DNA from: Bacteriovorax sp.
GTDB lineage: Bacteria; Bdellovibrionota; Bacteriovoracia; Bacteriovoracales; Bacteriovoracaceae
Assembly: GCA_018060625.1 (NCBI GenBank)
Contig: JAGOVS010000001.1
Coordinates: 1-64,000 of the forward strand
Length of the DNA stretch: 64,000 bases
Reading direction: 5' to 3'
The notes under the pieces are model-generated. The model was not told the DNA's origin, did not search any database, and worked only from the letters and a program-made list of their open reading frames with translations. This document shows, in pieces, positions 1 through 64,000 of this stretch; the first letter of the stretch is position 1, and each line of letters begins with the position of its first letter. The translations under genes were made by a program, and so were the position numbers.

Positions 1-1
1 T

Positions 2-181
2 TATTTACAATACTGGCAACAGCGCTGGAAAAACAAAATAATTACAAAAAAGAAAATGACTGATTCTACTTCCCCTCATGGTGTATTTGACTATGAAATG
101 ATGTGCAAAGAGGAGAATACGATTATTGTTTATAGTAATGAAAATGGACTGGTCAAAAGAGTGGTTCAATATGAAAAATAA
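2..181 (+). CDS. C-terminal end of an unknown protein (5' part outside window)
   Basis: An open frame runs from the left edge to a TAA at 179-181 and gives 59 residues ending in VQYEK. Its stop overlaps the ATG of the next gene (171), the arrangement usual for coupled operon genes, which is the main reason to believe it. The visible part is polar, with an acidic stretch and two cysteine-free beta-like segments. No family is recognised. An opposing frame covers the same bases but has no better support. Confidence 0.5.
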   Translation, partial: YLQYWQQRWKNKIITKKKMTDSTSPHGVFDYEMMCKEENTIIVYSNENGLVKRVVQYEK

Positions 182-2765
182 ATATTGGTTCATGATTGGA
201 ATTTTTCTATTGTGCTTTTCATGTAATAAAAAAATAACTCTTTCACAAAAAGGGGAATTTAAAAAAATTGAAAAAATGTTAAACCCTGAAAAGGCTCAAG
301 TGAAAGGGCGCAGAGTAGCAGAATCTAGTGCCGGGGTGTGTTTTTCGGATCAATTAACCGAGGAGAGAATTCTCGAGGAAATAAGGAGGTTGGAGAAAAA
401 CAATGTCATTGGTTCTAAGATGATTATCGGTGGCATGGACTTGAGTAAGTTTCCGGCCTCTCAAGCAAATTACTTAGAGAGAAAAAGAGAATGGATTAAT
501 ACCCAAGACCTGGATTTAAAAAATTGCACTGACGTAAAATGCGTATTCAATAAAATGTACCCACTCTCAAATGGTGTAGAAGGTTATTTGTATTATTATT
601 TTTATCTCAAGATGGGGTATGCCCTCTCTTCGGTAAATGTGATTCCTGACGTCGATCTTTCAGGGACGACTTATCAAGACGTTCTGTTTTCTCAAGACGA
701 GCTCGTTAGTTTTTACTTTTTGTCCAAGATACTTCCCTCAAGTTTTCAAAGGCTCCCGACACTGGCGAGAATTCATAGAATGCCCAGAAATACTCATCTC
801 CCCTCTTATCCAAAGGCCTGCGGCTTGGCCGGAGGACCGTTTAATAAAGGTTTTATCATTATGTTGGATGACTGCCTTAAGCGCCATCCAGGAACGGCAT
901 CGGGACCATTTTTCCCAACATTCACACATGAACTTTCTCATCATCTAGATAACGTACTGGTTAATAATATATATGGATTTAGTGAGACGCCAGCATGGCT
1001 TAATTTTAGCGGATGGGTACGTAAGGAGAATTTTAATACCTCAACGAATAAAATCACTCTGGAGTGGGTACTTAAGAATTCAAGTGCTGAAACTCAAGCA
1101 GACGATGGATTTACAAGTGAATATGCAAAGACAAATCCAGGAGAGGATTTTGCTGATTCTATTGGGTATTTTCGATTTAATGCGAATATCATGCAAAAGA
1201 ATTCTCCTAAGAAATTTGAATGGATTTCAAAAAATGTTTTCAATGGCAGAACCTTTACAGACGAAGGATTAAGCCTAACTTATGAAGAGAGACTGCGGGC
1301 GAGCATTATTAATGGCCTCCCTCAGGTTATTGATAGTTGCGTAAATAACAAAAAAAATTACACATTAAGTTTAGAGAGCAAGGTTTTAAGAGAGTATAAA
1401 GATTTTGATCCAGAGATGGTAGAATGTATCTTTGGGGGAATTGAACAATCCTTTTCACATGAAATTGCGAATTTGAGATCTGAAGAATTAGAGGCATGCG
1501 ATTTTTTGGGATCAAATGAAAGCGTTTTGAAGAATCAAGTCATGCAAGGAATAGATGAATTTATAAAGAAAGATCTTAAGAAAAATTCAAAGATCGAAAA
1601 GCAATTACAGATCCTAGCTGAATTTATTTCAACTTTAAATGAAGAACTAGATCCCAGAGAAGTGTTGGTAACATGTTTAGGGAGCAAGTCTCCCAGCGAG
1701 TGCTTTGCTCAGAAACTTGAAAAAGATATTGATGATATTGCTTCTGGTTTTGATCAAGACATTCCTCATCAGGTTAAGATCGTCAAAGAGGGTTATCAAA
1801 AAGAAAATAACTATTCGCTGGTTCAGGCAAGAGTTGTCGGGCTTTTTAATCAAATTTTCTCAAGTAGTGAAGTTAAATTTAAAGAAGAAGCAAAACGTCG
1901 GTGGAATCTTTGTTATATCAAGGCACCCGAAGTAGAAGTGAGTATAGAAGAAGACATTCTACTTTACCCTTATAATGGGGGTGTTCAATACATTAAAAGC
2001 TCACTTTTAAATTGTCTCAATCGTTCTGCATTGGAAGATCTTCATGCAATATTGGATAAAGTAGGTCTTAAGTTAAGTGTTGCAATTTCAAGCAAGGAAA
2101 CAAAGAATTTTATTTTAAATCTTTACATGAACAATTTTACCTCTACCCTTCAAAAATTGATTGAAATAGCAGCACAGGAAGAGGAGAAGAAGGTCCAGGA
2201 GTTACAAGTTGGTATCAAGCAAAAAGTTGAGAGTGATTTGCTTGAGAATACTGAATGGATTGAAAATGCTCTCTTTGAAGACGTTGTTATGACAGCTTGT
2301 TCAAGTAAGGCAGAGCAGACCATTAAAAATGAGCTTAATTCGAATTTCTTGAATGCGGTTTCACTGATTAAGTTTCACACATTCAATGAGGCTTCTTGGC
2401 AAAATCAGATTTGTGAAAATGTGTTGAAGTCTTCTCAAGTTAGGAGTGCTCTTGTTAGAAACCAAGTTAAAAAAATTGATGAGGCCCTGCCACACCTAAA
2501 GGATTTGCTCCTGACTAATACTCAAGAGGATGCTGAAAGATGCAGAAAAAAATTCACCAGCAAGATGATGAGAAAAATGCGCAATTTATGTCTAACAAAT
2601 ACAATAAAGTGGAATGAGATTGTAGAGAGAACGCTTTTGCAATGGATGAATAGTGAGCAGTTGGAAAATATTCCAGAAGCAAAACAGACTGGTCTGATTT
2701 CACTTAAAAAAGATAAGGTCGCCCTGCAGGAGGAGGCCCTTAAGAAAATGAATCAGATACCTTGA
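171..2765 (+). CDS. Large lipoprotein with HExxH zinc-metallopeptidase motif
   Basis: The protein has 864 residues from the ATG at 171. This start is preferred over a TTG at 126 because it places a signal peptide directly at the N-terminus, ending in a lipobox-like LCFSC, so the protein should be lipid-anchored. A zinc-binding motif HELSH lies at about residues 253-257. About 110 residues later an EDFADSIGYF segment could supply the third ligand, as in lethal-factor/Zmp1-like gluzincins. The remaining roughly 500 residues are charged, mostly helical-looking, with scattered cysteines, and match nothing I recognise. The protease assignment rests on the motif and its spacing; substrate is unknown. 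In a predator an exported protease could act on prey or on its own envelope, but that is inference. The gene overlaps the end of the preceding frame. Confidence 0.7.
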   Translation: MKNKYWFMIGIFLLCFSCNKKITLSQKGEFKKIEKMLNPEKAQVKGRRVAESSAGVCFSDQLTEERILEEIRRLEKNNVIGSKMIIGGMDLSKFPASQANYLERKREWINTQDLDLKNCTDVKCVFNKMYPLSNGVEGYLYYYFYLKMGYALSSVNVIPDVDLSGTTYQDVLFSQDELVSFYFLSKILPSSFQRLPTLARIHRMPRNTHLPSYPKACGLAGGPFNKGFIIMLDDCLKRHPGTASGPFFPTFTHELSHHLDNVLVNNIYGFSETPAWLNFSGWVRKENFNTSTNKITLEWVLKNSSAETQADDGFTSEYAKTNPGEDFADSIGYFRFNANIMQKNSPKKFEWISKNVFNGRTFTDEGLSLTYEERLRASIINGLPQVIDSCVNNKKNYTLSLESKVLREYKDFDPEMVECIFGGIEQSFSHEIANLRSEELEACDFLGSNESVLKNQVMQGIDEFIKKDLKKNSKIEKQLQILAEFISTLNEELDPREVLVTCLGSKSPSECFAQKLEKDIDDIASGFDQDIPHQVKIVKEGYQKENNYSLVQARVVGLFNQIFSSSEVKFKEEAKRRWNLCYIKAPEVEVSIEEDILLYPYNGGVQYIKSSLLNCLNRSALEDLHAILDKVGLKLSVAISSKETKNFILNLYMNNFTSTLQKLIEIAAQEEEKKVQELQVGIKQKVESDLLENTEWIENALFEDVVMTACSSKAEQTIKNELNSNFLNAVSLIKFHTFNEASWQNQICENVLKSSQVRSALVRNQVKKIDEALPHLKDLLLTNTQEDAERCRKKFTSKMMRKMRNLCLTNTIKWNEIVERTLLQWMNSEQLENIPEAKQTGLISLKKDKVALQEEALKKMNQIP

Positions 2766-2974
2766 TTGGGCCAATTGAGGTGGGAATGTCTTGTAATCGC
2801 GAGAATTTCGCCTCTTTTTTACACATAGGGCTAGTCAGCATGGGTTTTTTGTCGTACAAGGACGAATCATATTAAAGGAATCTTTCCGAGTCATTGCTTT
2901 TTTTGCGTTATAAATGTTGCGGTTTTCATTTAGAGCAAGGTGCGAGGTGAGACCCACATTCAACGGAGTAAAGA

Positions 2975-4756
2975 GTGACATTTCAAGAATTGCCACTACG
3001 AGAGTCATTGCTTAAAGCAATAACTGAAAGAGGGTACGTAGACCCAACAGAGATCCAACAACAAGCTATCCCGGCCCTTGCCACTACAGACACAGACTTT
3101 GTAGGACAGGCCCAAACAGGAACTGGAAAAACGGCGGCGTTCGTTCTTCCGCTTCTTCACAAAATTGATTCAACTTCTCGCGATGTACAGGCTTTAATTT
3201 TGACACCAACTCGCGAACTGGCCAATCAAATTAATGACGAAATTAAAAAATTCTCAATTTACGAAAAGATCAAAACTCTACCTGTTTATGGTGGTGTTTC
3301 TCTTGAAGGACAAGTTCGCGGTCTTCGCAAAGATCGTCCCCAAATCGTTGTCGGAACTCCAGGGAGAGTTCTCGATCTTATCGATCGTGGTGTTCTTATT
3401 TTAGATAATGCCAAATTTGCTATTTTGGATGAAGCTGATGAAATGCTTGATATGGGATTCATCGATGACGTCAAAACGATTCTTTCAAACCTTGGAGAAT
3501 CAAAGAAGACTTGGATGTTTTCGGCAACGATGCCAGCACCTATCCTTTCATTGATTAAGACATATTTAAAAGATCCATTAGTTGTTAAAGTTCAAAAGAA
3601 AACATTATCAAATGAATCAATTGATCAAAAACACTATGTTGTTCGTCACTCTCAAATGAGCGAAGCTGTTTGCCGTATTCTTGACTCACTTGAAGACTAC
3701 TACGGTATGATTTTCTGTAGAACAAAAGTTGATGCAAAAACGTTAGCAGATGAACTCAATGCTCGTGGATACCCATCAGATTCTATGCATGGGGATATGT
3801 CTCAACAACAACGTGACATAACGATGAGAAATTTCAAGCAGAAAAAAATTAAAATGCTTGTTTGTACAGACGTTGCTGCTCGCGGGATTGATGTTGATAA
3901 TTTATCTCACGTTATTAATTATGGGCTTCCTCAAGATATAGAGTCTTACGTTCACCGAATCGGAAGAACTGGTAGAGCTGGTATGACTGGAGTGGCAATC
4001 ACTTTAGTTGAGCCAAGTGAGCGCTACAGACTTCGAATGGTAGAGAATAATACAAAGGCCCGCATTGTTCAGGCCATTCTCCCAACACCAAAAGAATTAA
4101 AGCAGGTACTCGTTCGTAAAGAGCTTAAGAAATTTGATACTCTTATTGAAAATCTTGAGAATTTAGAATCGGATGAAGTGTTTGCAGAAAAATTTGAAAC
4201 GATGGAAAAAGCAGATCTTTTAAAAGTGATGTACAACCATTTATTTAAATCACAAATTTCTCGGTATGACTCAGCTCCTTCGTTAGAAATCGCTGAACAA
4301 CGTCGTCCAGACAGTAGAGACCCAAGAGCGACTTCTTCTAGGGACCAAGCACCTCAAGGTCGCGCAAACCACAGTGGGAATATGAGATTTTTCGTTAATA
4401 TCGGAAAAGATCATGGTTTAACACTTAAAAGTCTCTTAGGATCAATTGCTGGAATGGTTAATGTTGATGAACGCATGATTCGCAATGTTGATATGAAAGA
4501 AACTTTTTCTTTCCTTGAAGTTCCTGAAAATTTTGGGGACGCATTGTTAAAAGTGGCCGGTCCTATGATCAATGAGCGCAGTGTCCGTTTTGAATTAACT
4601 CGCTCAGCGCCAATGAGTAGACCAAGTTATGGTGGTGGAGATCGCGATCGTCGTCCAAGTTTCCGTGGCCGCTCTGGTGGTGGGGGAAACAGTTATTCAT
4701 CTGATCGAGGGTCAAGATCAGATCGATCTACTTCAGAAAGATCGTTTCGCTCTTAA
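2975..4756 (+). CDS. deaD: DEAD-box ATP-dependent RNA helicase with DbpA-type RNA-binding domain
   Basis: This is an RNA helicase of the DeaD/CsdA type, acting in ribosome assembly, RNA decay or cold adaptation. It starts at a GTG (2975) with GGAG about 6 bases upstream. Seen in order: Q-motif region, Walker A AQTGTGKT at about residues 46-53, PTRELA at 78-83, DEAD at 152-155, SAT motif, then the helicase C-terminal domain with the HRIGRTGRAG motif. A DbpA-like RNA-binding domain follows at about 468-545, and then a Gly/Arg/Ser-rich tail typical of RNA-binding C-termini. The 593 residues are normal for the family. It is transcribed alone, with a 209-base upstream region and a strong terminator behind it. 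Confidence 0.93.
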   Translation: MTFQELPLRESLLKAITERGYVDPTEIQQQAIPALATTDTDFVGQAQTGTGKTAAFVLPLLHKIDSTSRDVQALILTPTRELANQINDEIKKFSIYEKIKTLPVYGGVSLEGQVRGLRKDRPQIVVGTPGRVLDLIDRGVLILDNAKFAILDEADEMLDMGFIDDVKTILSNLGESKKTWMFSATMPAPILSLIKTYLKDPLVVKVQKKTLSNESIDQKHYVVRHSQMSEAVCRILDSLEDYYGMIFCRTKVDAKTLADELNARGYPSDSMHGDMSQQQRDITMRNFKQKKIKMLVCTDVAARGIDVDNLSHVINYGLPQDIESYVHRIGRTGRAGMTGVAITLVEPSERYRLRMVENNTKARIVQAILPTPKELKQVLVRKELKKFDTLIENLENLESDEVFAEKFETMEKADLLKVMYNHLFKSQISRYDSAPSLEIAEQRRPDSRDPRATSSRDQAPQGRANHSGNMRFFVNIGKDHGLTLKSLLGSIAGMVNVDERMIRNVDMKETFSFLEVPENFGDALLKVAGPMINERSVRFELTRSAPMSRPSYGGGDRDRRPSFRGRSGGGGNSYSSDRGSRSDRSTSERSFRS

Positions 4757-4786
4757 GAAAATTTCATTATACTAGTTTTCATAGAA

Positions 4787-4812
4787 GGCGCTCTTAAAGA
4801 GCGCCTTTTTAT
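4787..4812 (+). terminator. Rho-independent terminator after the RNA helicase gene
   Basis: GGCGCTC (4787-4793) pairs with GAGCGCC (4799-4805) around a TTAAA loop, followed by a T-rich run. It lies 30 bases after the helicase stop codon and before the MurG-like gene. Confidence 0.9.
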
Positions 4813-4833
4813 TTTATTCAAGGATGACTAATT

Positions 4834-5895
4834 ATGAAAACGTTAATTTTTACTGGTGGCGGAAGTGGTGGACACGTTATGCCAGCTCTTACGATTTTAA
4901 AAAAAATCAATGCAAATCACCAGTATGATGTCCATTACATCGGTGGCATTAAAAGTATTGAACGTGAACTTGTTCGGGATTATAAGCTCACGTATCATCC
5001 AATCCATACAGGAAAACTCAGACGTTATTTATCAGTAGAAAATTTTAAAGACACCATGAGGGTTTTTCTGGGTCTTGTTGATTCATTTAAGGTTCTGTGG
5101 TTATTTAAAAGAAAAAACACCCTTCTTTTTTCTACGGGGGGATTTGTTTCTGTTCCAGTTGTTATTGCGGCCAAACTTCAGGGAAAAAAAGTTTTTATCC
5201 ACGAACAAACAAGCAGGGTTGGACTTGCTAATAAAATTTGCTCTTTATTTGCAGATAAAATATTCATTAGCTTTGAGGATTCATTTAAATATTTTGATGA
5301 AACAAAAACTTTTTTTTCGGGTTATCCCCTTCGAGAGGAGTGTTATCTAGATCACATTCAACCAGTCGTCATAAATGGAAGGAATCTAAATACAGAGACT
5401 ATGCCCATTTTATTTGTGACAGGAGGAGGAAATGGAGCGCAGTTAATTAATAAATTGATTGAAAAAAATTTTAAAGAATTAACGGAGAAGTATCTTATTG
5501 TTCATCAAATCGGGAAGAATTTTTTAAATGAATACTCCCATTTGAAACATCCTCATTACATCCCTCTTCCCTTTGTTGGTCCTGAAATGATTGATCTTTT
5601 TAAATTGGCCACCGTCACGGTTTCGCGTTCAGGGGCCGGAACGGTGTGTGAGTTAATTGCAGTTGGAAAAAAATCTCTTTTTATTCCTCTTAGAATTGCT
5701 CAAAAAAATGAACAATTTTTTAATGCTCTTGAGGCCCATAAAAAATTAGGTTCTCTTATTATTGAAGAAAAAGAGCTGACAGATGAAGCTTTTTTAGAAG
5801 CTTTAAAGGAAATTGGATTTAATAATCCAATCAAAAGGTTAAAAACCCCAAATGGTCTTGATTATCTCGTTAAAGAAATTGAGGGAAATATTTAA
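4834..5895 (+). CDS. murG: MurG-like UDP-GlcNAc glycosyltransferase
   Basis: The protein has 353 residues, the usual MurG length. MurG transfers GlcNAc from UDP-GlcNAc to lipid I on the inner face of the membrane, making lipid II. The N-terminal glycine loop reads GGGSGGHVMPA (residues 8-18), close to the family's GGTGGH. The C-terminal half carries the nucleotide-sugar region SRSGAGTVCEL and a downstream P...Q.N segment as in MurG. It stands alone rather than in a division/cell-wall cluster, and the glycine loop is not fully canonical. A MurG paralogue or another GT28 enzyme is therefore possible. Its stop overlaps the opposing CBS gene by four bases. Confidence 0.75.
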   Translation: MKTLIFTGGGSGGHVMPALTILKKINANHQYDVHYIGGIKSIERELVRDYKLTYHPIHTGKLRRYLSVENFKDTMRVFLGLVDSFKVLWLFKRKNTLLFSTGGFVSVPVVIAAKLQGKKVFIHEQTSRVGLANKICSLFADKIFISFEDSFKYFDETKTFFSGYPLREECYLDHIQPVVINGRNLNTETMPILFVTGGGNGAQLINKLIEKNFKELTEKYLIVHQIGKNFLNEYSHLKHPHYIPLPFVGPEMIDLFKLATVTVSRSGAGTVCELIAVGKKSLFIPLRIAQKNEQFFNALEAHKKLGSLIIEEKELTDEAFLEALKEIGFNNPIKRLKTPNGLDYLVKEIEGNI

Positions 5896-6332
5896 GAGAC
5901 TTTCTCACTATTTTCGGCAATAAAATTGAGCACATCAATTCTGGCCACGATGCCTTGGAGATAATTATCTTTATCCACGACGGGCATCCATTTGAGTTTT
6001 TTCTTGTACAGATTAATGAGAACTTCTTTTAAGGTTGTTTCAGGAAGAACAGAAATGACATTTGTGTTGAACTCAATAGGACTCATGAGTGATTTAGATG
6101 CGGCCTGAATAAGAAGGTCATATTCAGAAATAATTCCGATAACAATATTTCGATGATCGACGACAGGAGCTCCACTAATATGATTAATTCGAAATGCATC
6201 GATGGTGCTTTTAAGAGTGTAATTATCGCGAAGACTGATTACATAGTGATTCATAAATCGAATGACAGGTGCATCTGAAAGTTTCGCAGCGTTTGATTTG
6301 TTGAGAATTTCTTTGTGATTAATATGTGTCAT
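5892..6332 (-). CDS. Tandem CBS-domain protein
   Basis: This 146-residue protein is almost entirely two CBS domains (about residues 20-75 and 82-140). Each has the typical APVVD and MPVVDKDN strand followed by a G-I-V/I-[SA] segment. CBS pairs bind adenosine nucleotides and act as energy or redox sensors or as regulatory partners. There is no catalytic domain and no signal peptide, so it is cytoplasmic. Its start overlaps the stop of the response-regulator gene by one base, so the two should be co-translated. That suggests a signalling role, but the partner is unknown. Confidence 0.85.
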   Translation of the reverse strand: MTHINHKEILNKSNAAKLSDAPVIRFMNHYVISLRDNYTLKSTIDAFRINHISGAPVVDHRNIVIGIISEYDLLIQAASKSLMSPIEFNTNVISVLPETTLKEVLINLYKKKLKWMPVVDKDNYLQGIVARIDVLNFIAENSEKVS

Positions 6333-7009
6333 TAGCCTATTCTCAAAATGTAGCCACGAGATTTTATCGTTTTAATATAACGAGAAAATGGCATTAGTTT
6401 TTTTCTTAAGTTTGATAAGTGTGTATCGATGTTCTGGTTTTGGACATGTACATTTGGCCAAAGTAGATTAGTGATATAGTCTCTACTGAATACTTTGTTT
6501 GGATTTTTGGCCAATAAGTGAATGAGTTTAAATTCAATAGGAGTCAGTTGGATTTTTTCATCATTGATTTCGGCCATTTGCATATCACAATAAAGCTTGA
6601 ACCCATCAAAGGTTAAAATATTCTCAGCATTGTTTGAACTAGGTTTAATCGTAATTTTATTCTTAATTCGGGCAACGAGTTCGCGAAGAGAAACTGGTTT
6701 AACAATAAAATCATCTGCCCCTAAGTTGAGTCCTCGAATAAGTGATTCTTCAGAAGGATCACCGCTTAAGAAGATAACAGGAAGATCTGGGTGAGTTCCT
6801 TTAAATTTTTGGTAAAGTTCAAATCCATTTATTGTGGGCATATGCAGATCGAGAAGGACTAAGTCTGTTTGCGTTTTTCCAAGAAAAGTAATGAGATCCA
6901 GAGGATTTTGGATGAGTTCAAGATTAAATGTAGACGATAAAAGTTCATTGTAACTTTTTAAGTTATCCCTAACATCGTCTACAATTGTAATATGCATTTT
7001 CCGATCCAT
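6332..7009 (-). CDS. OmpR/PhoB-family response regulator
   Basis: A 226-residue DNA-binding response regulator. The receiver domain (about 5-118) has the acidic pair DD at 11-12, phospho-acceptor D54 in LLDLHMP, and the conserved lysine in FIVKPVS. The winged-helix output domain covers about 130-225. I chose the ATG at 7009, which has AAGGA about 7 bases upstream. A longer frame to 7057 would run through the -10 box of the promoter at 7037-7064. No histidine kinase is adjacent; the nearest one in the window is at 39.8 kb. It is co-transcribed with the CBS protein. Confidence 0.9.
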   Translation of the reverse strand: MDRKMHITIVDDVRDNLKSYNELLSSTFNLELIQNPLDLITFLGKTQTDLVLLDLHMPTINGFELYQKFKGTHPDLPVIFLSGDPSEESLIRGLNLGADDFIVKPVSLRELVARIKNKITIKPSSNNAENILTFDGFKLYCDMQMAEINDEKIQLTPIEFKLIHLLAKNPNKVFSRDYITNLLWPNVHVQNQNIDTHLSNLRKKLMPFSRYIKTIKSRGYILRIG

Positions 7010-7036
7010 AATTATTCCTTTAACTGTTAGTAAGAA

Positions 7037-7064
7037 ATTATAAACGAGAAGTAGCACTTATCAA
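7037..7064 (-). promoter_or_regulatory. Sigma-70 promoter for response regulator-CBS operon
   Basis: Read on the minus strand, TTGATA (7059-7064) and a perfect TATAAT (7037-7042) are separated by 16 bases. They lie 28 bases upstream of the ATG at 7009. Confidence 0.7.
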
Positions 7065-7208
7065 TTTAGTCTATGAAAATTGCTAAGATCTTTAGATACT
7101 TAGTACAACATGTTGATTTTACAATTGACTTGGAAAAATAAAAAGGACCAATGCGTCATGGGGCCAAGGAGATTGCCCTTGTAGGTCAGGGGGATGATTT
7201 TTTAAGAC

Positions 7209-7754
7209 TTAAAGTCCAAGTAATCCTGATTTAAGTTCTTTATCTCGAGGATTGGTAAACCAAATATTGAGAAGGGCCTTTGAAAAGTCAGCTCCAATAA
7301 TTTTTTCATGGGGCTTACCCTTTGCGTTTAAGAGAACACCATCATTTAAAAAAGTAATAATGAATTGATCTCCTTTAACGACGTCCTCAACTTGCGAATT
7401 GAATTTTTCTAGTTGTATTTTGAAGTTCTCTGCATTTTTGTTAGCAGTTTCGATGCCCTCAGTAAAAGCTTCTCTTAATTTTTTAGCATCAACTTCACGA
7501 ACAAAGTGCATAATGACTTGTTTGGGTGAAGTTGATGTTAAAAATGAGCTGGGCTCTTTGCTTTTGGCTTCAAGATAAAGGGCCCCATAATAAACTTTTA
7601 TATTTAAGAAAGTCGCTTTTCTTATTCCAATACCATTGAGAATAAGATCAACTCCAGCAACATTGATTTTATCAGCGAAGCTAATACCATCAAGTGTTGC
7701 TGCAGAAAGATTAAGCGAAGCTGTTAATAAAAGAATGCTTAAAAGCCCTTTCAT
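7209..7754 (-). CDS. Secreted chalcone-isomerase-like protein
   Basis: The protein has 181 residues with a cleavable signal peptide (about 1-18, ending LSAA). The mature part matches the bacterial chalcone-isomerase-like family. It opens with a segment GVDLILNGIGIRKATF, then IKVYYGALYLE, and later a conserved MHFVREVDAKK stretch. Bacterial members are periplasmic and mostly of unknown function, probably binding hydrophobic ligands rather than isomerising chalcone. It follows typA with five bases between the genes, so co-transcription is likely. Confidence 0.8.
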   Translation of the reverse strand: MKGLLSILLLTASLNLSAATLDGISFADKINVAGVDLILNGIGIRKATFLNIKVYYGALYLEAKSKEPSSFLTSTSPKQVIMHFVREVDAKKLREAFTEGIETANKNAENFKIQLEKFNSQVEDVVKGDQFIITFLNDGVLLNAKGKPHEKIIGADFSKALLNIWFTNPRDKELKSGLLGL

Positions 7755-7759
7755 GTCTT

Positions 7760-9595
7760 TTATCCTTTTCTCACGACGGAACGTTTGTTTCCAGCAAGTT
7801 CTTTTTTTCTAATGCGGATTGAAAGTGGAGTGATCTCTACCCATTCATCGTTATCGATCCAATCTAGGGCCCATTCAAGTGTACGGTTAACAATTGGAGG
7901 GAGAATTGGTTGTTCATCTTTTCCAGCTGTACGAACTGAAGTTAAGTGTTTTTCACGAACACAATTTAAAATAAGATCGTTTGGACGAGTCGCTTCCCCG
8001 ATGACCATCCCTTCGTAAGTCATCTCTCCTGGTTTAACAAATTGTTTTCCAGATGAAAGAAGATTGTAAAGAGCATAAGGAGTCATCTTCCCAGCTCTGT
8101 CTGAAACAAGGGCACCATTTTGTCTTCCTAGCATTTCGCCAGTGAATGGTCGGTATCCCATAAACTCAGAAGACATAAGTCCTGCTCCACGAGTATCAGT
8201 TAAGAAAATACCACGGTAACCAATGAGTCCACGAGAAGGAATAATGAAGACCATACGAGTTCTTGCTTCTCCAAGTGGCATCATGTTTTCCATGATTCCT
8301 TTTCTTGTAGAAAGACGCTCAGTGATTGCACCTGTCGATTCGTTTGGAATATCTAGAACGACTTTTTCAAATGGCTCTAGCTTTGTTCCATCTTCAGCGT
8401 ATTGAAAAAGAACTTGCGGGCGGCCAACCATTAACTCGAATCCTTTACGACGAAGTTGTTCGAATACGATAGCTAGTTGAAGTTCTCCACGGCCTTTAAG
8501 GATGAATACTTTTGGATCATCTGTTCCTTCGTATTGAAGGGCAACGTTCGTTTTAATTGAGTCTTGTAAAAATTCTTCAAGTTTTCTACTTGTTAAATAT
8601 TCACCTTCTTGTCCTGACATTGGAGAAGTTGAAACAGAAACTTGCACCCCAACAGTAGGAGGTTCAACAGTAATACGTGGAAGTGGTTCGATATTGCTTG
8701 TAGAGACGATAGTATCTCCAATTTTAGCGTTATCAATACCAGCAACGATAACAATTTCACCCGCATCAGCATTTTCTACTTCTGTAATAGCTAGAGCAGA
8801 AAATTCTTGGATGGCCGTAATTTTAGAAGTTTTATTTTTCTTATCCACATCACAAAGTGTGTAGTTTCCACCTTTTTTGATAGATCCTCTTTGGATTCGA
8901 CCGATAGCGAGAGGTCCCAGGTAAGGTGAGTATGAAAGGTTTGTGACTAGTAGTTGAAGATCTGGTCCTTCAGAAACTCTTGGTTGCGGGAAGAAATCAG
9001 AAACCATTAAGTCTAGAATTGGATTGATGTCTGTTCTTACAACTTTCGGATCGTGAGTTGCCCAACCAGCTCGTGCTGATGAATAAACAATAGGGATATC
9101 TAAATCGAAATCTTCTATATTAAGCATTGAAGCTAGTTCTAAGAATAGTTCTTCGATATCGTGCTTAACTTCTTCGATACGTTCGTCAGGTCTATCAATT
9201 TTATTGATAACAACAGCGATTTTTAATCTTTGCTCCATTGCTTTTGTAAGTACGAAACGAGTTTGAGGAAGTGGTCCTTCTGAAGCATCTACGAGAAGTA
9301 AAATACCATCAACCATCATAAGCGATCTTTCAACTTCACCACCGAAGTCGGCGTGGCCTGGAGTATCGAGAAGATTAATTTTTGTATCTTTCCAAACGAA
9401 GGCACAGTTTTTTGCTGTGATTGTGATTCCGCGCTCTTTTTCAATTTCCCCAGAGTCCATTACTCTGTCTGTCATCTCAGCGCGAGCTTCGAAAGTTCCA
9501 GATTGTCTTAAGAGACAATCTACAAGAGTTGTTTTTCCATGGTCAACGTGAGCGACGACCGCGATGTTTTTAAGGTGACTATAAGGCTTAGACAT
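7760..9595 (-). CDS. typA: Translational GTPase TypA/BipA
   Basis: This ribosome-binding GTPase helps 50S assembly and stress adaptation. The start is the ATG at 9595, with AAGGA 9 bases upstream; a TTG two codons earlier is less likely. At 611 residues it has the family's normal length. The G domain shows AHVDHGKTTL (G1), RGITI in the switch I region, DTPGHADF (G3) and NKIDRPD (G4). The elongation-factor-like beta domains and the TypA-specific C-terminal domain follow. It is divergently arranged from the ABC-F gene. Confidence 0.96.
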   Translation of the reverse strand: MSKPYSHLKNIAVVAHVDHGKTTLVDCLLRQSGTFEARAEMTDRVMDSGEIEKERGITITAKNCAFVWKDTKINLLDTPGHADFGGEVERSLMMVDGILLLVDASEGPLPQTRFVLTKAMEQRLKIAVVINKIDRPDERIEEVKHDIEELFLELASMLNIEDFDLDIPIVYSSARAGWATHDPKVVRTDINPILDLMVSDFFPQPRVSEGPDLQLLVTNLSYSPYLGPLAIGRIQRGSIKKGGNYTLCDVDKKNKTSKITAIQEFSALAITEVENADAGEIVIVAGIDNAKIGDTIVSTSNIEPLPRITVEPPTVGVQVSVSTSPMSGQEGEYLTSRKLEEFLQDSIKTNVALQYEGTDDPKVFILKGRGELQLAIVFEQLRRKGFELMVGRPQVLFQYAEDGTKLEPFEKVVLDIPNESTGAITERLSTRKGIMENMMPLGEARTRMVFIIPSRGLIGYRGIFLTDTRGAGLMSSEFMGYRPFTGEMLGRQNGALVSDRAGKMTPYALYNLLSSGKQFVKPGEMTYEGMVIGEATRPNDLILNCVREKHLTSVRTAGKDEQPILPPIVNRTLEWALDWIDNDEWVEITPLSIRIRKKELAGNKRSVVRKG

Positions 9596-9607
9596 GGGCA
9601 AATTTCC

Positions 9608-9635
9608 TTTGTTCTAGGTGATCAAAATTTATAAT
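9608..9635 (+). promoter_or_regulatory. Possible sigma-70 promoter for ABC-F gene
   Basis: A perfect TATAAT (9630-9635) is preceded, after 16 bases, by TTTGTT (9608-9613), a weak -35. It sits in the 88-base divergent gap between typA and the ABC-F gene, 48 bases before the latter's ATG. Confidence 0.35.
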
Positions 9636-9683
9636 GAATTTCGGGAGACATTAGCATAAGATGGCTTTTTAAGCGAGATAACA

Positions 9684-11513
9684 ATGATTCAAACAAAAAA
9701 TTTATCCAAACACTTTGGCGGCCAAGAGTTATTTGACTCTGTTAGTTTTCAGTTAGGAAGCCGCGAGAGGGTGGGGCTTGTAGGGCGTAACGGCTCTGGA
9801 AAATCAACCCTTTTCAAGCTTATTCTAGGAGAAATTTCACCTGATTCTGGTGAAATAACGATTCCAAAGGGCTATAGACTCGGCGCTCTCGAGCAACATA
9901 TACATTTTACAAAACCAACCGTTTTAGAAGAATGCACACAGGTTCTTGACCCCGATGATTTTTTAGAACATGAAGCAGAAAAAATATTGTTTGGTTTAGG
10001 CTTTTCAGATGAAGACATGCAAAAAGATCCAAAAAGTTTTTCCGGTGGGTATCAAATTCGGATCAATCTCACGAAGGTACTCCTGCAGGCCCCTAATCTC
10101 CTTCTTTTGGATGAGCCAACCAATTATTTAGATATTGTCAGCATGCGCTGGTTAAAGTCATTTTTAAAAAATTTCCCGGGTGAAATAATGCTTATTACCC
10201 ACGATCGGGAGTTTATGGATGACGTGGTCACTCATACAATGGGATTACATCGCAAACAACTCAAAAAAGTTAAGGGTGACACTGCTAAATTCTATGATCA
10301 AATACTTCAAGAAGAAGAAATGTATGAGAAAACTCGCGAAAATCTTGATAAAAAAAGAAAAGAGATGGAAGCCTTTGTCGAGCGCTTTAAGGCCAAGGCT
10401 TCTAAAGCAGCACAGGCCCAATCGCGCATGAAAGCACTAGAGAAAATGAGCACTATGGATAAATTGGCCGATGTGGATTCGCTTGGTTTTCGCTTTCGCT
10501 TTATTGAATGTCCTGGCAAACAAATTGCGGAAGTAAAGCATTTAAGTTTTGCCTATGATGGGAAAAAAGAACATGTTTTATTTCACAATCTTAGTTTTCC
10601 TATTAACCGGGAAGATCGCATCGGGATCATTGGGAAAAATGGAAAGGGGAAATCGACTTTACTCAATGTAATAGGGGGAACTCTTGATGCGCTTGAGGGA
10701 AAGGTCAATTTTCACCCTTCGGCTCAGATTGGTCATTTTGGGCAAACGAACATCAATCGGCTCAATATGGACAATACGATCATTGAAGAAATCCAATCTT
10801 CCAATGGCGATCTAACGGTTTCAGGCGTCCGCAATATCTGTGGGACCGTGATGTTTGAAGGGGATCTTGCGAAGAAAAAAATTAAAGTCCTCTCAGGGGG
10901 AGAGCGCGCGCGAGTGCTTCTGGGTAAGATTTTGGCAAAACCGGCCAATCTTCTTTTATTAGATGAACCGACTAACCACTTGGATATGGAGTCCATAGAG
11001 TCGCTCACCGAAGAAATTGGGAACTTTCCAGGGGCCGTGGTGATTGTTACCCACAGTGAAATTATGCTTCGAAATTTGGCGACAAAATTAGTCATTTTTC
11101 ACAATGGAAACGCTGAGTTTTTCAATGGAACTTATGATGATTTCTTAGAGAAAATAGGCTGGGAAAGTGAAGAAAATAAGCCGAGAGGAAAAAAAGTTAA
11201 ACTGACTGAAAAGGAAATCAAGCAAAGGCGAGCTGAAATTGCGATAGAACGGGGTCGCATGACAAAATCAGTTAAGGAAGAAATTGAGCAAATTGAAATT
11301 GAGATTACAAAAAATGAAAATCTTTTAGAGCGGATCAACAGTGAGCTAGAAAAAGCGGCGATGGCCCAAGATAGCGCTAAACTTAATGACTATACTCATG
11401 CCGTTGGAAAATTAAACCAAATGATTGATAATCTTTTTGAAAAATTATCAAATGCTAATGAAAACTTAGATTTTATCAATAAGAAATTTGACAAAGAATT
11501 GGAGCAATTATGA
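9684..11513 (+). CDS. ABC-F family ATPase (ribosome-associated)
   Basis: The protein has 609 residues with two ABC ATPase domains in tandem and no membrane segments, the mark of the ABC-F class. Walker A motifs are GRNGSGKST (about 36-44) and GKNGKGKST (second half). Signature motifs are FSGGYQ and LSGGERARV, and Walker B is LLLLDEPTN in both halves. The inter-domain linker and the C-terminus (about 490-609) are charged and coiled-coil-like, as in Uup/YheS-type proteins. ABC-F proteins act on the ribosome in translation control or antibiotic protection. Which subgroup this is cannot be told by eye. The stop overlaps the next ATG (ATGA). Confidence 0.92.
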   Translation: MIQTKNLSKHFGGQELFDSVSFQLGSRERVGLVGRNGSGKSTLFKLILGEISPDSGEITIPKGYRLGALEQHIHFTKPTVLEECTQVLDPDDFLEHEAEKILFGLGFSDEDMQKDPKSFSGGYQIRINLTKVLLQAPNLLLLDEPTNYLDIVSMRWLKSFLKNFPGEIMLITHDREFMDDVVTHTMGLHRKQLKKVKGDTAKFYDQILQEEEMYEKTRENLDKKRKEMEAFVERFKAKASKAAQAQSRMKALEKMSTMDKLADVDSLGFRFRFIECPGKQIAEVKHLSFAYDGKKEHVLFHNLSFPINREDRIGIIGKNGKGKSTLLNVIGGTLDALEGKVNFHPSAQIGHFGQTNINRLNMDNTIIEEIQSSNGDLTVSGVRNICGTVMFEGDLAKKKIKVLSGGERARVLLGKILAKPANLLLLDEPTNHLDMESIESLTEEIGNFPGAVVIVTHSEIMLRNLATKLVIFHNGNAEFFNGTYDDFLEKIGWESEENKPRGKKVKLTEKEIKQRRAEIAIERGRMTKSVKEEIEQIEIEITKNENLLERINSELEKAAMAQDSAKLNDYTHAVGKLNQMIDNLFEKLSNANENLDFINKKFDKELEQL

Positions 11514-11959
11514 TTAAGATTTTGAATTGGCCCATCCTCTTTCTTTTGTCCGGCCCACTCTTTGGCCAAGGGCCATCTCCACTCCCTGGGTGCAAGGGGG
11601 ATTTGACAATGATCGTTACAGGTTTAGAGAGTAACGAGGGGCAAATTAAATTTGATCTTGATAATAATGCAGATACTTTTAAGCCTAAAGAGGGCGGGCC
11701 TTCGGCCTTCATGAAGGGGCGGTCTAAAATTCAGGAGAAAAGGGTAGAGTATGTTTTTAAGGACATTCCCTGTGGAGAGTATGCGATAAAGCTTTATCAC
11801 GACGCTAATATGAATGAAGATTTGGATAAGAATTTTATTAAAATTCCAAAAGAGCAGTATGGCTTTTCCAATTGTAAGAATTGCACTCTGCCTCCTAGTT
11901 GGGAGAAGGCAAAATTTCAATTTGATCTAAAGCATCCAAGCATTACGATTGATCTTTAG
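11510..11959 (+). CDS. Secreted DUF2141-family protein
   Basis: The protein has 149 residues with a signal peptide (about 1-20, ending FGQG). The mature part has the DUF2141 pattern: an N-terminal strand, a central V-F-K-DIPCGEYAIKLYHDAN segment, and the D-N-G/E-D-KNF...P.E.YGFSN motif. Four cysteines (two in GFSNCKNC) could form disulfides. The family is periplasmic or surface-located and of unknown function. It is translationally coupled to the ABC-F gene. Confidence 0.8.
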   Translation: MIKILNWPILFLLSGPLFGQGPSPLPGCKGDLTMIVTGLESNEGQIKFDLDNNADTFKPKEGGPSAFMKGRSKIQEKRVEYVFKDIPCGEYAIKLYHDANMNEDLDKNFIKIPKEQYGFSNCKNCTLPPSWEKAKFQFDLKHPSITIDL

Positions 11960-11973
11960 TTGAAGAATCCTGG

Positions 11974-12002
11974 TTGAATTCTCTAATGGGCAGTGCTATT
12001 TA
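11974..12002 (+). promoter_or_regulatory. Possible extended -10 promoter for the phosphonate operon
   Basis: TTGAAT (11974-11979), a 17-base spacer and TATTTA (11997-12002) with a TGC directly before it (extended -10). It lies 29 bases upstream of the ATG of the first phosphonate-operon gene. The hexamers are imperfect, so this is tentative. Confidence 0.4.
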
Positions 12003-12031
12003 TAAGCCCTAAACCATCCCAGGATAACACC

Positions 12032-12961
12032 ATGCTTAACGACAACTTTTTTTACTCATTTTCGGGTGAAGCTCAAAACGAAATTTATGATTATATCAAG
12101 GCCCTTCATGTTTATAACAAACTAGAAGAGGCGAAACTACCTGACAGTGATGATTGCCCAACTTTTAAGCGAGAAGTTGAGGAAGTGAGAAACGAATTAG
12201 AAAATGGAAAGCGAATTGTCATCGTTAAACCTTTCATCGATCTTCACAATAAATACACAATTCAAGAGCAGAGAACAATCAGTTGGTTAATTGGAAATGT
12301 CTTAGGTGAGGCCCTTGTTCAAAACGAAGCGGGAGAGAAGGCCATTCTTGTTTTTGATCGTGATAGAAAAAATTCTATGGCCCAAGGGGCCCGCTATCAT
12401 CAAACTCGGGAAGGGGGAACAATACATACTGACAATGTCAACGTTCCATTTGTATGGGAATACCTTGTTCTCGCTTGTATTTCTCCGGCCATGTCAGGGG
12501 GAGAAAATATCTTGGTCAATGGGTTATATGTTCATAAGATTTTAAAAGAAAAACATTCAGATGTTTTAGCAATACTTGAGAAAAATTTTTGCTGGGAACA
12601 AAGAGGAGTGGCCGATGCTACCTATGAAGCGCCAGTGATCTCTTATAACCAAAAAGGTGAACCTGTGTTTAGGCATCTTCGTCCATACATGGAGTCTGCT
12701 CATCAAAAAATGAATCGTCCTTTAACAGACGAACAAATGTATGCACTTGATACGTTAGATTCCATTCTAGAGCATTCAGATAATCAATATCGGCACAGCT
12801 TTAAGGCCGGAGAAATTTTGTTAACTTATGATTCTCAAGTTCTTCATGGGCGCACTTGCTTTTCAGATGCATTTAATGCCCTAACGATCCACGATTGGAA
12901 AAAAGATCACCATCGACCACTTAAAAGAACGATGGATCGTTTATGGATAAAAAAACAATAG
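12032..12961 (+). CDS. TauD/TfdA-type Fe(II)/2-oxoglutarate oxygenase, candidate AEP hydroxylase
   Basis: A 309-residue enzyme with a double-stranded beta-helix fold of the TauD/TfdA/GBBH class. The iron ligands are visible as HTD at residues 132-134 and distal H272 in LHGRTCF. The 2-oxoglutarate-binding arginine is probably in the C-terminal RTMDRLW. The ATG at 12032 has AGGATA upstream and is preferred over a GTG at 11993. It heads an operon whose next six genes include every step of aminoethylphosphonate synthesis. TauD-family enzymes such as PhnY hydroxylate C1 of 2-aminoethylphosphonate. By context it may make 1-hydroxy-2-aminoethylphosphonate here, but it could hydroxylate a lipid or another intermediate. 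The class is secure, the substrate inferred. Confidence 0.8.
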   Translation: MLNDNFFYSFSGEAQNEIYDYIKALHVYNKLEEAKLPDSDDCPTFKREVEEVRNELENGKRIVIVKPFIDLHNKYTIQEQRTISWLIGNVLGEALVQNEAGEKAILVFDRDRKNSMAQGARYHQTREGGTIHTDNVNVPFVWEYLVLACISPAMSGGENILVNGLYVHKILKEKHSDVLAILEKNFCWEQRGVADATYEAPVISYNQKGEPVFRHLRPYMESAHQKMNRPLTDEQMYALDTLDSILEHSDNQYRHSFKAGEILLTYDSQVLHGRTCFSDAFNALTIHDWKKDHHRPLKRTMDRLWIKKQ

Positions 12962-12968
12962 GAAGCAT

Positions 12969-13712
12969 ATGTCGAATTTAACTGCACTTATTTTAGCCGC
13001 GGGATATGGATCGCGTATAGCCGATGTTACAACTGATCCAAAATGTTTACTTAAAGTAAATGGAAAGTCCTTGATTGATTGGCACCTCCAAGCACTTAAG
13101 AATGTCGGGATTAAAAATATCGTCGTCGTTACGGGCTATAAGCGCGATGTTTTGGAAGACTATCTTACAACGTACAAGAAAGATTTTGATATCCAAATTG
13201 CTATCAATGATGATTATCGGGTCAAAGGAAATACGTATTCTTTTTATTATGGATTAGAGAAAACGCAGGGAGATTTTCTGCTTTTTGATGCAGATCTTAT
13301 TTATGAAGAAAGCATTTTAAGGGACTTTGTTGAGGATAAATCAGCGAATCAAATATTAGTCGGTGAAAGTTCAATTGATGATATTGAATGCTCTAAGGCC
13401 ATGGTGGATGGATTAGGTTTTGTTCGCATGACTATTGATAAGCGAGCTGTCTCTGAAGAAGAAAACGCTCGACTGAGTTTTGCAGGGGAGGCCATTGGGA
13501 TCTTAAAATTCTCTAAGAATTATAGAAATGATATGTACCAGGCCTGTAAAGATTTTCTGGCCAATGAGGCTAATATTTCAAAAAACTGGGAACACGTTAT
13601 GAACGAATTCCTGCTTACGCATGATATGAATGTCCATCACACACTCAGTGAGCGATGGGTGGAAATAGATAATAAGGCGGATCTGGAAAAGGCCAAAAGA
13701 CTGTTTGAATGA
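12969..13712 (+). CDS. Nucleotidyltransferase, LicC-like (probable CTP:phosphonate or phosphocholine cytidylyltransferase)
   Basis: The protein has 247 residues of the NTP_transferase family. The signature LAAGYGSR is followed by DPKCLLKVNGK, and an FDADLIY segment carries the metal-binding aspartate. LicC-type members activate phosphocholine with CTP. In this operon the natural substrate is 2-aminoethylphosphonate or its hydroxy derivative, giving CMP-AEP for the phosphatidyltransferase encoded next. A second nucleotidyltransferase domain is fused to the PEP mutase three genes on, so the two may divide substrates. It starts seven bases after the oxygenase stop, and its own stop overlaps the next ATG. 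Confidence 0.82.
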   Translation: MSNLTALILAAGYGSRIADVTTDPKCLLKVNGKSLIDWHLQALKNVGIKNIVVVTGYKRDVLEDYLTTYKKDFDIQIAINDDYRVKGNTYSFYYGLEKTQGDFLLFDADLIYEESILRDFVEDKSANQILVGESSIDDIECSKAMVDGLGFVRMTIDKRAVSEEENARLSFAGEAIGILKFSKNYRNDMYQACKDFLANEANISKNWEHVMNEFLLTHDMNVHHTLSERWVEIDNKADLEKAKRLFE

Positions 13713-14584
13713 ATTGGTTAATAGAATACAAAAAGTCTCTTAAAAATATTCATGCGGAAGAGCCGCTGGATGTCTATCTCTATCGGCCAATGGCCTTTAT
13801 CATTGTCAAAGCCCTCTACTCAACTTCGCTTACTCCAAACCAATATTCATTGTTGGCCTTGTTGTCTGGAATTGCTGCAGGGGGGTGCTTTTTGCAAGGA
13901 ACTTACCTCGGATTGCAATGGGGGGGGTTTTTCTTTTTGCTTTTTGCCATTCTTGATTGCTGTGATGGTATGGTGGCCCGATTAAAAAAAAATGGAACTG
14001 AATTTGGGCGTCTCATTGATGGGATTGTCGATTATACCGTTAACATGATTGTTTATATCACCCTGGCCCTTGGGATGAAGAGCAGTTTAGGGATTGAGGC
14101 GCCAATCCAAGTGTGGGTCTTAGTGGTGCTTGCCGGCTTTTCCAAGGCCGTTCATTCGATTTCTTATGATCATTATTTAAGCGAGTATCTCGCCTATGAA
14201 AAAGGAGATAGTGGGTTTGTTCTCCAAGAAATCAAAATTTTAAAAGAGAAAATTTTGAACGCACAAAAAATGGATGCACCAATAATGAGAAGAATCGCCC
14301 TAAGACTCTATTTAGGTTATTCTGTTTTGCAAGCTGGAAGCGCAAAACGTAAATTAATTTATGATTCTAAACTTTATTGTGAAAAAAATTTATTGGCCTT
14401 AAGACTTTGGTCACTTATTGGTCCTACGACTCATATGACAGTTCTCATTTTATCTTTTCTTTTTGGTCGACCAGATGTTCTCTTTTTTTATGCCATTGTC
14501 TTTGGCAATATTTGGCTTCTCTTGATGTTTGGATATCAATTGAAAATGAATGATCAGTTGGGAAGAAAGGGGACGTTGAGATGA
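13709..14584 (+). CDS. CDP-alcohol phosphatidyltransferase family membrane protein
   Basis: The protein has 291 residues with several membrane segments (about 32-80, 112-145 and two near the C-terminus). The complete family motif D-x2-D-G-x2-A-R-x8-G-x3-D-x3-D is present at residues 83-108. These enzymes exchange a CMP-activated group with an alcohol. With CMP-AEP as donor this protein could attach aminoethylphosphonate to diacylglycerol or ceramide, making a phosphonolipid; attachment to a glycan is the alternative. The reaction class is clear, the acceptor is inference. ATGA overlaps on both sides indicate coupled translation. Confidence 0.87.
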   Translation: MNWLIEYKKSLKNIHAEEPLDVYLYRPMAFIIVKALYSTSLTPNQYSLLALLSGIAAGGCFLQGTYLGLQWGGFFFLLFAILDCCDGMVARLKKNGTEFGRLIDGIVDYTVNMIVYITLALGMKSSLGIEAPIQVWVLVVLAGFSKAVHSISYDHYLSEYLAYEKGDSGFVLQEIKILKEKILNAQKMDAPIMRRIALRLYLGYSVLQAGSAKRKLIYDSKLYCEKNLLALRLWSLIGPTTHMTVLILSFLFGRPDVLFFYAIVFGNIWLLLMFGYQLKMNDQLGRKGTLR

Positions 14585-15216
14585 TTGCATTTCTCATCGG
14601 TCTGATAATCGGATTTCTCATGTGTATTCCGGTTGGTCCTATTAACGTCTGGGTTGTAAATACATTAATTAAGCATAATTTTCGTTCAGCATTCTCAATT
14701 GCTTTGGGCGGATCATTGATGGACTTCCTGTATTTTATGATTATTTTGACAGGTCTTCACCTCTTTGATTTTTCAGATAGAACTATTTTGATTTTAAAAT
14801 TAGTTGGCGTGCTTTTTCTTTTTCTTTTTGGATTAAAAGAATTATTAATCAAAAAACAGAATTTTGATTTTGATGAAAATGTTAAGAAAAAAGTCCCAAA
14901 GGCGGCTAGCTTTTTTCTTCTTGGAGTTCTCATTTATTCTTCGAATCCAACGTTGGTGGCAACAATGTCTGGTCTGGCGGCAGTTATAAAATCATGGAAT
15001 GCATTTAATACAACATTTATTAATTATTTTGCCCTTTCATTAGGGATTGCAGTGGGATCAGCAAGTTGGTTCTATGTTCTATTGAGAATTGTAAGTAAAT
15101 ACCAAAACAAAATACCGGAACGCTTTTTTATTAATTTCTCACGAGCGTGTGGGGCACTGATTATTCTTTTTAGCCTCTACATGGCCTTTAATGTTTATAA
15201 GGAAAACTTTGTATGA
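14581..15216 (+). CDS. LysE/RhtB-family exporter
   Basis: A 211-residue integral membrane protein with about six hydrophobic segments and the family's N-terminal signature region [12 protein letters not shown]. LysE proteins export amino acids and similar zwitterions. Lying inside the phosphonate operon with ATGA overlaps at both ends, it could move aminoethylphosphonate or a related compound, or act on a finished product. The substrate cannot be read from sequence. Confidence 0.8.
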
Positions 15217-16850
15217 AAAATCCAACAATGAAAAAAACGACTCAATTGCGAAATATGTTGATGTCTAACGAACTTGAATTTTTAATGGAAGCTCACAATG
15301 GGATGTCTGCTAAAATCGCTGAAGAAGCAGGTTTTAAAGGTATTTGGGGTTCTGGACTTTCTATTTCTGCGGCCCTTGGAGTTCGCGACAATAACGAAGC
15401 ATCGTGGACACAAGTCCTAGAAGTTGTCGAGTTTATGAGTGATGCGACGAGAATTCCTATATTGCTAGACGGGGATACGGGATACGGAAATTTTAACAAC
15501 ATGAGAAGACTTGTAACAAAACTGGAGCAACGAGGGGTGGCCGGGGTTTGCATTGAAGATAAAATTTTTCCTAAGACAAATTCATTTCTTAGAACAGAGG
15601 CACAACCTCTAGCAGACATAGAAGAATTTTGTGGAAAAATCAAGGCAGGACAAGATACTAAGCTTGATGACGACTTTAATATCATTGCCCGAGTGGAAGC
15701 CTTAATTGCTGGTTGGGGAATGGGAGAGGCCCTTAAGAGGGCCGAAGCCTATCGACTTGCTGGTGCCAATGGTATTTTGATGCATTCTAAAATCTCAAAG
15801 GCCGATGAAATTTTAGCGTTTATGAAAGAGTGGGGAGAGCGTAGCAAAACGTGTCCGATTGTTATTGTTCCAACAAAATATTACTCAACTCCAACAAATG
15901 CTTTTAGAGAGGCCAATGTCTCAGTTTGTATTTGGGCCAATCATCAAATGCGTGCAGCAATCTCTGCCATGCAGAATGTGACAGCGACTATTTTTAAAGA
16001 GCAATCACTCATTAATATTGAGGATAAAGTAGTTTCGGTAAAAGAAGTCTTTCGTCTTCAAAATGACAGCGAGCTTGAACTTGCTGAAAAACTTTATTTG
16101 TCTGTCGCTGATGCCGATCGACCTCGGGCCATTTTCTTGGCCGCTTCTAGGGGAGCTGAGCTCAAAGAATTAACAGAGAACTGCCCAAAAGTTTTAATTG
16201 AGATCAATGGCAAACCACTTATTGAGCAATCGATAGATTCTTTTTATGAGCACGACATTAAAGATATTTCGATTGTGACGGGCTATAAGAAAGAAGCCTT
16301 CAAGTTTCAAAATATTAAATATGTAAACAATGAAAACTATGAAAATACGAGTGAGCTTTCTTCATTGATTTTGGCCAAAAAGGAAATTGTTGAAAATTGT
16401 GTCATTTCCTACGGAGATATTTTATACCGTAAATACATCCTCTCAAGACTTCTAGAGGAGAAGGGCGATATTACAATTGTTGTTGATGCCACGGTTGCTC
16501 AAAGAGAGCCTCACTATGTTGGTGATTTCGTAACTTGCTCTAGGGCCCATACCAAAAATTTCAATGATACAACGGCAGAATTAAAGGCCATTGGCTTTGG
16601 AAAAGCACAAGATCACAAAGAGTCTCATGGGGAGTGGATTGGATTAATCAAAACAAATAAAGTGGGTTCTGAAACATTGTCTAAAACACTGGTGGAATTA
16701 TCAACTAAAGGTGATTTTAATAAAATGAAACTTCCAGACTTAATGAATGCATTGCTGGAGAAAAAAGTTAAAATCAATGTGATGTTTATAGATGGGCATT
16801 GGATGGATGTAGATACATATGCTGATGTGACAAAAGGGCAGACTTTTTAG
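15213..16850 (+). CDS. aepX: Phosphoenolpyruvate mutase fused to a nucleotidyltransferase domain
   Basis: Two-domain protein of 545 residues. The N-terminal part (about 10-285) is PEP mutase of the isocitrate-lyase superfamily, which forms the C-P bond by rearranging PEP to phosphonopyruvate. The diagnostic [10 protein letters not shown] lies at 115-124 and [10 protein letters not shown] at 84-93. The C-terminal part (about 304-545) is a nucleotidyltransferase fold, as in PntC-type enzymes that make CMP-AEP. Its signature loop reads [13 protein letters not shown] rather than the usual LAAGxGSR, though the following [11 protein letters not shown] is normal. The gene overlaps the LysE stop and stands 30 bases before the decarboxylase gene. 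Confidence 0.93.
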
Positions 16851-16880
16851 TGAATATTAAATTATGGAGAATAAAATAAA

Positions 16881-18038
16881 ATGATTTCAGCAGAAAAATT
16901 TCTAAATCCAGCAAGAGAGTTAGGATTTAATTTTTATACAGGGACACCTTGTTCTTATTTAAAACCTTTTATTAATTATGTTATTGATACAGATGGTTTT
17001 GATTTTTATGATAGTGTTAATGAAGGAGATGCAGTTGCTATTGCAGCAGGAGCGACTGTTGCGGGCAAACGTGCAGTGGTAATGTTTCAAAACTCTGGTC
17101 TTGGAAATGCCGTTAATCCTCTGACATCCCTCACGTATACCTTTAATCTTCCAGTGATGGTTATAACAACTCTTCGGGGAGAGCCTGGAGGAGCAGCTGA
17201 TGAGCCTCAACATGAGCTGATGGGGCAGATAACCATTGCCATGCTTGAAACGATGAAACTTAAATGGGCCTATTTTCCACAGACAGAAGAAGAAGTGATA
17301 CCAGCACTTTCGGCAGCTGATGAGTATATGAAAAAAAACAATCAGCCCTTTGTTTTTGTCATGAGAAAAGATGATATTTCTGATTACAAACTTCAGAAAA
17401 AGGCGGCCCCTTCTAAAAAAGATTTCTCGATAAATCATGCAGATCATTTTGAGCTAGATTATAAACAGCGTACAACGAGAACTCCAGTCTTAGAAGTCGT
17501 GCAAAAGGTTCTCGGCCAAAAGGTCGCGGTCATTGCAACTACAGGGAAAACGGGACGAGAACTTTATGAAGTTGGAGATCTGGAGAATCAATTCTATATG
17601 GTTGGTTCGATGGGGTGCGCACTGGCCTTCGGGTTTGGCTTGGCCATTTCCAAACCTTCACTAAAGGTTTTGGTCATTGACGGAGATGGCGCCCTGTTAA
17701 TGCGAACAGGTTCAATGGCCACGGTTGGAGCTTATCAACCAAAGAACCTCATTCATCTTCTCATTGATAATGAGGCCCATGACTCTACAGGAGGACAAGG
17801 AACGGTTACAGGTGGGGTCTCTTTTGGGGCCATTGCCAAAGGTTTTGGTTATGAAAAAGTTTTCACAACCGATTTATTAGAAAAATTTAATTCGATACTG
17901 TCTGAAGTAAATACGAATTCTGGTTCAGTTTTCATTCATCTTAAAGCGCAAAAAGGATCACCTGAAAAACTGGGAAGACCAAAAGTCACTCCGGCAGAAG
18001 TCTCTCTTCGCTTTGCTGAATTTGTGAGAAGAGGTTAA
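16881..18038 (+). CDS. aepY: Phosphonopyruvate decarboxylase (thiamine diphosphate)
   Basis: It converts phosphonopyruvate to phosphonoacetaldehyde, the step that drives the unfavourable mutase equilibrium. The 385 residues include the conserved catalytic region NEGDA (47-51), the signature QNSGLGNAVNPLTSL (70-84), and a C-terminal ThDP/Mg motif GDG (268-270) with N297. All match known Ppd enzymes in position and length. It lies between the mutase and the transaminase, three bases before the latter. Confidence 0.95.
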   Translation: MISAEKFLNPARELGFNFYTGTPCSYLKPFINYVIDTDGFDFYDSVNEGDAVAIAAGATVAGKRAVVMFQNSGLGNAVNPLTSLTYTFNLPVMVITTLRGEPGGAADEPQHELMGQITIAMLETMKLKWAYFPQTEEEVIPALSAADEYMKKNNQPFVFVMRKDDISDYKLQKKAAPSKKDFSINHADHFELDYKQRTTRTPVLEVVQKVLGQKVAVIATTGKTGRELYEVGDLENQFYMVGSMGCALAFGFGLAISKPSLKVLVIDGDGALLMRTGSMATVGAYQPKNLIHLLIDNEAHDSTGGQGTVTGGVSFGAIAKGFGYEKVFTTDLLEKFNSILSEVNTNSGSVFIHLKAQKGSPEKLGRPKVTPAEVSLRFAEFVRRG

Positions 18039-18040
18039 TC

Positions 18041-19153
18041 ATGAGTCAAGTGAGAAGAAATATACTCCTAAATCCTGGGCCGGCAACCACAACTGACACA
18101 GTTAAAAAGGCCATGGTTGTCCCAGATATTTGTCCGCGTGAGTTAGAATTTGGCGAACTGACTCTTTCAGTTCGCAATGACCTCATTAAGGCCGCTCATG
18201 GTGAAAAAAATCACACATGTGTGATGCTTACTTCTTCAGGGACGGGAGGAGTTGAAGCTTGTCTTACTTCAGTTGTTCCTCAAGATAAAAAAGTGCTTAT
18301 TCTTAATAATGGAGCCTATGGTGAGAGAATGCAGAAGATTTGTGATGCTTATGGAGTAGCTCACATTGATTATAATCAAGTCAGGGGAAAAGCATTGGAT
18401 CTCGCCGATGTAGAAGATCTATTGGTGAAGCATTCAGGAGAGATTAGCCATCTCGCTTTTATCCATCATGAGACCACCGTCGGAATTCTTAATCCTCTTT
18501 CGGCCATTTCACAATTGGCCAACAAATATAATGCAGAAATCATTGTAGATGCGATGTCTTCTTTTGCTGGAGTGATGATCGATGTGGAAAAAGATAATAT
18601 TCATTATCTGATTTCATCATCTAATAAATGCATCCAGGGGATGGCAGGAATAAGTTTTGTGATCGCGAATTTAAAATCACTTTTAAAAACAAAAGAGATT
18701 AAGGCACGAAATTTTTATTTTAATTTGTTAGAAAATCATTTGTACTTAGAGAAAAACAAGCAATTTCTCTTCACTCCTCCAGTTCAAACGCTCTATGCTT
18801 TAAGACAGGCCATTAATGAATATTTTGAAGAGGGGCCAGAGAATCGTTTTGCTCGTTATTCATCTATGTACGAGATAATGAAGAAAAAAATTGTTGAACT
18901 TGGCTTTCAGTTTCTCGTTGAAGAAAAAGACCATGCGAAATTGTTAACGGCTATCGTAGATCCAGAAAGTCCTCATTATTCCTTCAATGAAATGCATGAT
19001 TATTTATTCGAGCGTGGCTTTACTATCTACCCTGGTAAGGTTGGGAATGCTAATACCTTCAGGCTCTCAAATATTGGCGCCATTTATCCGAAAGATATAG
19101 AAGATTTCTTGAAAGTATTTGAAGAATACTTGCGTATGAAAAAAATAATTTAA
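18041..19153 (+). CDS. phnW: 2-aminoethylphosphonate transaminase
   Basis: A class-V-fold PLP enzyme of 370 residues. The start LLNPGPATTTDTVK is typical of the AEP transaminase/alanine-glyoxylate group. The PLP lysine is K196 in SSSNKCIQG, and D170 in the preceding IIVDAMSS strand contacts the cofactor. In this setting, beside PEP mutase and Ppd, it should run in the biosynthetic direction and aminate phosphonoacetaldehyde to 2-aminoethylphosphonate, rather than degrade AEP. No phosphonatase or C-P lyase genes are nearby, which supports biosynthesis. Confidence 0.92.
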   Translation: MSQVRRNILLNPGPATTTDTVKKAMVVPDICPRELEFGELTLSVRNDLIKAAHGEKNHTCVMLTSSGTGGVEACLTSVVPQDKKVLILNNGAYGERMQKICDAYGVAHIDYNQVRGKALDLADVEDLLVKHSGEISHLAFIHHETTVGILNPLSAISQLANKYNAEIIVDAMSSFAGVMIDVEKDNIHYLISSSNKCIQGMAGISFVIANLKSLLKTKEIKARNFYFNLLENHLYLEKNKQFLFTPPVQTLYALRQAINEYFEEGPENRFARYSSMYEIMKKKIVELGFQFLVEEKDHAKLLTAIVDPESPHYSFNEMHDYLFERGFTIYPGKVGNANTFRLSNIGAIYPKDIEDFLKVFEEYLRMKKII

Positions 19154-19154
19154 A

Positions 19155-19754
19155 ATGCTAAATAGGAAACTTTCAAAAAGCATTGAAACCTTTTACGCGG
19201 AAATGTCCCAGGTCTTTAGCGATTTTCAGCAGAAAAGTATGCTGGCCTGCCCGCCTGGTTGTGGGCAGTGTTGTTTTAAACCAGATATCTGTTGTTCACC
19301 TTTTGAGTTACTTCCACTTGCTCTGCATTTGCTTGATGTAGGTCTTGCTGAGTTCTTTTTAGAGAAAGCAAGAGATCAAAAAGATGGGCGTTGTCCTTTG
19401 TTAGAAATTGAAGATGAGAAGAGTGGAAAAGGCAGATGTACGCAGTATGCTTATCGTCCCTTTATTTGCAGGGCCTTTGGCGTCAGCGCTCGTTATGGAA
19501 AAATGAGCAAAATTGATTACTCCATCTGTCGCGTGCTAAAATTAAATAATGAACATTCAGCAGCACTCACTCATGCTTATGATGAAGTTCCGTTTATTGA
19601 AATTTGGAGAAAGAAGTTTGAAGTGCTTAATCCTCATTTGCAAGAAAGGGAAATACCTATAAACCAAGCACTCGCTATTGTTTTAGAGAAGGTGTTAATT
19701 TGGAATTCTTATCAGATTGCCAGTTCCCCTGATGATACTTACTTTTCGATCTGA
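19155..19754 (+). CDS. YkgJ-family cysteine-cluster protein
   Basis: The protein has 199 residues with the family's metal-chelating pattern: CPPGCGQCCF near residue 35, a further CC pair, CPLLE, and CRAFG. YkgJ proteins probably bind Zn or an Fe-S cluster; no reaction is established. It begins one base after the transaminase stop and so belongs to the phosphonate operon by position. Whether it takes part in phosphonate metabolism is unknown. Its end overlaps the opposing L,D-transpeptidase gene by 16 bases. Confidence 0.85.
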   Translation: MLNRKLSKSIETFYAEMSQVFSDFQQKSMLACPPGCGQCCFKPDICCSPFELLPLALHLLDVGLAEFFLEKARDQKDGRCPLLEIEDEKSGKGRCTQYAYRPFICRAFGVSARYGKMSKIDYSICRVLKLNNEHSAALTHAYDEVPFIEIWRKKFEVLNPHLQEREIPINQALAIVLEKVLIWNSYQIASSPDDTYFSI

Positions 19755-20380
19755 GAGGGACAGATTTCAACTAATGTTTTAAGAGAAATGAGAGTGTACA
19801 TTTCATCAATGTTTTCATTTGTCATGGCCATGCATCCCCGGGTCCAATTGATACCCATGGATTGAGCTTTTGTGATTCCGATTCTTTTGAAACGCTCCCC
19901 GATGCTTTCGTTGGCATTTACATTAGGCAGGCCGTGAAACATTATTTCACTACCGGGAAGCTTGCCTTGCGAGTGAGCGTATTCACTTTCTTCTTTATTG
20001 GGGTAGGAAATCTGCAAGCTTTTGTAGTATTTACTTTCAGGGTTTTTCTCCGCAATAAAATAGTGTCCTTCAGGGGTTTTTAAGTCTCCTTCAAATTGTT
20101 TGGCCCCGATGGGATTTTTACCGAAAACAACAGGATAAATTCTGACAATTTTGTTACCAGAAAAAAGGAAAACTTTTTGATTCATTTTTGAAACGACGAT
20201 ATAATCAATTTTTCCAATTAAAGAAGCAGTATTATTAACTAATGTGGTGTTTAGAGTATCTTCTTGAAGGCAGTAGTTTCGACTGTTTTTAACTTTTTTA
20301 AAATAATCTAAGCTTTGGGCCTTGAGTGAATTAAATGAACCGAGAAGAAACGCTAAAAAGAGAATAAAAAAGGCATTCAT
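19739..20380 (-). CDS. Secreted L,D-transpeptidase (YkuD/ErfK family)
   Basis: The protein has 213 residues with a signal peptide (about 1-21). The YkuD catalytic domain (about 60-205) has H149 in MFHG and the nucleophile C183 in NWTRGCMAM, the family's HG...[ST]xGC arrangement. Such enzymes form 3-3 cross-links in peptidoglycan or attach proteins to it; predatory bacteria carry many for remodelling prey and own walls. AGGAGATCCT precedes the ATG. It is transcribed against the phosphonate operon. Confidence 0.88.
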   Translation of the reverse strand: MNAFFILFLAFLLGSFNSLKAQSLDYFKKVKNSRNYCLQEDTLNTTLVNNTASLIGKIDYIVVSKMNQKVFLFSGNKIVRIYPVVFGKNPIGAKQFEGDLKTPEGHYFIAEKNPESKYYKSLQISYPNKEESEYAHSQGKLPGSEIMFHGLPNVNANESIGERFKRIGITKAQSMGINWTRGCMAMTNENIDEMYTLISLKTLVEICPSQIEK

Positions 20381-20554
20381 AGGATCTCCTAAGGGATGAG
20401 TAAGCTTTATAACAAAAGAAATTTAAGGCAAGAAGTGAAGATGTAAACTTTCCTCTCTAGTGATCATAAAGATTGAAGATTTTTGCTCATTTTTTGGCAG
20501 TAAGTGCTAACATCTCTTTTAAAAGTCAATTATACTAAGGATTGGAGGTATTTC

Positions 20555-20788
20555 ATGGCCCAGTATTTTTTCGAAGCAGCCAACGAAGGTCAGCTCATTA
20601 AGGCAATCTCAAAACTTCAATTAATTGATTCAAATATTGAGATAAAACAAAAAAAAGAGCTAACACCCTTTGAGTCTGATCTTTCCGTTATTATTGAGTT
20701 AGATGCAAATTATGAAGAAGTTCTCTCTCGTCTTTCGGATATAAAAAACTTGGATCGACCCTTAGAAACGATACGACCTTTGCAATAG
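20555..20788 (+). CDS. Small protein of unknown function (77 residues)
   Basis: The start ATG at 20555 has a strong GGAGG seven bases upstream and a TATACT at 20531-20536 that could be a -10. The protein is acidic to neutral, without a signal peptide or cysteines, with a predicted alpha/beta character. No family recognised. It lies 194 bases ahead of the NRPS-PKS genes on the same strand, but nothing shows that it belongs with them. Confidence 0.65.
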   Translation: MAQYFFEAANEGQLIKAISKLQLIDSNIEIKQKKELTPFESDLSVIIELDANYEEVLSRLSDIKNLDRPLETIRPLQ

Positions 20789-20926
20789 GTCGATTTTAAA
20801 ACCATAAAATAAGTTTACCTTTCTTTAGAGCATTTCAAAAATGGCTGTTTCAACCACCTTGGTCGGTAACAATCTCACCTAAATTCAACAATATAGAGTG
20901 ATTTTATTTAATTAAAATTGTATTCC

Positions 20927-20950
20927 TGATTAAATGATTAAATGATTAAT
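20927..20950 (+). repeat. Three tandem TGATTAA octamers upstream of the NRPS-PKS genes
   Basis: TGATTAAA, TGATTAAA and TGATTAAT follow each other without a gap, 33 bases before the first possible start of the synthetase. This may be a regulatory site or simple AT-rich drift. The rest of the 20789-20982 gap is AT-rich with no clear promoter. Confidence 0.6.
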
Positions 20951-20982
20951 TTATCTATGCCGATAAGTAAGCGAAAGCGCAT

Positions 20983-23900
20983 GTGGGTAACGATGAATGG
21001 TTAGTGGAAATGATTAAAAAAATGAAATCAATAGGTTCTTTATTTTATGAATCAGTCATGAATCATAAAAACAATATTGCTCTCATCGATAAAAATTTTC
21101 AAGTGTCTTACCAAGATCTCTATAAACGAGCTTCTCAAATAAGTGTAGCTCTCGACAAAAAAAGTGAAGTACAGGATGTCGTTGCGGTATGTACTGAAAA
21201 AAATCAATATGCCATTTATTCACTCTTGGGAATTATGCAATCAGGCCGAGTGTATTTGCCAATCGATTTGGAATATCCAGAGGATCGAATAAAGTTTCTA
21301 CTCTTAGACTCTGATGCAAAACTTATCTTAGTGGATTATGCCACACATGAAAAAGTTTCAAAAATGATCAGGGAGCATCAACTCAAAATAGAAGTTATTT
21401 GTGTGCCAGACTTAAAAAATAGTTCGGTCTCTAGAGATTATCTAAATTCAGTATCCGAAAATGACCTTGCATATCTCATTTACACATCAGGTTCGACAGG
21501 GTTACCGAAGGGAGTAGAGGTTGAGCATCGCCAGTTATTTCCCTTGTTAGATTGGTGCAATCAGAAAACGATGGCCCTTCATTGTTTATCAACGTTACAA
21601 TATTCTCCTTTAAGTTTTGATCCTTCATTGCTTGAAATTCTGACTACTCTGTTGAATGGTAAAACGTTATTCCTGCTAGATACTAAACAACGAAAAGATA
21701 TTTCCTTTTTGCTTACATTTATTATTGCCAACAACATTGAAAGGATCTTTGTTCCGATAGCTATTTTGAATTTGTTATCTGAGGAAATGCTTGATAGTCA
21801 TAAAATTCCAACGGCATTGAGAGAAATCAATTGCGGTGGCGATAGGATGGTCATTTCAGAGGCGATACGTTTGGCGTTGAAGAAAATGCCAGGGATTCGA
21901 GTCAATAATCAGTACGGACCAACTGAGGCAAGTATAATGGTCACCAACAATATTCTCATTGGTAATCCGGATCAATGGCCTCAATACCCGGGCCTTGGAG
22001 AAGGAATTGAGGGTGTCGAGTTGATGGTTGTAGATGAGAAATTTGAAAAAGCAGATAAGGGAGAATTATTATTAAGTGGAGATATGCTTGCTCGTGGTTA
22101 TAGAAATAGAGCGGAGCTAACGATAGAGAAATTTATTTTTTTAAATGGTAAGCGGTATTATCGAACGGGGGATTTGGTTAACCGTGAGCTTAATGGAATT
22201 AATTTTTTAGGAAGAATTGACAATCAGCTAAAAATCAATGGAGTCCGATTAGAGAGAGGGGAAATTGAAAATGCAATTGCGCAATTTTTAATGATTCCTC
22301 AAGTCGCTGTAGAGCATGTTATCGATAAAGAGTTGAGCTACTTGGTTGCTTTTATCCCCTCCCGGTTTAATAATATTGAGCTAAAAAAATACCTTTTAGG
22401 TCAATTGCCTTCAGCGATTGTTCCAAATGATTTTATTGAAGTAAGCGAATTTCCGCTAACATCAAATGGAAAGATTAACCATAGATTGTTAATTGAGAAT
22501 TATTTGAAACAGAAGAATGCTTCTGCTCAAAGTAGATTGAAGATTGATTCAGAGAACGAAATAGTCGATGTTTTTAAAAAGGTATTGGGCCTTTCTTATC
22601 TAACAGATGAAAATTCATTTTTTGAATTGGGAGGGACATCGCTCCAAGCTATCAATGCCTTGAGGCTCATTAACAAAATTCCAGGGGTTAAGATAACGAT
22701 CGCTGATTTTTACTCTCATCCTACAGCTGAAAAAATCTTAAAGTTAAAAAATAAATCAATGTCGTTACTCATTCAAAAAGAAGGGAAGAAGGACCATTTA
22801 AATAACCGTCAAGTAGCGATTGTCGGGATGTCCTGTCGATTTCCACATGCAGAAAACCTAGAAAGCTTCTGGCAACTCATTTTAAATAAAGAATCAGGGA
22901 TTGATACTTTTCAAAGAGAAGAAATGCTCAAAGAGGCATTGTCATCAGAGACAAAAGAGCGCAACTATGTATTTGCGAGAGGGATTTTACAAAACATTGA
23001 TCACTTTGATGCGAATTTTTTCGATGTTTCTCCTAGGACAGCAGAACTTTTTGATCCTCAAATGAGGCTAATGCTAGAGGAAGCCGTTCATGGATTAGAG
23101 GCCGCAGGAGTTGCTTCTTATAAATCTGATGAAAAAATTGGTGTCTATGTAGGAATGTCTAATAATAACTATTTAGAGCAAATTAAAGAGATGCATCCCG
23201 AAAAATTAAAGTCCATTGGAGACTGGTCAGTGGCCCTTTTGAATGAAAAAGATTATGTGGCGACACATATTTCTCATAAGCTTAATTTGCGTGGGCCATC
23301 GCTATCAATTCACACGGCATGCTCTACTTCTCTCGTCGCTATTATTAATGCTTATCGTGCCATTGTTGATGGGGACTGTGATATTGCCCTTGCTGGAGGA
23401 GTGAACATAAACTCTCTGGGGAAAGTGGGGCATTTATACAGCGAGGGGGGAATTCATTCCAAAGATGGGCAAACAAGAAGTTTTGATGAAAGTTGCTCTG
23501 GTACCGTTTTTAGTGATGGTGTTGGGATTGTAGTACTTAAAGACTTAGATAGGGCCATTGAAGATGGTGATCAAATATATGCCCTTGTGAAGGGAGCAGC
23601 CGTTAATAATGATGGAAAAAATAAAAAAAGTTTTACAGCGCCAAGTGTTGATGGGCAAAAAGAGGTCGTTCAGGAAGCCACTCTAAATGCTCAGATTGAT
23701 CCCTACACTATAGAATTGATTGAGGCCCATGGAACTGGAACACCAGTAGGTGACCCAATAGAAGTTCAGGCCTTATGCGAAGCTTGGGAAGAAATTGGAG
23801 ATGTCAAATTAGGCTCAAGGACGGCATTGGGGAGTGTTAAAAGTCAAATAGGTCATACCGTTGCGGCATCAGGTGTGGCGGGATTAATAAAGGCGACGCT

Positions 23901-26900
23901 TGCGATTAAGTATAAAACTATTCCAGCATCAATTAATTTTGAAAAATTAAACCCACTTATAGAATTAGAAAAGTCCCCATTTTATATCAATACCAAAAAT
24001 AAAAAATGGGATTCGATATTCCCAGTTAGGCGGGCCGCAGTTTCATCTTTTGGTGTAGGTGGAACAAATGCTCATCTTATTTTAGAAGAGTACCAACCTT
24101 CATTATCTATAAATGAAAAAAATGAAAATTCTTTGAAACAACCATTTTATCTTTTTTGTTACTCTGCCCGATCACCTCAGGCGCTTATTAGTTGTCTGAT
24201 GCAATGGAGAGATTTTTTAGGAGATAAAAAAAATGATTCATATTCCTTAGAGGATTTATCTTATTCATTGTATGTTGGAAGAAATGATTATGAGTTTCGA
24301 GTAAGTTTTGTCATTGAAAATCGGGAGCAACTAATTAGTGAGATTAGTAAGAAAATTAACCTCCCTTTATCTATTTTGAAAACTAAAAAGGTTAAGTCTC
24401 TTTGGGGTTTTTCTGGACAAGGAGAAGATTGCATTGGACTGGGGATACAATTATATAAAATGGATAGCATCTTCAGAGAATCATTTGATAAGTGTCTAAA
24501 AGTTTTACGTGAAAAACATCAAGTGGATCTATGGGACTTGATGAATAAAGATAATGAACTAAACCAAACAATTTTTTCTCAGCCATATATTTTTTCATAT
24601 CAATACTCGTTGGCCATGGCCTTAATGTCCTTTGGTGCTCGTGCGGATTATTTCCTTGGACACAGTTTGGGAGAATATGTCATAGCCGTTTTGAACGGTA
24701 TTTTTAATTTGGAAGAAGCTCTTGAGTTAGTGGCCAATAGAGCTCGCTTGATGCAGGCAATGCCTTTTGGTTCCATGTTATCAGTAAAAATGTCTGAAAA
24801 TTTCTTGAAAGAAATTCTACAAGAGGCACAACCAGAATTTAAAATCGATATGGCCGTTTTCAACGCAAAGGATCTGATTGTCGTTTCTGGGGAAAAAGAA
24901 GATATAGAGCATTTTGAATCTCTGCTAATTGATCGAGGGATTAAATCAAAAAAACTAAAGACTTCTCACGCTTTTCATTCTCGAATGATGGAGGGAGTTT
25001 TAGATGAATTCGATAAAATATTAGAAAAGACTCATCTTAAACGACCATCTTCAAAAATAGTTTCAACTCTAACAAGCAATTGGGAAGATGAGATTTTTTC
25101 TCAAAAAAACTATTGGAAAGAGCATATCGTTAAACCTGTACGATTTTGGCAGGGGCTAGAGAGAGTGGACGCAGAGCCATTTGATCGGATTATTGACTTT
25201 GGTCCCAGAAATGTTTTTTCACAGCTTTGTTTTCAGACACTCAGTCACAAGCAATCGAGAAAAGAAATTGTGAGTTTATCGGCCAACGAAAAAGGAAATG
25301 AGGCCCGTCAATGGTTAACAGGGGTCGGGAAATTATGGGAAAAAGACATAGAAATTAATTTGTCTCGAATCTTTAAGAATTTAGGGAAAAAAGTTTCAAT
25401 CCCACTTTATCCATTTGAGCATTCATCCTTTTGGGCCGGATACGATTTAGTAAATAACCAAAAGTCATTATTAGAAAATAGAGCTACTGAGAAAGGACTA
25501 ATTATGGATCAGAGAAAAGAGAAAATTTGTGATGATTTGATAAATATTTTTGCTGAAGTCTCGGGCATGAGAAGAGATGAAATTAATCCAGATGCTCAGT
25601 TTTTAGAGCTTGGTTTTGATTCGTTAATGCTAACTCAAATTGCATTGGAGACAGAGCGCTTTTTTCAGGTAAAAGTAAGCTTTAGGCAATTGCTAGAAAC
25701 TTATGTAACGGTGAATTTATTTGCGGATTATATTAATTCACAATTTAAGGGGCCAATGATTGAAGAAGTGATTCCATTAGAGGCTACTTCAACTTCTCCA
25801 TCCACTTTGCATAATCATTATTCAACTAGTCAAAGTGAAATTGAAGGAGTCATTATAAAGCAATTAGAGCTTATGAAGACTCAGCTTGAATTCCTTCAGA
25901 GAGGAAGAGTTAATACAGAGTTACATTCAGTCAAAATGCCTGTGCAAGATTCTTTTAGGCCTAAGGAAAATTCTGCACCTATCACTGAAGAAATCAAGGC
26001 AACTGTTGATACGGCGAAAATTGCTTTTGGAGCACAGGCAAAAATTAAAACAACGAGAAATAATAATAGCTCTAATCATGAAAAAGAAGCTGTTCTAAAC
26101 TTGATGCATAAGTATATTGAAAGGACGAAGTCTTCAAAAGATTTTACCCAAAAACATAGATCGCAGAACGCAGACCCAAGAGTTGTCACCGGTTTTCGAC
26201 CTGAAATAAAAGAAGTTATTTATCCAATAGTAGTCAATCGCTCAAAAGATCAGCATTTATGGGATCTAGATAATAACGAATATATTGACATGATCTGTGG
26301 CTTTGGATCAAATTTTTTTGGTAATCAAAATGTGAGAATAAACAAGGCCCTGCATGAGCAACTTGATAGCGGCTTTGAAATTGGACCACAACATGAATTG
26401 GTTGGAGAGTGTGCATCTTTAATTTGTGAGCTCTCGAAAATGGATCGAGCGGCATTTTGTAATACAGGATCAGAAGCTGTCTTAGGCGCTTTGAGAATTG
26501 CGCGGGCAGTGAGTGGCAGAAAGAAAGTTGTGATGTTCAAAGGCTCTTATCATGGCATCAATGATGAAGTTATAGTGAGAGGTCTTGATGATGGCCGCGC
26601 CATGCCTGCAGCTGCTGGTATTAATCGAACAAGTGTTGCCGACATCATTGTTTTAGAATATGGAACAGAAGCTTCATTGATTCAGATAAGACAAATGGCC
26701 AACGAATTGGCCGCGGTCATTGTAGAACCCGTCCAGTCTAGAAGAACAAATTTTAGACCAATTGAGTTTTTAAGAGAATTGCGTAAAATAACTGAGGACA
26801 CAAAAACGGCATTTATTTTTGATGAAGTTATCACAGGATTTAGAATTGCTCCAGGAGGAGCACAAGAATATTTCGGTATCCGGGCAGATATTGCGACCTA

Positions 26901-27558
26901 TGGAAAAATCATAGGGGGGGGGATGCCGATTGGTGTAATTGCTGGATCTCGAAAATATTTAGATGCTCTTGATGGCGGATTCTGGCAATTTGGAGATGAA
27001 AGTGTTCCTCAAGTAGGTTTGACTTATTTTGCGGGTACATTTGTTCGTCATCCTCTTGCTTTACGGGCCATGCGTGAAGCCCTTCTGATACTCAAAGAAG
27101 GAGGCCAGCTTCTCTACGATAGAATTAACTCAACGGCGAATGAGTTTGTTTATGAGTTAAATTTATTCGCAGAGCTAATGGGGGCCCCTATTGTGATAGA
27201 TCATTTTGGAGGAGTTTTGAAACCAAGATTTCTAGAAAATGGCGAGAATTATGATTTATTTTTCTTGATAATGCGAATGAAAGGGGTTCATTGTTATGAT
27301 GGCTTTCCGTGGTTTATTACCCTTGCTCACACAGATGAAGATTTAAAATTAGTCATGAATAAATACAAAGAAGCAATTATTGAAATGCAAAAACTAAGAC
27401 TTTTCCCAAAGAATATTCAGGCCCATGACCCAGAAGAGAGAGACTATATCACGCCTCCTTGTTTGGGGGCCAAATTAGGAAGAGATGAAAACAATCGTCC
27501 ATGTTGGTTTCAAGAAGATAATGATAAAATTGGAAAGTTAAAGAAGATATTAAAGTAG
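20983..27558 (+). CDS. Hybrid NRPS-PKS: A-PCP-KS-AT-ACP-aminotransferase
   Basis: A 2191-residue megasynthase. Domains: adenylation (about 20-505; YTSGSTG from 167, D213 in the selectivity pocket, YGPTEAS, YRTGDL, NGK lysine); PCP (S553 in LGGTS); ketosynthase (C780 in HTACSTS, H916, H958); acyltransferase (S1228 in GHSLG, HAFH at 1329-1332, which points to malonyl-CoA); ACP (S1547 in GFDSL); a low-complexity linker; class-III PLP aminotransferase (about 1735-2170, K1975). No ketoreductase or dehydratase is present, so the beta-keto group should be transaminated, as in iturin/mycosubtilin-type MycA. D213 suggests an amino-acid starter rather than a fatty acid. The start is uncertain: GTG 20983, ATG 21010 or ATG 21022. 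It is followed one base later by the second synthetase. Confidence 0.93.
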   Translation: MGNDEWLVEMIKKMKSIGSLFYESVMNHKNNIALIDKNFQVSYQDLYKRASQISVALDKKSEVQDVVAVCTEKNQYAIYSLLGIMQSGRVYLPIDLEYPEDRIKFLLLDSDAKLILVDYATHEKVSKMIREHQLKIEVICVPDLKNSSVSRDYLNSVSENDLAYLIYTSGSTGLPKGVEVEHRQLFPLLDWCNQKTMALHCLSTLQYSPLSFDPSLLEILTTLLNGKTLFLLDTKQRKDISFLLTFIIANNIERIFVPIAILNLLSEEMLDSHKIPTALREINCGGDRMVISEAIRLALKKMPGIRVNNQYGPTEASIMVTNNILIGNPDQWPQYPGLGEGIEGVELMVVDEKFEKADKGELLLSGDMLARGYRNRAELTIEKFIFLNGKRYYRTGDLVNRELNGINFLGRIDNQLKINGVRLERGEIENAIAQFLMIPQVAVEHVIDKELSYLVAFIPSRFNNIELKKYLLGQLPSAIVPNDFIEVSEFPLTSNGKINHRLLIENYLKQKNASAQSRLKIDSENEIVDVFKKVLGLSYLTDENSFFELGGTSLQAINALRLINKIPGVKITIADFYSHPTAEKILKLKNKSMSLLIQKEGKKDHLNNRQVAIVGMSCRFPHAENLESFWQLILNKESGIDTFQREEMLKEALSSETKERNYVFARGILQNIDHFDANFFDVSPRTAELFDPQMRLMLEEAVHGLEAAGVASYKSDEKIGVYVGMSNNNYLEQIKEMHPEKLKSIGDWSVALLNEKDYVATHISHKLNLRGPSLSIHTACSTSLVAIINAYRAIVDGDCDIALAGGVNINSLGKVGHLYSEGGIHSKDGQTRSFDESCSGTVFSDGVGIVVLKDLDRAIEDGDQIYALVKGAAVNNDGKNKKSFTAPSVDGQKEVVQEATLNAQIDPYTIELIEAHGTGTPVGDPIEVQALCEAWEEIGDVKLGSRTALGSVKSQIGHTVAASGVAGLIKATLAIKYKTIPASINFEKLNPLIELEKSPFYINTKNKKWDSIFPVRRAAVSSFGVGGTNAHLILEEYQPSLSINEKNENSLKQPFYLFCYSARSPQALISCLMQWRDFLGDKKNDSYSLEDLSYSLYVGRNDYEFRVSFVIENREQLISEISKKINLPLSILKTKKVKSLWGFSGQGEDCIGLGIQLYKMDSIFRESFDKCLKVLREKHQVDLWDLMNKDNELNQTIFSQPYIFSYQYSLAMALMSFGARADYFLGHSLGEYVIAVLNGIFNLEEALELVANRARLMQAMPFGSMLSVKMSENFLKEILQEAQPEFKIDMAVFNAKDLIVVSGEKEDIEHFESLLIDRGIKSKKLKTSHAFHSRMMEGVLDEFDKILEKTHLKRPSSKIVSTLTSNWEDEIFSQKNYWKEHIVKPVRFWQGLERVDAEPFDRIIDFGPRNVFSQLCFQTLSHKQSRKEIVSLSANEKGNEARQWLTGVGKLWEKDIEINLSRIFKNLGKKVSIPLYPFEHSSFWAGYDLVNNQKSLLENRATEKGLIMDQRKEKICDDLINIFAEVSGMRRDEINPDAQFLELGFDSLMLTQIALETERFFQVKVSFRQLLETYVTVNLFADYINSQFKGPMIEEVIPLEATSTSPSTLHNHYSTSQSEIEGVIIKQLELMKTQLEFLQRGRVNTELHSVKMPVQDSFRPKENSAPITEEIKATVDTAKIAFGAQAKIKTTRNNNSSNHEKEAVLNLMHKYIERTKSSKDFTQKHRSQNADPRVVTGFRPEIKEVIYPIVVNRSKDQHLWDLDNNEYIDMICGFGSNFFGNQNVRINKALHEQLDSGFEIGPQHELVGECASLICELSKMDRAAFCNTGSEAVLGALRIARAVSGRKKVVMFKGSYHGINDEVIVRGLDDGRAMPAAAGINRTSVADIIVLEYGTEASLIQIRQMANELAAVIVEPVQSRRTNFRPIEFLRELRKITEDTKTAFIFDEVITGFRIAPGGAQEYFGIRADIATYGKIIGGGMPIGVIAGSRKYLDALDGGFWQFGDESVPQVGLTYFAGTFVRHPLALRAMREALLILKEGGQLLYDRINSTANEFVYELNLFAELMGAPIVIDHFGGVLKPRFLENGENYDLFFLIMRMKGVHCYDGFPWFITLAHTDEDLKLVMNKYKEAIIEMQKLRLFPKNIQAHDPEERDYITPPCLGAKLGRDENNRPCWFQEDNDKIGKLKKILK

Positions 27559-27559
27559 C

Positions 27560-30500
27560 ATGAATATATATTTATCAAATTATTTAAATGTCACTAAAGA
27601 TGAAGAATTTTTATTGGCAGTCCCAACCACAGAATCTCAACGAGAGATCTGGAATTCTATTTCATTTGAACCAATGGCCAGTCTTGCCTTTAATGAGTCT
27701 ATCGTTATTGAATTTGATGGTGTGCTTGATATTTTTGCACTCAAGAAGGGCATCAACGATCTTATTGAAAGACACACCATTCTTAGATCCGTTTTTTCAT
27801 CAGATGGACAATATCAATTTGTGAGAAAGAATTTCACTTTTGACTTAAGTCATTTTGACATTTCAACAGAAATGAATCCGTCATCAATATTCAGAAAAAT
27901 TCAAGAAGATGAAATAAATAGAGAGTTTGATTTAGTTTATGGGCCAATTATTCGTTTTCTATTAGTCACAGAATCAAGTGACAAGAACTATCTTCTCATA
28001 TCGGCCCATCATCTTATTTGTGATGGATGGTCTTGGGCGGCCATTAATTCTGACTTAGGTTATTTTTACAATTGTCACAAATTCAATAGGCTCCCTCAGC
28101 TGAAACCGGCTTATCAGTTTTGGCAATTTGTCCAAAAACAAAGAGAGTTTAAGGCCGAAAATGAAAGAAGTATTCAGTACTGGAAAAATCAATTTGAAAC
28201 AATCCCAAGTCCTATAAATTTTCCCTTAGAAAAAGTGAGACCTTTAGTCCGCTCTTTTGAGTCAAAAAGATATGATCAGAAAATTGAGTCAAGTATCGTA
28301 AAGAATCTCAAAAGAAGAAGTATTGAGTGGGGAGTAAGTCCCTATCAATTAATTTATTCTCTCTATCTTGTGGCCCTCTATGAAATTACTGGTCAGAGAG
28401 ATTTGGTCGTTGGTATTTCTACTGCAGGCCAGAGCTTGGTTGGCAAAAAGGATCTAGTCGGACATTGTGTGTCGCTGCTACCCATTCGTTTTGTTGTTGA
28501 TGATCGATTTACTTTTAAGCAACATGCTCAAAATGTAAAAAAGGTTATGCTAGACGCATTAGAAAATCAATATTGTACCTTTGGAGAAATACTAAGAAGC
28601 TTAAGACTCGAGAGAGACGTTTCAAGTATCCCTCTCGTAAGTTGCGTTTTTAATATTGATATCCAGCCCGCCAATCAAGGGTTAAATTTTGAAGATTTAA
28701 AAGCGCGGTTTTCAACAGGAAAACGGAATTTTGAAAATTTTGAAATGTTTTCCAATCTTACAATGATTGGAGATCAGATGACGGTTGAAGTTCAATATAG
28801 TATGAATATTTTCTATCAACACCAAATTCAAAAATGGATAAATGTATTCACCTCTTTATTGGAAAATGTTTCAAGTGAGAATTTTAGTATTAATGAACTA
28901 TTGCCTAGCGTTGATTTTGTTCCGAGCACTGAAAATAAGAAAAGAGTAGACCATAATGTGAATACAGGACTAAAAAATTTTCAGTATCGCCAAGAAGTTC
29001 GGGAGAGGTTAAAAGGCATTTGGGAAGCGTTGCTTGATCGTTATGATGGTGTGGAAATAAATGATGATAGCAACTTTTTCAATTTAGGAGGACACTCTCT
29101 AATTGTTTCCGACATGATTGTTGAAATTCAAAAATGTTTTTCACTGAAAATAACAATGAAGGATATTTTTTTGAATCCTCAGTTGGGTCGTCTCGCAGAA
29201 GTCCTTTCAGTTAAATCCTTAGGTACAAAAACGGATAATCCCTTTGAAATAAAATCACACTATAAAGGAGGTCTTGCTCCGCTTTCTTGGCAGCAAATGC
29301 GTTGTTGGTATATTCAGAAACTCAATCCGGATTCTTCTCTTTTTAATTTAGCGGCTATGTTTCATATTCACGGGGCAGTTGACAAGGGATTGTTTCGAGA
29401 GGCCCTCTTTCTTTTCTTAGATCGACATTTAATGACTCGAGCAAAATTGGTTCTTCAGGATGGTATGCCTTATTTTAAATTTATAAAATCTTCTCAAGTC
29501 GTTATCGAAGATCAAGAAATGAATCAGGCAGATTCAAAAAAACTGAAAGAAGATCTACACTTACAATTAGATTCTTTTTCAAGGGCCCCCATCGATCTAG
29601 ATAAAGATCCTCTGTTTTATGGAAAGATCTATTTTAATGGTGATCGAGACATCTTTTTTTATACAAAGATACATCATCTTATATGGGATGGATGGAGCTA
29701 TGATATTTTGATGGAAGAGTTGGCAAGCATCTATAGCAAACTTCAAAAAAATGGATCGTTTGAACAGGTTGAGAAAGAATCCGTCATTACTTATCCTGAC
29801 TATTCTTTATGGCAAGAAGAATTTAAAAAGTCGACTCACTATCAGATAGAGTTTCAATTCTGGAAAGATTATTTAAAAGGGGAGTTACCCGTTCTCGAAT
29901 TACCATTTGACTTTCCAAGGGATGTAAAAAGGTACGATGCAGATGGTTTTTTTGTGAGCTGGAGCGAGGTAGAGGCAAAGACTCTTGAAGAAGTGGCCAT
30001 TAAAAACGGGACGACTTTATTTAGTTTATTAATGACCGCGTTCAAAATTCTTTTATCTCGTTATACAGGGATTGAGGATATAATTGTTGGCACACCTGTA
30101 CGAGGGAGACATCTGGAAGGTCTCAATTCGCTTATTGGTTATTTTGTAAATTCAGTGGCAGTGAGATCACAGATAAGTTCTCAGAAGTCATTTACCCATA
30201 ATTTAAAAAAAGTCAGTGAAAATCTCATTTCTGTTTTTGATCATTCCAACGTTCCCTTCGATGAGATTGTTAAAGAATTGAAAGTGGCCAGGAATCCTTT
30301 TCATACACCTGTCTATCAAGCTTTCATGATGTTTCAAGATGCTACCGCACGTAATGTAAAGTTTTTAGATTATGATTTTTCAGTAGTTCCATTCATCAGG
30401 GGTTCATCTCATACCGATTTAGACTTATGGATAAGACGAGATTCACATGGTATGAAAGGCGGCTTTGACTTTGACATCCATCGGTTTAAAAGGGAAACAA

Positions 30501-33208
30501 TAGAACGTTTAGCTGATGACTTTAAAGCATTATTAACAAAAATTTCCTCTTGTGATGAATTACCATTAAAGGAGATTGATTGGATTTCCACAACAAATAG
30601 CAGTTTTTTAATCAATCAAGATAATGAGAATAAGGTGAATATTGCTCCCAATTCTCTTCTACCTCAATTATTTGAGTCGCAAGTAGATCTTTTTGGCGGC
30701 CATGTTGCGGCAAGTTCTTCAGGCTTAAGTTTTACTTACAAAGAATTAAGTGAGCAATCTGATAGGCTTGCTCATTGGCTTCACTCACTGGGAGTAGGGG
30801 AGGGGAAGGTTGTAGGAGTTGCCCATAAACGCAATGCTCGACTTCCGCTGGTCCTTTTAGGAATTATCAAAACTGGATGCGCATATGTGCCCCTTGATCC
30901 TGATTATCCCCAAGATCGCCTCGATTATATGATTCAAAATTCAGGAATTGATATTGTGATTGGCGACCAGGATTCGATTCGTTCAACAGCATTTATAGGA
31001 TTGCAAAAAGTCGGCACCGATCAAGAAGAGGATTTTTGGGGTACAATTAAAAAGGCAAAATTTGAAAAGGAAATAAATCCAAAAAGTCTTTGTTATATTA
31101 TCTACACATCTGGCTCAACGGGATTACCCAAAGGTGTATCCGTGACCCATTCAAGTGTCGCTAATTTTTTATTGTCAATGAAGAAAACTCCCGGCATTAA
31201 ATCAAGTGATCGTCTTTGTGCAATCACTACATTAAATTTTGATATTGCTGTTTTGGAAATTTATCTTCCACTTATTTGTGGAGCAGAGTCACATATTGTC
31301 CCTAAAGAAATTTCAATGTTTGCCGAGAGTCTTTCAGAAGAATTAGTGAGGGAGAAAATAACCATTCTGCAGGCAACTCCGGCCACGTGGAAGCAACTTT
31401 TAAATGAAGGGACAAAACACACAGGAATCAAGGCCTTGTGTGGGGGAGAGGCATTAGGTTACGAATTAGCACAAGGTATTTTACAATCTTTCTCTCAGTT
31501 ATGGAATATGTATGGACCGACAGAGACAACTGTTTGGTCAACGTGCAAACAAATTAATAAAAGTGATGTAAAGATAACGTTAGGAAAACCGATTGCTAAT
31601 ACAAAGATATATATCCTTAACGAAAACGGAGAAATCTGTCCAGTTGGAGTTGTTGGTGAAATTCACATAGGTGGCCATGGGCTGGCCGTAGGATATTATA
31701 AACGAGACGAATTGACTAAAGAACGTTTTGTTTCTTCATCACTTTCTAAAGAATCTAAAGGCGAACGATTATACAGAACAGGTGACCTAGGCAAAATAAA
31801 TCCTCAAGGCGAATTAGAATGCGTTGGTAGGAATGATGGTCAAGTTAAGGTTAGAGGTTTTCGAATTGAACTTGGAGAAATTGAATCGGTAGTTTCTCAA
31901 TTTGAAAGTATTCAAGAAAATGTAATAATGGCAAAAGAAATACGAGAGGGAGATGTTCGGATTGTTTGTTATTATAAAACAGATTCTCTCCATTCTCAAT
32001 TTGAGACAAAACTTAGAAAATGGATTAGTGAAAAGCTGCCTTCCTATATGATGCCTTCAAATTTTCATCGCATGGAATTCTTCCCTCTGACCTTAAATGG
32101 AAAAATTGACAAGAAAAAGTTACCAGATGTTTTCTCTCATCTTCTAAAAAATGACCCAATGACTGTTGATGATCAGAATGAAGTCCTTGAAGGAAATGAC
32201 ATTTACAATCGACTAGCGAGGATTTGGATTTCTGAACTTGGAGTTAATGAAGTAAAAAGCGAAGATGATTTTTTTGATCTGGGTGGGCACTCATTGCTAT
32301 CGATCAGAGTTTTTGCAAAAATTGAAAAGGAGTTTGGGATTAAGTTACCGCTCTCGAGTCTTTTTCATTATTCCGTATTTGGAAAATTGGTTAAGAATAT
32401 TGAAGAAAAACTGAGATCAACTGAAGTTGTTAGTTCAGATGAGAAAAAGTGGGAACCTATTTCTCTGACTGAAATGCGTATTGGAAAAAGTAAGGAAAAT
32501 CCCATTTATTTTTTTCATGCAGTCGGTGGCAATACACTTAATTATCGCATCCTTTTAGATTATATTGATAGTGATTATCGCATTTATGGACTGCAGGCAC
32601 CAGGTGTGAATGGAGAAAATAAATTGGCCGAATCCATCATTGAATTGGCCGTTTTATATGCCCGGGAAATTGAATTTTCTCTCAAAGGAGAAAAGTCCTG
32701 CATTTTAATTGGTGGGTCAATGGGAGGATTAATTGCGATTGAAACCGCAAGGATTCTGAAAGAAAAAGGAATTGAAATTGAAAAATTGATCATGTTTGAT
32801 ACGTTTGGACCTAACCTTGATTTGAACAAATGCGCACCAGAAGCAAAAAACACTCTACTTCGAATTTGCGATTTTTTAAAAAATAGATCACGCTATTTTA
32901 TAAATCGCTTAAAAAGAGAGTTCTATCTTTCACGCAAAATTCCCCTGCCTCACGATTTACGTTATTACTTTATTGAAATTAATAATTATCAACTCATTCA
33001 TAGACATAAAATAAGACCTTACAACGGGAAGGTTTATATTATGAGAATGCCAATTGATTCAAAAGGTCCTTATGCAGATCCCGATTTGGGATGGAAAAAT
33101 GTACTTCTGGGAGAAGTTGTCTTTACTTATATTGATGGGGTTAATCATGTTAACTTTGTTGAATCTCCAGTGACTGCTTACGAATTGGGGAAGTTTTTAA
33201 AGAAATAG
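27560..33208 (+). CDS. NRPS: C-PCP-C-A-PCP-TE, first module without an A domain
   Basis: The protein has 1882 residues. Domains: condensation 1 (HHLICDG, H150-H151, D155); PCP 1 (S513 in LGGHS); condensation 2 (HHLIWDG, H705-H706, D710); adenylation (YTSGSTG from 1182, YGPTETT, YRTGDL); PCP 2 (S1578 in LGGHS); thioesterase (S1720 in GGSMGG, D1747, H1863). All catalytic residues are present, so both C domains and the TE look active. Only a short linker separates C1 from PCP1, so that module must be loaded in trans or skipped. The hand-read A-domain code D-I-L-A-L-G-M-V-W resembles glycine codes but is tentative. The TE releases the product. No phosphopantetheinyl transferase or exporter is adjacent. 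Confidence 0.93.
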   Translation: MNIYLSNYLNVTKDEEFLLAVPTTESQREIWNSISFEPMASLAFNESIVIEFDGVLDIFALKKGINDLIERHTILRSVFSSDGQYQFVRKNFTFDLSHFDISTEMNPSSIFRKIQEDEINREFDLVYGPIIRFLLVTESSDKNYLLISAHHLICDGWSWAAINSDLGYFYNCHKFNRLPQLKPAYQFWQFVQKQREFKAENERSIQYWKNQFETIPSPINFPLEKVRPLVRSFESKRYDQKIESSIVKNLKRRSIEWGVSPYQLIYSLYLVALYEITGQRDLVVGISTAGQSLVGKKDLVGHCVSLLPIRFVVDDRFTFKQHAQNVKKVMLDALENQYCTFGEILRSLRLERDVSSIPLVSCVFNIDIQPANQGLNFEDLKARFSTGKRNFENFEMFSNLTMIGDQMTVEVQYSMNIFYQHQIQKWINVFTSLLENVSSENFSINELLPSVDFVPSTENKKRVDHNVNTGLKNFQYRQEVRERLKGIWEALLDRYDGVEINDDSNFFNLGGHSLIVSDMIVEIQKCFSLKITMKDIFLNPQLGRLAEVLSVKSLGTKTDNPFEIKSHYKGGLAPLSWQQMRCWYIQKLNPDSSLFNLAAMFHIHGAVDKGLFREALFLFLDRHLMTRAKLVLQDGMPYFKFIKSSQVVIEDQEMNQADSKKLKEDLHLQLDSFSRAPIDLDKDPLFYGKIYFNGDRDIFFYTKIHHLIWDGWSYDILMEELASIYSKLQKNGSFEQVEKESVITYPDYSLWQEEFKKSTHYQIEFQFWKDYLKGELPVLELPFDFPRDVKRYDADGFFVSWSEVEAKTLEEVAIKNGTTLFSLLMTAFKILLSRYTGIEDIIVGTPVRGRHLEGLNSLIGYFVNSVAVRSQISSQKSFTHNLKKVSENLISVFDHSNVPFDEIVKELKVARNPFHTPVYQAFMMFQDATARNVKFLDYDFSVVPFIRGSSHTDLDLWIRRDSHGMKGGFDFDIHRFKRETIERLADDFKALLTKISSCDELPLKEIDWISTTNSSFLINQDNENKVNIAPNSLLPQLFESQVDLFGGHVAASSSGLSFTYKELSEQSDRLAHWLHSLGVGEGKVVGVAHKRNARLPLVLLGIIKTGCAYVPLDPDYPQDRLDYMIQNSGIDIVIGDQDSIRSTAFIGLQKVGTDQEEDFWGTIKKAKFEKEINPKSLCYIIYTSGSTGLPKGVSVTHSSVANFLLSMKKTPGIKSSDRLCAITTLNFDIAVLEIYLPLICGAESHIVPKEISMFAESLSEELVREKITILQATPATWKQLLNEGTKHTGIKALCGGEALGYELAQGILQSFSQLWNMYGPTETTVWSTCKQINKSDVKITLGKPIANTKIYILNENGEICPVGVVGEIHIGGHGLAVGYYKRDELTKERFVSSSLSKESKGERLYRTGDLGKINPQGELECVGRNDGQVKVRGFRIELGEIESVVSQFESIQENVIMAKEIREGDVRIVCYYKTDSLHSQFETKLRKWISEKLPSYMMPSNFHRMEFFPLTLNGKIDKKKLPDVFSHLLKNDPMTVDDQNEVLEGNDIYNRLARIWISELGVNEVKSEDDFFDLGGHSLLSIRVFAKIEKEFGIKLPLSSLFHYSVFGKLVKNIEEKLRSTEVVSSDEKKWEPISLTEMRIGKSKENPIYFFHAVGGNTLNYRILLDYIDSDYRIYGLQAPGVNGENKLAESIIELAVLYAREIEFSLKGEKSCILIGGSMGGLIAIETARILKEKGIEIEKLIMFDTFGPNLDLNKCAPEAKNTLLRICDFLKNRSRYFINRLKREFYLSRKIPLPHDLRYYFIEINNYQLIHRHKIRPYNGKVYIMRMPIDSKGPYADPDLGWKNVLLGEVVFTYIDGVNHVNFVESPVTAYELGKFLKK

Positions 33209-33212
33209 GTCA

Positions 33213-34112
33213 TTAGAGCTCTTGTGCCCAGGTGTAGGTAATACCAAAACTTCGATAGAGAGGAGAATTAATATTTTTTCCTAATATTGTGGAGTCTGAA
33301 TAACTGATTCCCCAAGTTTCTTTACGATTGACACTCCAATTAACAAAAGTACTGAAGTCCCAAAAATATTCTTTTGAAGATGTACTGGCATATTGTCCTT
33401 CGACACTTTTTTCCTCTTGGAAATTCCAGGTTGTAGTTAATCCCGTAGAGAATGGGGAGCTCTCAAGGGTATAAACGATTCCCAGGGGAAAAAGTATTTT
33501 GTGATAATCTTTTAATCTCCCGCCAGGGAAATGTTGACCAAAAAAATGTTGACCCTCAATGCCTGCCTTGAGGGAATAGTTTTTCACTTTTTTGATGAAG
33601 GAAGAACCAAGAGAGAGTGTGTAAAGTCCAGGACCTCTCACGTCGCTATAAAGGGAAGAGTGTGAGTTGTAGAGGCTACGAGAGTTAGGAATCGTGAGCT
33701 TACTGTAGATAAACCCTCTGGGGCGATAGGTAGAATAGGTGTATTCTGGCATAAATTCAAAATTAACTTGAAGATCAAGATCTCCAAGCCCCTGGCTTTT
33801 TTCACGCCGCCCCTGTTTTTTCATTGTTTTTTGGACAAGTGAGGATTTAATGGCCAATTGAAATGAGTCATTCATTTGTCTTTGGTATTGAAAGTGAAGA
33901 GTGGATTGTTGATCTATAATTGAATCATCGTGAAAGAGGGCAATCCCTTCTCTGTCTGTTTGTCCAAGATCATTTCGCCAAGCAAGTCCTAATGCCCATT
34001 CTTCCTTATTGTCCCCTAAAATAATCAAAGAAGAACTTGATCCCCCTCCACAGCAAGAAGAAGCGAAAAGAGATTTAGATAGAAAAATAAAAAGAAGTGC
34101 TAGGTATTTCAT
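33213..34112 (-). CDS. Outer-membrane beta-barrel-like protein
   Basis: The protein has 299 residues with a signal peptide (about 1-17) followed by SSCCGGGSSSS. The rest is made of alternating, aromatic-rich strands (for example LHFQYQRQ, TWGISYSDS) typical of an outer-membrane barrel. No named family is recognised. It is the last gene of a three-gene minus-strand unit with a FixH/YtkA-like lipoprotein and a thioredoxin-like protein. A second barrel protein with its own FixH-like partner is encoded divergently. The CCGGG segment could bind a metal, which is a guess. Confidence 0.65.
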   Translation of the reverse strand: MKYLALLFIFLSKSLFASSCCGGGSSSSLIILGDNKEEWALGLAWRNDLGQTDREGIALFHDDSIIDQQSTLHFQYQRQMNDSFQLAIKSSLVQKTMKKQGRREKSQGLGDLDLQVNFEFMPEYTYSTYRPRGFIYSKLTIPNSRSLYNSHSSLYSDVRGPGLYTLSLGSSFIKKVKNYSLKAGIEGQHFFGQHFPGGRLKDYHKILFPLGIVYTLESSPFSTGLTTTWNFQEEKSVEGQYASTSSKEYFWDFSTFVNWSVNRKETWGISYSDSTILGKNINSPLYRSFGITYTWAQEL

Positions 34113-34543
34113 TGGAGCGTGTATTCAAAAATCTGCTCTTCAGTGAGAGTGTCATTATTCTTAAGCTGAATGCGAATTTGCCAAAAACCATCCATAATAA
34201 AATAAATATCGGACAACTCGTAAAGGCCAGATCCTATTTTTTTGATTGTAATGGGAGGTGCCCCATGGCCCATATCTGGCATCCAAAGAAAAATATTAAA
34301 CGGAGAAGGGAGATCTGCAGCGTATGAATGTTGAGTTACGATCAGAAGCGCTTTGGCCGATTCGAGGGAATTAATAGGTGAAAGCCATTTGAGTGAAAGA
34401 TTGTGATTGCTTGTCTTGAATTTTTTTTCAGAGGAGAGTTCATTATAAGAAGAAATCTCATGAGATTTCTTTTCCATCAAGAGAGGGGATTTTCCACAGG
34501 AAATGAGCGTCGTGATTGAGATCATGAGTATAATTGTTTTCAT
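34109..34543 (-). CDS. FixH/YtkA-like lipoprotein
   Basis: The protein has 144 residues. The N-terminus ends in a lipobox-like LISC, so it is probably lipid-anchored. The single domain (about 50-140) is a YtkA/FixH-like beta sandwich with the core FLWMPDMGHGAPP and a later GFWQIRIQL strand. The Met/His-rich core is what copper-handling members of this fold use. It overlaps the barrel gene by four bases and has a paralogue at 35246. Confidence 0.72.
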   Translation of the reverse strand: MKTIILMISITTLISCGKSPLLMEKKSHEISSYNELSSEKKFKTSNHNLSLKWLSPINSLESAKALLIVTQHSYAADLPSPFNIFLWMPDMGHGAPPITIKKIGSGLYELSDIYFIMDGFWQIRIQLKNNDTLTEEQIFEYTLQ

Positions 34544-34545
34544 GT

Positions 34546-35091
34546 TTATCTTACAATAAAGCAGCCAAGGGCCTTGGTCTCTGTCTTGACTGGTGCTTTG
34601 TGGTTTTGAATGTTTATTATTGCATCTCGAAGAAAAAAGTCTTTAGCATTTTTAGGGAAAGTAGAATTCGTGACCCCTCCATTATAGAGAATCTCACCTG
34701 TGGTGCTGAGAATGAAAGCATGCGGAGTTTTGAGTGCTTTAAATTGGTCAGCGATTGTTAAATCAGGGTCATTGAAAACATCAAAGCGAATATTTTTATC
34801 TTGTAGATAGAGGTTTACTTCGTCAGGAGTCGTCTGCTTTTTTGAATGAATACCAATAAAGCGAAATGATGTGAACTGCTGGGCAAGTTCATTAATATAG
34901 TCCAAGTTCCCCTTTGAACAAGGGCAGTCTTTTGAAAGAAAGACAACAACTGTTGGTTTTTGTGCTTTAGAAAGCAAGAGCGTTTCCGTCGTTTTGCGGG
35001 TGAGCGAATAAGCTTGAATAGTTTCTATGACGGGAGAGGCCCAAAGGAAATCAGTGCTTAATAAGAGGAAGAAAAAAAATAAATATTTCAT
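34546..35091 (-). CDS. Secreted thioredoxin-fold (redoxin) protein
   Basis: The protein has 181 residues with a signal peptide (about 1-18) and a thioredoxin-like domain. After the strand TVVVFLSKDCPCSKGN the active site is CPC rather than CxxC, close to AhpC/TSA-like redoxins and the Sco group. Later a cis-proline segment TPHAFIL and a GG-turn fit the fold. It probably works in the periplasm on thiols or in metal delivery. It heads the unit with the FixH-like lipoprotein and the barrel. Confidence 0.78.
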   Translation of the reverse strand: MKYLFFFFLLLSTDFLWASPVIETIQAYSLTRKTTETLLLSKAQKPTVVVFLSKDCPCSKGNLDYINELAQQFTSFRFIGIHSKKQTTPDEVNLYLQDKNIRFDVFNDPDLTIADQFKALKTPHAFILSTTGEILYNGGVTNSTFPKNAKDFFLRDAIINIQNHKAPVKTETKALGCFIVR

Positions 35092-35245
35092 TGAGTCATC
35101 TCTATCAATTATTTTCTTGAAAAAAAAGGATTCTTTTAAAAAAGGAAGTGGGGCGGCGCACTACTAGAGGTTTTAGGGTTCTCAAAGGTCTAAAGAAAAC
35201 GTAAAGTACATGCATTAGATCATGGAAAAATTATCAGGAGTATTT

Positions 35246-35659
35246 ATGAAATGGACTGCTTTATTTTTTACACTAGTTCTTTGGAATGTTTCATTCGCTG
35301 GAGAGCATGAAGGTGGAACGCATACGCCAAATTATTGTTCGACAACAAATGCAAAAGTATGTGCACACTTGAGATTTGATGAATTGCCAAAAACGACTTC
35401 TGCCAGTGAGTTTATTGTGCATGTTCTATCTTCTTCAGGAGCGCAAGTAGAAAACATGAAAGTGAAGTTATGGATGGATATGGGAAATGGACACGGACAT
35501 GGCTCAGCACCAGTTGTGGTTTCACCCTTGGATGAATTAAACCATTTTTATGTTCAAAAAGCTTATTTTGTTATGCGTGGTCAGTGGCAAGTACTTGTGA
35601 CTTTCACGGAAGCAGGAGAAGCTCAAAAAATTATTATTCCGTTGGACATTAACGAATAA
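35246..35659 (+). CDS. Secreted FixH/YtkA-like protein
   Basis: The protein has 137 residues from the ATG at 35246 (AGGAG five bases upstream). A signal peptide (about 1-18) is followed by a His-rich start (GEHEGGTHT). The YtkA/FixH-like sandwich has the core KLWMDMGNGHGHGSAP and a closing GQWQVLVTF strand, equivalent to the minus-strand paralogue. The extra histidines and methionines suggest binding of copper or another soft metal. Next gene on the same strand is a second barrel protein. Confidence 0.75.
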   Translation: MKWTALFFTLVLWNVSFAGEHEGGTHTPNYCSTTNAKVCAHLRFDELPKTTSASEFIVHVLSSSGAQVENMKVKLWMDMGNGHGHGSAPVVVSPLDELNHFYVQKAYFVMRGQWQVLVTFTEAGEAQKIIIPLDINE

Positions 35660-35665
35660 TTTTTG

Positions 35666-36655
35666 ATGAGATATCTCTTCAGTCTTTTTTTCATTTTAAT
35701 GTTTTGCTCTCGTCTCTTTGCCTACGAACATGAGTTTGTTGTAACTGATGTAGCAAGTGATGAGAGCATCCAAATCCAAAGACTTGATAAACAGATTCAG
35801 CTTTTTCCCGGCGATGTTCTCGCTGTCTTTTCTCATGAAACTAAAAAAGTTTTGGGATATGCTCGTGTTGATTCGATCACTGATCACTCAGATCTTTTTA
35901 TTGCGATAGTGGAAACTCATAATAAAAATGGAATTATCCGTGCGGAAAATTATCTTAAGAAATTAGATTTAACCAAAACGGCAAATGATATTCCTGCCCG
36001 CTATGATTTGATTTACAAAGAAGGCAGCAAAACAGCAGCAAAGTATCGCCCGCTTGTTTATGCAGGTCTTATTCATGGTATGACAGCAGCAAGTCTTTCA
36101 AAAAAAGAATTTTTGGTAGGCCCCTCTATACTTGCATATGGCATAACCTCGAATGTTCAAATTGATCTTAATCTTGCTTCGACTCTTTTTGGTGTTACCA
36201 ATATTGGTTTGAAAAATAAATTTATCGATAATGATGATTTCGAGTTATCCATTGAGAATGGATTTCAGTATTATTCCTCATCTCATAATAAGTTCTCTTA
36301 TCAATTCACAGGATATTTAGACATGGCCTCTAATTCCAACGTGAAGTCTTTTGCTAAATTTAAAGTATTCACTAAAAAGCCTCAAGATCAATCCATAAAT
36401 AATAATGAAGAGTATCAAAGGGATTTAAACTTTGAATTACAATTGGCCTATGGATACCTTTTTTCTAATTGGAACCAGATGATTTTTGGACCGAAGGTTG
36501 ATGTTAACAAAAAGCGCGTTGGTGGAATTGTTGGTTATTATATGATTGAAAAAAATTTCAGTACTATGTTTGGAGTTTCTTCAAATGATTTTTCTGAATT
36601 TCGCTTAGGAAAGCAAGGATATCTTCTTAATCTCGATTTTTGGTGGAGATTTTAG
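35666..36655 (+). CDS. Outer-membrane beta-barrel-like protein
   Basis: The protein has 329 residues from the ATG at 35666 (a TTG just before is less likely). The signal peptide ends near residue 19 (LFAY). The N-terminal part (20-115) is a small soluble beta domain. The rest is a run of amphipathic strands ending in WWRF, with the C-terminal phenylalanine typical of BAM-inserted porins. Function unknown. It pairs with the upstream FixH-like gene, six bases away. The stop overlaps the opposing mtnC stop by four bases. Confidence 0.68.
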   Translation: MRYLFSLFFILMFCSRLFAYEHEFVVTDVASDESIQIQRLDKQIQLFPGDVLAVFSHETKKVLGYARVDSITDHSDLFIAIVETHNKNGIIRAENYLKKLDLTKTANDIPARYDLIYKEGSKTAAKYRPLVYAGLIHGMTAASLSKKEFLVGPSILAYGITSNVQIDLNLASTLFGVTNIGLKNKFIDNDDFELSIENGFQYYSSSHNKFSYQFTGYLDMASNSNVKSFAKFKVFTKKPQDQSINNNEEYQRDLNFELQLAYGYLFSNWNQMIFGPKVDVNKKRVGGIVGYYMIEKNFSTMFGVSSNDFSEFRLGKQGYLLNLDFWWRF

Positions 36656-37332
36656 AGGATAACATCATTAAAAGTATGGATTTGGCGATGACCCTCAATG
36701 GGGATTTCTCCTAATCTCACTAACTGTAATGTTTTCATTCCAGCAACTTGTGCAGCCGACAATTCTTGACTTATGTCTGATAAGAAAAGGACATCACAAG
36801 CTTCTTCATTTATATGAGAAAGAATCGTTTGGTATGAAAGTGGATCGCGCTTATGTCCAACCAATGTATCGAAATGATGAGTAAAATAGGAGTTTAAGTC
36901 TCCAAATAAGGAATGACCAAATAAAGATCGCTGGGCCTCAACTGAGCCGGAAGAATAGATTCCTAGTTTCAGGCCTTGTTCGTGCCATTTTTTTAAAGCG
37001 GGAGGGACATCATCATAGACATGTCCCTTAAGTTCACCTGATTGATAACCTTCTTCCCAAATTAGACCTTGTAGTTGTTTTAGGGCCTTATGCTTGCGAT
37101 CGATATTAATCCATTCGATGAGTTTTTGAATAACACCATCCTCATCAAGCTCAAGAGATTCTTCCTCTCTTGCTGTTTGTTTGGTTTCTTCGATAATTTC
37201 TTTTGTGGGACTGAAGTCTTTATTTTTATGTACAAAACTCTGCAAATACTTTTTAGAATAGGGAAATAAAATTTCGTGGACGAAGCTGATTGATGTCGTT
37301 GTTCCTTCGATGTCCATTAAAATATATTTCAT
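36652..37332 (-). CDS. mtnC: Acireductone synthase (enolase-phosphatase)
   Basis: A HAD-family enzyme of 226 residues. It enolises and dephosphorylates 2,3-diketo-5-methylthiopentyl-1-phosphate to acireductone in methionine salvage. The N-terminal MDIEGTTTSI carries the nucleophile aspartate in the form typical of MtnC. The SSGSVEAQ motif and a C-terminal FLSDI with acidic residues complete the HAD signature. Its start overlaps the mtnD stop (ATGA). Confidence 0.93.
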   Translation of the reverse strand: MKYILMDIEGTTTSISFVHEILFPYSKKYLQSFVHKNKDFSPTKEIIEETKQTAREEESLELDEDGVIQKLIEWINIDRKHKALKQLQGLIWEEGYQSGELKGHVYDDVPPALKKWHEQGLKLGIYSSGSVEAQRSLFGHSLFGDLNSYFTHHFDTLVGHKRDPLSYQTILSHINEEACDVLFLSDISQELSAAQVAGMKTLQLVRLGEIPIEGHRQIHTFNDVIL

Positions 37333-37850
37333 GGGTTGTAACTCACATCAATTCCAGAATTTGTATAACAAGGAGTCCATCCTTCAGTATTTGAAAAAAT
37401 GCGAATGGCCTTCACGAAGTAGTCTGGAGCAAGATCAAACCAATGACGAAAATTCTTAGGAACAGACATGAAATCACCTCGCTCGCAAGTAACACACAAA
37501 ATATCATCATTATCCAAGTGAAACCAAAACTTACCCTTTCCATCAACAAAGAAGCGAATTTCATCTTCGTTATGAGTATGCTCTCTCATGAACTTCTCTC
37601 TGATGAGTAAGAGATTTTCTGTTTGAGGGTGAACGTTGATGACATCAGCGGTTTTATAGCCATGTTCAGCCATGAAAGGGTTTAATTCGTGAGCATAGGC
37701 TTCAAGAATTTCTTCTTGAGTGGATTCGCTGGAAAGAGTAGCGGTCGCTTGCCATTTTGCAATCATAATTCCGTGCTTATTTAAAATGCTTTGAATCGAT
37801 AAAAAGTCGGTGATTGTTTTCCCTTCACGAGCAATAAGTAGTGTTGCCAT
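37329..37850 (-). CDS. mtnD: Acireductone dioxygenase
   Basis: A cupin metalloenzyme of 173 residues. It oxidises acireductone to formate and 4-methylthio-2-oxobutyrate (Fe form) or takes the off-pathway route (Ni form). Metal ligands are visible as H91, H93 and E97 in HTHNEDE, with H136 in NFRHWFDL. Length and motif spacing are normal. Coupled to mtnB (TAATG overlap) and mtnC. Confidence 0.94.
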   Translation of the reverse strand: MATLLIAREGKTITDFLSIQSILNKHGIMIAKWQATATLSSESTQEEILEAYAHELNPFMAEHGYKTADVINVHPQTENLLLIREKFMREHTHNEDEIRFFVDGKGKFWFHLDNDDILCVTCERGDFMSVPKNFRHWFDLAPDYFVKAIRIFSNTEGWTPCYTNSGIDVSYNP

Positions 37851-38497
37851 TAATAGCCTCTGCGAGAATTAAGATAATATTTAAAGATATACTCAAAAAC
37901 TTCTAGATGTCTTTTAGCCTCTTCGACACTATCACCCCAAACATAGACACCATGTCCTCTTAAAAGAAGACCATAATTATTTTCCTGAGAGAGAATGGCC
38001 GGCTTAATTTGTTCGGCAAGTTGGGCGATGTCTTGAGTATTTTCAAAACATGGAATATTAATTTTTAAGTCGTGAGTCTTGATCCCCTTAAAGCCTTTTA
38101 AAAGTTCTAGTCCTTCAATGGTGGCAAAGGGCTTTGCGTAAAAAAGATCAGCAAAAAGAAGTGAGTCAAGGAGGTGGCTATGTAGAACGCAATTGGCCTT
38201 TGTAATTTGATAAATGCTTAAATGGATATCTGTTTCATCTGAAGATTTTCGTCCGGCAGATTTATAATCAGGATGCATTTGTCTCGTTTGATAGTAAACA
38301 GGTAAAAAATTGTGTTCTGAAAATTGACTTTTATCGATTCCAGATTCTGACACCAGGGCGATGTCTGGACTCGTCATGGATCGAAGTGAGTAATTTCCAC
38401 TGGTCGCAGGATTGTGTCCTAAGCCATTCATTATGCGCACCAAGCAGGCGAGTTTTTTCATCTCTTCATAATCTTGAGCGCTAATAATAAAGGTCAC
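37850..38497 (-). CDS. mtnB: Methylthioribulose-1-phosphate dehydratase
   Basis: A class-II-aldolase-fold enzyme of 215 residues that dehydrates 5-methylthioribulose-1-phosphate. Zinc ligands are H106 and H108 (LHSHLLDS) and H182 (RGHGVYVWG). The N-terminal NPATSGNYSLR is the family's phosphate-binding region. It starts at a GTG (38497) with AGG seven bases upstream. First gene of mtnB-mtnD-mtnC; mtnA and the MTA nucleosidase or phosphorylase are not in the window. Confidence 0.92.
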   Translation of the reverse strand: MTFIISAQDYEEMKKLACLVRIMNGLGHNPATSGNYSLRSMTSPDIALVSESGIDKSQFSEHNFLPVYYQTRQMHPDYKSAGRKSSDETDIHLSIYQITKANCVLHSHLLDSLLFADLFYAKPFATIEGLELLKGFKGIKTHDLKINIPCFENTQDIAQLAEQIKPAILSQENNYGLLLRGHGVYVWGDSVEEAKRHLEVFEYIFKYYLNSRRGY

Positions 38498-38610
38498 TTT
38501 GTTACCTGCAAGTTAAGTTTTTACTCTATATAGTAAATCTTACTTTTTTTGGCCATCACTATGTAGTAAAGATAGAGAAATAAGCATGTTTATTTTTATA
38601 AAAGGGTTCC

Positions 38611-39750
38611 ATGAAGTCGTTCAACCATACCGTATCAAATTTTAAAGAATCTATTTTTTCAACCATGACTAAACTCGCACTTGAGAATCAAGCCATTAAT
38701 CTCTCTCAGGGATTCCCTGATTTTGATGGACCAGAATGGATTGTTGAATTGGCCCAGAAGGCGCTGAAAGAGGGAAAAAATCAATATGCACCTTCTCCGG
38801 GAATTTTACCTTTAAGAGAGGCCATAGCGAATAATTATAAACGCTTTTACCAATTAGATTACGATCCTCTAAGTGAGATCGTCGTTACCGCAGGAGCGAC
38901 AGAGGCAATTTTTTGTACGGCGATGGCGCTTATTAATGCAGGTGATGAAGTTGTTATTTTTGAGCCCTTTTATGACTCTTATTTAGCGGCATTGCAGATG
39001 GCCGGAGCAAAAGTCATTCCCGTAACACTACATGCACCTGATTTTTCTTTTAATCTAGCTGAATTGAAATCGGTTATAAATTCTAAGACAAAGATGATTA
39101 TTTTAAATAACCCCCATAATCCGACAGGGAAAATATTTTCTCAAGATGAGATTAGAGAGCTTTCGGAATTGGCCGAAAAATTTGATTTTTATATTCTTTC
39201 TGATGAGGTTTATGAGTTCCTAACTTTTAATCAACCCCATATTCCAACAGCAGCATTTGGAAACTTAAAAAGCAGAACGATTACGATTTCTTCAACAGGG
39301 AAAACTTTTGGACTAACAGGTTGGAAAATTGGTTGGGCCTGTGCTCCCAAAGAAATCATAAAGGTCATTCATAACGTCCATCAATTCACGACTTTTTGTG
39401 TCGCCCATCCCTTGCAAGTGGCCATGGCAGAAGCACTTTTGAAAATGGATGATTATCTACTTAGTTTTCAAAAAGCCTACCGAGAAAAAAGAGATTATCT
39501 TGTCACTCAATTGAAGAGTTGTGGTTTTGATGTCGTTGAACCGGCCGGAACTTATTTTGTTATTGCTCTTCTTAAACCTCATGAAAATGATGTCGAATTT
39601 TGTCAGAAGCTAATTTTGGAAAAAGGAGTGGCGGCGATTCCAACTTCAGCCTTTTACATGAAATCAGATGAAGGCCAGCGGATGATCCGTTTCTGTTTTG
39701 CTAAAAAAGGGGAGACTTTGCAAAAGGCCATTGAAAGACTTGCTCCGTAA
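38611..39750 (+). CDS. Methionine-type aminotransferase (class I/II PLP)
   Basis: The protein has 379 residues, with the fold-type-I aminotransferase motifs: NLSQGFPDF near the N-terminus, NNPHNPTGK, SDEVYEF, the PLP lysine K231 in STGKTFGLTGWK, and a C-terminal MIRFCFAK arginine. It is closest to the YbdL/kynurenine-aminotransferase-like group, which acts on methionine. Divergent from mtnBDC, it most likely transaminates 4-methylthio-2-oxobutyrate to methionine, the last salvage step. AAAGGG precedes the ATG. Confidence 0.85.
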   Translation: MKSFNHTVSNFKESIFSTMTKLALENQAINLSQGFPDFDGPEWIVELAQKALKEGKNQYAPSPGILPLREAIANNYKRFYQLDYDPLSEIVVTAGATEAIFCTAMALINAGDEVVIFEPFYDSYLAALQMAGAKVIPVTLHAPDFSFNLAELKSVINSKTKMIILNNPHNPTGKIFSQDEIRELSELAEKFDFYILSDEVYEFLTFNQPHIPTAAFGNLKSRTITISSTGKTFGLTGWKIGWACAPKEIIKVIHNVHQFTTFCVAHPLQVAMAEALLKMDDYLLSFQKAYREKRDYLVTQLKSCGFDVVEPAGTYFVIALLKPHENDVEFCQKLILEKGVAAIPTSAFYMKSDEGQRMIRFCFAKKGETLQKAIERLAP

Positions 39751-39816
39751 CTATATGAATTAATTTGGTTTCTTGGTGAGACTTTTTTGCTCAAGTTTTC
39801 TTGAGAATACGTCGAT

Positions 39817-41154
39817 ATGTTCATCAATATGAAATCAATCGTCAAAAATCCATTTTTCTACAGCTGCCTCATTTTTGGAGCGCTATTGGGTCTAAGTTTT
39901 CCCATTCTTTTCATTTTTCTCGACTTAAAACAACTGGGGCTCGATTTTAAATTTAATAACATGTATGAGGTTTTTAAAAGCCAAAATATTTATGTGTTTA
40001 GTTCGATTCTCTTCCCATTACTCTTTAGTGCAATCGGCGGACTTTATTTTTACATTACGACTCAAAATAAATTATTAGGTAAGGGGCGAAGTTACATTAA
40101 TAATATTTTAAATTCTCTTAATGACTGTATCATTGTGACTGATTCTGAGGGAGTCATTCAATACTCCAATCAAGCGTGGAGTGTTCTTTATGAGAATGAG
40201 AAAAAATCATTTGAAGAACTTTTAGGAATTACGCATTTAAATACGGTTTCGCGAGGGAAGTTTATTGAACTCTCTTTCATTGCTAGTAATGGTGAAAAAA
40301 GATTTATGAACTATATTGTCTACAAACTAAATAATCAAAGTCATTCGAAGGAAGATGATCATTACATTTTATCTATTAGAGACATCGATGACGTTAAGAA
40401 AAATGAACAAATTATTGTCTCTCAACGAGAACAACTTTTTGAAGCATCTAAGTTGTCAGCTCTCGGAGAGATGGCCTCTGGTTTTGCCCATGAAATTAAT
40501 AATCCTCTCGCTATTATCAAAGGGAAATTAACTCTCACTGAGCGCGAGGTAAAAAAAGATGAAATTAATAAAGATTCAATTTTTAAAAATTTAGAAACGT
40601 GCAAAGTAACAGTGGATCGCATTACGAAAATCATTGTGGGTTTAAGAAATTTGGCCCATGGATCAATTGAATTAGAGAACGAGAAAATTTCGGTGAAAGA
40701 TCTTATTGAAGATGCAGTTGTTATGGCCACCTTGAAAATGAGTGGGAAAGGAATTGATTTTGTTGTCGATATCCAAGCAGTTGAAAATGAGGCCCTTTCA
40801 TGTAATCGCATACAGATTTCGCAAGTTTTGATTAATCTATTGGGTAATGCTATCGATGCAATTGAGAATTTGGAAAATCCATGGTTGAAGTTCTCGGTAG
40901 AAGCCTATGAGAGTGAAATAAAATTTATTATCACTGATTCTGGAAATGGCATTCCGATGGAAGTCCAAAAGAGAATGTTCGATCCTATGTTTTCAACAAA
41001 GCCAGTGGGGAAAGGAACTGGGTTGGGTCTAAGTATCACACGTGCGATTATTGAAAAGCATCAAGGTAAGATACAAATTAATAATAACTGTCCAAATACT
41101 TCATTTGAAATTCTTCTTCCAAGAGAATCAGTTGTGGAAGTCAAGGCCGCATAA
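39817..41154 (+). CDS. PAS-domain sensor histidine kinase
   Basis: The protein has 445 residues. Two membrane segments (about 10-35 and 60-85) are followed by a PAS domain (about 95-205). The dimerisation domain has phospho-acceptor H225 in FAHEINNPLA. The HATPase domain has an N-box LLGNAIDAIEN, DSGNGIP, GKGTGLGLS and a C-terminal strand. It has no response regulator beside it. The start may instead be the ATG four codons later; neither has a clear ribosome site. The short periplasmic loop gives no clue to the signal. Confidence 0.9.
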   Translation: MFINMKSIVKNPFFYSCLIFGALLGLSFPILFIFLDLKQLGLDFKFNNMYEVFKSQNIYVFSSILFPLLFSAIGGLYFYITTQNKLLGKGRSYINNILNSLNDCIIVTDSEGVIQYSNQAWSVLYENEKKSFEELLGITHLNTVSRGKFIELSFIASNGEKRFMNYIVYKLNNQSHSKEDDHYILSIRDIDDVKKNEQIIVSQREQLFEASKLSALGEMASGFAHEINNPLAIIKGKLTLTEREVKKDEINKDSIFKNLETCKVTVDRITKIIVGLRNLAHGSIELENEKISVKDLIEDAVVMATLKMSGKGIDFVVDIQAVENEALSCNRIQISQVLINLLGNAIDAIENLENPWLKFSVEAYESEIKFIITDSGNGIPMEVQKRMFDPMFSTKPVGKGTGLGLSITRAIIEKHQGKIQINNNCPNTSFEILLPRESVVEVKAA

Positions 41155-41163
41155 ATCAAAAAA

Positions 41164-41424
41164 TCATCGTCCGATAACAGCACCGGCATTGGTATTAATC
41201 GATGTAAGTGTTGAGCAATTAATTTGGGGGCATTCTTTAAGAAGGATTGATGTAAAGGTCCCCTGACAGAAATTAGAACCACGCATTTCTATAAGTGATT
41301 TTTTAATGATGAGAATATTCACTTTAGGACATTGAGCACTGATAGAGTTGATAATCTCGCTGAGATCAGCGGAAAGCGCTAGGTTTGCAGATAAAGTGAA
41401 TATCAACAGAAGAGATTTAAGCAT
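41164..41424 (-). CDS. Small secreted protein with four cysteines
   Basis: The protein has 86 residues: a clear signal peptide (about 1-18, ending LALSA), then a short mature part with four cysteines that could form two disulfides. No family recognised. Overlapping frames on both strands lack a signal peptide. No Shine-Dalgarno site is seen; a TTGACG/TTATAG pair on the same strand would start transcription almost at the ATG. It lies between the kinase gene and the RND operon. Confidence 0.6.
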   Translation of the reverse strand: MLKSLLLIFTLSANLALSADLSEIINSISAQCPKVNILIIKKSLIEMRGSNFCQGTFTSILLKECPQINCSTLTSINTNAGAVIGR

Positions 41425-41479
41425 ATACTACTATAAGACATCTAGATCTTTTTTTCGTCAAATAAATAGTTTAGATAAA

Positions 41480-41522
41480 GTGGCTTTGTGGACTCTTTTT
41501 AAAAAAGAGTCCACAAAGCCAC
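41480..41522. repeat. Perfect 21-bp inverted repeat with one-base centre
   Basis: The left arm 41480-41500 begins GTGGCTTTGTGGACTC and ends in five T. The right arm 41502-41522 is its exact reverse complement, around a single A. It starts four bases after the RND-pump stop codon. It may serve as the terminator or an RNA-stabilising hairpin of that operon. The T tract lies in the loop side, not after the stem, so it is not a textbook terminator. Confidence 0.85.
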
Positions 41523-41525
41523 AGA

Positions 41526-44500
41526 TTAATTATTGTCCATAAAAATTTTCTTCATAATATTTCCAGACCAAACTCTAAAACGCTCTATGTAAGTATAGGC
41601 GGCTGGAATGACTACTAATGTAAGGAGCGTAGAAGAAATAAGACCTCCAATCACAGCAATCCCCATAGAAGTTCTCTGCTTAGAGGCTTCATTTAAGCCA
41701 ATCGCCAAAGGTATCATTCCAGCAATTAGGGCAAATGAAGTCATCAATATAGGACGTAGTCTTGATTTTCCTGAGGCAATGATAGCATCGTAGAGACTTA
41801 GCCCTTGTTGAACTTGTTGATTTGCATAATCGACAAGAAGGATCGAGTTTTTGGTGGCCACTCCCAAAAGCATAATACATCCAATCATGGAGAATAAATC
41901 AAGAGAGGCACCCGTTGCTCCGAGTGCATAGAAGGCCCCACACATGGCCAAGGGAAGAACGAGCATGATGGTGAGTGGAGTAACAAAAGATTCATAAAGA
42001 GATGCGAGAACAAAATAAATGAACATAATCCCAAGTCCCGCGGCCACCATCATATTAGTCATGAGTTCTTGAAAATTCTCAGCCTGACCAACGAATTGGT
42101 ATCGCATATTACTCGGAAGCTTAATTTCGTCGTTCATAATGCGTTTTATATCCTCAATGGCCCCTCCCATTCCAGGTCCCTCTGGAGCAATGTCAGCAGA
42201 GATTTGAACATAACGGCCTCTATCCTGACGGTTGATATTAGCGGGACCAGTTGTTTCAAAAGGAGTCGTGACATGACTTAATTTAATAAGTGAATAATTT
42301 ATATTCGGCACGTAGGTGACATCGTAGGCTTTTTTAAGGTCGCGTTGGTCAGCTTGCAAGCGAACTCTAATGTCGTATTCTTCTCCTGATTCGCGAAAGA
42401 CCGCAGCTTTAGTTCCTTCAATCATGGTGCGAAGTTCACTTCCCATGAGCGTTGTTGAGATCCCTAATTGCTCTGCTTTTCGTCTATTTGGAATAACTTG
42501 AAATTCTGGTTTCCCTGGACGATTTGAGGTATCAACATCTTTTAGTGCTGGGTGGTTTTTTATTTTATCAAATAGCATCGTTGAATATTTTTGAATTTCT
42601 TGTATATCATCGCCAATGATATTGATGTTAAAAGGTCTCTGTCCTCCACCAACGCTATCAATGTCTTTGACGGCCGGGTTGGCAAAAGCAAAGGGTTTTA
42701 ATTGTCCTCTGAGAGTTTCTTTAAACTGAGAGGTGGAAATTTTTTTACGCATCTTTGCCGGCACAAGGTTGACGAAAATGCTCGCCTTTTCAGGTTGCCC
42801 ATTGGCATCACCGACAGTGAGAACAGTATTGAGAACTTCTTTGTTTTTTCTAACCAAGGCCTCAACTTGAGTTGCAACAGTGTTCATTCCTTCCAAACTT
42901 GTTCCCGGTCGAAGATCTATGGAGACCATGAATTCTCCAGTGTCTTGTGGAGGAAGAAAAGTTTTTGGGACATGTTTGAGTGCTAGAAAGCTAGCAAGAA
43001 AAATAATAAGCGATCCAGTCAAGATGATGAGAGGGCGCTTTAAGGTAAATTTTAAGACTCCAACATAAATATCTTCAAGCCAATTTTGAAACTGGTTAAA
43101 AAATTCAAGGAGGGCACCAAGGGTGTGATCGTAAAATCCCTTTTTCACTTTTACATGGCCAGGTTCATGATGCTCAATTTTACCAGCAAAATAAGCAGAG
43201 AGCATTGGGGCCATTGTGAGAGCATCAAAAAGAGAAATGATGAGTGCGAAACAAACGGTCAAGCCGAACTCTTTAAAAAATTGTCCAACAACTCCATCAA
43301 GGAAGGCGATAGGTCCAAAAACGGCAATAACAGTTAAAGTCGTCGCGACAACAGCAAGGGTGACTTCGTTTGTCCCTTTAATGGAAGCAGTGACGGGATC
43401 GGCGCCCATTTCGATATGGCGAAAGATATTTTCTCGAACAACAATGGCATCATCTATTAAAAGACCTACAGCAAGAGAGAGTGCGAGAAGTGTCATGATA
43501 TTAACAGTAAAACCTGCGGCCCCTAATAAGATGAAAGCTCCTAGTAGTGAGTTGGGAAGTGCCAGACCCGTGATGATCGTAGAGCGCCCAGAACCAAGGA
43601 AGAAATACACAACAATAATGGTGAGAATGACACCAAATATGATTGTTTCGTAAACATCATCTACGTTCGCTTTGATTTGTTTTGCCCCATCACGGACAAC
43701 TTCAAGACGAATTTTACCTTCATCTTTGAGGGATTCATTAATTTTAATGGCCTTCTTTTTTATTGCTTCGGCAACACCGATAGTGTTTGATCCTGATTGT
43801 TTATAAATTGAAAGAAGTATGGCCTTCTTCCCGTTAAAATAACCATAACCCTTTCTTTCTTCTAACGAATCTTTTACAAGGCCCACATCTTTTACCGTTA
43901 CAGGTATGTCATTGCCTATAAAATTAATAATGGTGGATTCAATTTCATTGATCGTTTTATATTCTCCGAGTGTCCTAAAGACGGAGTCACTCAAAGAGTC
44001 TGAAACAGTTCCTGCTGGAATGTTTTGACCAGAGATTTGAAGTCGACTGGCCACTTGAGACGCAGATATCTCTCTTGACTTAAGTTTATTCCGATCTAAT
44101 TCGACTTTAATTTCACGCTTGCGTCCACCAACGATGTTAACAAGTCCTACTTGGTTGACCTGCTCAAATTGTGGTTTGATTTTTTTATCAACAATTTGAA
44201 AAAGTTCACCATCCGGTAAGTCTGACTGGATTGCAATTGTGACTATCGGCTGATCGGCCGGATCAATTTTTCTAATAACTGGCTCTGTGATGTCTGAAGG
44301 CAATTTTTTTCTTGCCGCAGAAACTTTATCACGAACTTGTTGTTCGGCGTATTTGACATCAGTACTAAGATTAAATTCAGCTATAATAACAGAAACATTC
44401 TCTAAATTATTTGAAGAGAGTTTTTTTAAGCCAGGAACATTGGAGAGTTCTTCTTCGTATACTTTTGAAACTAATGTCTCTACTTCTTCAGGTCCGGCAC

Positions 44501-44657
44501 CTGGGTAAACAGTCGTAACCGTTACAATGGGAAAGGTTACATTGGGAAAAAGATCAACGGGCATTTTTCGAAGTGATAACCATCCTACCACGAGTATGAC
44601 AATAACAATACATGTGATAAAGACTGGCCGTTTTATTGATAGGCTGGCCAAATTCAT
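41526..44657 (-). CDS. RND efflux pump inner-membrane permease (HAE1/AcrB type)
   Basis: The protein has 1043 residues, the normal size for an AcrB/MdtB-type proton-driven pump: 12 membrane segments and two large periplasmic loops. The N-terminus (SIKRPVF, then MPVDLFPNV) and the proton-relay pair in GLLIDDAIV (TM4) are diagnostic. The second half repeats the pattern with GVATKNSILLVDYA. Its start overlaps the TolC-like gene's stop. No periplasmic adaptor gene is present, which a tripartite pump would need. Confidence 0.94.
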   Translation of the reverse strand: MNLASLSIKRPVFITCIVIVILVVGWLSLRKMPVDLFPNVTFPIVTVTTVYPGAGPEEVETLVSKVYEEELSNVPGLKKLSSNNLENVSVIIAEFNLSTDVKYAEQQVRDKVSAARKKLPSDITEPVIRKIDPADQPIVTIAIQSDLPDGELFQIVDKKIKPQFEQVNQVGLVNIVGGRKREIKVELDRNKLKSREISASQVASRLQISGQNIPAGTVSDSLSDSVFRTLGEYKTINEIESTIINFIGNDIPVTVKDVGLVKDSLEERKGYGYFNGKKAILLSIYKQSGSNTIGVAEAIKKKAIKINESLKDEGKIRLEVVRDGAKQIKANVDDVYETIIFGVILTIIVVYFFLGSGRSTIITGLALPNSLLGAFILLGAAGFTVNIMTLLALSLAVGLLIDDAIVVRENIFRHIEMGADPVTASIKGTNEVTLAVVATTLTVIAVFGPIAFLDGVVGQFFKEFGLTVCFALIISLFDALTMAPMLSAYFAGKIEHHEPGHVKVKKGFYDHTLGALLEFFNQFQNWLEDIYVGVLKFTLKRPLIILTGSLIIFLASFLALKHVPKTFLPPQDTGEFMVSIDLRPGTSLEGMNTVATQVEALVRKNKEVLNTVLTVGDANGQPEKASIFVNLVPAKMRKKISTSQFKETLRGQLKPFAFANPAVKDIDSVGGGQRPFNINIIGDDIQEIQKYSTMLFDKIKNHPALKDVDTSNRPGKPEFQVIPNRRKAEQLGISTTLMGSELRTMIEGTKAAVFRESGEEYDIRVRLQADQRDLKKAYDVTYVPNINYSLIKLSHVTTPFETTGPANINRQDRGRYVQISADIAPEGPGMGGAIEDIKRIMNDEIKLPSNMRYQFVGQAENFQELMTNMMVAAGLGIMFIYFVLASLYESFVTPLTIMLVLPLAMCGAFYALGATGASLDLFSMIGCIMLLGVATKNSILLVDYANQQVQQGLSLYDAIIASGKSRLRPILMTSFALIAGMIPLAIGLNEASKQRTSMGIAVIGGLISSTLLTLVVIPAAYTYIERFRVWSGNIMKKIFMDNN

Positions 44658-46081
44658 TTAGTACCTCCGGCACTGTAAGCTTTTAGTTGTGAATATATGT
44701 TTAAAATATTTGTTTCGCTCTGGATTCTTGCAAGTTCTGATTGGGCGTAGTCTTGTTCAAAATTTAAAACTTGAAAGGTCACGGTTCGCCCCCTATTGAG
44801 TCGATCTCTCTCATTATGGGCCTTGATTTTCTGAGCCTCTTCGATTTTTTCAATTAATACTAGTTTTATTTTAGCATCTTCAAATTTCGCAGAGAGATCA
44901 TTCCATTGTTGATCTTGTTCAAAAAGTTTTCTTTGATAATTCTGTTCAGCTGCCATTTGATCTTTCTTGTATCCAGAAATATTGTCTGAAGTTGTTCCGA
45001 AATCGAGAGGGGCCATAAAGCGGATGCCTATTGCTTTAGTGTCATGATCTGTTTGCATTGAACGAGTAAGAGCTTTTCCAGTTTCCATGCTTCGCCCGTT
45101 AAGAGCGTAGGATCCATAAAGCTCTAAAGTCGGTTTATTTTTTTCCATGGAGATTTCAGCATTCGCCTTTGCTATTTTTTGGAGCTCAATGGCCGCCTTA
45201 GTGTCATCTCGAAGTTCAGCTTTCATGGGTAAGGCAAGGGACTTAAGTTTAGAGGAGTCGACGGATTCCAATTCTTCCGTAAATTCACTTCCATCAATTC
45301 CTCTCAGTGAATTAACTAAGCGTTCAAGATTTTTTAATTCCTGAAGAGTGCTTTTAAGTTCGTAATCACGGGCCTTGACATTTGCGTCTGATTGCAAAAA
45401 ATCGGCACTTTCAGCAAGTCCATTTTTGAGACGATTGTGGTTCCAAGTTCTAATTTTTTGAGCGCGCTCTAGGCTTTCTCTTTGAACAACGACAACTTTT
45501 CGAATTTGAGAGAGCGACCAGTATAGCGATTCTGCCTGAGCAAGGGTTGCTTTCATTTTAAAATTCTCAGAATGCTTTGATGCCTGGGACTGTGAAGTGA
45601 GGATTGTTTCAAGGGATCTTGTCTCACGTCCCCAAAAATTTCTCCATAAAGACTGAGAAAGCTCAAGGCTCGCGATTCCGTCATGAAAATCATTGAGTGG
45701 TAAAAAAGAGGGGCTCGCATTATGAATTTTAGTGTGAGAAAAATTGTAGGCTAATCTTCCCTGGAGGCCAGTACTAAACTGTTGCGACAGACCTGCAGTA
45801 AAGAGGGTGTAATCTGTTTGATCTCCTTGTGCATTGGCATTCGTTGTTGGCTTTTTATCTATTGCCGTTTTAGCTTCCGCAAAGATATTGGGTTTAAAGA
45901 GAAGTTTGCCCTCATTGGCCCTTAAGTCAGCGGCTTCAATTGTGAGTTTACTGCCCACGAAGGATTGATTTTTTTCTTGTACCTGTTTGAGAAAATCCAC
46001 AAGAGTTAATTGAGTCCCAAAAGTTACCGATGGGAAAATTATCACAAGGCTCAGCAGCGCACGAGCATGAAAGAGGTTCAT
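44654..46081 (-). CDS. TolC-family outer-membrane efflux protein
   Basis: The protein has 475 residues with a signal peptide (about 1-22). The TolC fold shows as two repeats of long amphipathic helices (about 150-250 and 380-470) separated by beta-barrel strands. It forms the exit duct for the RND pump encoded next, with ATGA coupling. Five bases separate it from the regulator upstream. Confidence 0.88.
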   Translation of the reverse strand: MNLFHARALLSLVIIFPSVTFGTQLTLVDFLKQVQEKNQSFVGSKLTIEAADLRANEGKLLFKPNIFAEAKTAIDKKPTTNANAQGDQTDYTLFTAGLSQQFSTGLQGRLAYNFSHTKIHNASPSFLPLNDFHDGIASLELSQSLWRNFWGRETRSLETILTSQSQASKHSENFKMKATLAQAESLYWSLSQIRKVVVVQRESLERAQKIRTWNHNRLKNGLAESADFLQSDANVKARDYELKSTLQELKNLERLVNSLRGIDGSEFTEELESVDSSKLKSLALPMKAELRDDTKAAIELQKIAKANAEISMEKNKPTLELYGSYALNGRSMETGKALTRSMQTDHDTKAIGIRFMAPLDFGTTSDNISGYKKDQMAAEQNYQRKLFEQDQQWNDLSAKFEDAKIKLVLIEKIEEAQKIKAHNERDRLNRGRTVTFQVLNFEQDYAQSELARIQSETNILNIYSQLKAYSAGGTK

Positions 46082-46085
46082 ATTA

Positions 46086-46754
46086 TTACTCCTGAATTTT
46101 TAATCCATCAAAGAAGATGGAGATCATATTATTGATATATAGTTCTGCATATTTTGGATCTTTGAGTGTTTTTTTGAAATATCTCTCTCCAACGTGATCG
46201 AGTCGTAATGAGGTTGTCAGACTATGAAAAAAGAGAGAGGTGATCGTCATTGAATCAATATCACTTCTAATGAGACTTTTCTTTTTAGCATCTTCAAAAA
46301 CATCAACAAGCGTTGAATAGACTTTTAAAAATGTTTCTTGAAAGATGTCGTCGATCAGTGGATTTTCATTTTCAATTTCTCGACAAATCATTTTGGTGGT
46401 GTGCATGTTGGCCAAGCCTTCGTTAAGAAAGTCTTCACAAAAAAGCTTCAGTCTTAATTTCAATTCATCGATTGAATTGGCATGAGTAAGAATCTTGGAA
46501 GCCGAATGAAGACGAGTTTCACCAAAAGTTTTGAAACATTCACGATAAAGTCCTTCTTTTCCGCCAAAATGATATTTAATCGCACTTACGTTAGCGCCAG
46601 TTTCGTCACAGATGTCGCGAATAGAAGATCCAGCAAAACCCTTCTCACAAAAATGTTTTCGTGCGGCATCGAGAAGTTGATTCTTGGTGTTTTCTAAAAG
46701 TGAGTCTTTCCTTGTAAAAAAGAGACACGCTTTTTTGTTTTCTTTTAGGGGCAT
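46086..46754 (-). CDS. TetR/AcrR-family transcriptional regulator
   Basis: A 222-residue repressor from the ATG at 46754 (a TTG one codon earlier is unlikely). The N-terminal helix-turn-helix (about 22-65) reads AARKHFCEKGFAGSSIRDI followed by AIKYHFGGKEGLY, the standard TetR pattern. The C-terminal domain resembles the CecR/CerR group. It is first in the operon with tolC and the RND permease and so probably controls them and itself. Upstream is an AT palindrome (46810-46823, TTTAAAATTTTAAA) that could be an operator, though it is low in information. Confidence 0.9.
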   Translation of the reverse strand: MPLKENKKACLFFTRKDSLLENTKNQLLDAARKHFCEKGFAGSSIRDICDETGANVSAIKYHFGGKEGLYRECFKTFGETRLHSASKILTHANSIDELKLRLKLFCEDFLNEGLANMHTTKMICREIENENPLIDDIFQETFLKVYSTLVDVFEDAKKKSLIRSDIDSMTITSLFFHSLTTSLRLDHVGERYFKKTLKDPKYAELYINNMISIFFDGLKIQE

Positions 46755-46879
46755 CAAATTAACCTCAGAAATGACAAGTTAAACTAGCTAGCCTACGTTA
46801 ACATGAATGTTTAAAATTTTAAAACGATTGTTTGAAACTTTGACGTTGTCTAAGCAAAATCGAGCCGTTGCGCGCTGCT

Positions 46880-47422
46880 TTATTGATGTCCTTTTTCCCT
46901 TATTTGTTTATAGACCCTAATGGCTAGCAGTAAAACCGCGATAAAAAGCAGGAGCCCAACAATGCCATAGAACATACTCAAAACGTCCTTTAAGACCACT
47001 AAAAAAACGATGGCCACAAGGAAGAGGGTAGAAATTTCATTAATAATTCTCAACGCCATTGGGGAGTAAGAAATTTGATTTCTTTGTTGTTGTTTGAAAA
47101 TGCTACCTAAGAAAAAATGGTAGAGGTAAAGAGCTAAGACAAAAATGAATTTGAGCACTAACCAAGTATGCTCAGCTATTGGCCAAAATTGTGCAACTAG
47201 CGCAGATCCAAACATGAGAACAGCAATGGCCGAAGGCCAAGTAATTCCATACCAAAGTCTTCGTTGCATGATTTTAAATTGGGCCTGGAGAATTTCTCTC
47301 TCGTTTGATTTTTTGCTTTCAGCTTCTGCAAAATAAACGAAGAGCCTAGGCATATAGAAAAGACCCGCAAACCAGGTCACAATTGAGATGATGTGGAGAG
47401 ATTTAAAAATCAAGAAGTTCAT
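46880..47422 (-). CDS. hemJ: HemJ-like membrane protein (protoporphyrinogen IX oxidase)
   Basis: The protein has 180 residues with four to five membrane helices. The first helix region KSLHIISIVTWFAG and the following PRLFVYFAEA carry the conserved histidine and arginine of HemJ/CopD-type proteins, and LVLKF recurs as in HemJ. HemJ oxidises protoporphyrinogen IX to protoporphyrin IX in haem synthesis. No other haem gene is adjacent, so the call rests on sequence pattern. Divergent from the histidine-phosphatase gene. Confidence 0.8.
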   Translation of the reverse strand: MNFLIFKSLHIISIVTWFAGLFYMPRLFVYFAEAESKKSNEREILQAQFKIMQRRLWYGITWPSAIAVLMFGSALVAQFWPIAEHTWLVLKFIFVLALYLYHFFLGSIFKQQQRNQISYSPMALRIINEISTLFLVAIVFLVVLKDVLSMFYGIVGLLLFIAVLLLAIRVYKQIREKGHQ

Positions 47423-47453
47423 AATTTCTGAATTTTAGGATAGATTATAGCTT

Positions 47454-48056
47454 ATGAATAGAGTGTTTTATATTTTTCGTCACGGTGAAACTGATTGGAA
47501 TCGACAAAAACGGTGTCAGGGACACACCAATACTCATTTAAATGATAATGGGCTTGAGCAAGCGGAGATGTTGTCTCAGAAGATGCTGGATTTCCCACTA
47601 GATATTGTTGTTTCTAGCGATCTGTCCCGGGCCCTCAAGACGGGAGAGAAAGTGGCCTTTAAAAAGGGGATTCCTTTAACGGTTGATGCTCGATTGCGAG
47701 AGATGAGTTATGGAGAGGCGGAAGGATTGCTTTATGAAGAGGCTATAGAGATCTATGGGGCCCCTTTGTGGCAAAGGTTTCAGTGTTTCAATAAAGACAA
47801 TGATCATGTTTGTTTTCCAGGTGGAGAAACGCGCAAAAATGCCAGGGAAAGATTCCATCAAGTCCTCATGGAATTAATAGAAACGACTAATCACAGATTT
47901 ATCGGCATAAGTACTCATGGAGGGGCCCTGAGAAATATTCTTCATAGCTTTTTACCAGAGGAATTTGATCAGTTACCAATCCCAAATTGTGTGGTTTATA
48001 AATGTGTATATCTATCTAATGAAAAAAAATTTCAAGTAGATCCAAACCCAATTTAA
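47454..48056 (+). CDS. Histidine phosphatase family protein
   Basis: A 200-residue member of the phosphoglycerate-mutase-like superfamily. The catalytic RHGETDWN at residues 9-16 gives the phospho-acceptor H10. A second histidine lies in ISTHGGALR, and E-M-S-Y-G-E-A-E-G holds the acid. Close relatives include CobC-type alpha-ribazole phosphatases and broad-specificity phosphatases; the substrate cannot be told. Confidence 0.88.
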   Translation: MNRVFYIFRHGETDWNRQKRCQGHTNTHLNDNGLEQAEMLSQKMLDFPLDIVVSSDLSRALKTGEKVAFKKGIPLTVDARLREMSYGEAEGLLYEEAIEIYGAPLWQRFQCFNKDNDHVCFPGGETRKNARERFHQVLMELIETTNHRFIGISTHGGALRNILHSFLPEEFDQLPIPNCVVYKCVYLSNEKKFQVDPNPI

Positions 48057-48092
48057 ATAGTCAGACAAAATTTGCCGTTTTTCTAGACTGAG

Positions 48093-48122
48093 TTGATCCT
48101 AATGTGAAAAATCGTTTAGACT
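48093..48122 (+). promoter_or_regulatory. Possible sigma-70 promoter for the gene at 48143
   Basis: TTGATC (48093-48098), an 18-base spacer and TAGACT (48117-48122), 20 bases before the ATG, with GTGAGG between as ribosome site. Confidence 0.4.
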
Positions 48123-48142
48123 AAAGGGAGTGAGGTTTCAGG

Positions 48143-48901
48143 ATGAAATTAAAAAGTTTTACACTTCTCTTCGGAATGGTTTCGTTAAGTCTTGTTCAGG
48201 CGGCTCAAAAGAATCGTTGCGATTTTATCGATGCAGCTTCTGTCGAGCTGATAAAAAAATGCCAGTCAGAGCATGGCCTTTCTGCCTATGCAAAAGAGCA
48301 AAATGAGAAAAAAAGCTTAGACCTGGCCACTTCTCAATCTGCTACGGCAGAAGAAGCTAAGCAAAAAAGTAATTTAGAAATAAAAAAATTTGGTAAAGAT
48401 GAGCTTCTTGAGGCCAGCTATGGGAAACCATTCATTGCCGTTAGGATTGATTACCGGACTCGTCCAGCAAAAGAGAAAAGAATTACGGAAGGAAGTGCTC
48501 TCTGTAAGTATTTAGGGTTTGAGAAATCCATTAAGGCAGAGTTTTCTGAAAATCTCAGTCCTGAGATCGTTGATAAAAAAGGGTTAATTATAAATACAAG
48601 CTTAATCGGTCAAGCGAGTAAAGAGCCAGATCTTTACTCAGATGAAGAGTTAAAGTTTGAAGCACGAACATATGTTTCTATATCATGTGTGAAAAGAAAA
48701 GATGCTAAGTTGGAAGGCTCTGACAATGTAATGAAAAAATTTACGGAAGAGACCAGTATTGTATCTGTAGGTCGAGTTGGGGCAACTAATCCACAGAAAA
48801 CGGAAGTTGATGATCGTTCTCGAGAGGGAAAAGAAGATTCAGCCTATGGTTATAAGCGGCCAGAATACATGAAGGATGGAGCAGGGGCTGCAGCAAAATA
48901 A
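48143..48901 (+). CDS. Secreted protein of unknown function
   Basis: The protein has 252 residues with a signal peptide (about 1-20, ending VQAAQ). The mature part has a Cys pair near the start (RCDF and KKCQ), a charged helical stretch, then a beta-rich region containing two more cysteines (SALCKYLGF and SISCVKR). No known family recognised. Its stop abuts the stop of the opposing 1527-residue repeat-protein gene without a gap. Confidence 0.7.
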   Translation: MKLKSFTLLFGMVSLSLVQAAQKNRCDFIDAASVELIKKCQSEHGLSAYAKEQNEKKSLDLATSQSATAEEAKQKSNLEIKKFGKDELLEASYGKPFIAVRIDYRTRPAKEKRITEGSALCKYLGFEKSIKAEFSENLSPEIVDKKGLIINTSLIGQASKEPDLYSDEELKFEARTYVSISCVKRKDAKLEGSDNVMKKFTEETSIVSVGRVGATNPQKTEVDDRSREGKEDSAYGYKRPEYMKDGAGAAAK

Positions 48902-51900
48902 TTACTTATTTTTTTCTTTTTCCAGCTCTTGAATTTGGGTAGCAAGATCCTCATTGGCCTTTGTTAAATGCCTGTTGTGTTCACTAATTGCAGCGTCTTG
49001 TTTTTTTATTTTCTCGTTCAGTTGATTCATTTTTCGAGTAGCATTGTCGGCATCAATCTGTAGGGAACTAGCTTCTTCTTTTAGTTCACTATCAAGAGGT
49101 TTTTTTCTGGATTTTTCTTGGGCAGCTTGCGCTCTTTGGGTGTAATTGTCAGCACTATTTTTTTCCATACGCAATTGTAGTTCAAGTGTCTTTTTTTCAC
49201 TCATTGCTTTTTGAAGACCTGAACTTTGTTCTTCAATCCATTTTTTAGTATTACTTACTTCGGCCGTTAAGCGATGAGTTGCCCCTTCGCTCGAGCGAGC
49301 AAGGTTGGGAAGATCTCTTTTTCCGGTTTGCTGTCTGACGTATTCTGGGACACGATCGAGATAGTGATTAAGCATGTCACTTTCTTCTTTCGTTAAATGC
49401 TTAAGTGATTTTATATAATCACTTCCACCTTTAGCGTTTATTTCATCAATAAAAGTTTGTCCGGCCTTCAGGGCCTGGGAATCAATAAAACCACTGTCTG
49501 TTTTGTAGGCCAGCATTCTACGCAAGTCCTTAACGTTAACTTTTGAGTCAGGAAGAACTTTTCCCATGGTGGCAGTTACACTGCTGTTGGTATAACGAAC
49601 AGTGTAGTCTTGTGCGTGCATGCGATTAACATCAGTGATTCCTAAGTCATGAGATTGGGATTCTTTTTGTTTGGTATTAAATTGACTACGACTTAGGTTA
49701 TCTCTCTGATTAAGGTCCTCGACATTGGTTGTATGAATAACCTGAGGAGGAGGAGTTTTTACAGCAGCAGGAGTCGGTATTGTCGGTGTTGCTGCGACTG
49801 AGGGTTTTGGAGTTGGTTGAATCACTGGACGCTCTCCGGTGATTCGCTCAATTTCATCTGCATGTTTTTTGGCAGCATCATTATGTCTTGTTAAGGTTCG
49901 TTCAAGTAGCAATGACTTATTTTTTGCTTCTGCCAAATCGCTGCGTAAAAAGCTGGCATCATCTCTTAGTTCAGCATTTAAAGGATATCGATTCGCAAGA
50001 TCTTCGGCCGCTTTTGCTTTTTGCTCTAGACTCTGAATTGATCCTTGTGAAGATTTTAACTGTATCTCGGTGATTCGCTTTTCTTGCAATGATTTTTCAA
50101 GGGCACTTCTTTGCTCTGATTCCCAGGCCTTTGCACTGGCCGCTTCACTTTTTGCTTTGTGTTCCGCCCCTTCGCTCGAGCGAGCAAGGTTGGGAAGATC
50201 TCTTTTTCCGGTTTGCTGTCTGACATATTCTGGGACACGATCGAGATAGTGATTGAGCATATCACTTTCTTCTTTCGTTAAATGTTTAAGTGATTTTATA
50301 TAGGCACTACCACCTTTAGCGTTTATTTCATCAATAAAAGTTTGTCCGGCCTTCAGGGCCTGGGGATCTATGAAGCCGCTGTCTGTTTTGTAGGCCAGCA
50401 TTCTACGCAAGTCCTTAACGTTGACTTTGGAATCCGGAAGGACTTTTCCCATGGTGGCCGCGACACTGCCGTTGGTATAGCGAACAGTGTAGTCTTGTGC
50501 GTGCATGCGATTAACATCAGTGATTCCTAAGTCATGAGATTGGGATTCTTTTTGTTTGGTATTAAATTGACTACGGCTTAGGTTTTCTCTCTGATTAAGG
50601 TCCTCGACGTTGGTTGAATCATAGGTGCGATTAGGTACTTTGGTGGCAGGTAAATTTGCTAAGGCCTGATTCGTGTTAGGAATTTCTTGTTTTTTCGGTA
50701 TAACTGGCCGCTCGCCACTCACTCGCTCTATTTCACTTGCATATTTATTTGCGGCTTCATCATGCTTTTTGAGTTGTTGTTCTAGCTGAAGGGCCTTTTG
50801 TTTTTCTTGGTTTGCATCTATACGCATAGAGCTCGCATCAGATCGCAATTCAGAATTGAGAGGATTTCTTCTTGCCACTTCTTCAGCTTCCCGTGCTTTT
50901 TGCTCTAAACGCAAAGTGGATCTCTGAGAAAGTGTTAGATCAAGTTCCAAGGTTTTTTTACTATTGAGTGTTTGCTCCAATCCTGCTCTTTGTTCAGCTT
51001 CCCAGGCCTTTGCACTGGCCGCTTCACTTTTTGCTTTGTGTTCCGCCCCTTCGCTCGAGCGAGCAAAGTTAGGTTGATTTCTTTTTCCTGGTTGTTGCCT
51101 GACGTATTCAGGAACGCGATCGAGATAGTGATTGAGCATATCACTTTCTTCTTTCGTTAAATGCTTAAGTGATTTTATATAGGCACTACCACCTTTAGCA
51201 TTAATTTCATCCACAAAGGTTTGTCCAGCCTTCATGGCCTGTGGATCAATGAAGCCACTGTCTGTTTTATAGGCCATCATTCTTTGCATTGCTTGATAAT
51301 CAACTTTTGAATCAGGGAGGATTTTATTCATGGCCTTTGCAACATCTCTCGTTGAGTAACGAACAGTATAATCTTGAGCTGCAATAAGGTTATGGTCAGT
51401 GATTCCTAAGCGTCCAGCTTGTGACTGTTTTTTATTATCATTGAAATCTCGTCTGCTTAAATGTTCACCTTGGTTAAGCGCTTCGACATTCGTTGAGGCG
51501 ATTGAAGGGGCCGAAGCATTATTGTTTTCAACCTCTCGCTTAATTTTTAGTTCCCGGAGTTTTGCTTGATCTGCACTAATTCGCAATGAACTCGCTTCGG
51601 AGTTGAGTGTAGAATTAAAAGGATTATTTCGAGCGACTTCTTCTGCACGATTTGCTTCTATCTCAAAGCCTCGTGTCCTTACTTGAGCAGTTCTTAGTTG
51701 CTCATCAAGAGCAGGGCTATTAGTAGGGCTTGGGGTTCCTACTTGTCTAGCTGGTGACGGAGGTTGAGGCGAAGTCGGAGTAGGTCGTGGGCCTTGTGCC
51801 GTTAAGCGAAGCACGGGATCTTCTGGTTTTTTAGGTGTGGGAACGACTTGAACTTCAGCTGGTCTTGTTGGTTTTACCGAGCTTGCAGAAAGGGCAGGAC

Positions 51901-53485
51901 TTTCCGAATCGACTTCAACTTCTCTGGCAGGTGACGTAGGTTGAGTGGGAACGGCTTTAATTTCAGCTTCAGCTCGAGCTTCAATTAAGGGAGGAGGGGA
52001 GTCTGTATTTAAGACTTGAGGAGATGTGCCTTGAATAGCTCTATTTTCTTCTGCAAGGGGGGGCATGGACTCATCAGTTGATCGAGTCGTCTCGTCTGGA
52101 TTAGGATTAGGACCATTTGATTTCTTTTCAGCTTGAACGACGGCACTTTTTTCTTTTCTCAAAGCTTTAGAGAGTTTTGTTTCAAAGGCCGCTTCTTTGG
52201 CAAGTAAAGCAGAGGCCAGGGCAATGGCCCGGGTATTTTTTGCCAATCGGCCCGCAGTCTTTCTCACCTTTTGAGTCGCATTCTTAGTTGTCTCGGCCGC
52301 TTTGAGAGTAATGTCTTCGGCCTTTTTCATTTTTTTTAAAACGGCCGCACCCGATTTTGATTTATTTAAAAGAGCAGCAATTTCACCTGCAGCTTTACCA
52401 TTTCGAAAAAGTTTGATTGCTTTTAAGACGCCTCCCAGATCTGCTAGGCCACCAAGGATATCTCCAGTGACCTCACAAATATATTGGCTTTTTTCATAAT
52501 CATTTAGGCATTGATTAAAGACATTACCCCTGCTGGTTAAAAAGCCATCAACTGATGAGGCCATATTCATCATAAACTGATCTCGGGCGTCGTCGTTAGT
52601 GACCAATTCTTTGACTGCTGAATAGGCACCCATAGCTTCTGCAGCTGATGCTTTCATTGTTTCAAATGGTGATGAAATGAATTTTGCTCCAAATTGAAAA
52701 CCGGAAGCAACACCAGAGCCCATAGCTTTGATTCCTTCCCATATGCCAAGAATCATTCTTTTTGCCATGTTGGCCGTACAGGCAAGGATACCTTTTATGC
52801 CTAAAGAGCCACGATCAACTGTTTTTTCAACACACTCAGCATGGGAAATATCAGGATAAACAGCATAGACGGCACCGCTGTCAGGCTCATTTTTTTTCCC
52901 ACAACATAAATTTTCTTTGGCTTCTTCAGCTGTTTGGGCCAAATGAGCAGCTGCCGATTTTTTACTGTTTGGATTTTGGGTACAATTGCGAATATCATCA
53001 TCATTATCGCTTAATTTGTCAGCGATGATTTTTAAATCATTTCTAAGTTCAGTTTGAAGATTTTTTAAATATTGGCCACTTTTTTTAAATTCTTTCCAGG
53101 TAGACTCTGGGCATTCTGGTGGGCGTGTCTTGGGAACTTTAAAGTCACTATTGCTAGGGTCCTTGGGATTTTTAGGAACAAAGCATTTTTCTCGTTTGCC
53201 TCTTTCTGCCCAATACGTTGAAGCATCATCTATTCCTTTTACGTAGAGACTGTGTAGACAAGAGGTCTTAGCTTCAAAGCCCTTAGAGCTGTTAATGAGA
53301 CTGCTTTTTAAATCAGATCGTATTTTTTGAAAATTGTATATTTTTTCTGCAGGAGAGCTTGTGTCAAAATCTCCTTTGTAGAGGTATTCTTTCGGCGTAA
53401 TGATTTTACTGCAGTCAGGAGCGGCCGAAAATGCTGACAATGAAAAGAATAGAAATGCAACCCAAACGAAAAATTGAACTTTCAT
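48902..53485 (-). CDS. Giant secreted repeat protein with alternating globular and coiled-coil units
   Basis: The protein has 1527 residues with a signal peptide (about 1-21). The first 350 residues hold several Cys pairs and a Gly/Ala-rich helical segment. A Pro/Thr/Ser-rich linker (about 460-600) follows. The C-terminal 900 residues are three copies of a roughly 150-residue globular unit, each followed by about 140 residues of charged coiled coil; a further coiled coil precedes the first unit. Units share YKTDSGFIDPQA and YIKSLKHLTKEESDMLNHYL. No known family recognised. It is probably exported or on the surface. Its start overlaps the stop of the preceding secreted-protein gene (ATGA), so the two are coupled. 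Confidence 0.8.
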   Translation of the reverse strand: MKVQFFVWVAFLFFSLSAFSAAPDCSKIITPKEYLYKGDFDTSSPAEKIYNFQKIRSDLKSSLINSSKGFEAKTSCLHSLYVKGIDDASTYWAERGKREKCFVPKNPKDPSNSDFKVPKTRPPECPESTWKEFKKSGQYLKNLQTELRNDLKIIADKLSDNDDDIRNCTQNPNSKKSAAAHLAQTAEEAKENLCCGKKNEPDSGAVYAVYPDISHAECVEKTVDRGSLGIKGILACTANMAKRMILGIWEGIKAMGSGVASGFQFGAKFISSPFETMKASAAEAMGAYSAVKELVTNDDARDQFMMNMASSVDGFLTSRGNVFNQCLNDYEKSQYICEVTGDILGGLADLGGVLKAIKLFRNGKAAGEIAALLNKSKSGAAVLKKMKKAEDITLKAAETTKNATQKVRKTAGRLAKNTRAIALASALLAKEAAFETKLSKALRKEKSAVVQAEKKSNGPNPNPDETTRSTDESMPPLAEENRAIQGTSPQVLNTDSPPPLIEARAEAEIKAVPTQPTSPAREVEVDSESPALSASSVKPTRPAEVQVVPTPKKPEDPVLRLTAQGPRPTPTSPQPPSPARQVGTPSPTNSPALDEQLRTAQVRTRGFEIEANRAEEVARNNPFNSTLNSEASSLRISADQAKLRELKIKREVENNNASAPSIASTNVEALNQGEHLSRRDFNDNKKQSQAGRLGITDHNLIAAQDYTVRYSTRDVAKAMNKILPDSKVDYQAMQRMMAYKTDSGFIDPQAMKAGQTFVDEINAKGGSAYIKSLKHLTKEESDMLNHYLDRVPEYVRQQPGKRNQPNFARSSEGAEHKAKSEAASAKAWEAEQRAGLEQTLNSKKTLELDLTLSQRSTLRLEQKAREAEEVARRNPLNSELRSDASSMRIDANQEKQKALQLEQQLKKHDEAANKYASEIERVSGERPVIPKKQEIPNTNQALANLPATKVPNRTYDSTNVEDLNQRENLSRSQFNTKQKESQSHDLGITDVNRMHAQDYTVRYTNGSVAATMGKVLPDSKVNVKDLRRMLAYKTDSGFIDPQALKAGQTFIDEINAKGGSAYIKSLKHLTKEESDMLNHYLDRVPEYVRQQTGKRDLPNLARSSEGAEHKAKSEAASAKAWESEQRSALEKSLQEKRITEIQLKSSQGSIQSLEQKAKAAEDLANRYPLNAELRDDASFLRSDLAEAKNKSLLLERTLTRHNDAAKKHADEIERITGERPVIQPTPKPSVAATPTIPTPAAVKTPPPQVIHTTNVEDLNQRDNLSRSQFNTKQKESQSHDLGITDVNRMHAQDYTVRYTNSSVTATMGKVLPDSKVNVKDLRRMLAYKTDSGFIDSQALKAGQTFIDEINAKGGSDYIKSLKHLTKEESDMLNHYLDRVPEYVRQQTGKRDLPNLARSSEGATHRLTAEVSNTKKWIEEQSSGLQKAMSEKKTLELQLRMEKNSADNYTQRAQAAQEKSRKKPLDSELKEEASSLQIDADNATRKMNQLNEKIKKQDAAISEHNRHLTKANEDLATQIQELEKEKNK
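49281..51500 (-). repeat. Three long in-frame DNA repeats, period about 880 bases
   Basis: Copies lie at about 49281-49735, 50166-50615 and 51045-51500. The first two are almost identical in bases over long stretches, for example around the shared GCCCCTTCGCTCGAGCGAGC. The third is more diverged. The segments between them are also related. Near-identity at silent sites suggests recent duplication or gene conversion. Confidence 0.85.
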
Positions 53486-54027
53486 TTAGTAATCACTTGA
53501 TTGACTTTTACATTTTCAAAGTCTTTGAGAGCATCTTTAAAGATATCTGATTGCTCTTCATTCGAAGTCCAACGTAATGAGGTTAGTAGCGTTTCTCCTT
53601 TAACAATATAGAATTTTTCGATTAGAAAATAAGTTGATTTACCAAGAACATAGCTTGTTTTTAAGTGCAGTACACTCACATTTTTTTCTTTTGTCAGTTT
53701 TTTCCCAATGAGAGTCGTTTCAACATTCATCATTGAAAAAATTGTCGATTTGCCAGCTAGGATATGTTCGATAAGCTTATCTAAGGAATGCTGTTTAATA
53801 ACTTCTGAAAAATCAGAATCGATATAGGTAAAAGTCATAACCAGTTTTGGATAATCTTTTAAAGTGTATGAAGTGATTCGATCTTCAAGCGCCATCAAGT
53901 CACTTTCTTGCCAATTTAAGCTCTGTTGAAGATTGTAGGAAAGCTTGATTTCACTCGCGTTTACTTTTGCAAGACAAAACAGAAGAGTCATGTACGCGAT
54001 TAATATAATGGAGGTTTTGCACTTCAT
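53482..54027 (-). CDS. Secreted protein of unknown function
   Basis: The protein has 181 residues from the ATG at 54027 (a GTG two codons earlier is possible). A signal peptide (about 1-24, ending VNASE) precedes an alpha/beta mature domain without cysteines. No family recognised. Coupled by ATGA to the giant repeat-protein gene, so the two products may act together. Confidence 0.7.
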   Translation of the reverse strand: MKCKTSIILIAYMTLLFCLAKVNASEIKLSYNLQQSLNWQESDLMALEDRITSYTLKDYPKLVMTFTYIDSDFSEVIKQHSLDKLIEHILAGKSTIFSMMNVETTLIGKKLTKEKNVSVLHLKTSYVLGKSTYFLIEKFYIVKGETLLTSLRWTSNEEQSDIFKDALKDFENVKVNQVITK

Positions 54028-54239
54028 TCTCACTATTCGACATGAATACCGAAAACTTTAACGCAATTTGTTTTATGGGCCAGTTGTTAAATTCACTTAT
54101 AACTGAGGTCGAAGTGGCCCTTAAAGAAGATTTTAAAGCATAAAAACCAACTAAACCTGACAGCTAAGACCGTAAACTTTACTTTTTTAATCAGTCTTTA
54201 TATTTAAAAGGTATCTAGTAACGAAAACCAGGAGTCTTT

Positions 54240-55307
54240 ATGAAGATGGTCTTTGCTTCTCTTTTTCTGGCCACTGCTCTTTCAGGTCAATTAATTGCTT
54301 CGACAGATGTTCATTCAGTGATCATTCAAAACGGTGAAACAAGCGAGGCATTCAACTTAAATACTATTGTCATGCGCACAGAGTATCGCTACGAAGATGT
54401 CCAATCGACTTGTTATGACAGAGTGTTTGATGGTTATCGTACAGTATGTGATAACTTCATGGGGGTGAACCAATTGAACAAAAATATGTCTGTTAATGAA
54501 GTTGGTCCTCACCCAGCGCCTGGGCCACATCCAAGAGATCCAAGAGATCCACCTCCAGAAACAAAGCCAGGACCTTCATACCCAAGAGATCCAGATCCTA
54601 CGCCATATCCCTCTCCATACCCAGATTATCCAAGAGAGCGCAGATGTTATCAAGAAGCTGTCTACCGTGACGTGGTCTATTCTTGTATTAAAAGAATATC
54701 TGTCCCCTATGAAGTTTTTGATCACAATGCTTCAGCAAATGTGAATGTCAAAATTTCTTCTCCACCGGCCAGTAAGCCTCAAAGCCGCTATTGTGGAATC
54801 GACTTTATTTTAAATGGAGACATTCTCTCTGCTAAAAATACATGCCCAGAATATATAGCGACAGCACAAGTAAATAGAAATGGTAGTGGGTATTCGACTA
54901 ATTATTCTTACGCCATTAATCTGTTTGATTCTGAAAAAGTCTTGGCCCCTTTGGCCGGAGGTCTTTCTAAAATGCGTGTAGAGGGAAATACTCTGATTGC
55001 GAGGGTAGGAAATATTTCAGAAGCTAAAAACTTTAGTTTGAAATTATTTGTTCAGAGAAAGCGTATCCTAAAAAGTGATATCGTTATGATCAACCGAAAA
55101 TTGACCCAGAGTGAATTCACTTACCAGGCCGTTGATGAGAGAACGGGATTAGTAAAGATTAATTTAAGTAAGTTAGTCGGAAGCCTGTCAGAGCGCAAAT
55201 ACACGGTAAGATTATCTCTTGATGTAACACTTCCATCTGGAACGATTATTGATGGACAAAATCTTCCCAACTTGCACCAAGAAGAGTCAGTAACAATAAA
55301 GAATTAG
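54240..55307 (+). CDS. Secreted protein with proline-rich linker
   Basis: The protein has 355 residues: signal peptide (about 1-20), a short Cys-containing N-terminal region, then a Pro/Asp/Arg-rich linker (about 88-136) with repeated PRDP steps. A second Cys-containing part and a C-terminal beta-rich domain of about 170 residues follow. The parts flanking the linker share a pattern (Y-R-TVCDN and Y-R-D-V-VYSC), possibly paired cysteine motifs. No family recognised. AGGAG precedes the ATG; a terminator follows. Confidence 0.72.
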   Translation: MKMVFASLFLATALSGQLIASTDVHSVIIQNGETSEAFNLNTIVMRTEYRYEDVQSTCYDRVFDGYRTVCDNFMGVNQLNKNMSVNEVGPHPAPGPHPRDPRDPPPETKPGPSYPRDPDPTPYPSPYPDYPRERRCYQEAVYRDVVYSCIKRISVPYEVFDHNASANVNVKISSPPASKPQSRYCGIDFILNGDILSAKNTCPEYIATAQVNRNGSGYSTNYSYAINLFDSEKVLAPLAGGLSKMRVEGNTLIARVGNISEAKNFSLKLFVQRKRILKSDIVMINRKLTQSEFTYQAVDERTGLVKINLSKLVGSLSERKYTVRLSLDVTLPSGTIIDGQNLPNLHQEESVTIKN

Positions 55308-55316
55308 TTTATTCAT

Positions 55317-55350
55317 GGCAGAGGAGTGAAAAATATCCTCTGCCTTTTTT
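55317..55350 (+). terminator. Rho-independent terminator
   Basis: GGCAGAGGA (55317-55325) pairs with TCCTCTGCC (55336-55344), followed by six T. It stands directly after the gene with the proline-rich linker. Confidence 0.92.
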
Positions 55351-55418
55351 AGAAAAAAAGATCATTCTACAAATTATTTGCGTCTATGATCAATTTTTGT
55401 TTCGATGTTCAGTGGTTT

Positions 55419-55453
55419 AAACTTGATGTCACAAATTGTGATATCAAGTTTTT
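55419..55453. terminator. Long hairpin between convergent genes, probable terminator
   Basis: AAACTTGATGTCACAA (55419-55434) pairs over 16 positions, one a G-T, with TTGTGATATCAAGTTT (55436-55451). T follows on the plus strand. It lies just past the end of the ORF6N gene and so could end its transcript too. Confidence 0.6.
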
Positions 55454-55457
55454 CTAC

Positions 55458-55973
55458 TCAATCACCTTTGAGACCAATCTTTTTACGGTTAGGACTCAAT
55501 TTAGGTGTTAATTTATCGTCAATTTCATCCAGTCTTTGAAAAACAACCTTAAAGAGTTTATTCGTACCATCTTCAAGTTTATCAATTCTTGCGGCCAAAT
55601 CATTCTCCATTAATAGGAAACTTCTTAATTTAGTAAATGTCCTCATTATCGAAATGTTGACTTGTACTGCTCGCTTAGAATTAAGCACACTTGAAAGCAT
55701 GGCTACACCGTTTTCCGTAAATACCAATGGCATTTTACGCCTTCCTCCGTGTTTTCCTGCATTTCCCAGAAATGCATAAAGTTCATCAGTCTCTTCTTTA
55801 GTAAGTTCGTACATGAAGTCGTCAGGAAATCGCTCAATATTTCTTCTAATGGCCTGATTAAAAATTCTTGTTTCCACCTCATAAAGATCTGCAAGATCTG
55901 AATCCAGTATTACTTTTTGCCCTCGAATTATGTAGATCATTTTCTCAATTTTAGCGATATTAATTTTATCCAT
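55458..55973 (-). CDS. ORF6N-domain DNA-binding protein
   Basis: The protein has 171 residues from the ATG at 55973 (AAGGAG five bases upstream). The ORF6N domain (about 6-95) is clear from IRGQKVILDSDLADLYEVET and FPDDFMYELT followed by LVFTENGVAMLSSVL. The C-terminus is a short helical tail. The domain is common in phage antirepressor-like and mobile-element proteins, so this is probably a solitary acquired gene; no other phage genes are near. It may bind DNA and regulate itself. Confidence 0.88.
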   Translation of the reverse strand: MDKINIAKIEKMIYIIRGQKVILDSDLADLYEVETRIFNQAIRRNIERFPDDFMYELTKEETDELYAFLGNAGKHGGRRKMPLVFTENGVAMLSSVLNSKRAVQVNISIMRTFTKLRSFLLMENDLAARIDKLEDGTNKLFKVVFQRLDEIDDKLTPKLSPNRKKIGLKGD

Positions 55974-56283
55974 GAATTCTCCTTTGAAAAGGAGCGAAGA
56001 ATACGAATAATTAGTCACAATCTCCATTGTGTCTAAATTATAAAATGAGAATATTTCAAATATGAAATGATTAAAGTTCTAGAAGCTATACGCAAGTTTA
56101 AATCCTTACTTCATTAAGTTTTCGCTAAAATTCGCCCATTATTTAAGGCACTCTACAACTTTTTTCATTTTGAATGGCATCCTTAATACCTTGATTTAGT
56201 AAAATACCCGACAATTCAACTATCATTTTACTAAGGAAGTCCCAATGTTTGTCGATAAGTTTGTTTAGAGATTTAGGGTCACT
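55974..56283. other. Intergenic stretch of 310 bases
   Basis: No gene seen. It is AT-rich. It holds a minus-strand TATAAT (56037-56042) suited to the ORF6N gene, followed downstream by the inverted repeat CACAATCTCCATTGTG (56016-56031), a possible operator. Near the right end AGGG precedes the lipoprotein ATG. Confidence 0.5.
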
Positions 56284-57318
56284 ATGAAAGGCATTTTTCT
56301 TTTATTAATCATTGTTGTTATTGTAGCGTCTGGTTGCAATAAACCGATTTCAAAAATCTTCGATGCAGAAGTTAAAGGGACTATTGAATCAAGTATCGTT
56401 GAAACGACGGCAGCCCCTATTCCTAAGACTCTCTTCACGGGAGAAGTGATAACAATTCCTTTTTCAGCTGAAGGAGTTAAAAATCCTATCTCAAAAATTG
56501 AACTTCAAGCATCCTTTGATGATGGGAAGATCTATACAGTTGTGTCAACAGCTACGGATTTAAGTACTCGCGCCATTAGCTGGACAGTGGGTACAACAGG
56601 GGGAACGAAATCCTATTTCCGTGTTAAATTCACTGATTCAACTAATGCTGTTAATTATTCAAACACTTTTGGTCCGGTTGGAGTCTATACAAGAATTGAT
56701 ACGATTGCAGGAATTGATGGATTTGTTCAAAGTTTCAATGGAGAAGGGAGTGATATAAAACTAACTACTCCATACAGTGCCGTCAAAGTTGGAAACTATT
56801 TGTATATCGCTGAAGAGACAGATGTGAGACGAATTGATTTAAGTGTTAGTCCTATTAGCTCGATCACTTTTGCGGGTGCACCCATGATAACGGGTAGTGC
56901 TGATGGCGTAGGTGAAGCCGCCCGTTTTAGATCGATTCGTGGAATTACATTTGATGGTGATCAATATCTCTACGTTGCTGACTATACAGATAATTGTATT
57001 AAAAGAATTAAATTGTCTTCTCAAGAAGTAGAGACTTTCGCGGGGACTTGCTCTCTAACAGGAGGGGCGTCTGTTGCTAAAGCTCCAGTACGCTTAACCA
57101 CAAGATGGACAGCAACAACGATGCTCGCCAATTGGGAAGATGTTGCAACCAAAACGGCAACGGTAAGAGCTAGTGCTTATAGCTCGACAAATTCATTAGT
57201 GGGAATTGGAAATTTTAATACTGGAGGAGGTAACGTCTGTGGTTTTATTCGCGATATTCAGTTTTGGAACCGTTCGTTAAGTGATGCGGAAGTTTATCTG
57301 CCAGCATTTTCTTACTAG
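56284..57318 (+). CDS. Lipoprotein with NHL-type repeats and a LamG-like tail
   Basis: The protein has 344 residues; the N-terminus ends in a lipobox VASGC. An Ig-like domain (about 35-135) is followed by a start of a beta propeller: two NHL-like units (about 140-255, with YLYIAEETDVRRIDL and YLYVADYTDNCIKRIKL). The last 60 residues instead match the end of a LamG/concanavalin-like domain (FIRDIQFWNRSLSDAEV). Two repeats cannot close a propeller and the LamG part lacks its beginning, so the gene looks like a deletion or recombination product of longer relatives. Probably surface-anchored. Confidence 0.7.
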   Translation: MKGIFLLLIIVVIVASGCNKPISKIFDAEVKGTIESSIVETTAAPIPKTLFTGEVITIPFSAEGVKNPISKIELQASFDDGKIYTVVSTATDLSTRAISWTVGTTGGTKSYFRVKFTDSTNAVNYSNTFGPVGVYTRIDTIAGIDGFVQSFNGEGSDIKLTTPYSAVKVGNYLYIAEETDVRRIDLSVSPISSITFAGAPMITGSADGVGEAARFRSIRGITFDGDQYLYVADYTDNCIKRIKLSSQEVETFAGTCSLTGGASVAKAPVRLTTRWTATTMLANWEDVATKTATVRASAYSSTNSLVGIGNFNTGGGNVCGFIRDIQFWNRSLSDAEVYLPAFSY

Positions 57319-57333
57319 CTCTATACTCTCATC

Positions 57334-57358
57334 AAAAAATAGACACTGAGAGTGTCTA
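57334..57358 (-). terminator. Rho-independent terminator on the minus strand, without an evident gene
   Basis: Read on the minus strand, TAGACACT (57351-57358) pairs with AGTGTCTA (57340-57347) around CTC, followed by six T (57334-57339). No minus-strand gene leads into it. Confidence 0.6.
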
Positions 57359-57461
57359 AAAAGTAATCACCTCTCATTATATTTCTAATAATTGCCTCTT
57401 GTTATAGACTGGCCCCTATTTTGTATGAAAATCTATTGATTGAACCTCAATGGAGTTTTTT

Positions 57462-58988
57462 ATGAAGAATGTGACTAAGTCCTATGCGCAATGTTTGCTG
57501 TTAATCGTGATGACTGCATCTTCTTGTGGAAACCCCCATTTAATAAAAAGCGATTTGCTCTCACTCAGTGAAGATGAGTCGAAAACAGTTGATCTAAAAG
57601 ACAGTATTGATCAGGGCAACACTTTAGTGCAAAAACAACTTGAGGTAGTAAATAAAGAGGGAGGTTCTCTTCTCTCTTTTGGGTCATTACCAAGTAATAT
57701 TGAAGTCAGTAAAACTCTCATTGTAAAAAATCATAGTGATTCAGATTTACCGCTCAATTTAAAATTTGAGAATGGTCTCGCTTATGATTTTAGTGGAGGC
57801 CGTTTCCCTGGGCTTAATGGAAGTTGCACGGAAAAACTAAAGGCACATTCAGAGTGCACTGTAGAAATAATTTTTCGCTCTAATGACCTTGGTCTCTTTG
57901 AAGATGTTTTAACTTTAATCTCTCAGGATTACTTGATTTTTACAATCCCACTTTCAGGAGAAAGGCGAGCGGGCGATAGTGACAATACTTCAAATATCAT
58001 TGTTCAAAATAACACTCTCAATAACTCTCTTGGGACAACCGTTGATTTCGGTCCAACGGCAAAAGGCGCATTGGTGAGTAAGGAAATTGAGCTCAATAAC
58101 ACCTTAGAAAAGAACATCACGATTTCAGATTTTACCCTAGGGGATCAAAATGTCTTTAAGATTGTCGATCTTGGGAGTTGTACTAAAGTTGTTAAGCCTG
58201 GAAGTTGTAAGCTAAATATAACGTTTAATCCAAATGAAATAAAATCCTATAATACAAACCTGACGATTAAAGATGAAAATAATGCCAAGTTAGTGCTGAA
58301 GCTATCAGGTGTTGGGGTTGAGCAAAAGAAATGCACTACCAAATCAGAGATTATCCAAAAACCTAGCATTCAAAGAAGTGCACCACTGAGCAGTATTGTG
58401 TTCCCTTATCTTTCTAGTCATCCTAAAACAAGTTCGCGTTTAAAGAAGCTTTATGGAAGTGATTTTAATGTTCATATCAAGGGAGTCTCAATTAGAACAG
58501 TTAAGGATGCCCAAGTACTATTAGAATATAAAATGCCTTCGGCCGACTTGACTCATCTTAGTGATATAAAGATTGATTTAGATATATGGAAAATAATAAA
58601 TGATGGTTATAAAGATACAGAAATGATTTGTTTAAGTAGCAAGAATTTCAAACGGTGCTCTGGAAGAATTTATACTTTAGAATCATGGAAAAAATTATTG
58701 AATCCTCAGTTTTGGAATCAAGGAGGAGTGATTAGCAATACTCTCTTTGAAGATAGACTGGCCCAGACTGAAAAAAAATGCGGAGAAAAAAATTGCGAAG
58801 TTTTAAGAGAAGAGCTTTCATTTAAGGAATTATTCAGCTTAACAGAGACTGATTTGCAGAAATTAATAAATGAGAAAATCTTTCATTTAGTTTTGGCGGA
58901 TGATTCTCGATTTCTTAATTTTCCGGCCTTAAAGCTTAAGTCTGAGTCTGAGTCTCAGTGTACGACGAATGAGGTGTTGACAAAGTAA
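57462..58988 (+). CDS. Lipoprotein with choice-of-anchor-D-like (ASH) domains
   Basis: The protein has 508 residues. The ATG at 57462 has GGAG seven bases upstream and gives a proper signal peptide ending in a lipobox ASSC. Two beta-sandwich domains (about 70-165 and 185-285) have the choice-of-anchor D pattern: KTLIVKNHSDSDLPL, C...LKAHSECTVEIIF, and again KPGSCKLNITFNP. The C-terminal 220 residues are a separate alpha/beta part with four to six cysteines and no known match. Probably exposed at the surface or in the periplasm. Confidence 0.78.
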   Translation: MKNVTKSYAQCLLLIVMTASSCGNPHLIKSDLLSLSEDESKTVDLKDSIDQGNTLVQKQLEVVNKEGGSLLSFGSLPSNIEVSKTLIVKNHSDSDLPLNLKFENGLAYDFSGGRFPGLNGSCTEKLKAHSECTVEIIFRSNDLGLFEDVLTLISQDYLIFTIPLSGERRAGDSDNTSNIIVQNNTLNNSLGTTVDFGPTAKGALVSKEIELNNTLEKNITISDFTLGDQNVFKIVDLGSCTKVVKPGSCKLNITFNPNEIKSYNTNLTIKDENNAKLVLKLSGVGVEQKKCTTKSEIIQKPSIQRSAPLSSIVFPYLSSHPKTSSRLKKLYGSDFNVHIKGVSIRTVKDAQVLLEYKMPSADLTHLSDIKIDLDIWKIINDGYKDTEMICLSSKNFKRCSGRIYTLESWKKLLNPQFWNQGGVISNTLFEDRLAQTEKKCGEKNCEVLREELSFKELFSLTETDLQKLINEKIFHLVLADDSRFLNFPALKLKSESESQCTTNEVLTK

Positions 58989-58992
58989 TTCA

Positions 58993-59334
58993 TTAATCAC
59001 GGGGCCGTACTTCTAATAACTCAACTTCAAAGTACAAGTCAGAGTGTGGTATAATAAATTCTCCAATTTGTCTCTCACCATAAGCAAGATGAGAAGGGAC
59101 ATAAATTGTACGTTTGCCACCCACTTTCATTCCGATTAGGCCTTGATCCCATCCCTTGATGACTCGTCCTGTTCCAAAGACAAACTGGAAAGGGCGTGCG
59201 CGATCATAGGAAGAATCGAAAGGAGTTCCATCTTTAAGAAAGCCTCTGTAATGCACAAGAAGCAAGGCCCCTTTTACGGTTTCGAGGCCTTCGCCAAGTT
59301 TTGTGTCAATGATCTTTAATTCGATGAAATTCAT
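58993..59334 (-). CDS. FKBP-type peptidyl-prolyl cis-trans isomerase
   Basis: A 113-residue single-domain FKBP without signal peptide, so cytoplasmic. The signature VHYRGFLKDGTPFDSSYDR and later VIKGWDQGLIGMKVGGKR, VPSHLAYGER and YFEVELLEV are all as in active FKBPs. It speeds prolyl isomerisation in folding. Eight bases separate it from the epimerase-like gene upstream. Confidence 0.95.
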   Translation of the reverse strand: MNFIELKIIDTKLGEGLETVKGALLLVHYRGFLKDGTPFDSSYDRARPFQFVFGTGRVIKGWDQGLIGMKVGGKRTIYVPSHLAYGERQIGEFIIPHSDLYFEVELLEVRPRD

Positions 59335-59341
59335 AATTTTC

Positions 59342-60304
59342 TCAATGCAATTTTAATAGCTCCAACGCTTCCTTAGAACTAAATCGAAAGATATTTTCAC
59401 CCAGGTTTTTTTTCAATTCCGAGTTATCAAGCGTTGAGGGATATTTTAAATAATCGATGAGGTAGTGTGGAAATTGCCAAAGAGGAGTCATTATTTTTGC
59501 CAATTGCTCAACTGCGATAATGGGAACTTTACATTTTTTGACACCAACTGTTTTGGTGGCTTCATGCAGACTGATGATGTCATCACCGGCCACATTGTAG
59601 ATTCCTGTTTTTAAGCTTTCGGCCGATTCGGCAATGATCATGGCCATATCAAATTCATGAACGAATTGAAACATTGGATTATAGTCTATGGGCAAAGGGG
59701 CAAACGGAGTTTTTAGATACTGAGTGATAGAGTTCTTTATTTGTGGCCCAATGATATTACATGGACGAAGGACGATCGTTTCAATTTGGTTTTGGTTTTT
59801 CCACATCCAATTCGTGCACATTTGATCCATTTCCACGACATCGCGAAGTTCTGCATATTTAAAGCTGCCGCGAAGGGGAGCTTCTTCTCTTATAAACATT
59901 GAATTATCTGAGTGTGCGCCATATACGTGGTGAGTAGAGAGGATTACAACTTTTTTGCAATGAAACTTGTGGGCAAGCTCTAGGATGGTGTTTGTGCCGA
60001 CAAGGTTAATATCGATACGTTTGTTAATATTACCAAGAACTGGCGAATGTCCCAGTCTACCCAGGTGGAGAATTGTATCAAATTGGTGCTCGCGAAAAAT
60101 TTTTTCAAAATTAGTGCGAGTGTATTTTATTTGCTGATATGTTAGTTGTGAGCGTTCAGGTGCTTCTTTGATTTCTCTAGAGTCTACACCATGAATTTTT
60201 ATGTTAGGATGTCTTTTTATGAGAAGTTCTGCGGTAATTTTGGCTAAAGCTCCATGGATACCGATGATTAAGACAGATTTAATATTTTTATTTTTTGAAA
60301 TCAT
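59342..60304 (-). CDS. NAD-dependent epimerase/dehydratase-like protein with unusual active site
   Basis: An extended-SDR protein of 320 residues. The Rossmann start reads VLIIGIHGALAK, where the third glycine of GxxGxxG is alanine. The catalytic tetrad region has ILSTHHVYG with the serine and threonine. The expected YxxxK appears as YAELR (lysine replaced by arginine). It may bind a nucleotide-sugar or a lipid-linked substrate, or have lost activity. Four-base overlap with the acyltransferase gene suggests a joint task in lipid or envelope metabolism. Confidence 0.78.
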   Translation of the reverse strand: MISKNKNIKSVLIIGIHGALAKITAELLIKRHPNIKIHGVDSREIKEAPERSQLTYQQIKYTRTNFEKIFREHQFDTILHLGRLGHSPVLGNINKRIDINLVGTNTILELAHKFHCKKVVILSTHHVYGAHSDNSMFIREEAPLRGSFKYAELRDVVEMDQMCTNWMWKNQNQIETIVLRPCNIIGPQIKNSITQYLKTPFAPLPIDYNPMFQFVHEFDMAMIIAESAESLKTGIYNVAGDDIISLHEATKTVGVKKCKVPIIAVEQLAKIMTPLWQFPHYLIDYLKYPSTLDNSELKKNLGENIFRFSSKEALELLKLH

Positions 60305-61104
60305 GATTTTAATCTCTGCATGATTGTTCGACGATTTTTTAGTCCATGTTCTGTGAGTTCTTGAATTCTCTTTTCAATTTGAATGAGATGAATCTCAAGC
60401 TCTTCATCTAGGGCTTCAGGGCTTAGATTGGTTGGCATTAGATAGGGCTCTCCAATATAAATATCAACTGGTGAAGGAAAGGGGAAAAGATTTATTGAAA
60501 GAGGAAGGGCGGGAATTTTTAAAAGCTTTGCGAGTTTTTTAAAATGCCAAACGTAAGGGAAAAATTCTTCTGCTCCCACAACGGCAATAGGAAGTATTTC
60601 GGCCTGACCTGCAATGGCCATTCGTAAAAAGCCCCTAGTAAAACGCTGGAGTTTATAGTGATCTTTGGTGTTTTTGGCAATACCTCTAACTCCTTCGGGA
60701 AAAATTAAAACAGATTCACCTCTTTTGAGAAGGTTGAGACAATTAATTCGATCTCCTAAAACGGCACCACCTTCACTTGACCATCGACCTAAAAATGGCA
60801 TTGAGGTGAGAAAACGCTCGACGAGGGGTCTTAAAAAGCGCGGTTTATCCAGTTCTGTCGCGAAGGCCGTGCAAATGAGCATTCCATCAATTGGAATTTG
60901 GCCAGTATGATTTGAGACGACCATATAAGCTTGGTCTTTGACGTAATCTTTACCATGCACGCGGACATCAAAATAATATTTATAAAAAGGCCAGATGACC
61001 TTTATGTCTGCAAGTGCACGTTTGGGTTCTAAACCCCATGGGTCAGGATTTTTTCCATAATGCTCTTCGAGTGAGTGTTCAAGTTGTTCAAAATTTTTAT
61101 ACAT
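60301..61104 (-). CDS. PlsC-like lysophospholipid acyltransferase
   Basis: The protein has 267 residues from the ATG at 61104 (a TTG two codons earlier is less likely). The acyltransferase block I reads NHTGQIPIDG (65-74), the NHxGxxPxDG variant of the usual NHxxxxD. FPEGVRGIAK is block III. An N-terminal DPWGL segment recurs in this subgroup. It probably transfers an acyl chain to a lysophospholipid or related acceptor at the membrane. Coupled to the epimerase-like gene. Confidence 0.82.
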   Translation of the reverse strand: MYKNFEQLEHSLEEHYGKNPDPWGLEPKRALADIKVIWPFYKYYFDVRVHGKDYVKDQAYMVVSNHTGQIPIDGMLICTAFATELDKPRFLRPLVERFLTSMPFLGRWSSEGGAVLGDRINCLNLLKRGESVLIFPEGVRGIAKNTKDHYKLQRFTRGFLRMAIAGQAEILPIAVVGAEEFFPYVWHFKKLAKLLKIPALPLSINLFPFPSPVDIYIGEPYLMPTNLSPEALDEELEIHLIQIEKRIQELTEHGLKNRRTIMQRLKS

Positions 61105-61214
61105 AACCAAGTCTTCTTGTCGGATTAAGTCCCTTATCTAGTTAAGATTCACTATCAATGCTACCAAATTATTCGATCTTCACAAGCTTAGTACTAAGGG
61201 AGTATACTGGTCTG

Positions 61215-61580
61215 ATGAAAAAGAAAGTTAATTGGAAAACAGTACTTAACCGAGTTTTATTCAGCTTTCATCAAGAAGTCATCAAGACAAGTGTCATTGG
61301 CAAGAAGATGTTAACGGCTTCTCGGACAAATGCTCATTTAAAAGATACCTATGAAGAACTGGGAAGAGCTCTTGAAAAGGGATTGGAGAACGGAGAGCTC
61401 GAGTGGGATTCACCTAAGGTAAAAGCACTATTGAGCACAGTACGTGCTTGTAAAAAGGACTTAGAAGAGATTGAGCGACAAGTTTATAAAATAAAGTTTT
61501 CAGCAAGTCCGAAAGCGCCACAGGATATCGCAGGCCATTTACCCCTGTCTGAGAATTCTAAAGAAAATAAAAAAGCTTAA
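61215..61580 (+). CDS. Small helical protein of unknown function
   Basis: The protein has 121 residues from the ATG at 61215; AGGGAG lies about 12 bases upstream. Mostly charged helix with heptad-like spacing (for example LKDTYEELGRALEKGLENG), no signal peptide. No family recognised. TTCACA (61179-61184) and TATACT (61203-61208), 18 bases apart, would start transcription right at the ATG. The end overlaps the opposing yihA stop by four bases. Confidence 0.65.
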   Translation: MKKKVNWKTVLNRVLFSFHQEVIKTSVIGKKMLTASRTNAHLKDTYEELGRALEKGLENGELEWDSPKVKALLSTVRACKKDLEEIERQVYKIKFSASPKAPQDIAGHLPLSENSKENKKA

Positions 61581-62266
61581 TCTTCTAATTCTATACGGTC
61601 AGTTTTTCTTATCTCTAATTCCTCGAGTAAATGTGCGGTAATGGCCTCTTCAACTTGGGAAAGACCTTTTTTTGTTTCTGCCGACACAAAATACATCTGG
61701 CGAATCCATTTATATTCTTTAGAAAGGGAGGGTTTTAATTTTTCCAAAGCAGCACGTTCCTTTTGGGTCTTTAGCTTGTCCATTTTGTTAAAAACTAAAA
61801 TGGCATTGCGAGTGAAGCTCTTTAAGAATTGATGAAATCCCTTATCGGCTTCTTGGTTAGGGTGACGAGCATCCTGGAGATTAACCAGCATCATACCACT
61901 TGAGAGATGAGAGAAAAAAGCCCCCATTAATTGATCCCAATTTTTTGACATTTCTTTGGAAACTTCTGCATGTCCATAACCAGGAAGATCGATGAGAACA
62001 AACTTAGGAAGTTGACATTTTTTTCCATCAAGACCAAGTTCAAATTCAAAAATATTGATTTCACGTGTACGTCCAGGTGTTTTTGAGACACGTGCGGTTT
62101 TTGAGCCAAAAAGAGCGTTGATAATACTTGATTTTCCAACATTTGATCGGCCAACAAAACTTACTCCAATAATATTGGGATTTTTATTAAGCCAATCCTC
62201 AAATTGTGCAGGATCAGAAATCCCCATAAGGAAATTAGCGGTGTGTGGTTTGATTTGATAGCTCAT
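61577..62266 (-). CDS. yihA: Ribosome-biogenesis GTPase EngB/YihA
   Basis: A 229-residue GTPase for 50S subunit assembly. The ATG at 62266 has AAGG about 9 bases upstream and is preferred over one at 62299. G1 is GRSNVGKSS, G2 region TPGRTREIN, G3 DLPGYG, G4 NKMDK, G5 VSAE, all typical for EngB. Divergent from the sigma-54 activator gene. Confidence 0.94.
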   Translation of the reverse strand: MSYQIKPHTANFLMGISDPAQFEDWLNKNPNIIGVSFVGRSNVGKSSIINALFGSKTARVSKTPGRTREINIFEFELGLDGKKCQLPKFVLIDLPGYGHAEVSKEMSKNWDQLMGAFFSHLSSGMMLVNLQDARHPNQEADKGFHQFLKSFTRNAILVFNKMDKLKTQKERAALEKLKPSLSKEYKWIRQMYFVSAETKKGLSQVEEAITAHLLEELEIRKTDRIELED

Positions 62267-62382
62267 ATGATTAGACCTTAGTTTATTTATAGAACCCATC
62301 TTAATTCAAAACTTGTGGTTTTGCACTTAAACTCTTTGGCACTGGGTGTGAAGAGTCTTTGAAAAATAAAAAAGGAGGGAAT

Positions 62383-63702
62383 ATGGGAGAGAGAGTTTTA
62401 GATAGAATGGTAACGCATTCTTTAGAAAGTAGTGTGGGGCTAAAAGGGGTAAGGGAGGATGATGAGTTTACACTGGATCTTTTTCAGGATAAAAAATGCA
62501 CTTATCGCCTTAAGCGCTTTAAATACAACATTAGCACAGCCTCAAAGTTCTCTTTCAATTATACTCAGGCAATGATTGAATTGCCTTTTTTTGAAAATGA
62601 ATTTTTTGAGTATGAATTAGTTTTGATTAAACATTTAGCGTCGAATGACTATGATGAAAAATCTCGTTATCTTTTTCGAAGCATGGGGAGATCTCCATTT
62701 AAGTTAAATGGAGTTCAAACCTTCGAAGCTTTTTTAGAAAGAGGAGATGTCGTTGAAATTGGTTTCAATCGCATTTATTTTCACAGACCCAAAATACATT
62801 TGAAACTTACAGAAGAAAATGATCTTTTAAATCATCTCTCAGATGAAGGGGTTAAAAGTGGCTTGAATATAATGATTGAGGGAGAGACGGGAACTGGGAA
62901 AACATCACTTGCCAAGAAAATTCATGATAATAGTTTTCGTAAAGGGAAATTTGTTCATTTAAATCTTTCTTCTTTTTCACCAGGGCTTGTAGAGTCAGAA
63001 CTCTTTGGTCATGTTAAAGGTGCTTTCACCGGCGCCTTTTCGGAGAAAAAAGGCGCCATCCTTGAAGCTCATAAGGGAACTTTATTTTTGGATGAGATTG
63101 ATTCCTTGAGTATAGAATTGCAAACAAAACTCCTTTTATTTTTGGACAGTCACGAATTCAGAGCAGTGGGAGGGAGTACACATATCAAAGTTGATGTTCG
63201 GCTAATTCTTGCTTCCGGGACAAAGTTAAAAAAATTGTTGGATGAAAATAAAATGAGAAGAGATTTTTATTACCGAATCACTTCAGGGATTATTCTCAAC
63301 CTTCATAGCTTAAGAGACAGACCTGAGAAGATAAGGCAATTTTGTTTGGAATTTGAAGTACGTCATTTCTGTGTGATTTCAGAAGACCTTATTAAACTTT
63401 ACGAAGAATGCTCATGGCCGGGTAATATTAGACAGCTTCAATCTCATCTTATGAAAAAAATGGTTCTTGCGGCAGGGAAAAAGATTATTTTAGAAAAAGA
63501 TGATTATGAGCTTTTAGATGGAAAATCAAATGTAGGAATTTTTGAGAACCATCAGTTAAAAAGTTTGGATAGAATTAAAAGTGATTATTGTTTAAATGTC
63601 TTCAATAAAGTAGGGAAAAACTTAACGAAATCGGCAAAAATTCTGGAGATTAGCCCTAATACTTTGAAGTCTATTTTATCTAATAGACCTACTTCTGACT
63701 GA
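62383..63702 (+). CDS. Sigma-54-dependent transcriptional activator with FHA-like N-terminus
   Basis: The protein has 439 residues from the ATG at 62383 (AAGGAGGG upstream; an upstream TTG is rejected). N-terminal 140 residues end in an FHA-like segment (RSMGRSPFKLNG, RGDVVEIGFNRIYF). AAA+ domain: Walker A GETGTGKT at 167-174, the sigma-54-contacting GAFTGA at 213-218, LFLDEID Walker B, and a WPGNIRQL C-subdomain. C-terminal Fis-type helix-turn-helix (about 395-435, NLTKSAKILEISPNTLK). It opens sigma-54 promoters, possibly on a phosphopeptide signal. The next gene looks flagellar, but is on the other strand. Confidence 0.9.
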   Translation: MGERVLDRMVTHSLESSVGLKGVREDDEFTLDLFQDKKCTYRLKRFKYNISTASKFSFNYTQAMIELPFFENEFFEYELVLIKHLASNDYDEKSRYLFRSMGRSPFKLNGVQTFEAFLERGDVVEIGFNRIYFHRPKIHLKLTEENDLLNHLSDEGVKSGLNIMIEGETGTGKTSLAKKIHDNSFRKGKFVHLNLSSFSPGLVESELFGHVKGAFTGAFSEKKGAILEAHKGTLFLDEIDSLSIELQTKLLLFLDSHEFRAVGGSTHIKVDVRLILASGTKLKKLLDENKMRRDFYYRITSGIILNLHSLRDRPEKIRQFCLEFEVRHFCVISEDLIKLYEECSWPGNIRQLQSHLMKKMVLAAGKKIILEKDDYELLDGKSNVGIFENHQLKSLDRIKSDYCLNVFNKVGKNLTKSAKILEISPNTLKSILSNRPTSD

Positions 63703-63708
63703 AGAGAA

Positions 63709-64000
63709 CTAAGAGGCCATGAGATAGTCTATATAAATTTCTAAAATCTTTCCTTCGACTTTGTTTTTTTCTAAAAAGTCATTTATTTCTAATTTTAATT
63801 TATCCTTTATAATCATTCGTCCCTCTTCTTCTACTGGAAGTTGAGGGATGATTGGTTCTACGTTGGTAGAGATATGATCCTTTAATTCGACTTGATGATC
63901 CTGAAGATAAAGAATCACATTGCGATTAGTGGCCAATACGGAAAAATCGATTGAAACTTGTCTATTTCGGTGAGTATCTTCCAAGAAAAGTTGCAAATTG
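63709..64000 (-). CDS. C-terminal part of a probable FliL-like flagellar protein (cut by window end)
   Basis: 97 codons seen, open to the right edge; a TTG at 63996 is not a convincing start. The pattern (strand DFSVLATN, then a VELKDHISTNVEPIIPQL segment, a KLKLEINDFL helix and a final KILEIYIDYLMAS strand) resembles the C-terminal domain of FliL, which supports the flagellar stator. Identification is by pattern only. Confidence 0.5.
   Translation of the reverse strand, partial: NLQLFLEDTHRNRQVSIDFSVLATNRNVILYLQDHQVELKDHISTNVEPIIPQLPVEEEGRMIIKDKLKLEINDFLEKNKVEGKILEIYIDYLMAS

Follow-up and report, generated by a model that had tools for sequence, protein, structure and literature searches.

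Eight genes lie between positions 12032 and 19754 of the window, the 64,000-nucleotide stretch of Bacteriovorax sp. DNA analysed here (contig JAGOVS010000001.1). An earlier note on this DNA had described a compact operon read in one direction, and both its coordinates and its strand were confirmed: all eight genes are on the + strand, in the order listed below, with successive intergenic gaps of 7, -4, -4, -4, 30, 2 and 1 bases.

11974..12002, + strand: promoter-like element, TTGAAT-17-TATTTA with a TG extension, upstream of OG and recognised as a candidate by its conservation
12032..12961, + strand: OG, Fe(II)/2-oxoglutarate oxygenase of the TauD fold (PF02668), putative C1-hydroxylase of 2-aminoethylphosphonate (AEP)
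12969..13712, + strand: CyT, LicC/PntC-type cytidylyltransferase (PF12804, NTP_transf_3), putative maker of CMP-(H)AEP
13709..14584, + strand: CPT, CDP-alcohol phosphotransferase (PF01066), predicted to transfer the head group to ceramide (or diacylglycerol)
14581..15216, + strand: LysE-family membrane transporter, accessory (PF01810, synteny)
15213..16850, + strand: PEP mutase (N-terminal) fused to an NTP_transf_3-like domain from about residue 300 (TIGR02320, PF12804)
16881..18038, + strand: phosphonopyruvate decarboxylase, PPD (TIGR03297)
18041..19153, + strand: 2-aminoethylphosphonate aminotransferase, AEPT (TIGR03301)
19155..19754, + strand: YkgJ-type CxxCxxCC protein (PF03692, synteny)

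The longest OG reading frame starts at GTG 11993, a start that we rejected in favour of ATG 12032 because orthologues begin with MLNDNF and the promoter-like element just upstream is kept in relatives, with GTTGAATTCTCTA..TGCTATTT(T) retained in several members of the genus. It is the single site of its kind in the window when up to one mismatch is allowed in the 13-base core; a sigma-70 scan gave a promoter count no higher than in shuffles. A comparison of gene neighbourhoods, which had been proposed as a check, found OG, CyT, CPT, LysE and the fused PEP mutase in synteny in the window's genus and in nearly all of six other genera, so the operon is not a chance association. PPD and AEPT join this block where the contig runs on, several carriers being cut by contig ends and most loci coming from MAGs. 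Exceptions are one genome in which CPT has been relocated (G015) and two that are missing LysE (G113 and G011), and among the relatives compared for synteny YkgJ was seen solely in the window's own genus. In several relatives PPD and AEPT are separated by a gene for a 650-residue protein; suspected at first of encoding a head-group transferase, it turned out to specify an M13 peptidase, which has no bearing on the pathway. The cultured Bacteriovorax sp. BSW11_IV is among the carriers, with the operon on contig L114.

The three core enzymes of AEP biosynthesis named in the earlier note are borne out by curated equivalog models, with PEP mutase scoring 399.9 bits against TIGR02320 (cut-off 319.6), PPD 408.5 bits against TIGR03297 (cut-off 312.5) and AEPT 418 bits against TIGR03301 (cut-off 361), the last falling below the cut-off of the narrower PhnW model TIGR02326. 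PEP mutase also matches PDB 1m1b with 434 bits and contains the EDKxxxxxNS motif. Its fusion to a nucleotidyltransferase domain, likewise noticed before, is present, but the fused domain (PF12804) is probably not a cytidylyltransferase: its version of the GXG(T/S)RX4-8PK motif is degenerate, and the motif arginine is missing from the window, all listed orthologues, Mycetohabitans and Roseomonas. Every orthologue examined lacks this catalytic arginine in the fused domain; the likely cytidylyltransferase is the free CyT.

In CyT the same motif is intact (GYGSR..PK, as GYGSRIADVTTDPK at residue 12) and is accompanied by the acidic residues D107 and E208. The best PDB matches are LicC (1jyk) and PntC (6pd1, over residues 6-243), and Tde-PntC (Rice 2019, PMC6697681) is matched over its length. 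E208 is as in PntC, whereas Glu104 of Tde-PntC is replaced by D107, an aspartate also present in LicC, which yields a mixed prediction for AEP versus phosphocholine as substrate. A further difference from PntC cytidylyltransferases is the second, degenerate domain that the window carries on PEP mutase. CMP conjugates are used in making phosphonate antibiotics as well (FrbH, Fom1; PMC6697681), and LysE could export a small molecule; nevertheless, PEP mutase and PPD are biosynthetic, the operon is without a phosphonatase and CPT is kept in nearly all carriers, which makes a role in degrading AEP or in producing a small, secreted phosphonate antibiotic highly improbable.

The OG gene was found in 20 of 369 genomes of the phylum, all of them operon carriers. 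In some genomes a second OG gene occurs on its own, and plasmid-borne relatives are TauD proteins just 24-32% identical. H132-x-D134, H272 and R274 are invariant in an alignment of orthologues, giving an HxD...H iron site and, in R274, a candidate 2-oxoglutarate-binding arginine. By profile, the best PDB relatives are FrbJ (5eqn), then BBOX, TtnM and TmpA; of the solved enzymes FrbJ is nearest, with TmpA and DfmD matched more weakly. OG has low sequence identity (15-25%) with the phosphonate hydroxylases already known, and it scores 48.9 bits against the NCBIfam TmpA equivalog model, for which the cut-off is 400. The likeness to FrbJ, TmpA and PhnY* lies in Fe/2OG hydroxylation of aminophosphonates; PhnY* was not among the OG matches and, unlike the role proposed for OG, none of the three belongs to a lipid pathway. 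As a predicted AEP hydroxylase, OG implies a head group of 1-hydroxy-AEP (HAEP), the one reported for B. stolpii, rather than AEP, a consequence of the oxygenase that the earlier note had missed.

Could OG instead hydroxylate the fatty acyl chain or long-chain base, leaving a head group of plain AEP? B. stolpii sphingolipids are reported to have hydroxylated chains as well, but we consider this reading the less likely one, and improbable, given that OG adjoins CyT also in SAR11, where serine palmitoyltransferase (SPT) was not found, that its nearest solved relatives include phosphonate hydroxylases, and that in Mycetohabitans the equivalent position of the cluster is taken by an unrelated oxygenase.

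The perfect CDP-alcohol motif ascribed to CPT was verified, the full DxxDGxxARx8GxxxDxxxD pattern occupying residues 83-108. An AF2 model (pLDDT 89.5) has AF2299 (4o6m) as its best fold match, and profile matches comprise AF2299, PIP synthases and CEPT1/CHPT1; motif and membrane fold together identify a CDP-alcohol phosphotransferase. Both are common to CPT, AF2299 / IPCT-DIPPS and CEPT1/CHPT1, from which CPT differs in carrying extra C-terminal helices; a cytidylyltransferase paired with a CDP-alcohol transferase is a further feature in common. Weak similarity to IPCT-DIPPS had raised the idea that CPT and CyT make an inositol lipid, which we rejected since inositol clusters of the order contain CPT paralogues of their own. 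It is also quite improbable that the phosphonate is placed on polysaccharide, LPS or protein, with a polyprenol or sugar as the CPT acceptor. Most studied bacterial phosphonates do sit on glycans (PMC6697681), and in SAR11 and Prochlorococcus the clusters have glycan genes nearby (PMC8931226), but the conserved gene set here lacks LicD and glycosyltransferases, the CDP-OH fold has a membrane-embedded active site, and a genome with PEP mutase but neither CPT nor OG (G053) shows the CPT-OG set to be a separate version.

As to the lipid acceptor, the window's own genome has SPT at L125:1456-2655, whose best PDB relatives are SPTs (365 bits to 3a2b) and whose best NCBIfam model is SerpalmtaseCFB (NF047600), with 489.5 bits and thus under the cut-off of 640. 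Downstream of it are genes for a GNAT protein and a CerR-like epimerase, a layout conserved throughout the order. In raw counts that ignore kinship, SPT is present in 19 of the 20 operon carriers versus 48 of 109 other genomes, and a desaturase in all six carriers outside the genus versus 29 of 109. In G015, the relocated CPT is flanked by a PF08557 sphingolipid desaturase and by a GNAT gene that is a paralogue, 69% identical, of the one next to SPT, and in G016 a PF08557 desaturase lies directly 5' of LysE, PEP mutase and PPD, the junction being near a contig end. The sphingolipid connection suggested in the earlier note is supported independently by the genome's own SPT locus, by the distribution of SPT among carriers and by the linkage in these two genomes. 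A genome outside the family (G290) has SPT and an operon without OG, which is what one would expect were hydroxylation a separable tailoring step.

These links to sphingolipid genes, the near-universal SPT of the carriers and the sphingolipid reported from B. stolpii weigh against an HAEP (or AEP) glycerophosphonolipid, in which CPT would act on diacylglycerol, as in the proposals for the Burkholderia and Nostoc clusters, and ceramide would be a minor acceptor or none. We regard that alternative as unlikely, even though diacylglycerol is the acceptor in the well-known eukaryotic CDP-alcohol transferases, CPT matches CEPT1/CHPT1 by profile, and, with a similar cluster in Mycetohabitans, the published proposal lists diacylglycerol and alkyl-acylglycerol. 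In addition, SAR11 single-cell genomes carry an OG-CyT-CDP-OH module with a different PEP mutase fusion, and SPT was not detected in these incomplete genomes, indicating that a module of this type can serve another acceptor. For the Bacteriovoracales, ceramide is the most likely acceptor.

The phosphonolipid operon suggested in the earlier note stands as the best reading, and we think it probable that the operon builds a lipid head group step by step, with AEP being made, hydroxylated, activated with CTP and put on a lipid, most likely ceramide. PEP mutase, PPD and AEPT would convert PEP to AEP, as assigned at the level of curated families, and OG would hydroxylate free AEP or CMP-AEP, most likely at C1, giving 1-hydroxy-2-aminoethylphosphonate. 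From its motif and relatives, CyT is predicted to form the CMP conjugate; CPT, by the reaction type of its family, would then attach the phosphonyl head group of this conjugate to the primary hydroxyl of a lipid, setting CMP free. Genome linkage points to ceramide from the separate SPT-GNAT-epimerase locus as the most likely acceptor, with accessory roles for LysE and YkgJ, and the product would be a sphingophosphonolipid of the type reported from B. stolpii. More tentatively, at somewhat less than an even chance, all the parts may hold jointly: a complete head-group set for an HAEP sphingophosphonolipid, with CPT a CMP-phosphonate:ceramide transferase, OG a TauD-fold AEP C1-hydroxylase recruited independently of the Burkholderiales oxygenase, and the fused nucleotidyltransferase a retained, dead pseudoenzyme.

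A 1-hydroxy-2-aminoethylphosphonate sphingolipid was reportedly described from Bdellovibrio (now Bacteriovorax) stolpii by Watanabe in 2001 and Jayasimhulu in 2007; its head group is given as 1-hydroxy-AEP in two sources (PMC8154272, PMC6148460). Members of the window's genus have been deposited under the name Bacteriovorax sp.; the operon predicts the same head group as in B. stolpii, whose lipid is known from chemistry, and SPT is present. A contig scan with two peptide patterns from the OG alignment, over a collection that covers part of the species, gave no B. stolpii record, which does not speak for absence of the operon there. The literature searched contained no gene set for this head group, and the operon is a candidate for the missing one.

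A cluster for an HAEP phosphonolipid is said to have been proposed in Burkholderia by Yu in 2013. Another, from a lichen Nostoc in 2018, is a proposed HAEP phosphonolipid set (PMC5987646 Fig. 7), and the main text of that paper names no ceramide acceptor. The window unites the same six functions, namely a CDP-alcohol transferase, an Fe/2OG oxygenase, a free NTP transferase, PEP mutase, PPD and AEPT, and Mycetohabitans L182 shares the fusion of PEP mutase to an NTP transferase. The Mycetohabitans oxygenase, in contrast, belongs to PF23169 and has no detectable similarity to OG (BLAST, E = 0.59), its CPT is 28% identical to that of the window across a stretch of just 111 residues, and HpnL (PF03706), absent from the window operon, stands where the Bacteriovoracales have LysE. 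The cluster type had already been proposed; the version described here employs an oxygenase of an unrelated family.

In conclusion, the operon provides seven concrete candidates for the head group of a sphingolipid reported in 2001, and it predicts a specific product, ceramide bearing 1-hydroxy-AEP. If true, a bacterial enzyme that puts phosphonate on ceramide would be identified, and the presence of two nucleotidyltransferases in these clusters would be explained. OG, CyT and CPT in combination would then be markers for HAEP producers, including oceanic SAR11 cells, and may bear on the pool of phosphonate on which PbfA and PhnZ bacteria feed.

The earlier note placed eight genes, all in one direction, at 12032-19754; the coordinates and the shared orientation are borne out, and the strand is +. 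Successive genes are separated, from first to last, by 7, -4, -4, -4, 30, 2 and 1 bases.

Operon genes in order, with families assigned by Pfam/NCBIfam
OG: + strand, first operon gene, TauD oxygenase
CyT: + strand, NTP_transf_3 nucleotidyltransferase
CPT: + strand, CDP-alcohol phosphotransferase
LysE: + strand, LysE transporter
PPM-NT: 15213-16850, + strand, fusion of PEP mutase with a second NTP_transf_3-like domain
PPD: + strand, phosphonopyruvate decarboxylase
AEPT: + strand, 2-aminoethylphosphonate (AEP) aminotransferase
YkgJ: + strand, CxxCxxCC protein

PPM, PPD and AEPT all score above curated NCBIfam equivalog cut-offs, and PPM carries the EDKxxxxxNS motif that marks PEP mutases off from the rest of their family (PMC6697681); we regard AEP synthesis by the operon as close to certain. 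A promoter-like element, GTTGAATTCTCTA..TGCTATTT, is conserved before OG (11974-12002); in a relative's genome, G016, a near copy instead precedes LysE, after a desaturase gene (L075:645-690). Shortly downstream of the operon (20983-33208) lie two large NRPS/PKS genes, the first with AMP-binding, ketosynthase, acyltransferase and class III aminotransferase domains, and the second with condensation, AMP-binding and thioesterase domains.

Gene neighbourhoods were compared across relatives, as the earlier note had proposed. The order OG-CyT-CPT-LysE-PPM/NT is kept in genomes of six other genera (G001, G002, G030, G069, G077, G113), in which CPT identity is down to ~30%, and PPD-AEPT come next wherever the contig continues. 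Within the window's genus, where relatives are deposited as Bacteriovorax sp., CPT occurs in 13 of 14 genomes and PEP mutase in all 14; AEPT is apart from PPD in part of this genus, and YkgJ was seen nowhere else. LysE is missing from G113 and from G011 (window's genus), and CPT has left the operon in genome G015. At E <= 1e-20, OG is found in 20 of 369 phylum genomes, which are exactly the operon carriers. Because gene order is conserved across genera and OG is, in the phylum search, confined to carriers, the block is a functional unit. OG-CyT-CPT-LysE-PPM is also carried by a MAG labelled Methylococcaceae UBA2778 (L113, contig DEII01000130.1); the genes were acquired horizontally, or else a Bacteriovoracales contig has contaminated the MAG. 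In the same genus as the window, a CPT paralogue lies with myo-inositol-1-phosphate synthase, an LPG_synthase_TM protein, an NTP transferase and a HAD phosphatase (L091:6441-13011), probably an inositol lipid pathway.

The PEP mutase-nucleotidyltransferase fusion described earlier is present, but its C-terminal domain lacks the arginine corresponding to Arg15 of Tde-PntC, a known phosphonyl cytidylyltransferase that retains <10% activity when this residue is replaced by alanine (PMC6697681). The arginine is absent from every listed orthologue reaching the motif, and also from the fused domains of Mycetohabitans (L182) and Roseomonas (L184), where an intact free CyT is likewise present. In CyT itself the GXG(T/S)RX4-8PK motif is intact, and D107 and E208 align as acidic residues with the two positions contacting the AEP amine in Tde-PntC. 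On these sequence features, CyT would be the working cytidylyltransferase, and the fused domain may be a pseudoenzyme or have another role.

The sphingolipid head group of Bdellovibrio stolpii is given as 1-hydroxy-AEP (HAEP) by Watanabe 2001 (doi 10.1007/s11745-001-0751-3), as relayed in PMC8154272, and in PMC6148460; AEP would therefore need C1-hydroxylation. OG is a Fe/2OG oxygenase, and its HxD and distal His are invariant among aligned orthologues; its best solved relative by sequence is FrbJ, titled 'phosphonate hydroxylase', and its profile also reaches BBOX, TtnM and TmpA, a 2-trimethylaminoethylphosphonate hydroxylase. The nearest folds to its structure model are TtnM and FrbJ (pLDDT 80, poor at residues 115-135, including the HxD site). 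OG probably hydroxylates the phosphonate, and the position would be C1. As expected if hydroxylation is a detachable step, G290, from another family of the same phylum, carries CyT-CPT-LysE-PPM/NT-PPD-AEPT without OG (L206:4122-10300); it has a serine palmitoyltransferase (SPT; 54% identical), and its predicted product is a plain AEP head group. Operon-bearing genomes also hold solitary second OG copies, 39-57% identical and in unrelated contexts (L200:9741-10685, L201:8944-9888, L202:9738-10691, L203:9526-10476, L204:3610-4518), in which HDR replaces HGR near the distal histidine.

CDP-alcohol phosphotransferases take a phosphoalcohol off CMP and pass it on to a hydroxyl. The family motif, earlier called perfect, is complete in CPT, whose model (pLDDT 89.5) best matches AF2299 and whose profile also matches CEPT1/CHPT1; attachment of the head group to a lipid is very likely. 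For ceramide as main acceptor in Bacteriovoracales, which we favour a little less firmly than hydroxylation by OG, we rely on the SPT locus, co-occurrence and two linkages, which also speak for the sphingophosphonolipid that the earlier note suggested as a possibility. The nearest solved protein to the SPT of the window's own genome is SPT 3a2b (365 bits), and its best NCBIfam model is a serine palmitoyltransferase, scored under the cut-off. After it come genes for a GNAT-like protein and for an NAD-dependent epimerase, in an arrangement that is kept across the order and resembles known bacterial ceramide loci such as that of Caulobacter. SPT occurs in 19 of 20 carriers, the exception being the incomplete MAG G011, and among the order's 109 non-carrier genomes in 48 (p = 1e-5, phylogeny ignored); a sphingolipid-type desaturase is present in 6/6 carriers outside the window's genus versus 29/109 (p = 6e-4, phylogeny likewise ignored). 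In the G015 operon CyT overlaps LysE directly, and a CPT (58% identical) sits elsewhere in the genome. On one side of it is a GNAT sharing 69% identity with the GNAT beside SPT, and on the other a desaturase that matches PF08557, Sphingolipid Delta4-desaturase. The nearest relative of this desaturase lies directly upstream of LysE-PPM-PPD in G016, on a contig beginning within the desaturase, so that the join may be a misassembly. We lean modestly towards the whole chain of AEP, hydroxylation, lipid and ceramide, the steps of which are correlated.

A cluster of CDP-alcohol transferase, Fe(II)/2OG oxidase, NTP transferase, pepM, ppd and AEPT from a lichen Nostoc was proposed to produce HAEP phosphonolipids; the scheme was taken over in modified form from Yu 2013, and Burkholderia was given as the homologue (PMC5987646). 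Mycetohabitans rhizoxinica has this architecture, but its oxygenase is PF23169, without significant similarity to OG (E = 0.59), its CPT aligns with the window's at 28% over 111 residues only, and HpnL stands where Bacteriovoracales have LysE. The Bacteriovoracales operon is thus a variant within the proposed type that had not been described in this form, and its oxygenase was apparently recruited independently. A search covering part of the literature found no paper naming the operon genes in Bacteriovorax.

In SAR11 single-cell genomes, an OG 48-51% identical adjoins CyT and a CDP-OH transferase at these loci.

SAR11 module loci
L119:6744-13783
L121:745-6180
L124:9749-14552

These modules include a TylF-type methyltransferase. 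L119 and L121 also have a PF01467-PEP mutase fusion, while a B12 radical SAM protein is present in L119 and L124. Because SPT was not found in four partial SAR11 genomes with the OG module, the acceptor there must differ from ceramide, and the module may be an undescribed one for a hydroxylated, methylated phosphonate lipid or glycan. In general, therefore, the module would place a phosphonate onto a membrane acceptor, with ceramide not the universal one.

Follow-up and report, generated by a model that had tools for sequence, protein, structure and literature searches.

An intact hybrid NRPS-PKS gene pair in Bacteriovorax sp. with relatives in exopolysaccharide loci and a proposed very short peptide product

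To our knowledge, the aminotransferase-bearing PKS-NRPS assembly lines described so far start from a fatty or aryl acid and make toxins or lipopeptides. In the mycosubtilin synthetase MycA, the malonyl transferase FenF acts in trans (PMC3039948), while in the puwainaphycin enzyme PuwE a PKS module with an aminotransferase domain feeds an NRPS module (PMC4219810). Here we describe a synthetase gene pair from a stretch of 64,000 nucleotides of Bacteriovorax sp. DNA (the window) and its relatives in the same bacterial family. The explanation that best fits the whole, and on which we place about even confidence, is that the pair encodes an intact hybrid NRPS-PKS that would make a very short peptide, which may serve an exopolysaccharide (EPS).

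The two genes are intact open reading frames (Table 1), and Pfam places each domain above its cut-off, giving A-PCP-KS-AT-ACP-Aminotran_3 for gene 1 and C-PCP-C-A-PCP-Thioesterase for gene 2. With NRPS and PKS modules intact, an AT in cis and a TE, the pair is a cis-AT PKS-NRPS hybrid, and the open reading frames of the window include no additional NRPS gene downstream of gene 2. All catalytic residues checked are present, including KS Cys/His/His, AT Ser and HAFH, the AMT lysine in YGKIIGGG, the carrier serines, both HHxxxDG motifs, and TE Ser/His. They are invariant across 20-22 aligned relatives wherever the domain exists, and alignment gaps at these positions are confined to relatives with a gene cut or split or a domain missing. 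An earlier note on this DNA had read the domain order and the catalytic residues correctly, but two features of the architecture went unremarked: the first C-PCP of gene 2 has no A domain, and A2, the only A domain beside the two PCPs of this gene, carries a glycine code.

Table 1. Positions in the window of the synthetase pair, its domains and the inferred insertion
Feature	Position	Strand	Basis
Block absent at the same spot in two congeners (YkuD gene and synthetase pair)	19755..33212		inferred insertion
YkuD-type L,D-transpeptidase gene, divergent from synthetase, within insertion	19739..20380	-	locus comparison
Synthetase gene 1, A-PCP-KS-AT-ACP-AMT, 2191 aa, GTG start	20983..27558	+	ORF and Pfam
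A1, starter amino-acid adenylation domain (by sequence), code DPLFNGQIM(K)	21013..22497	+	Asp235 and A10 Lys present
PCP1	22528..22758	+	Ser in LGGTSL, conserved in all
KS	22798..24102	+	Cys, His, His conserved in all
AT in cis	24388..25332	+	GHSLGEY and SHAFH (malonyl-type motif)
ACP	25498..25752	+	Pfam, carrier serine
AMT, PLP aminotransferase domain of MycA type	26083..27402	+	best PDB match MycA AMT 6kfm
Synthetase gene 2, C-PCP-C-A-PCP-TE, 1882 aa, ATG start	27560..33208	+	ORF and Pfam
C1	27605..28879	+	HHLICDG
PCP2 of A-less module	28994..29224	+	LGGHSL, Ser conserved in 19/19 scorable loci
C2	29255..30604	+	HHLIWDG
A2, glycine type, code DILQLGMVW(K)	30665..32134	+	identical or near-identical code in every relative
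PCP3	32195..32410	+	Pfam, carrier serine
TE	32480..33199	+	GGSMGG

The earlier note had also proposed an iturin/mycosubtilin-like logic, which stands for the KS-AT-ACP-AMT run and fails for the loading step and the AT. Against the PDB, the AMT domain scores 379 bits with the MycA AMT and 175 bits with the best GSA aminomutase (GSAM), and this difference supports the beta-amine logic and the MycA kind of aminotransferase. The solved structures nearest to A1 are amino-acid A domains, those of LgrA and of the tyrocidine and gramicidin synthetases, and its score against TIGR01733 is 302 bits, slightly below the cut-off of 317.4. Its sequence places A1 with the amino-acid A domains rather than with the fatty-acyl ligases. 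The HAFH motif of the AT usually denotes malonyl. A beta-amino-fatty-acid lipopeptide synthetase of the iturin/mycosubtilin type would share the KS-ACP-AMT logic, and gene 1 does have its MycA-type AMT after KS and ACP. Such a synthetase, however, would load through a fatty-acyl (AL) domain, which is absent from the pair, where A1 is of the amino-acid type and keeps Asp235; it would draw on a trans malonyl transferase, as MycA does with FenF (PMC3039948), whereas Acyl_transf_1 lies within gene 1; and it would continue into a long (heptapeptide) NRPS, whereas merely two carriers and one A domain follow here. We therefore consider this type highly improbable, and the unusual starter and short downstream part pointed out earlier are borne out as an amino-acid A1 and two downstream carriers.

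Given an amino-acid A1, a cis AT and a glycine-coded A2, the likely product, as read from gene content, is X-(beta-amino)-Gly-Gly and not a lipopeptide. A1 would load an amino acid X onto PCP1 (in most relatives the code points to proline), and KS-AT-ACP would add one malonyl unit to give a beta-keto-gamma-amino thioester, in which the AMT would swap the keto group for an amine. From this amino-acyl start, malonyl extension and transamination, we infer a beta,gamma-diamino acid as the acyl unit. C1 and C2 would then add two residues, with A2 probably charging both PCP2 and PCP3 since there seems to be no alternative amino-acid A domain, and the TE would release the peptide or hand it to an acceptor.

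The A-less C-PCP is a real module, because the PCP2 serine is kept in 19 of 19 scorable loci. The A2 code DILQLGMVW, which we take to be glycine by established specificity codes, recurs in nearly all relatives, with near variants in the others. In two relatives that are 99% complete and have the same A-less module (G003 and G020), amino-acid A-domain motifs are missing from the other AMP-binding proteins examined, except for a glycine-coded mini-NRPS in G003, which makes sharing of A2 the simplest reading. One glycine A domain per two PCPs is also found in the mini-NRPS (PCP-C-A-PCP-TE) and, with the domains ordered differently, in the outgroup locus L049. The similarity of PCP2 to PCP3 was rejected as proof of sharing, as 29% is hardly higher than the 26% between PCP1 and PCP2 and is uninformative. 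If PCP2 were instead charged by another enzyme, charged with another residue or skipped, the product would not end in Gly-Gly. A-less modules served in trans occur in other systems, and the window genome, 91% complete, has one more A-PCP-C protein, on contig C162. The latter gene, however, belongs to a cluster of its own with PhyH, AurF-like and MFS genes, and the two near-complete relatives offer no trans amino-acid A domain among the proteins examined, so that we regard other loading of PCP2 as unlikely, while giving it real weight. The full set at that C162 cluster (L013, 3641-11956) comprises PhyH, GT2, MIOX, MFS, the A-PCP-C protein and an AurF-like oxygenase.

Among 129 genomes searched within the family, 25 had a strong match; domain layout assigns 22 of them, with the window genome among these, to the synthetase pair family, at 33-47% identity. 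As 22 genomes carry it, the pair is not a chance finding. Both genes are full in 16, cut by a contig end in four (L045, L065, L079, L083), split in one (L076) and without A1 in one (L080). The split in L076 (3795-9265) divides gene 2 into two frames between C1 and C2; in L080 (4368-9350), gene 1 starts at the PCP with no starter A, and the contig runs on upstream into a Wza-like gene. The three genomes left out (G044, G046, G047) have a KS-AT-ACP-AMT-C layout. A second hybrid family (L046, L047, L048, L050) has a single KS-AT-ACP-AMT-C protein, accompanied by genes for a haem-oxygenase-like protein, a thioesterase and an arylesterase.

The window pair shares the family architecture of two genes, an A-less C-PCP and a glycine-coded A2, and departs from it in the starter. 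Of 18 loci with a readable A1 code, 15 are proline-like (DVQFTAHVV and near variants), a type to which the window A1 does not belong: its code, DPLFNGQIM, is common to L082 from another genus, and L036 has DPMSNAQVI. In trees of both genes, the window, L082 and L036 group together with good support, separately from the proline type. The window and L082 A1 domains are only 36% identical and have the same nine-residue code, which suggests selection for a common substrate. Beyond the family, no close DNA match to the pair was seen in plasmids, a scan of named genomes gave only distant aminotransferase or A-domain matches, and we found no described equivalent in the literature consulted on NRPS within EPS or O-antigen loci, on AMT lines with an amino-acyl start or on Bdellovibrionota clusters, in keeping with the expectation that the pair would have no close known match.

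Across many genera, 15 of the 22 loci have EPS genes on the flanks of the pair. These genes encode a Wza-like SLBB protein, a Wzx-like flippase and GT4 glycosyltransferases, and the EPS locus of L054 additionally holds Wzy, Wzc-like and kinase-like genes. These loci usually have an Sfp-type PPTase gene directly upstream of the pair and the gene for a ~850-1100-aa protein, X1059, directly downstream, and X1059 adjoins the pair in three further loci. Of the 22 genomes with the pair, 21 have X1059, as do 3 of the 107 without it (Fisher p = 6e-20, kinship not corrected), and the copy in the window genome has an apparent signal peptide (by eye). The X1059 of L052 (15336-18572, ~1078 aa) has no Pfam match, and weak GH123 matches occur in one relative. 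Because this placement inside a Wzx/Wzy EPS locus is conserved in relatives, it suggests that the peptide is linked to the polysaccharide or cell coat, where it would serve as a substituent or matrix component. No enzyme joining peptide to sugar was identified. One genome (G005) keeps the EPS locus and X1059 with neither the pair nor the PPTase, so the peptide is dispensable for the polysaccharide.

The pair could also make a free exported small peptide, such as an antibiotic, a signal or a metal binder, the EPS neighbourhood reflecting shared regulation or a hot spot; in the metal-binder version, the vicinal diamine and Gly-Gly could bind Cu or Ni. The relatives' locus also contains TolC-like OEP genes, M28 and S41 peptidases and a 1041-aa protein. 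The pair lies outside an EPS locus in the window genome, G020 and G109, and in the last two, as in outgroup L049, PPTase and M28 adjoin it with no EPS genes. Against these points, EPS genes adjoin the pair in 15 of 22 loci, and a second, different glycine NRPS occurs within another EPS locus: in L149 a second EPS locus encloses the mini-NRPS PCP-C-A(Gly)-PCP-TE, and in L143 a Wzx-like gene adjoins it, whereas L147 and L148 have no EPS genes next to it. We judge the free peptide to be quite possible, short of an even chance, and retain the EPS-linked peptide as the working account.

The window copy sits elsewhere. In two congeners (G006 and G011; loci L145 and L146), the homologues of 19155-19754 and 33213-34112 are immediate neighbours, which identifies the YkuD gene and the pair as an insertion of ~13.4 kb. 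A relic or an assembly artefact might be suspected, given a MAG of 296 contigs and congeners that have no pair at the site, but the 2191- and 1882-aa frames are open with every catalytic residue kept, the base composition of the genes is like that of the rest of the window, and the block is continuous in one contig with conserved-order genes on both flanks, making this very improbable. The pair is on contig C182. The window genome has its EPS locus on C91, in the order Wza-PPTase-X1059, and the place between PPTase and X1059 that the pair usually occupies in relatives holds no synthetase. The 91%-complete genome yielded no second copy of the pair. As the C91 locus is without a pair, the inserted copy may serve it in trans, or its uptake may have had another purpose; for an EPS-linked peptide, it would act in trans.

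Two local associations were considered and rejected. The YkuD gene has no close homologue in the family except its own paralogue on C181, so it is not a conserved partner of the pair. The phosphonate operon upstream (11510-19153) and the flank genes have the same order in congeners without the pair there. This operon encodes a PEP mutase-nucleotidyltransferase, a phosphonopyruvate decarboxylase-like protein, a class V aminotransferase, a TauD-type oxygenase, a CDP-alcohol phosphatidyltransferase and LysE, and looks like one for phosphonolipid synthesis. Between the YkuD gene and gene 1, the window also has a small open frame of about 78 codons (~20555-20790, plus strand, by eye), and a methionine salvage-like set lies at 36652-39750 (HAD hydrolase, ARD, class II aldolase, aminotransferase). 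A search of the 91%-complete window genome for mevalonate and DXP markers of predators turned up neither HMG-CoA synthase nor DXP reductoisomerase.

In its most specific form, our account is of an NRPS-PKS family whose beta,gamma-diamino-Gly-Gly is built into EPS, with one glycine A domain for two carriers and a window copy relocated with altered starter specificity; this full combination we put forward tentatively, as less likely than not. If true, an amino-acid-started line kept family-wide in an EPS locus would present assembly-line peptides as structural decorations of the bacterial coat, and the pair would offer a short, tractable system for a single A domain serving two carriers.

Among known systems, a single A domain also charges several carriers in the yersiniabactin synthetase HMWP2, a precedent by analogy for sharing of A2; HMWP2 differs in using cysteine and heterocyclisation. 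The A domains of the linear gramicidin synthetase LgrA are the nearest solved structures to A1, but A1 feeds a KS rather than a C domain, and the pair has no formylation domain. MycA, ItuA and BmyA (mycosubtilin, iturin and bacillomycin; Bacillus) have in common with gene 1 the KS-ACP-AMT run that installs a beta-amine, and the AMT domain is closest to that of MycA; they differ in using a fatty-acyl ligase and FenF in trans in place of an amino-acid A domain and a cis AT, and in having seven residues downstream in place of two carriers and a glycine code. The cyanobacterial PuwE is similar in that its aminotransferase-bearing PKS module feeds an NRPS module (PMC4219810), and it is set apart by a fatty-acyl start by FAAL, a monooxygenase domain and a long peptide.
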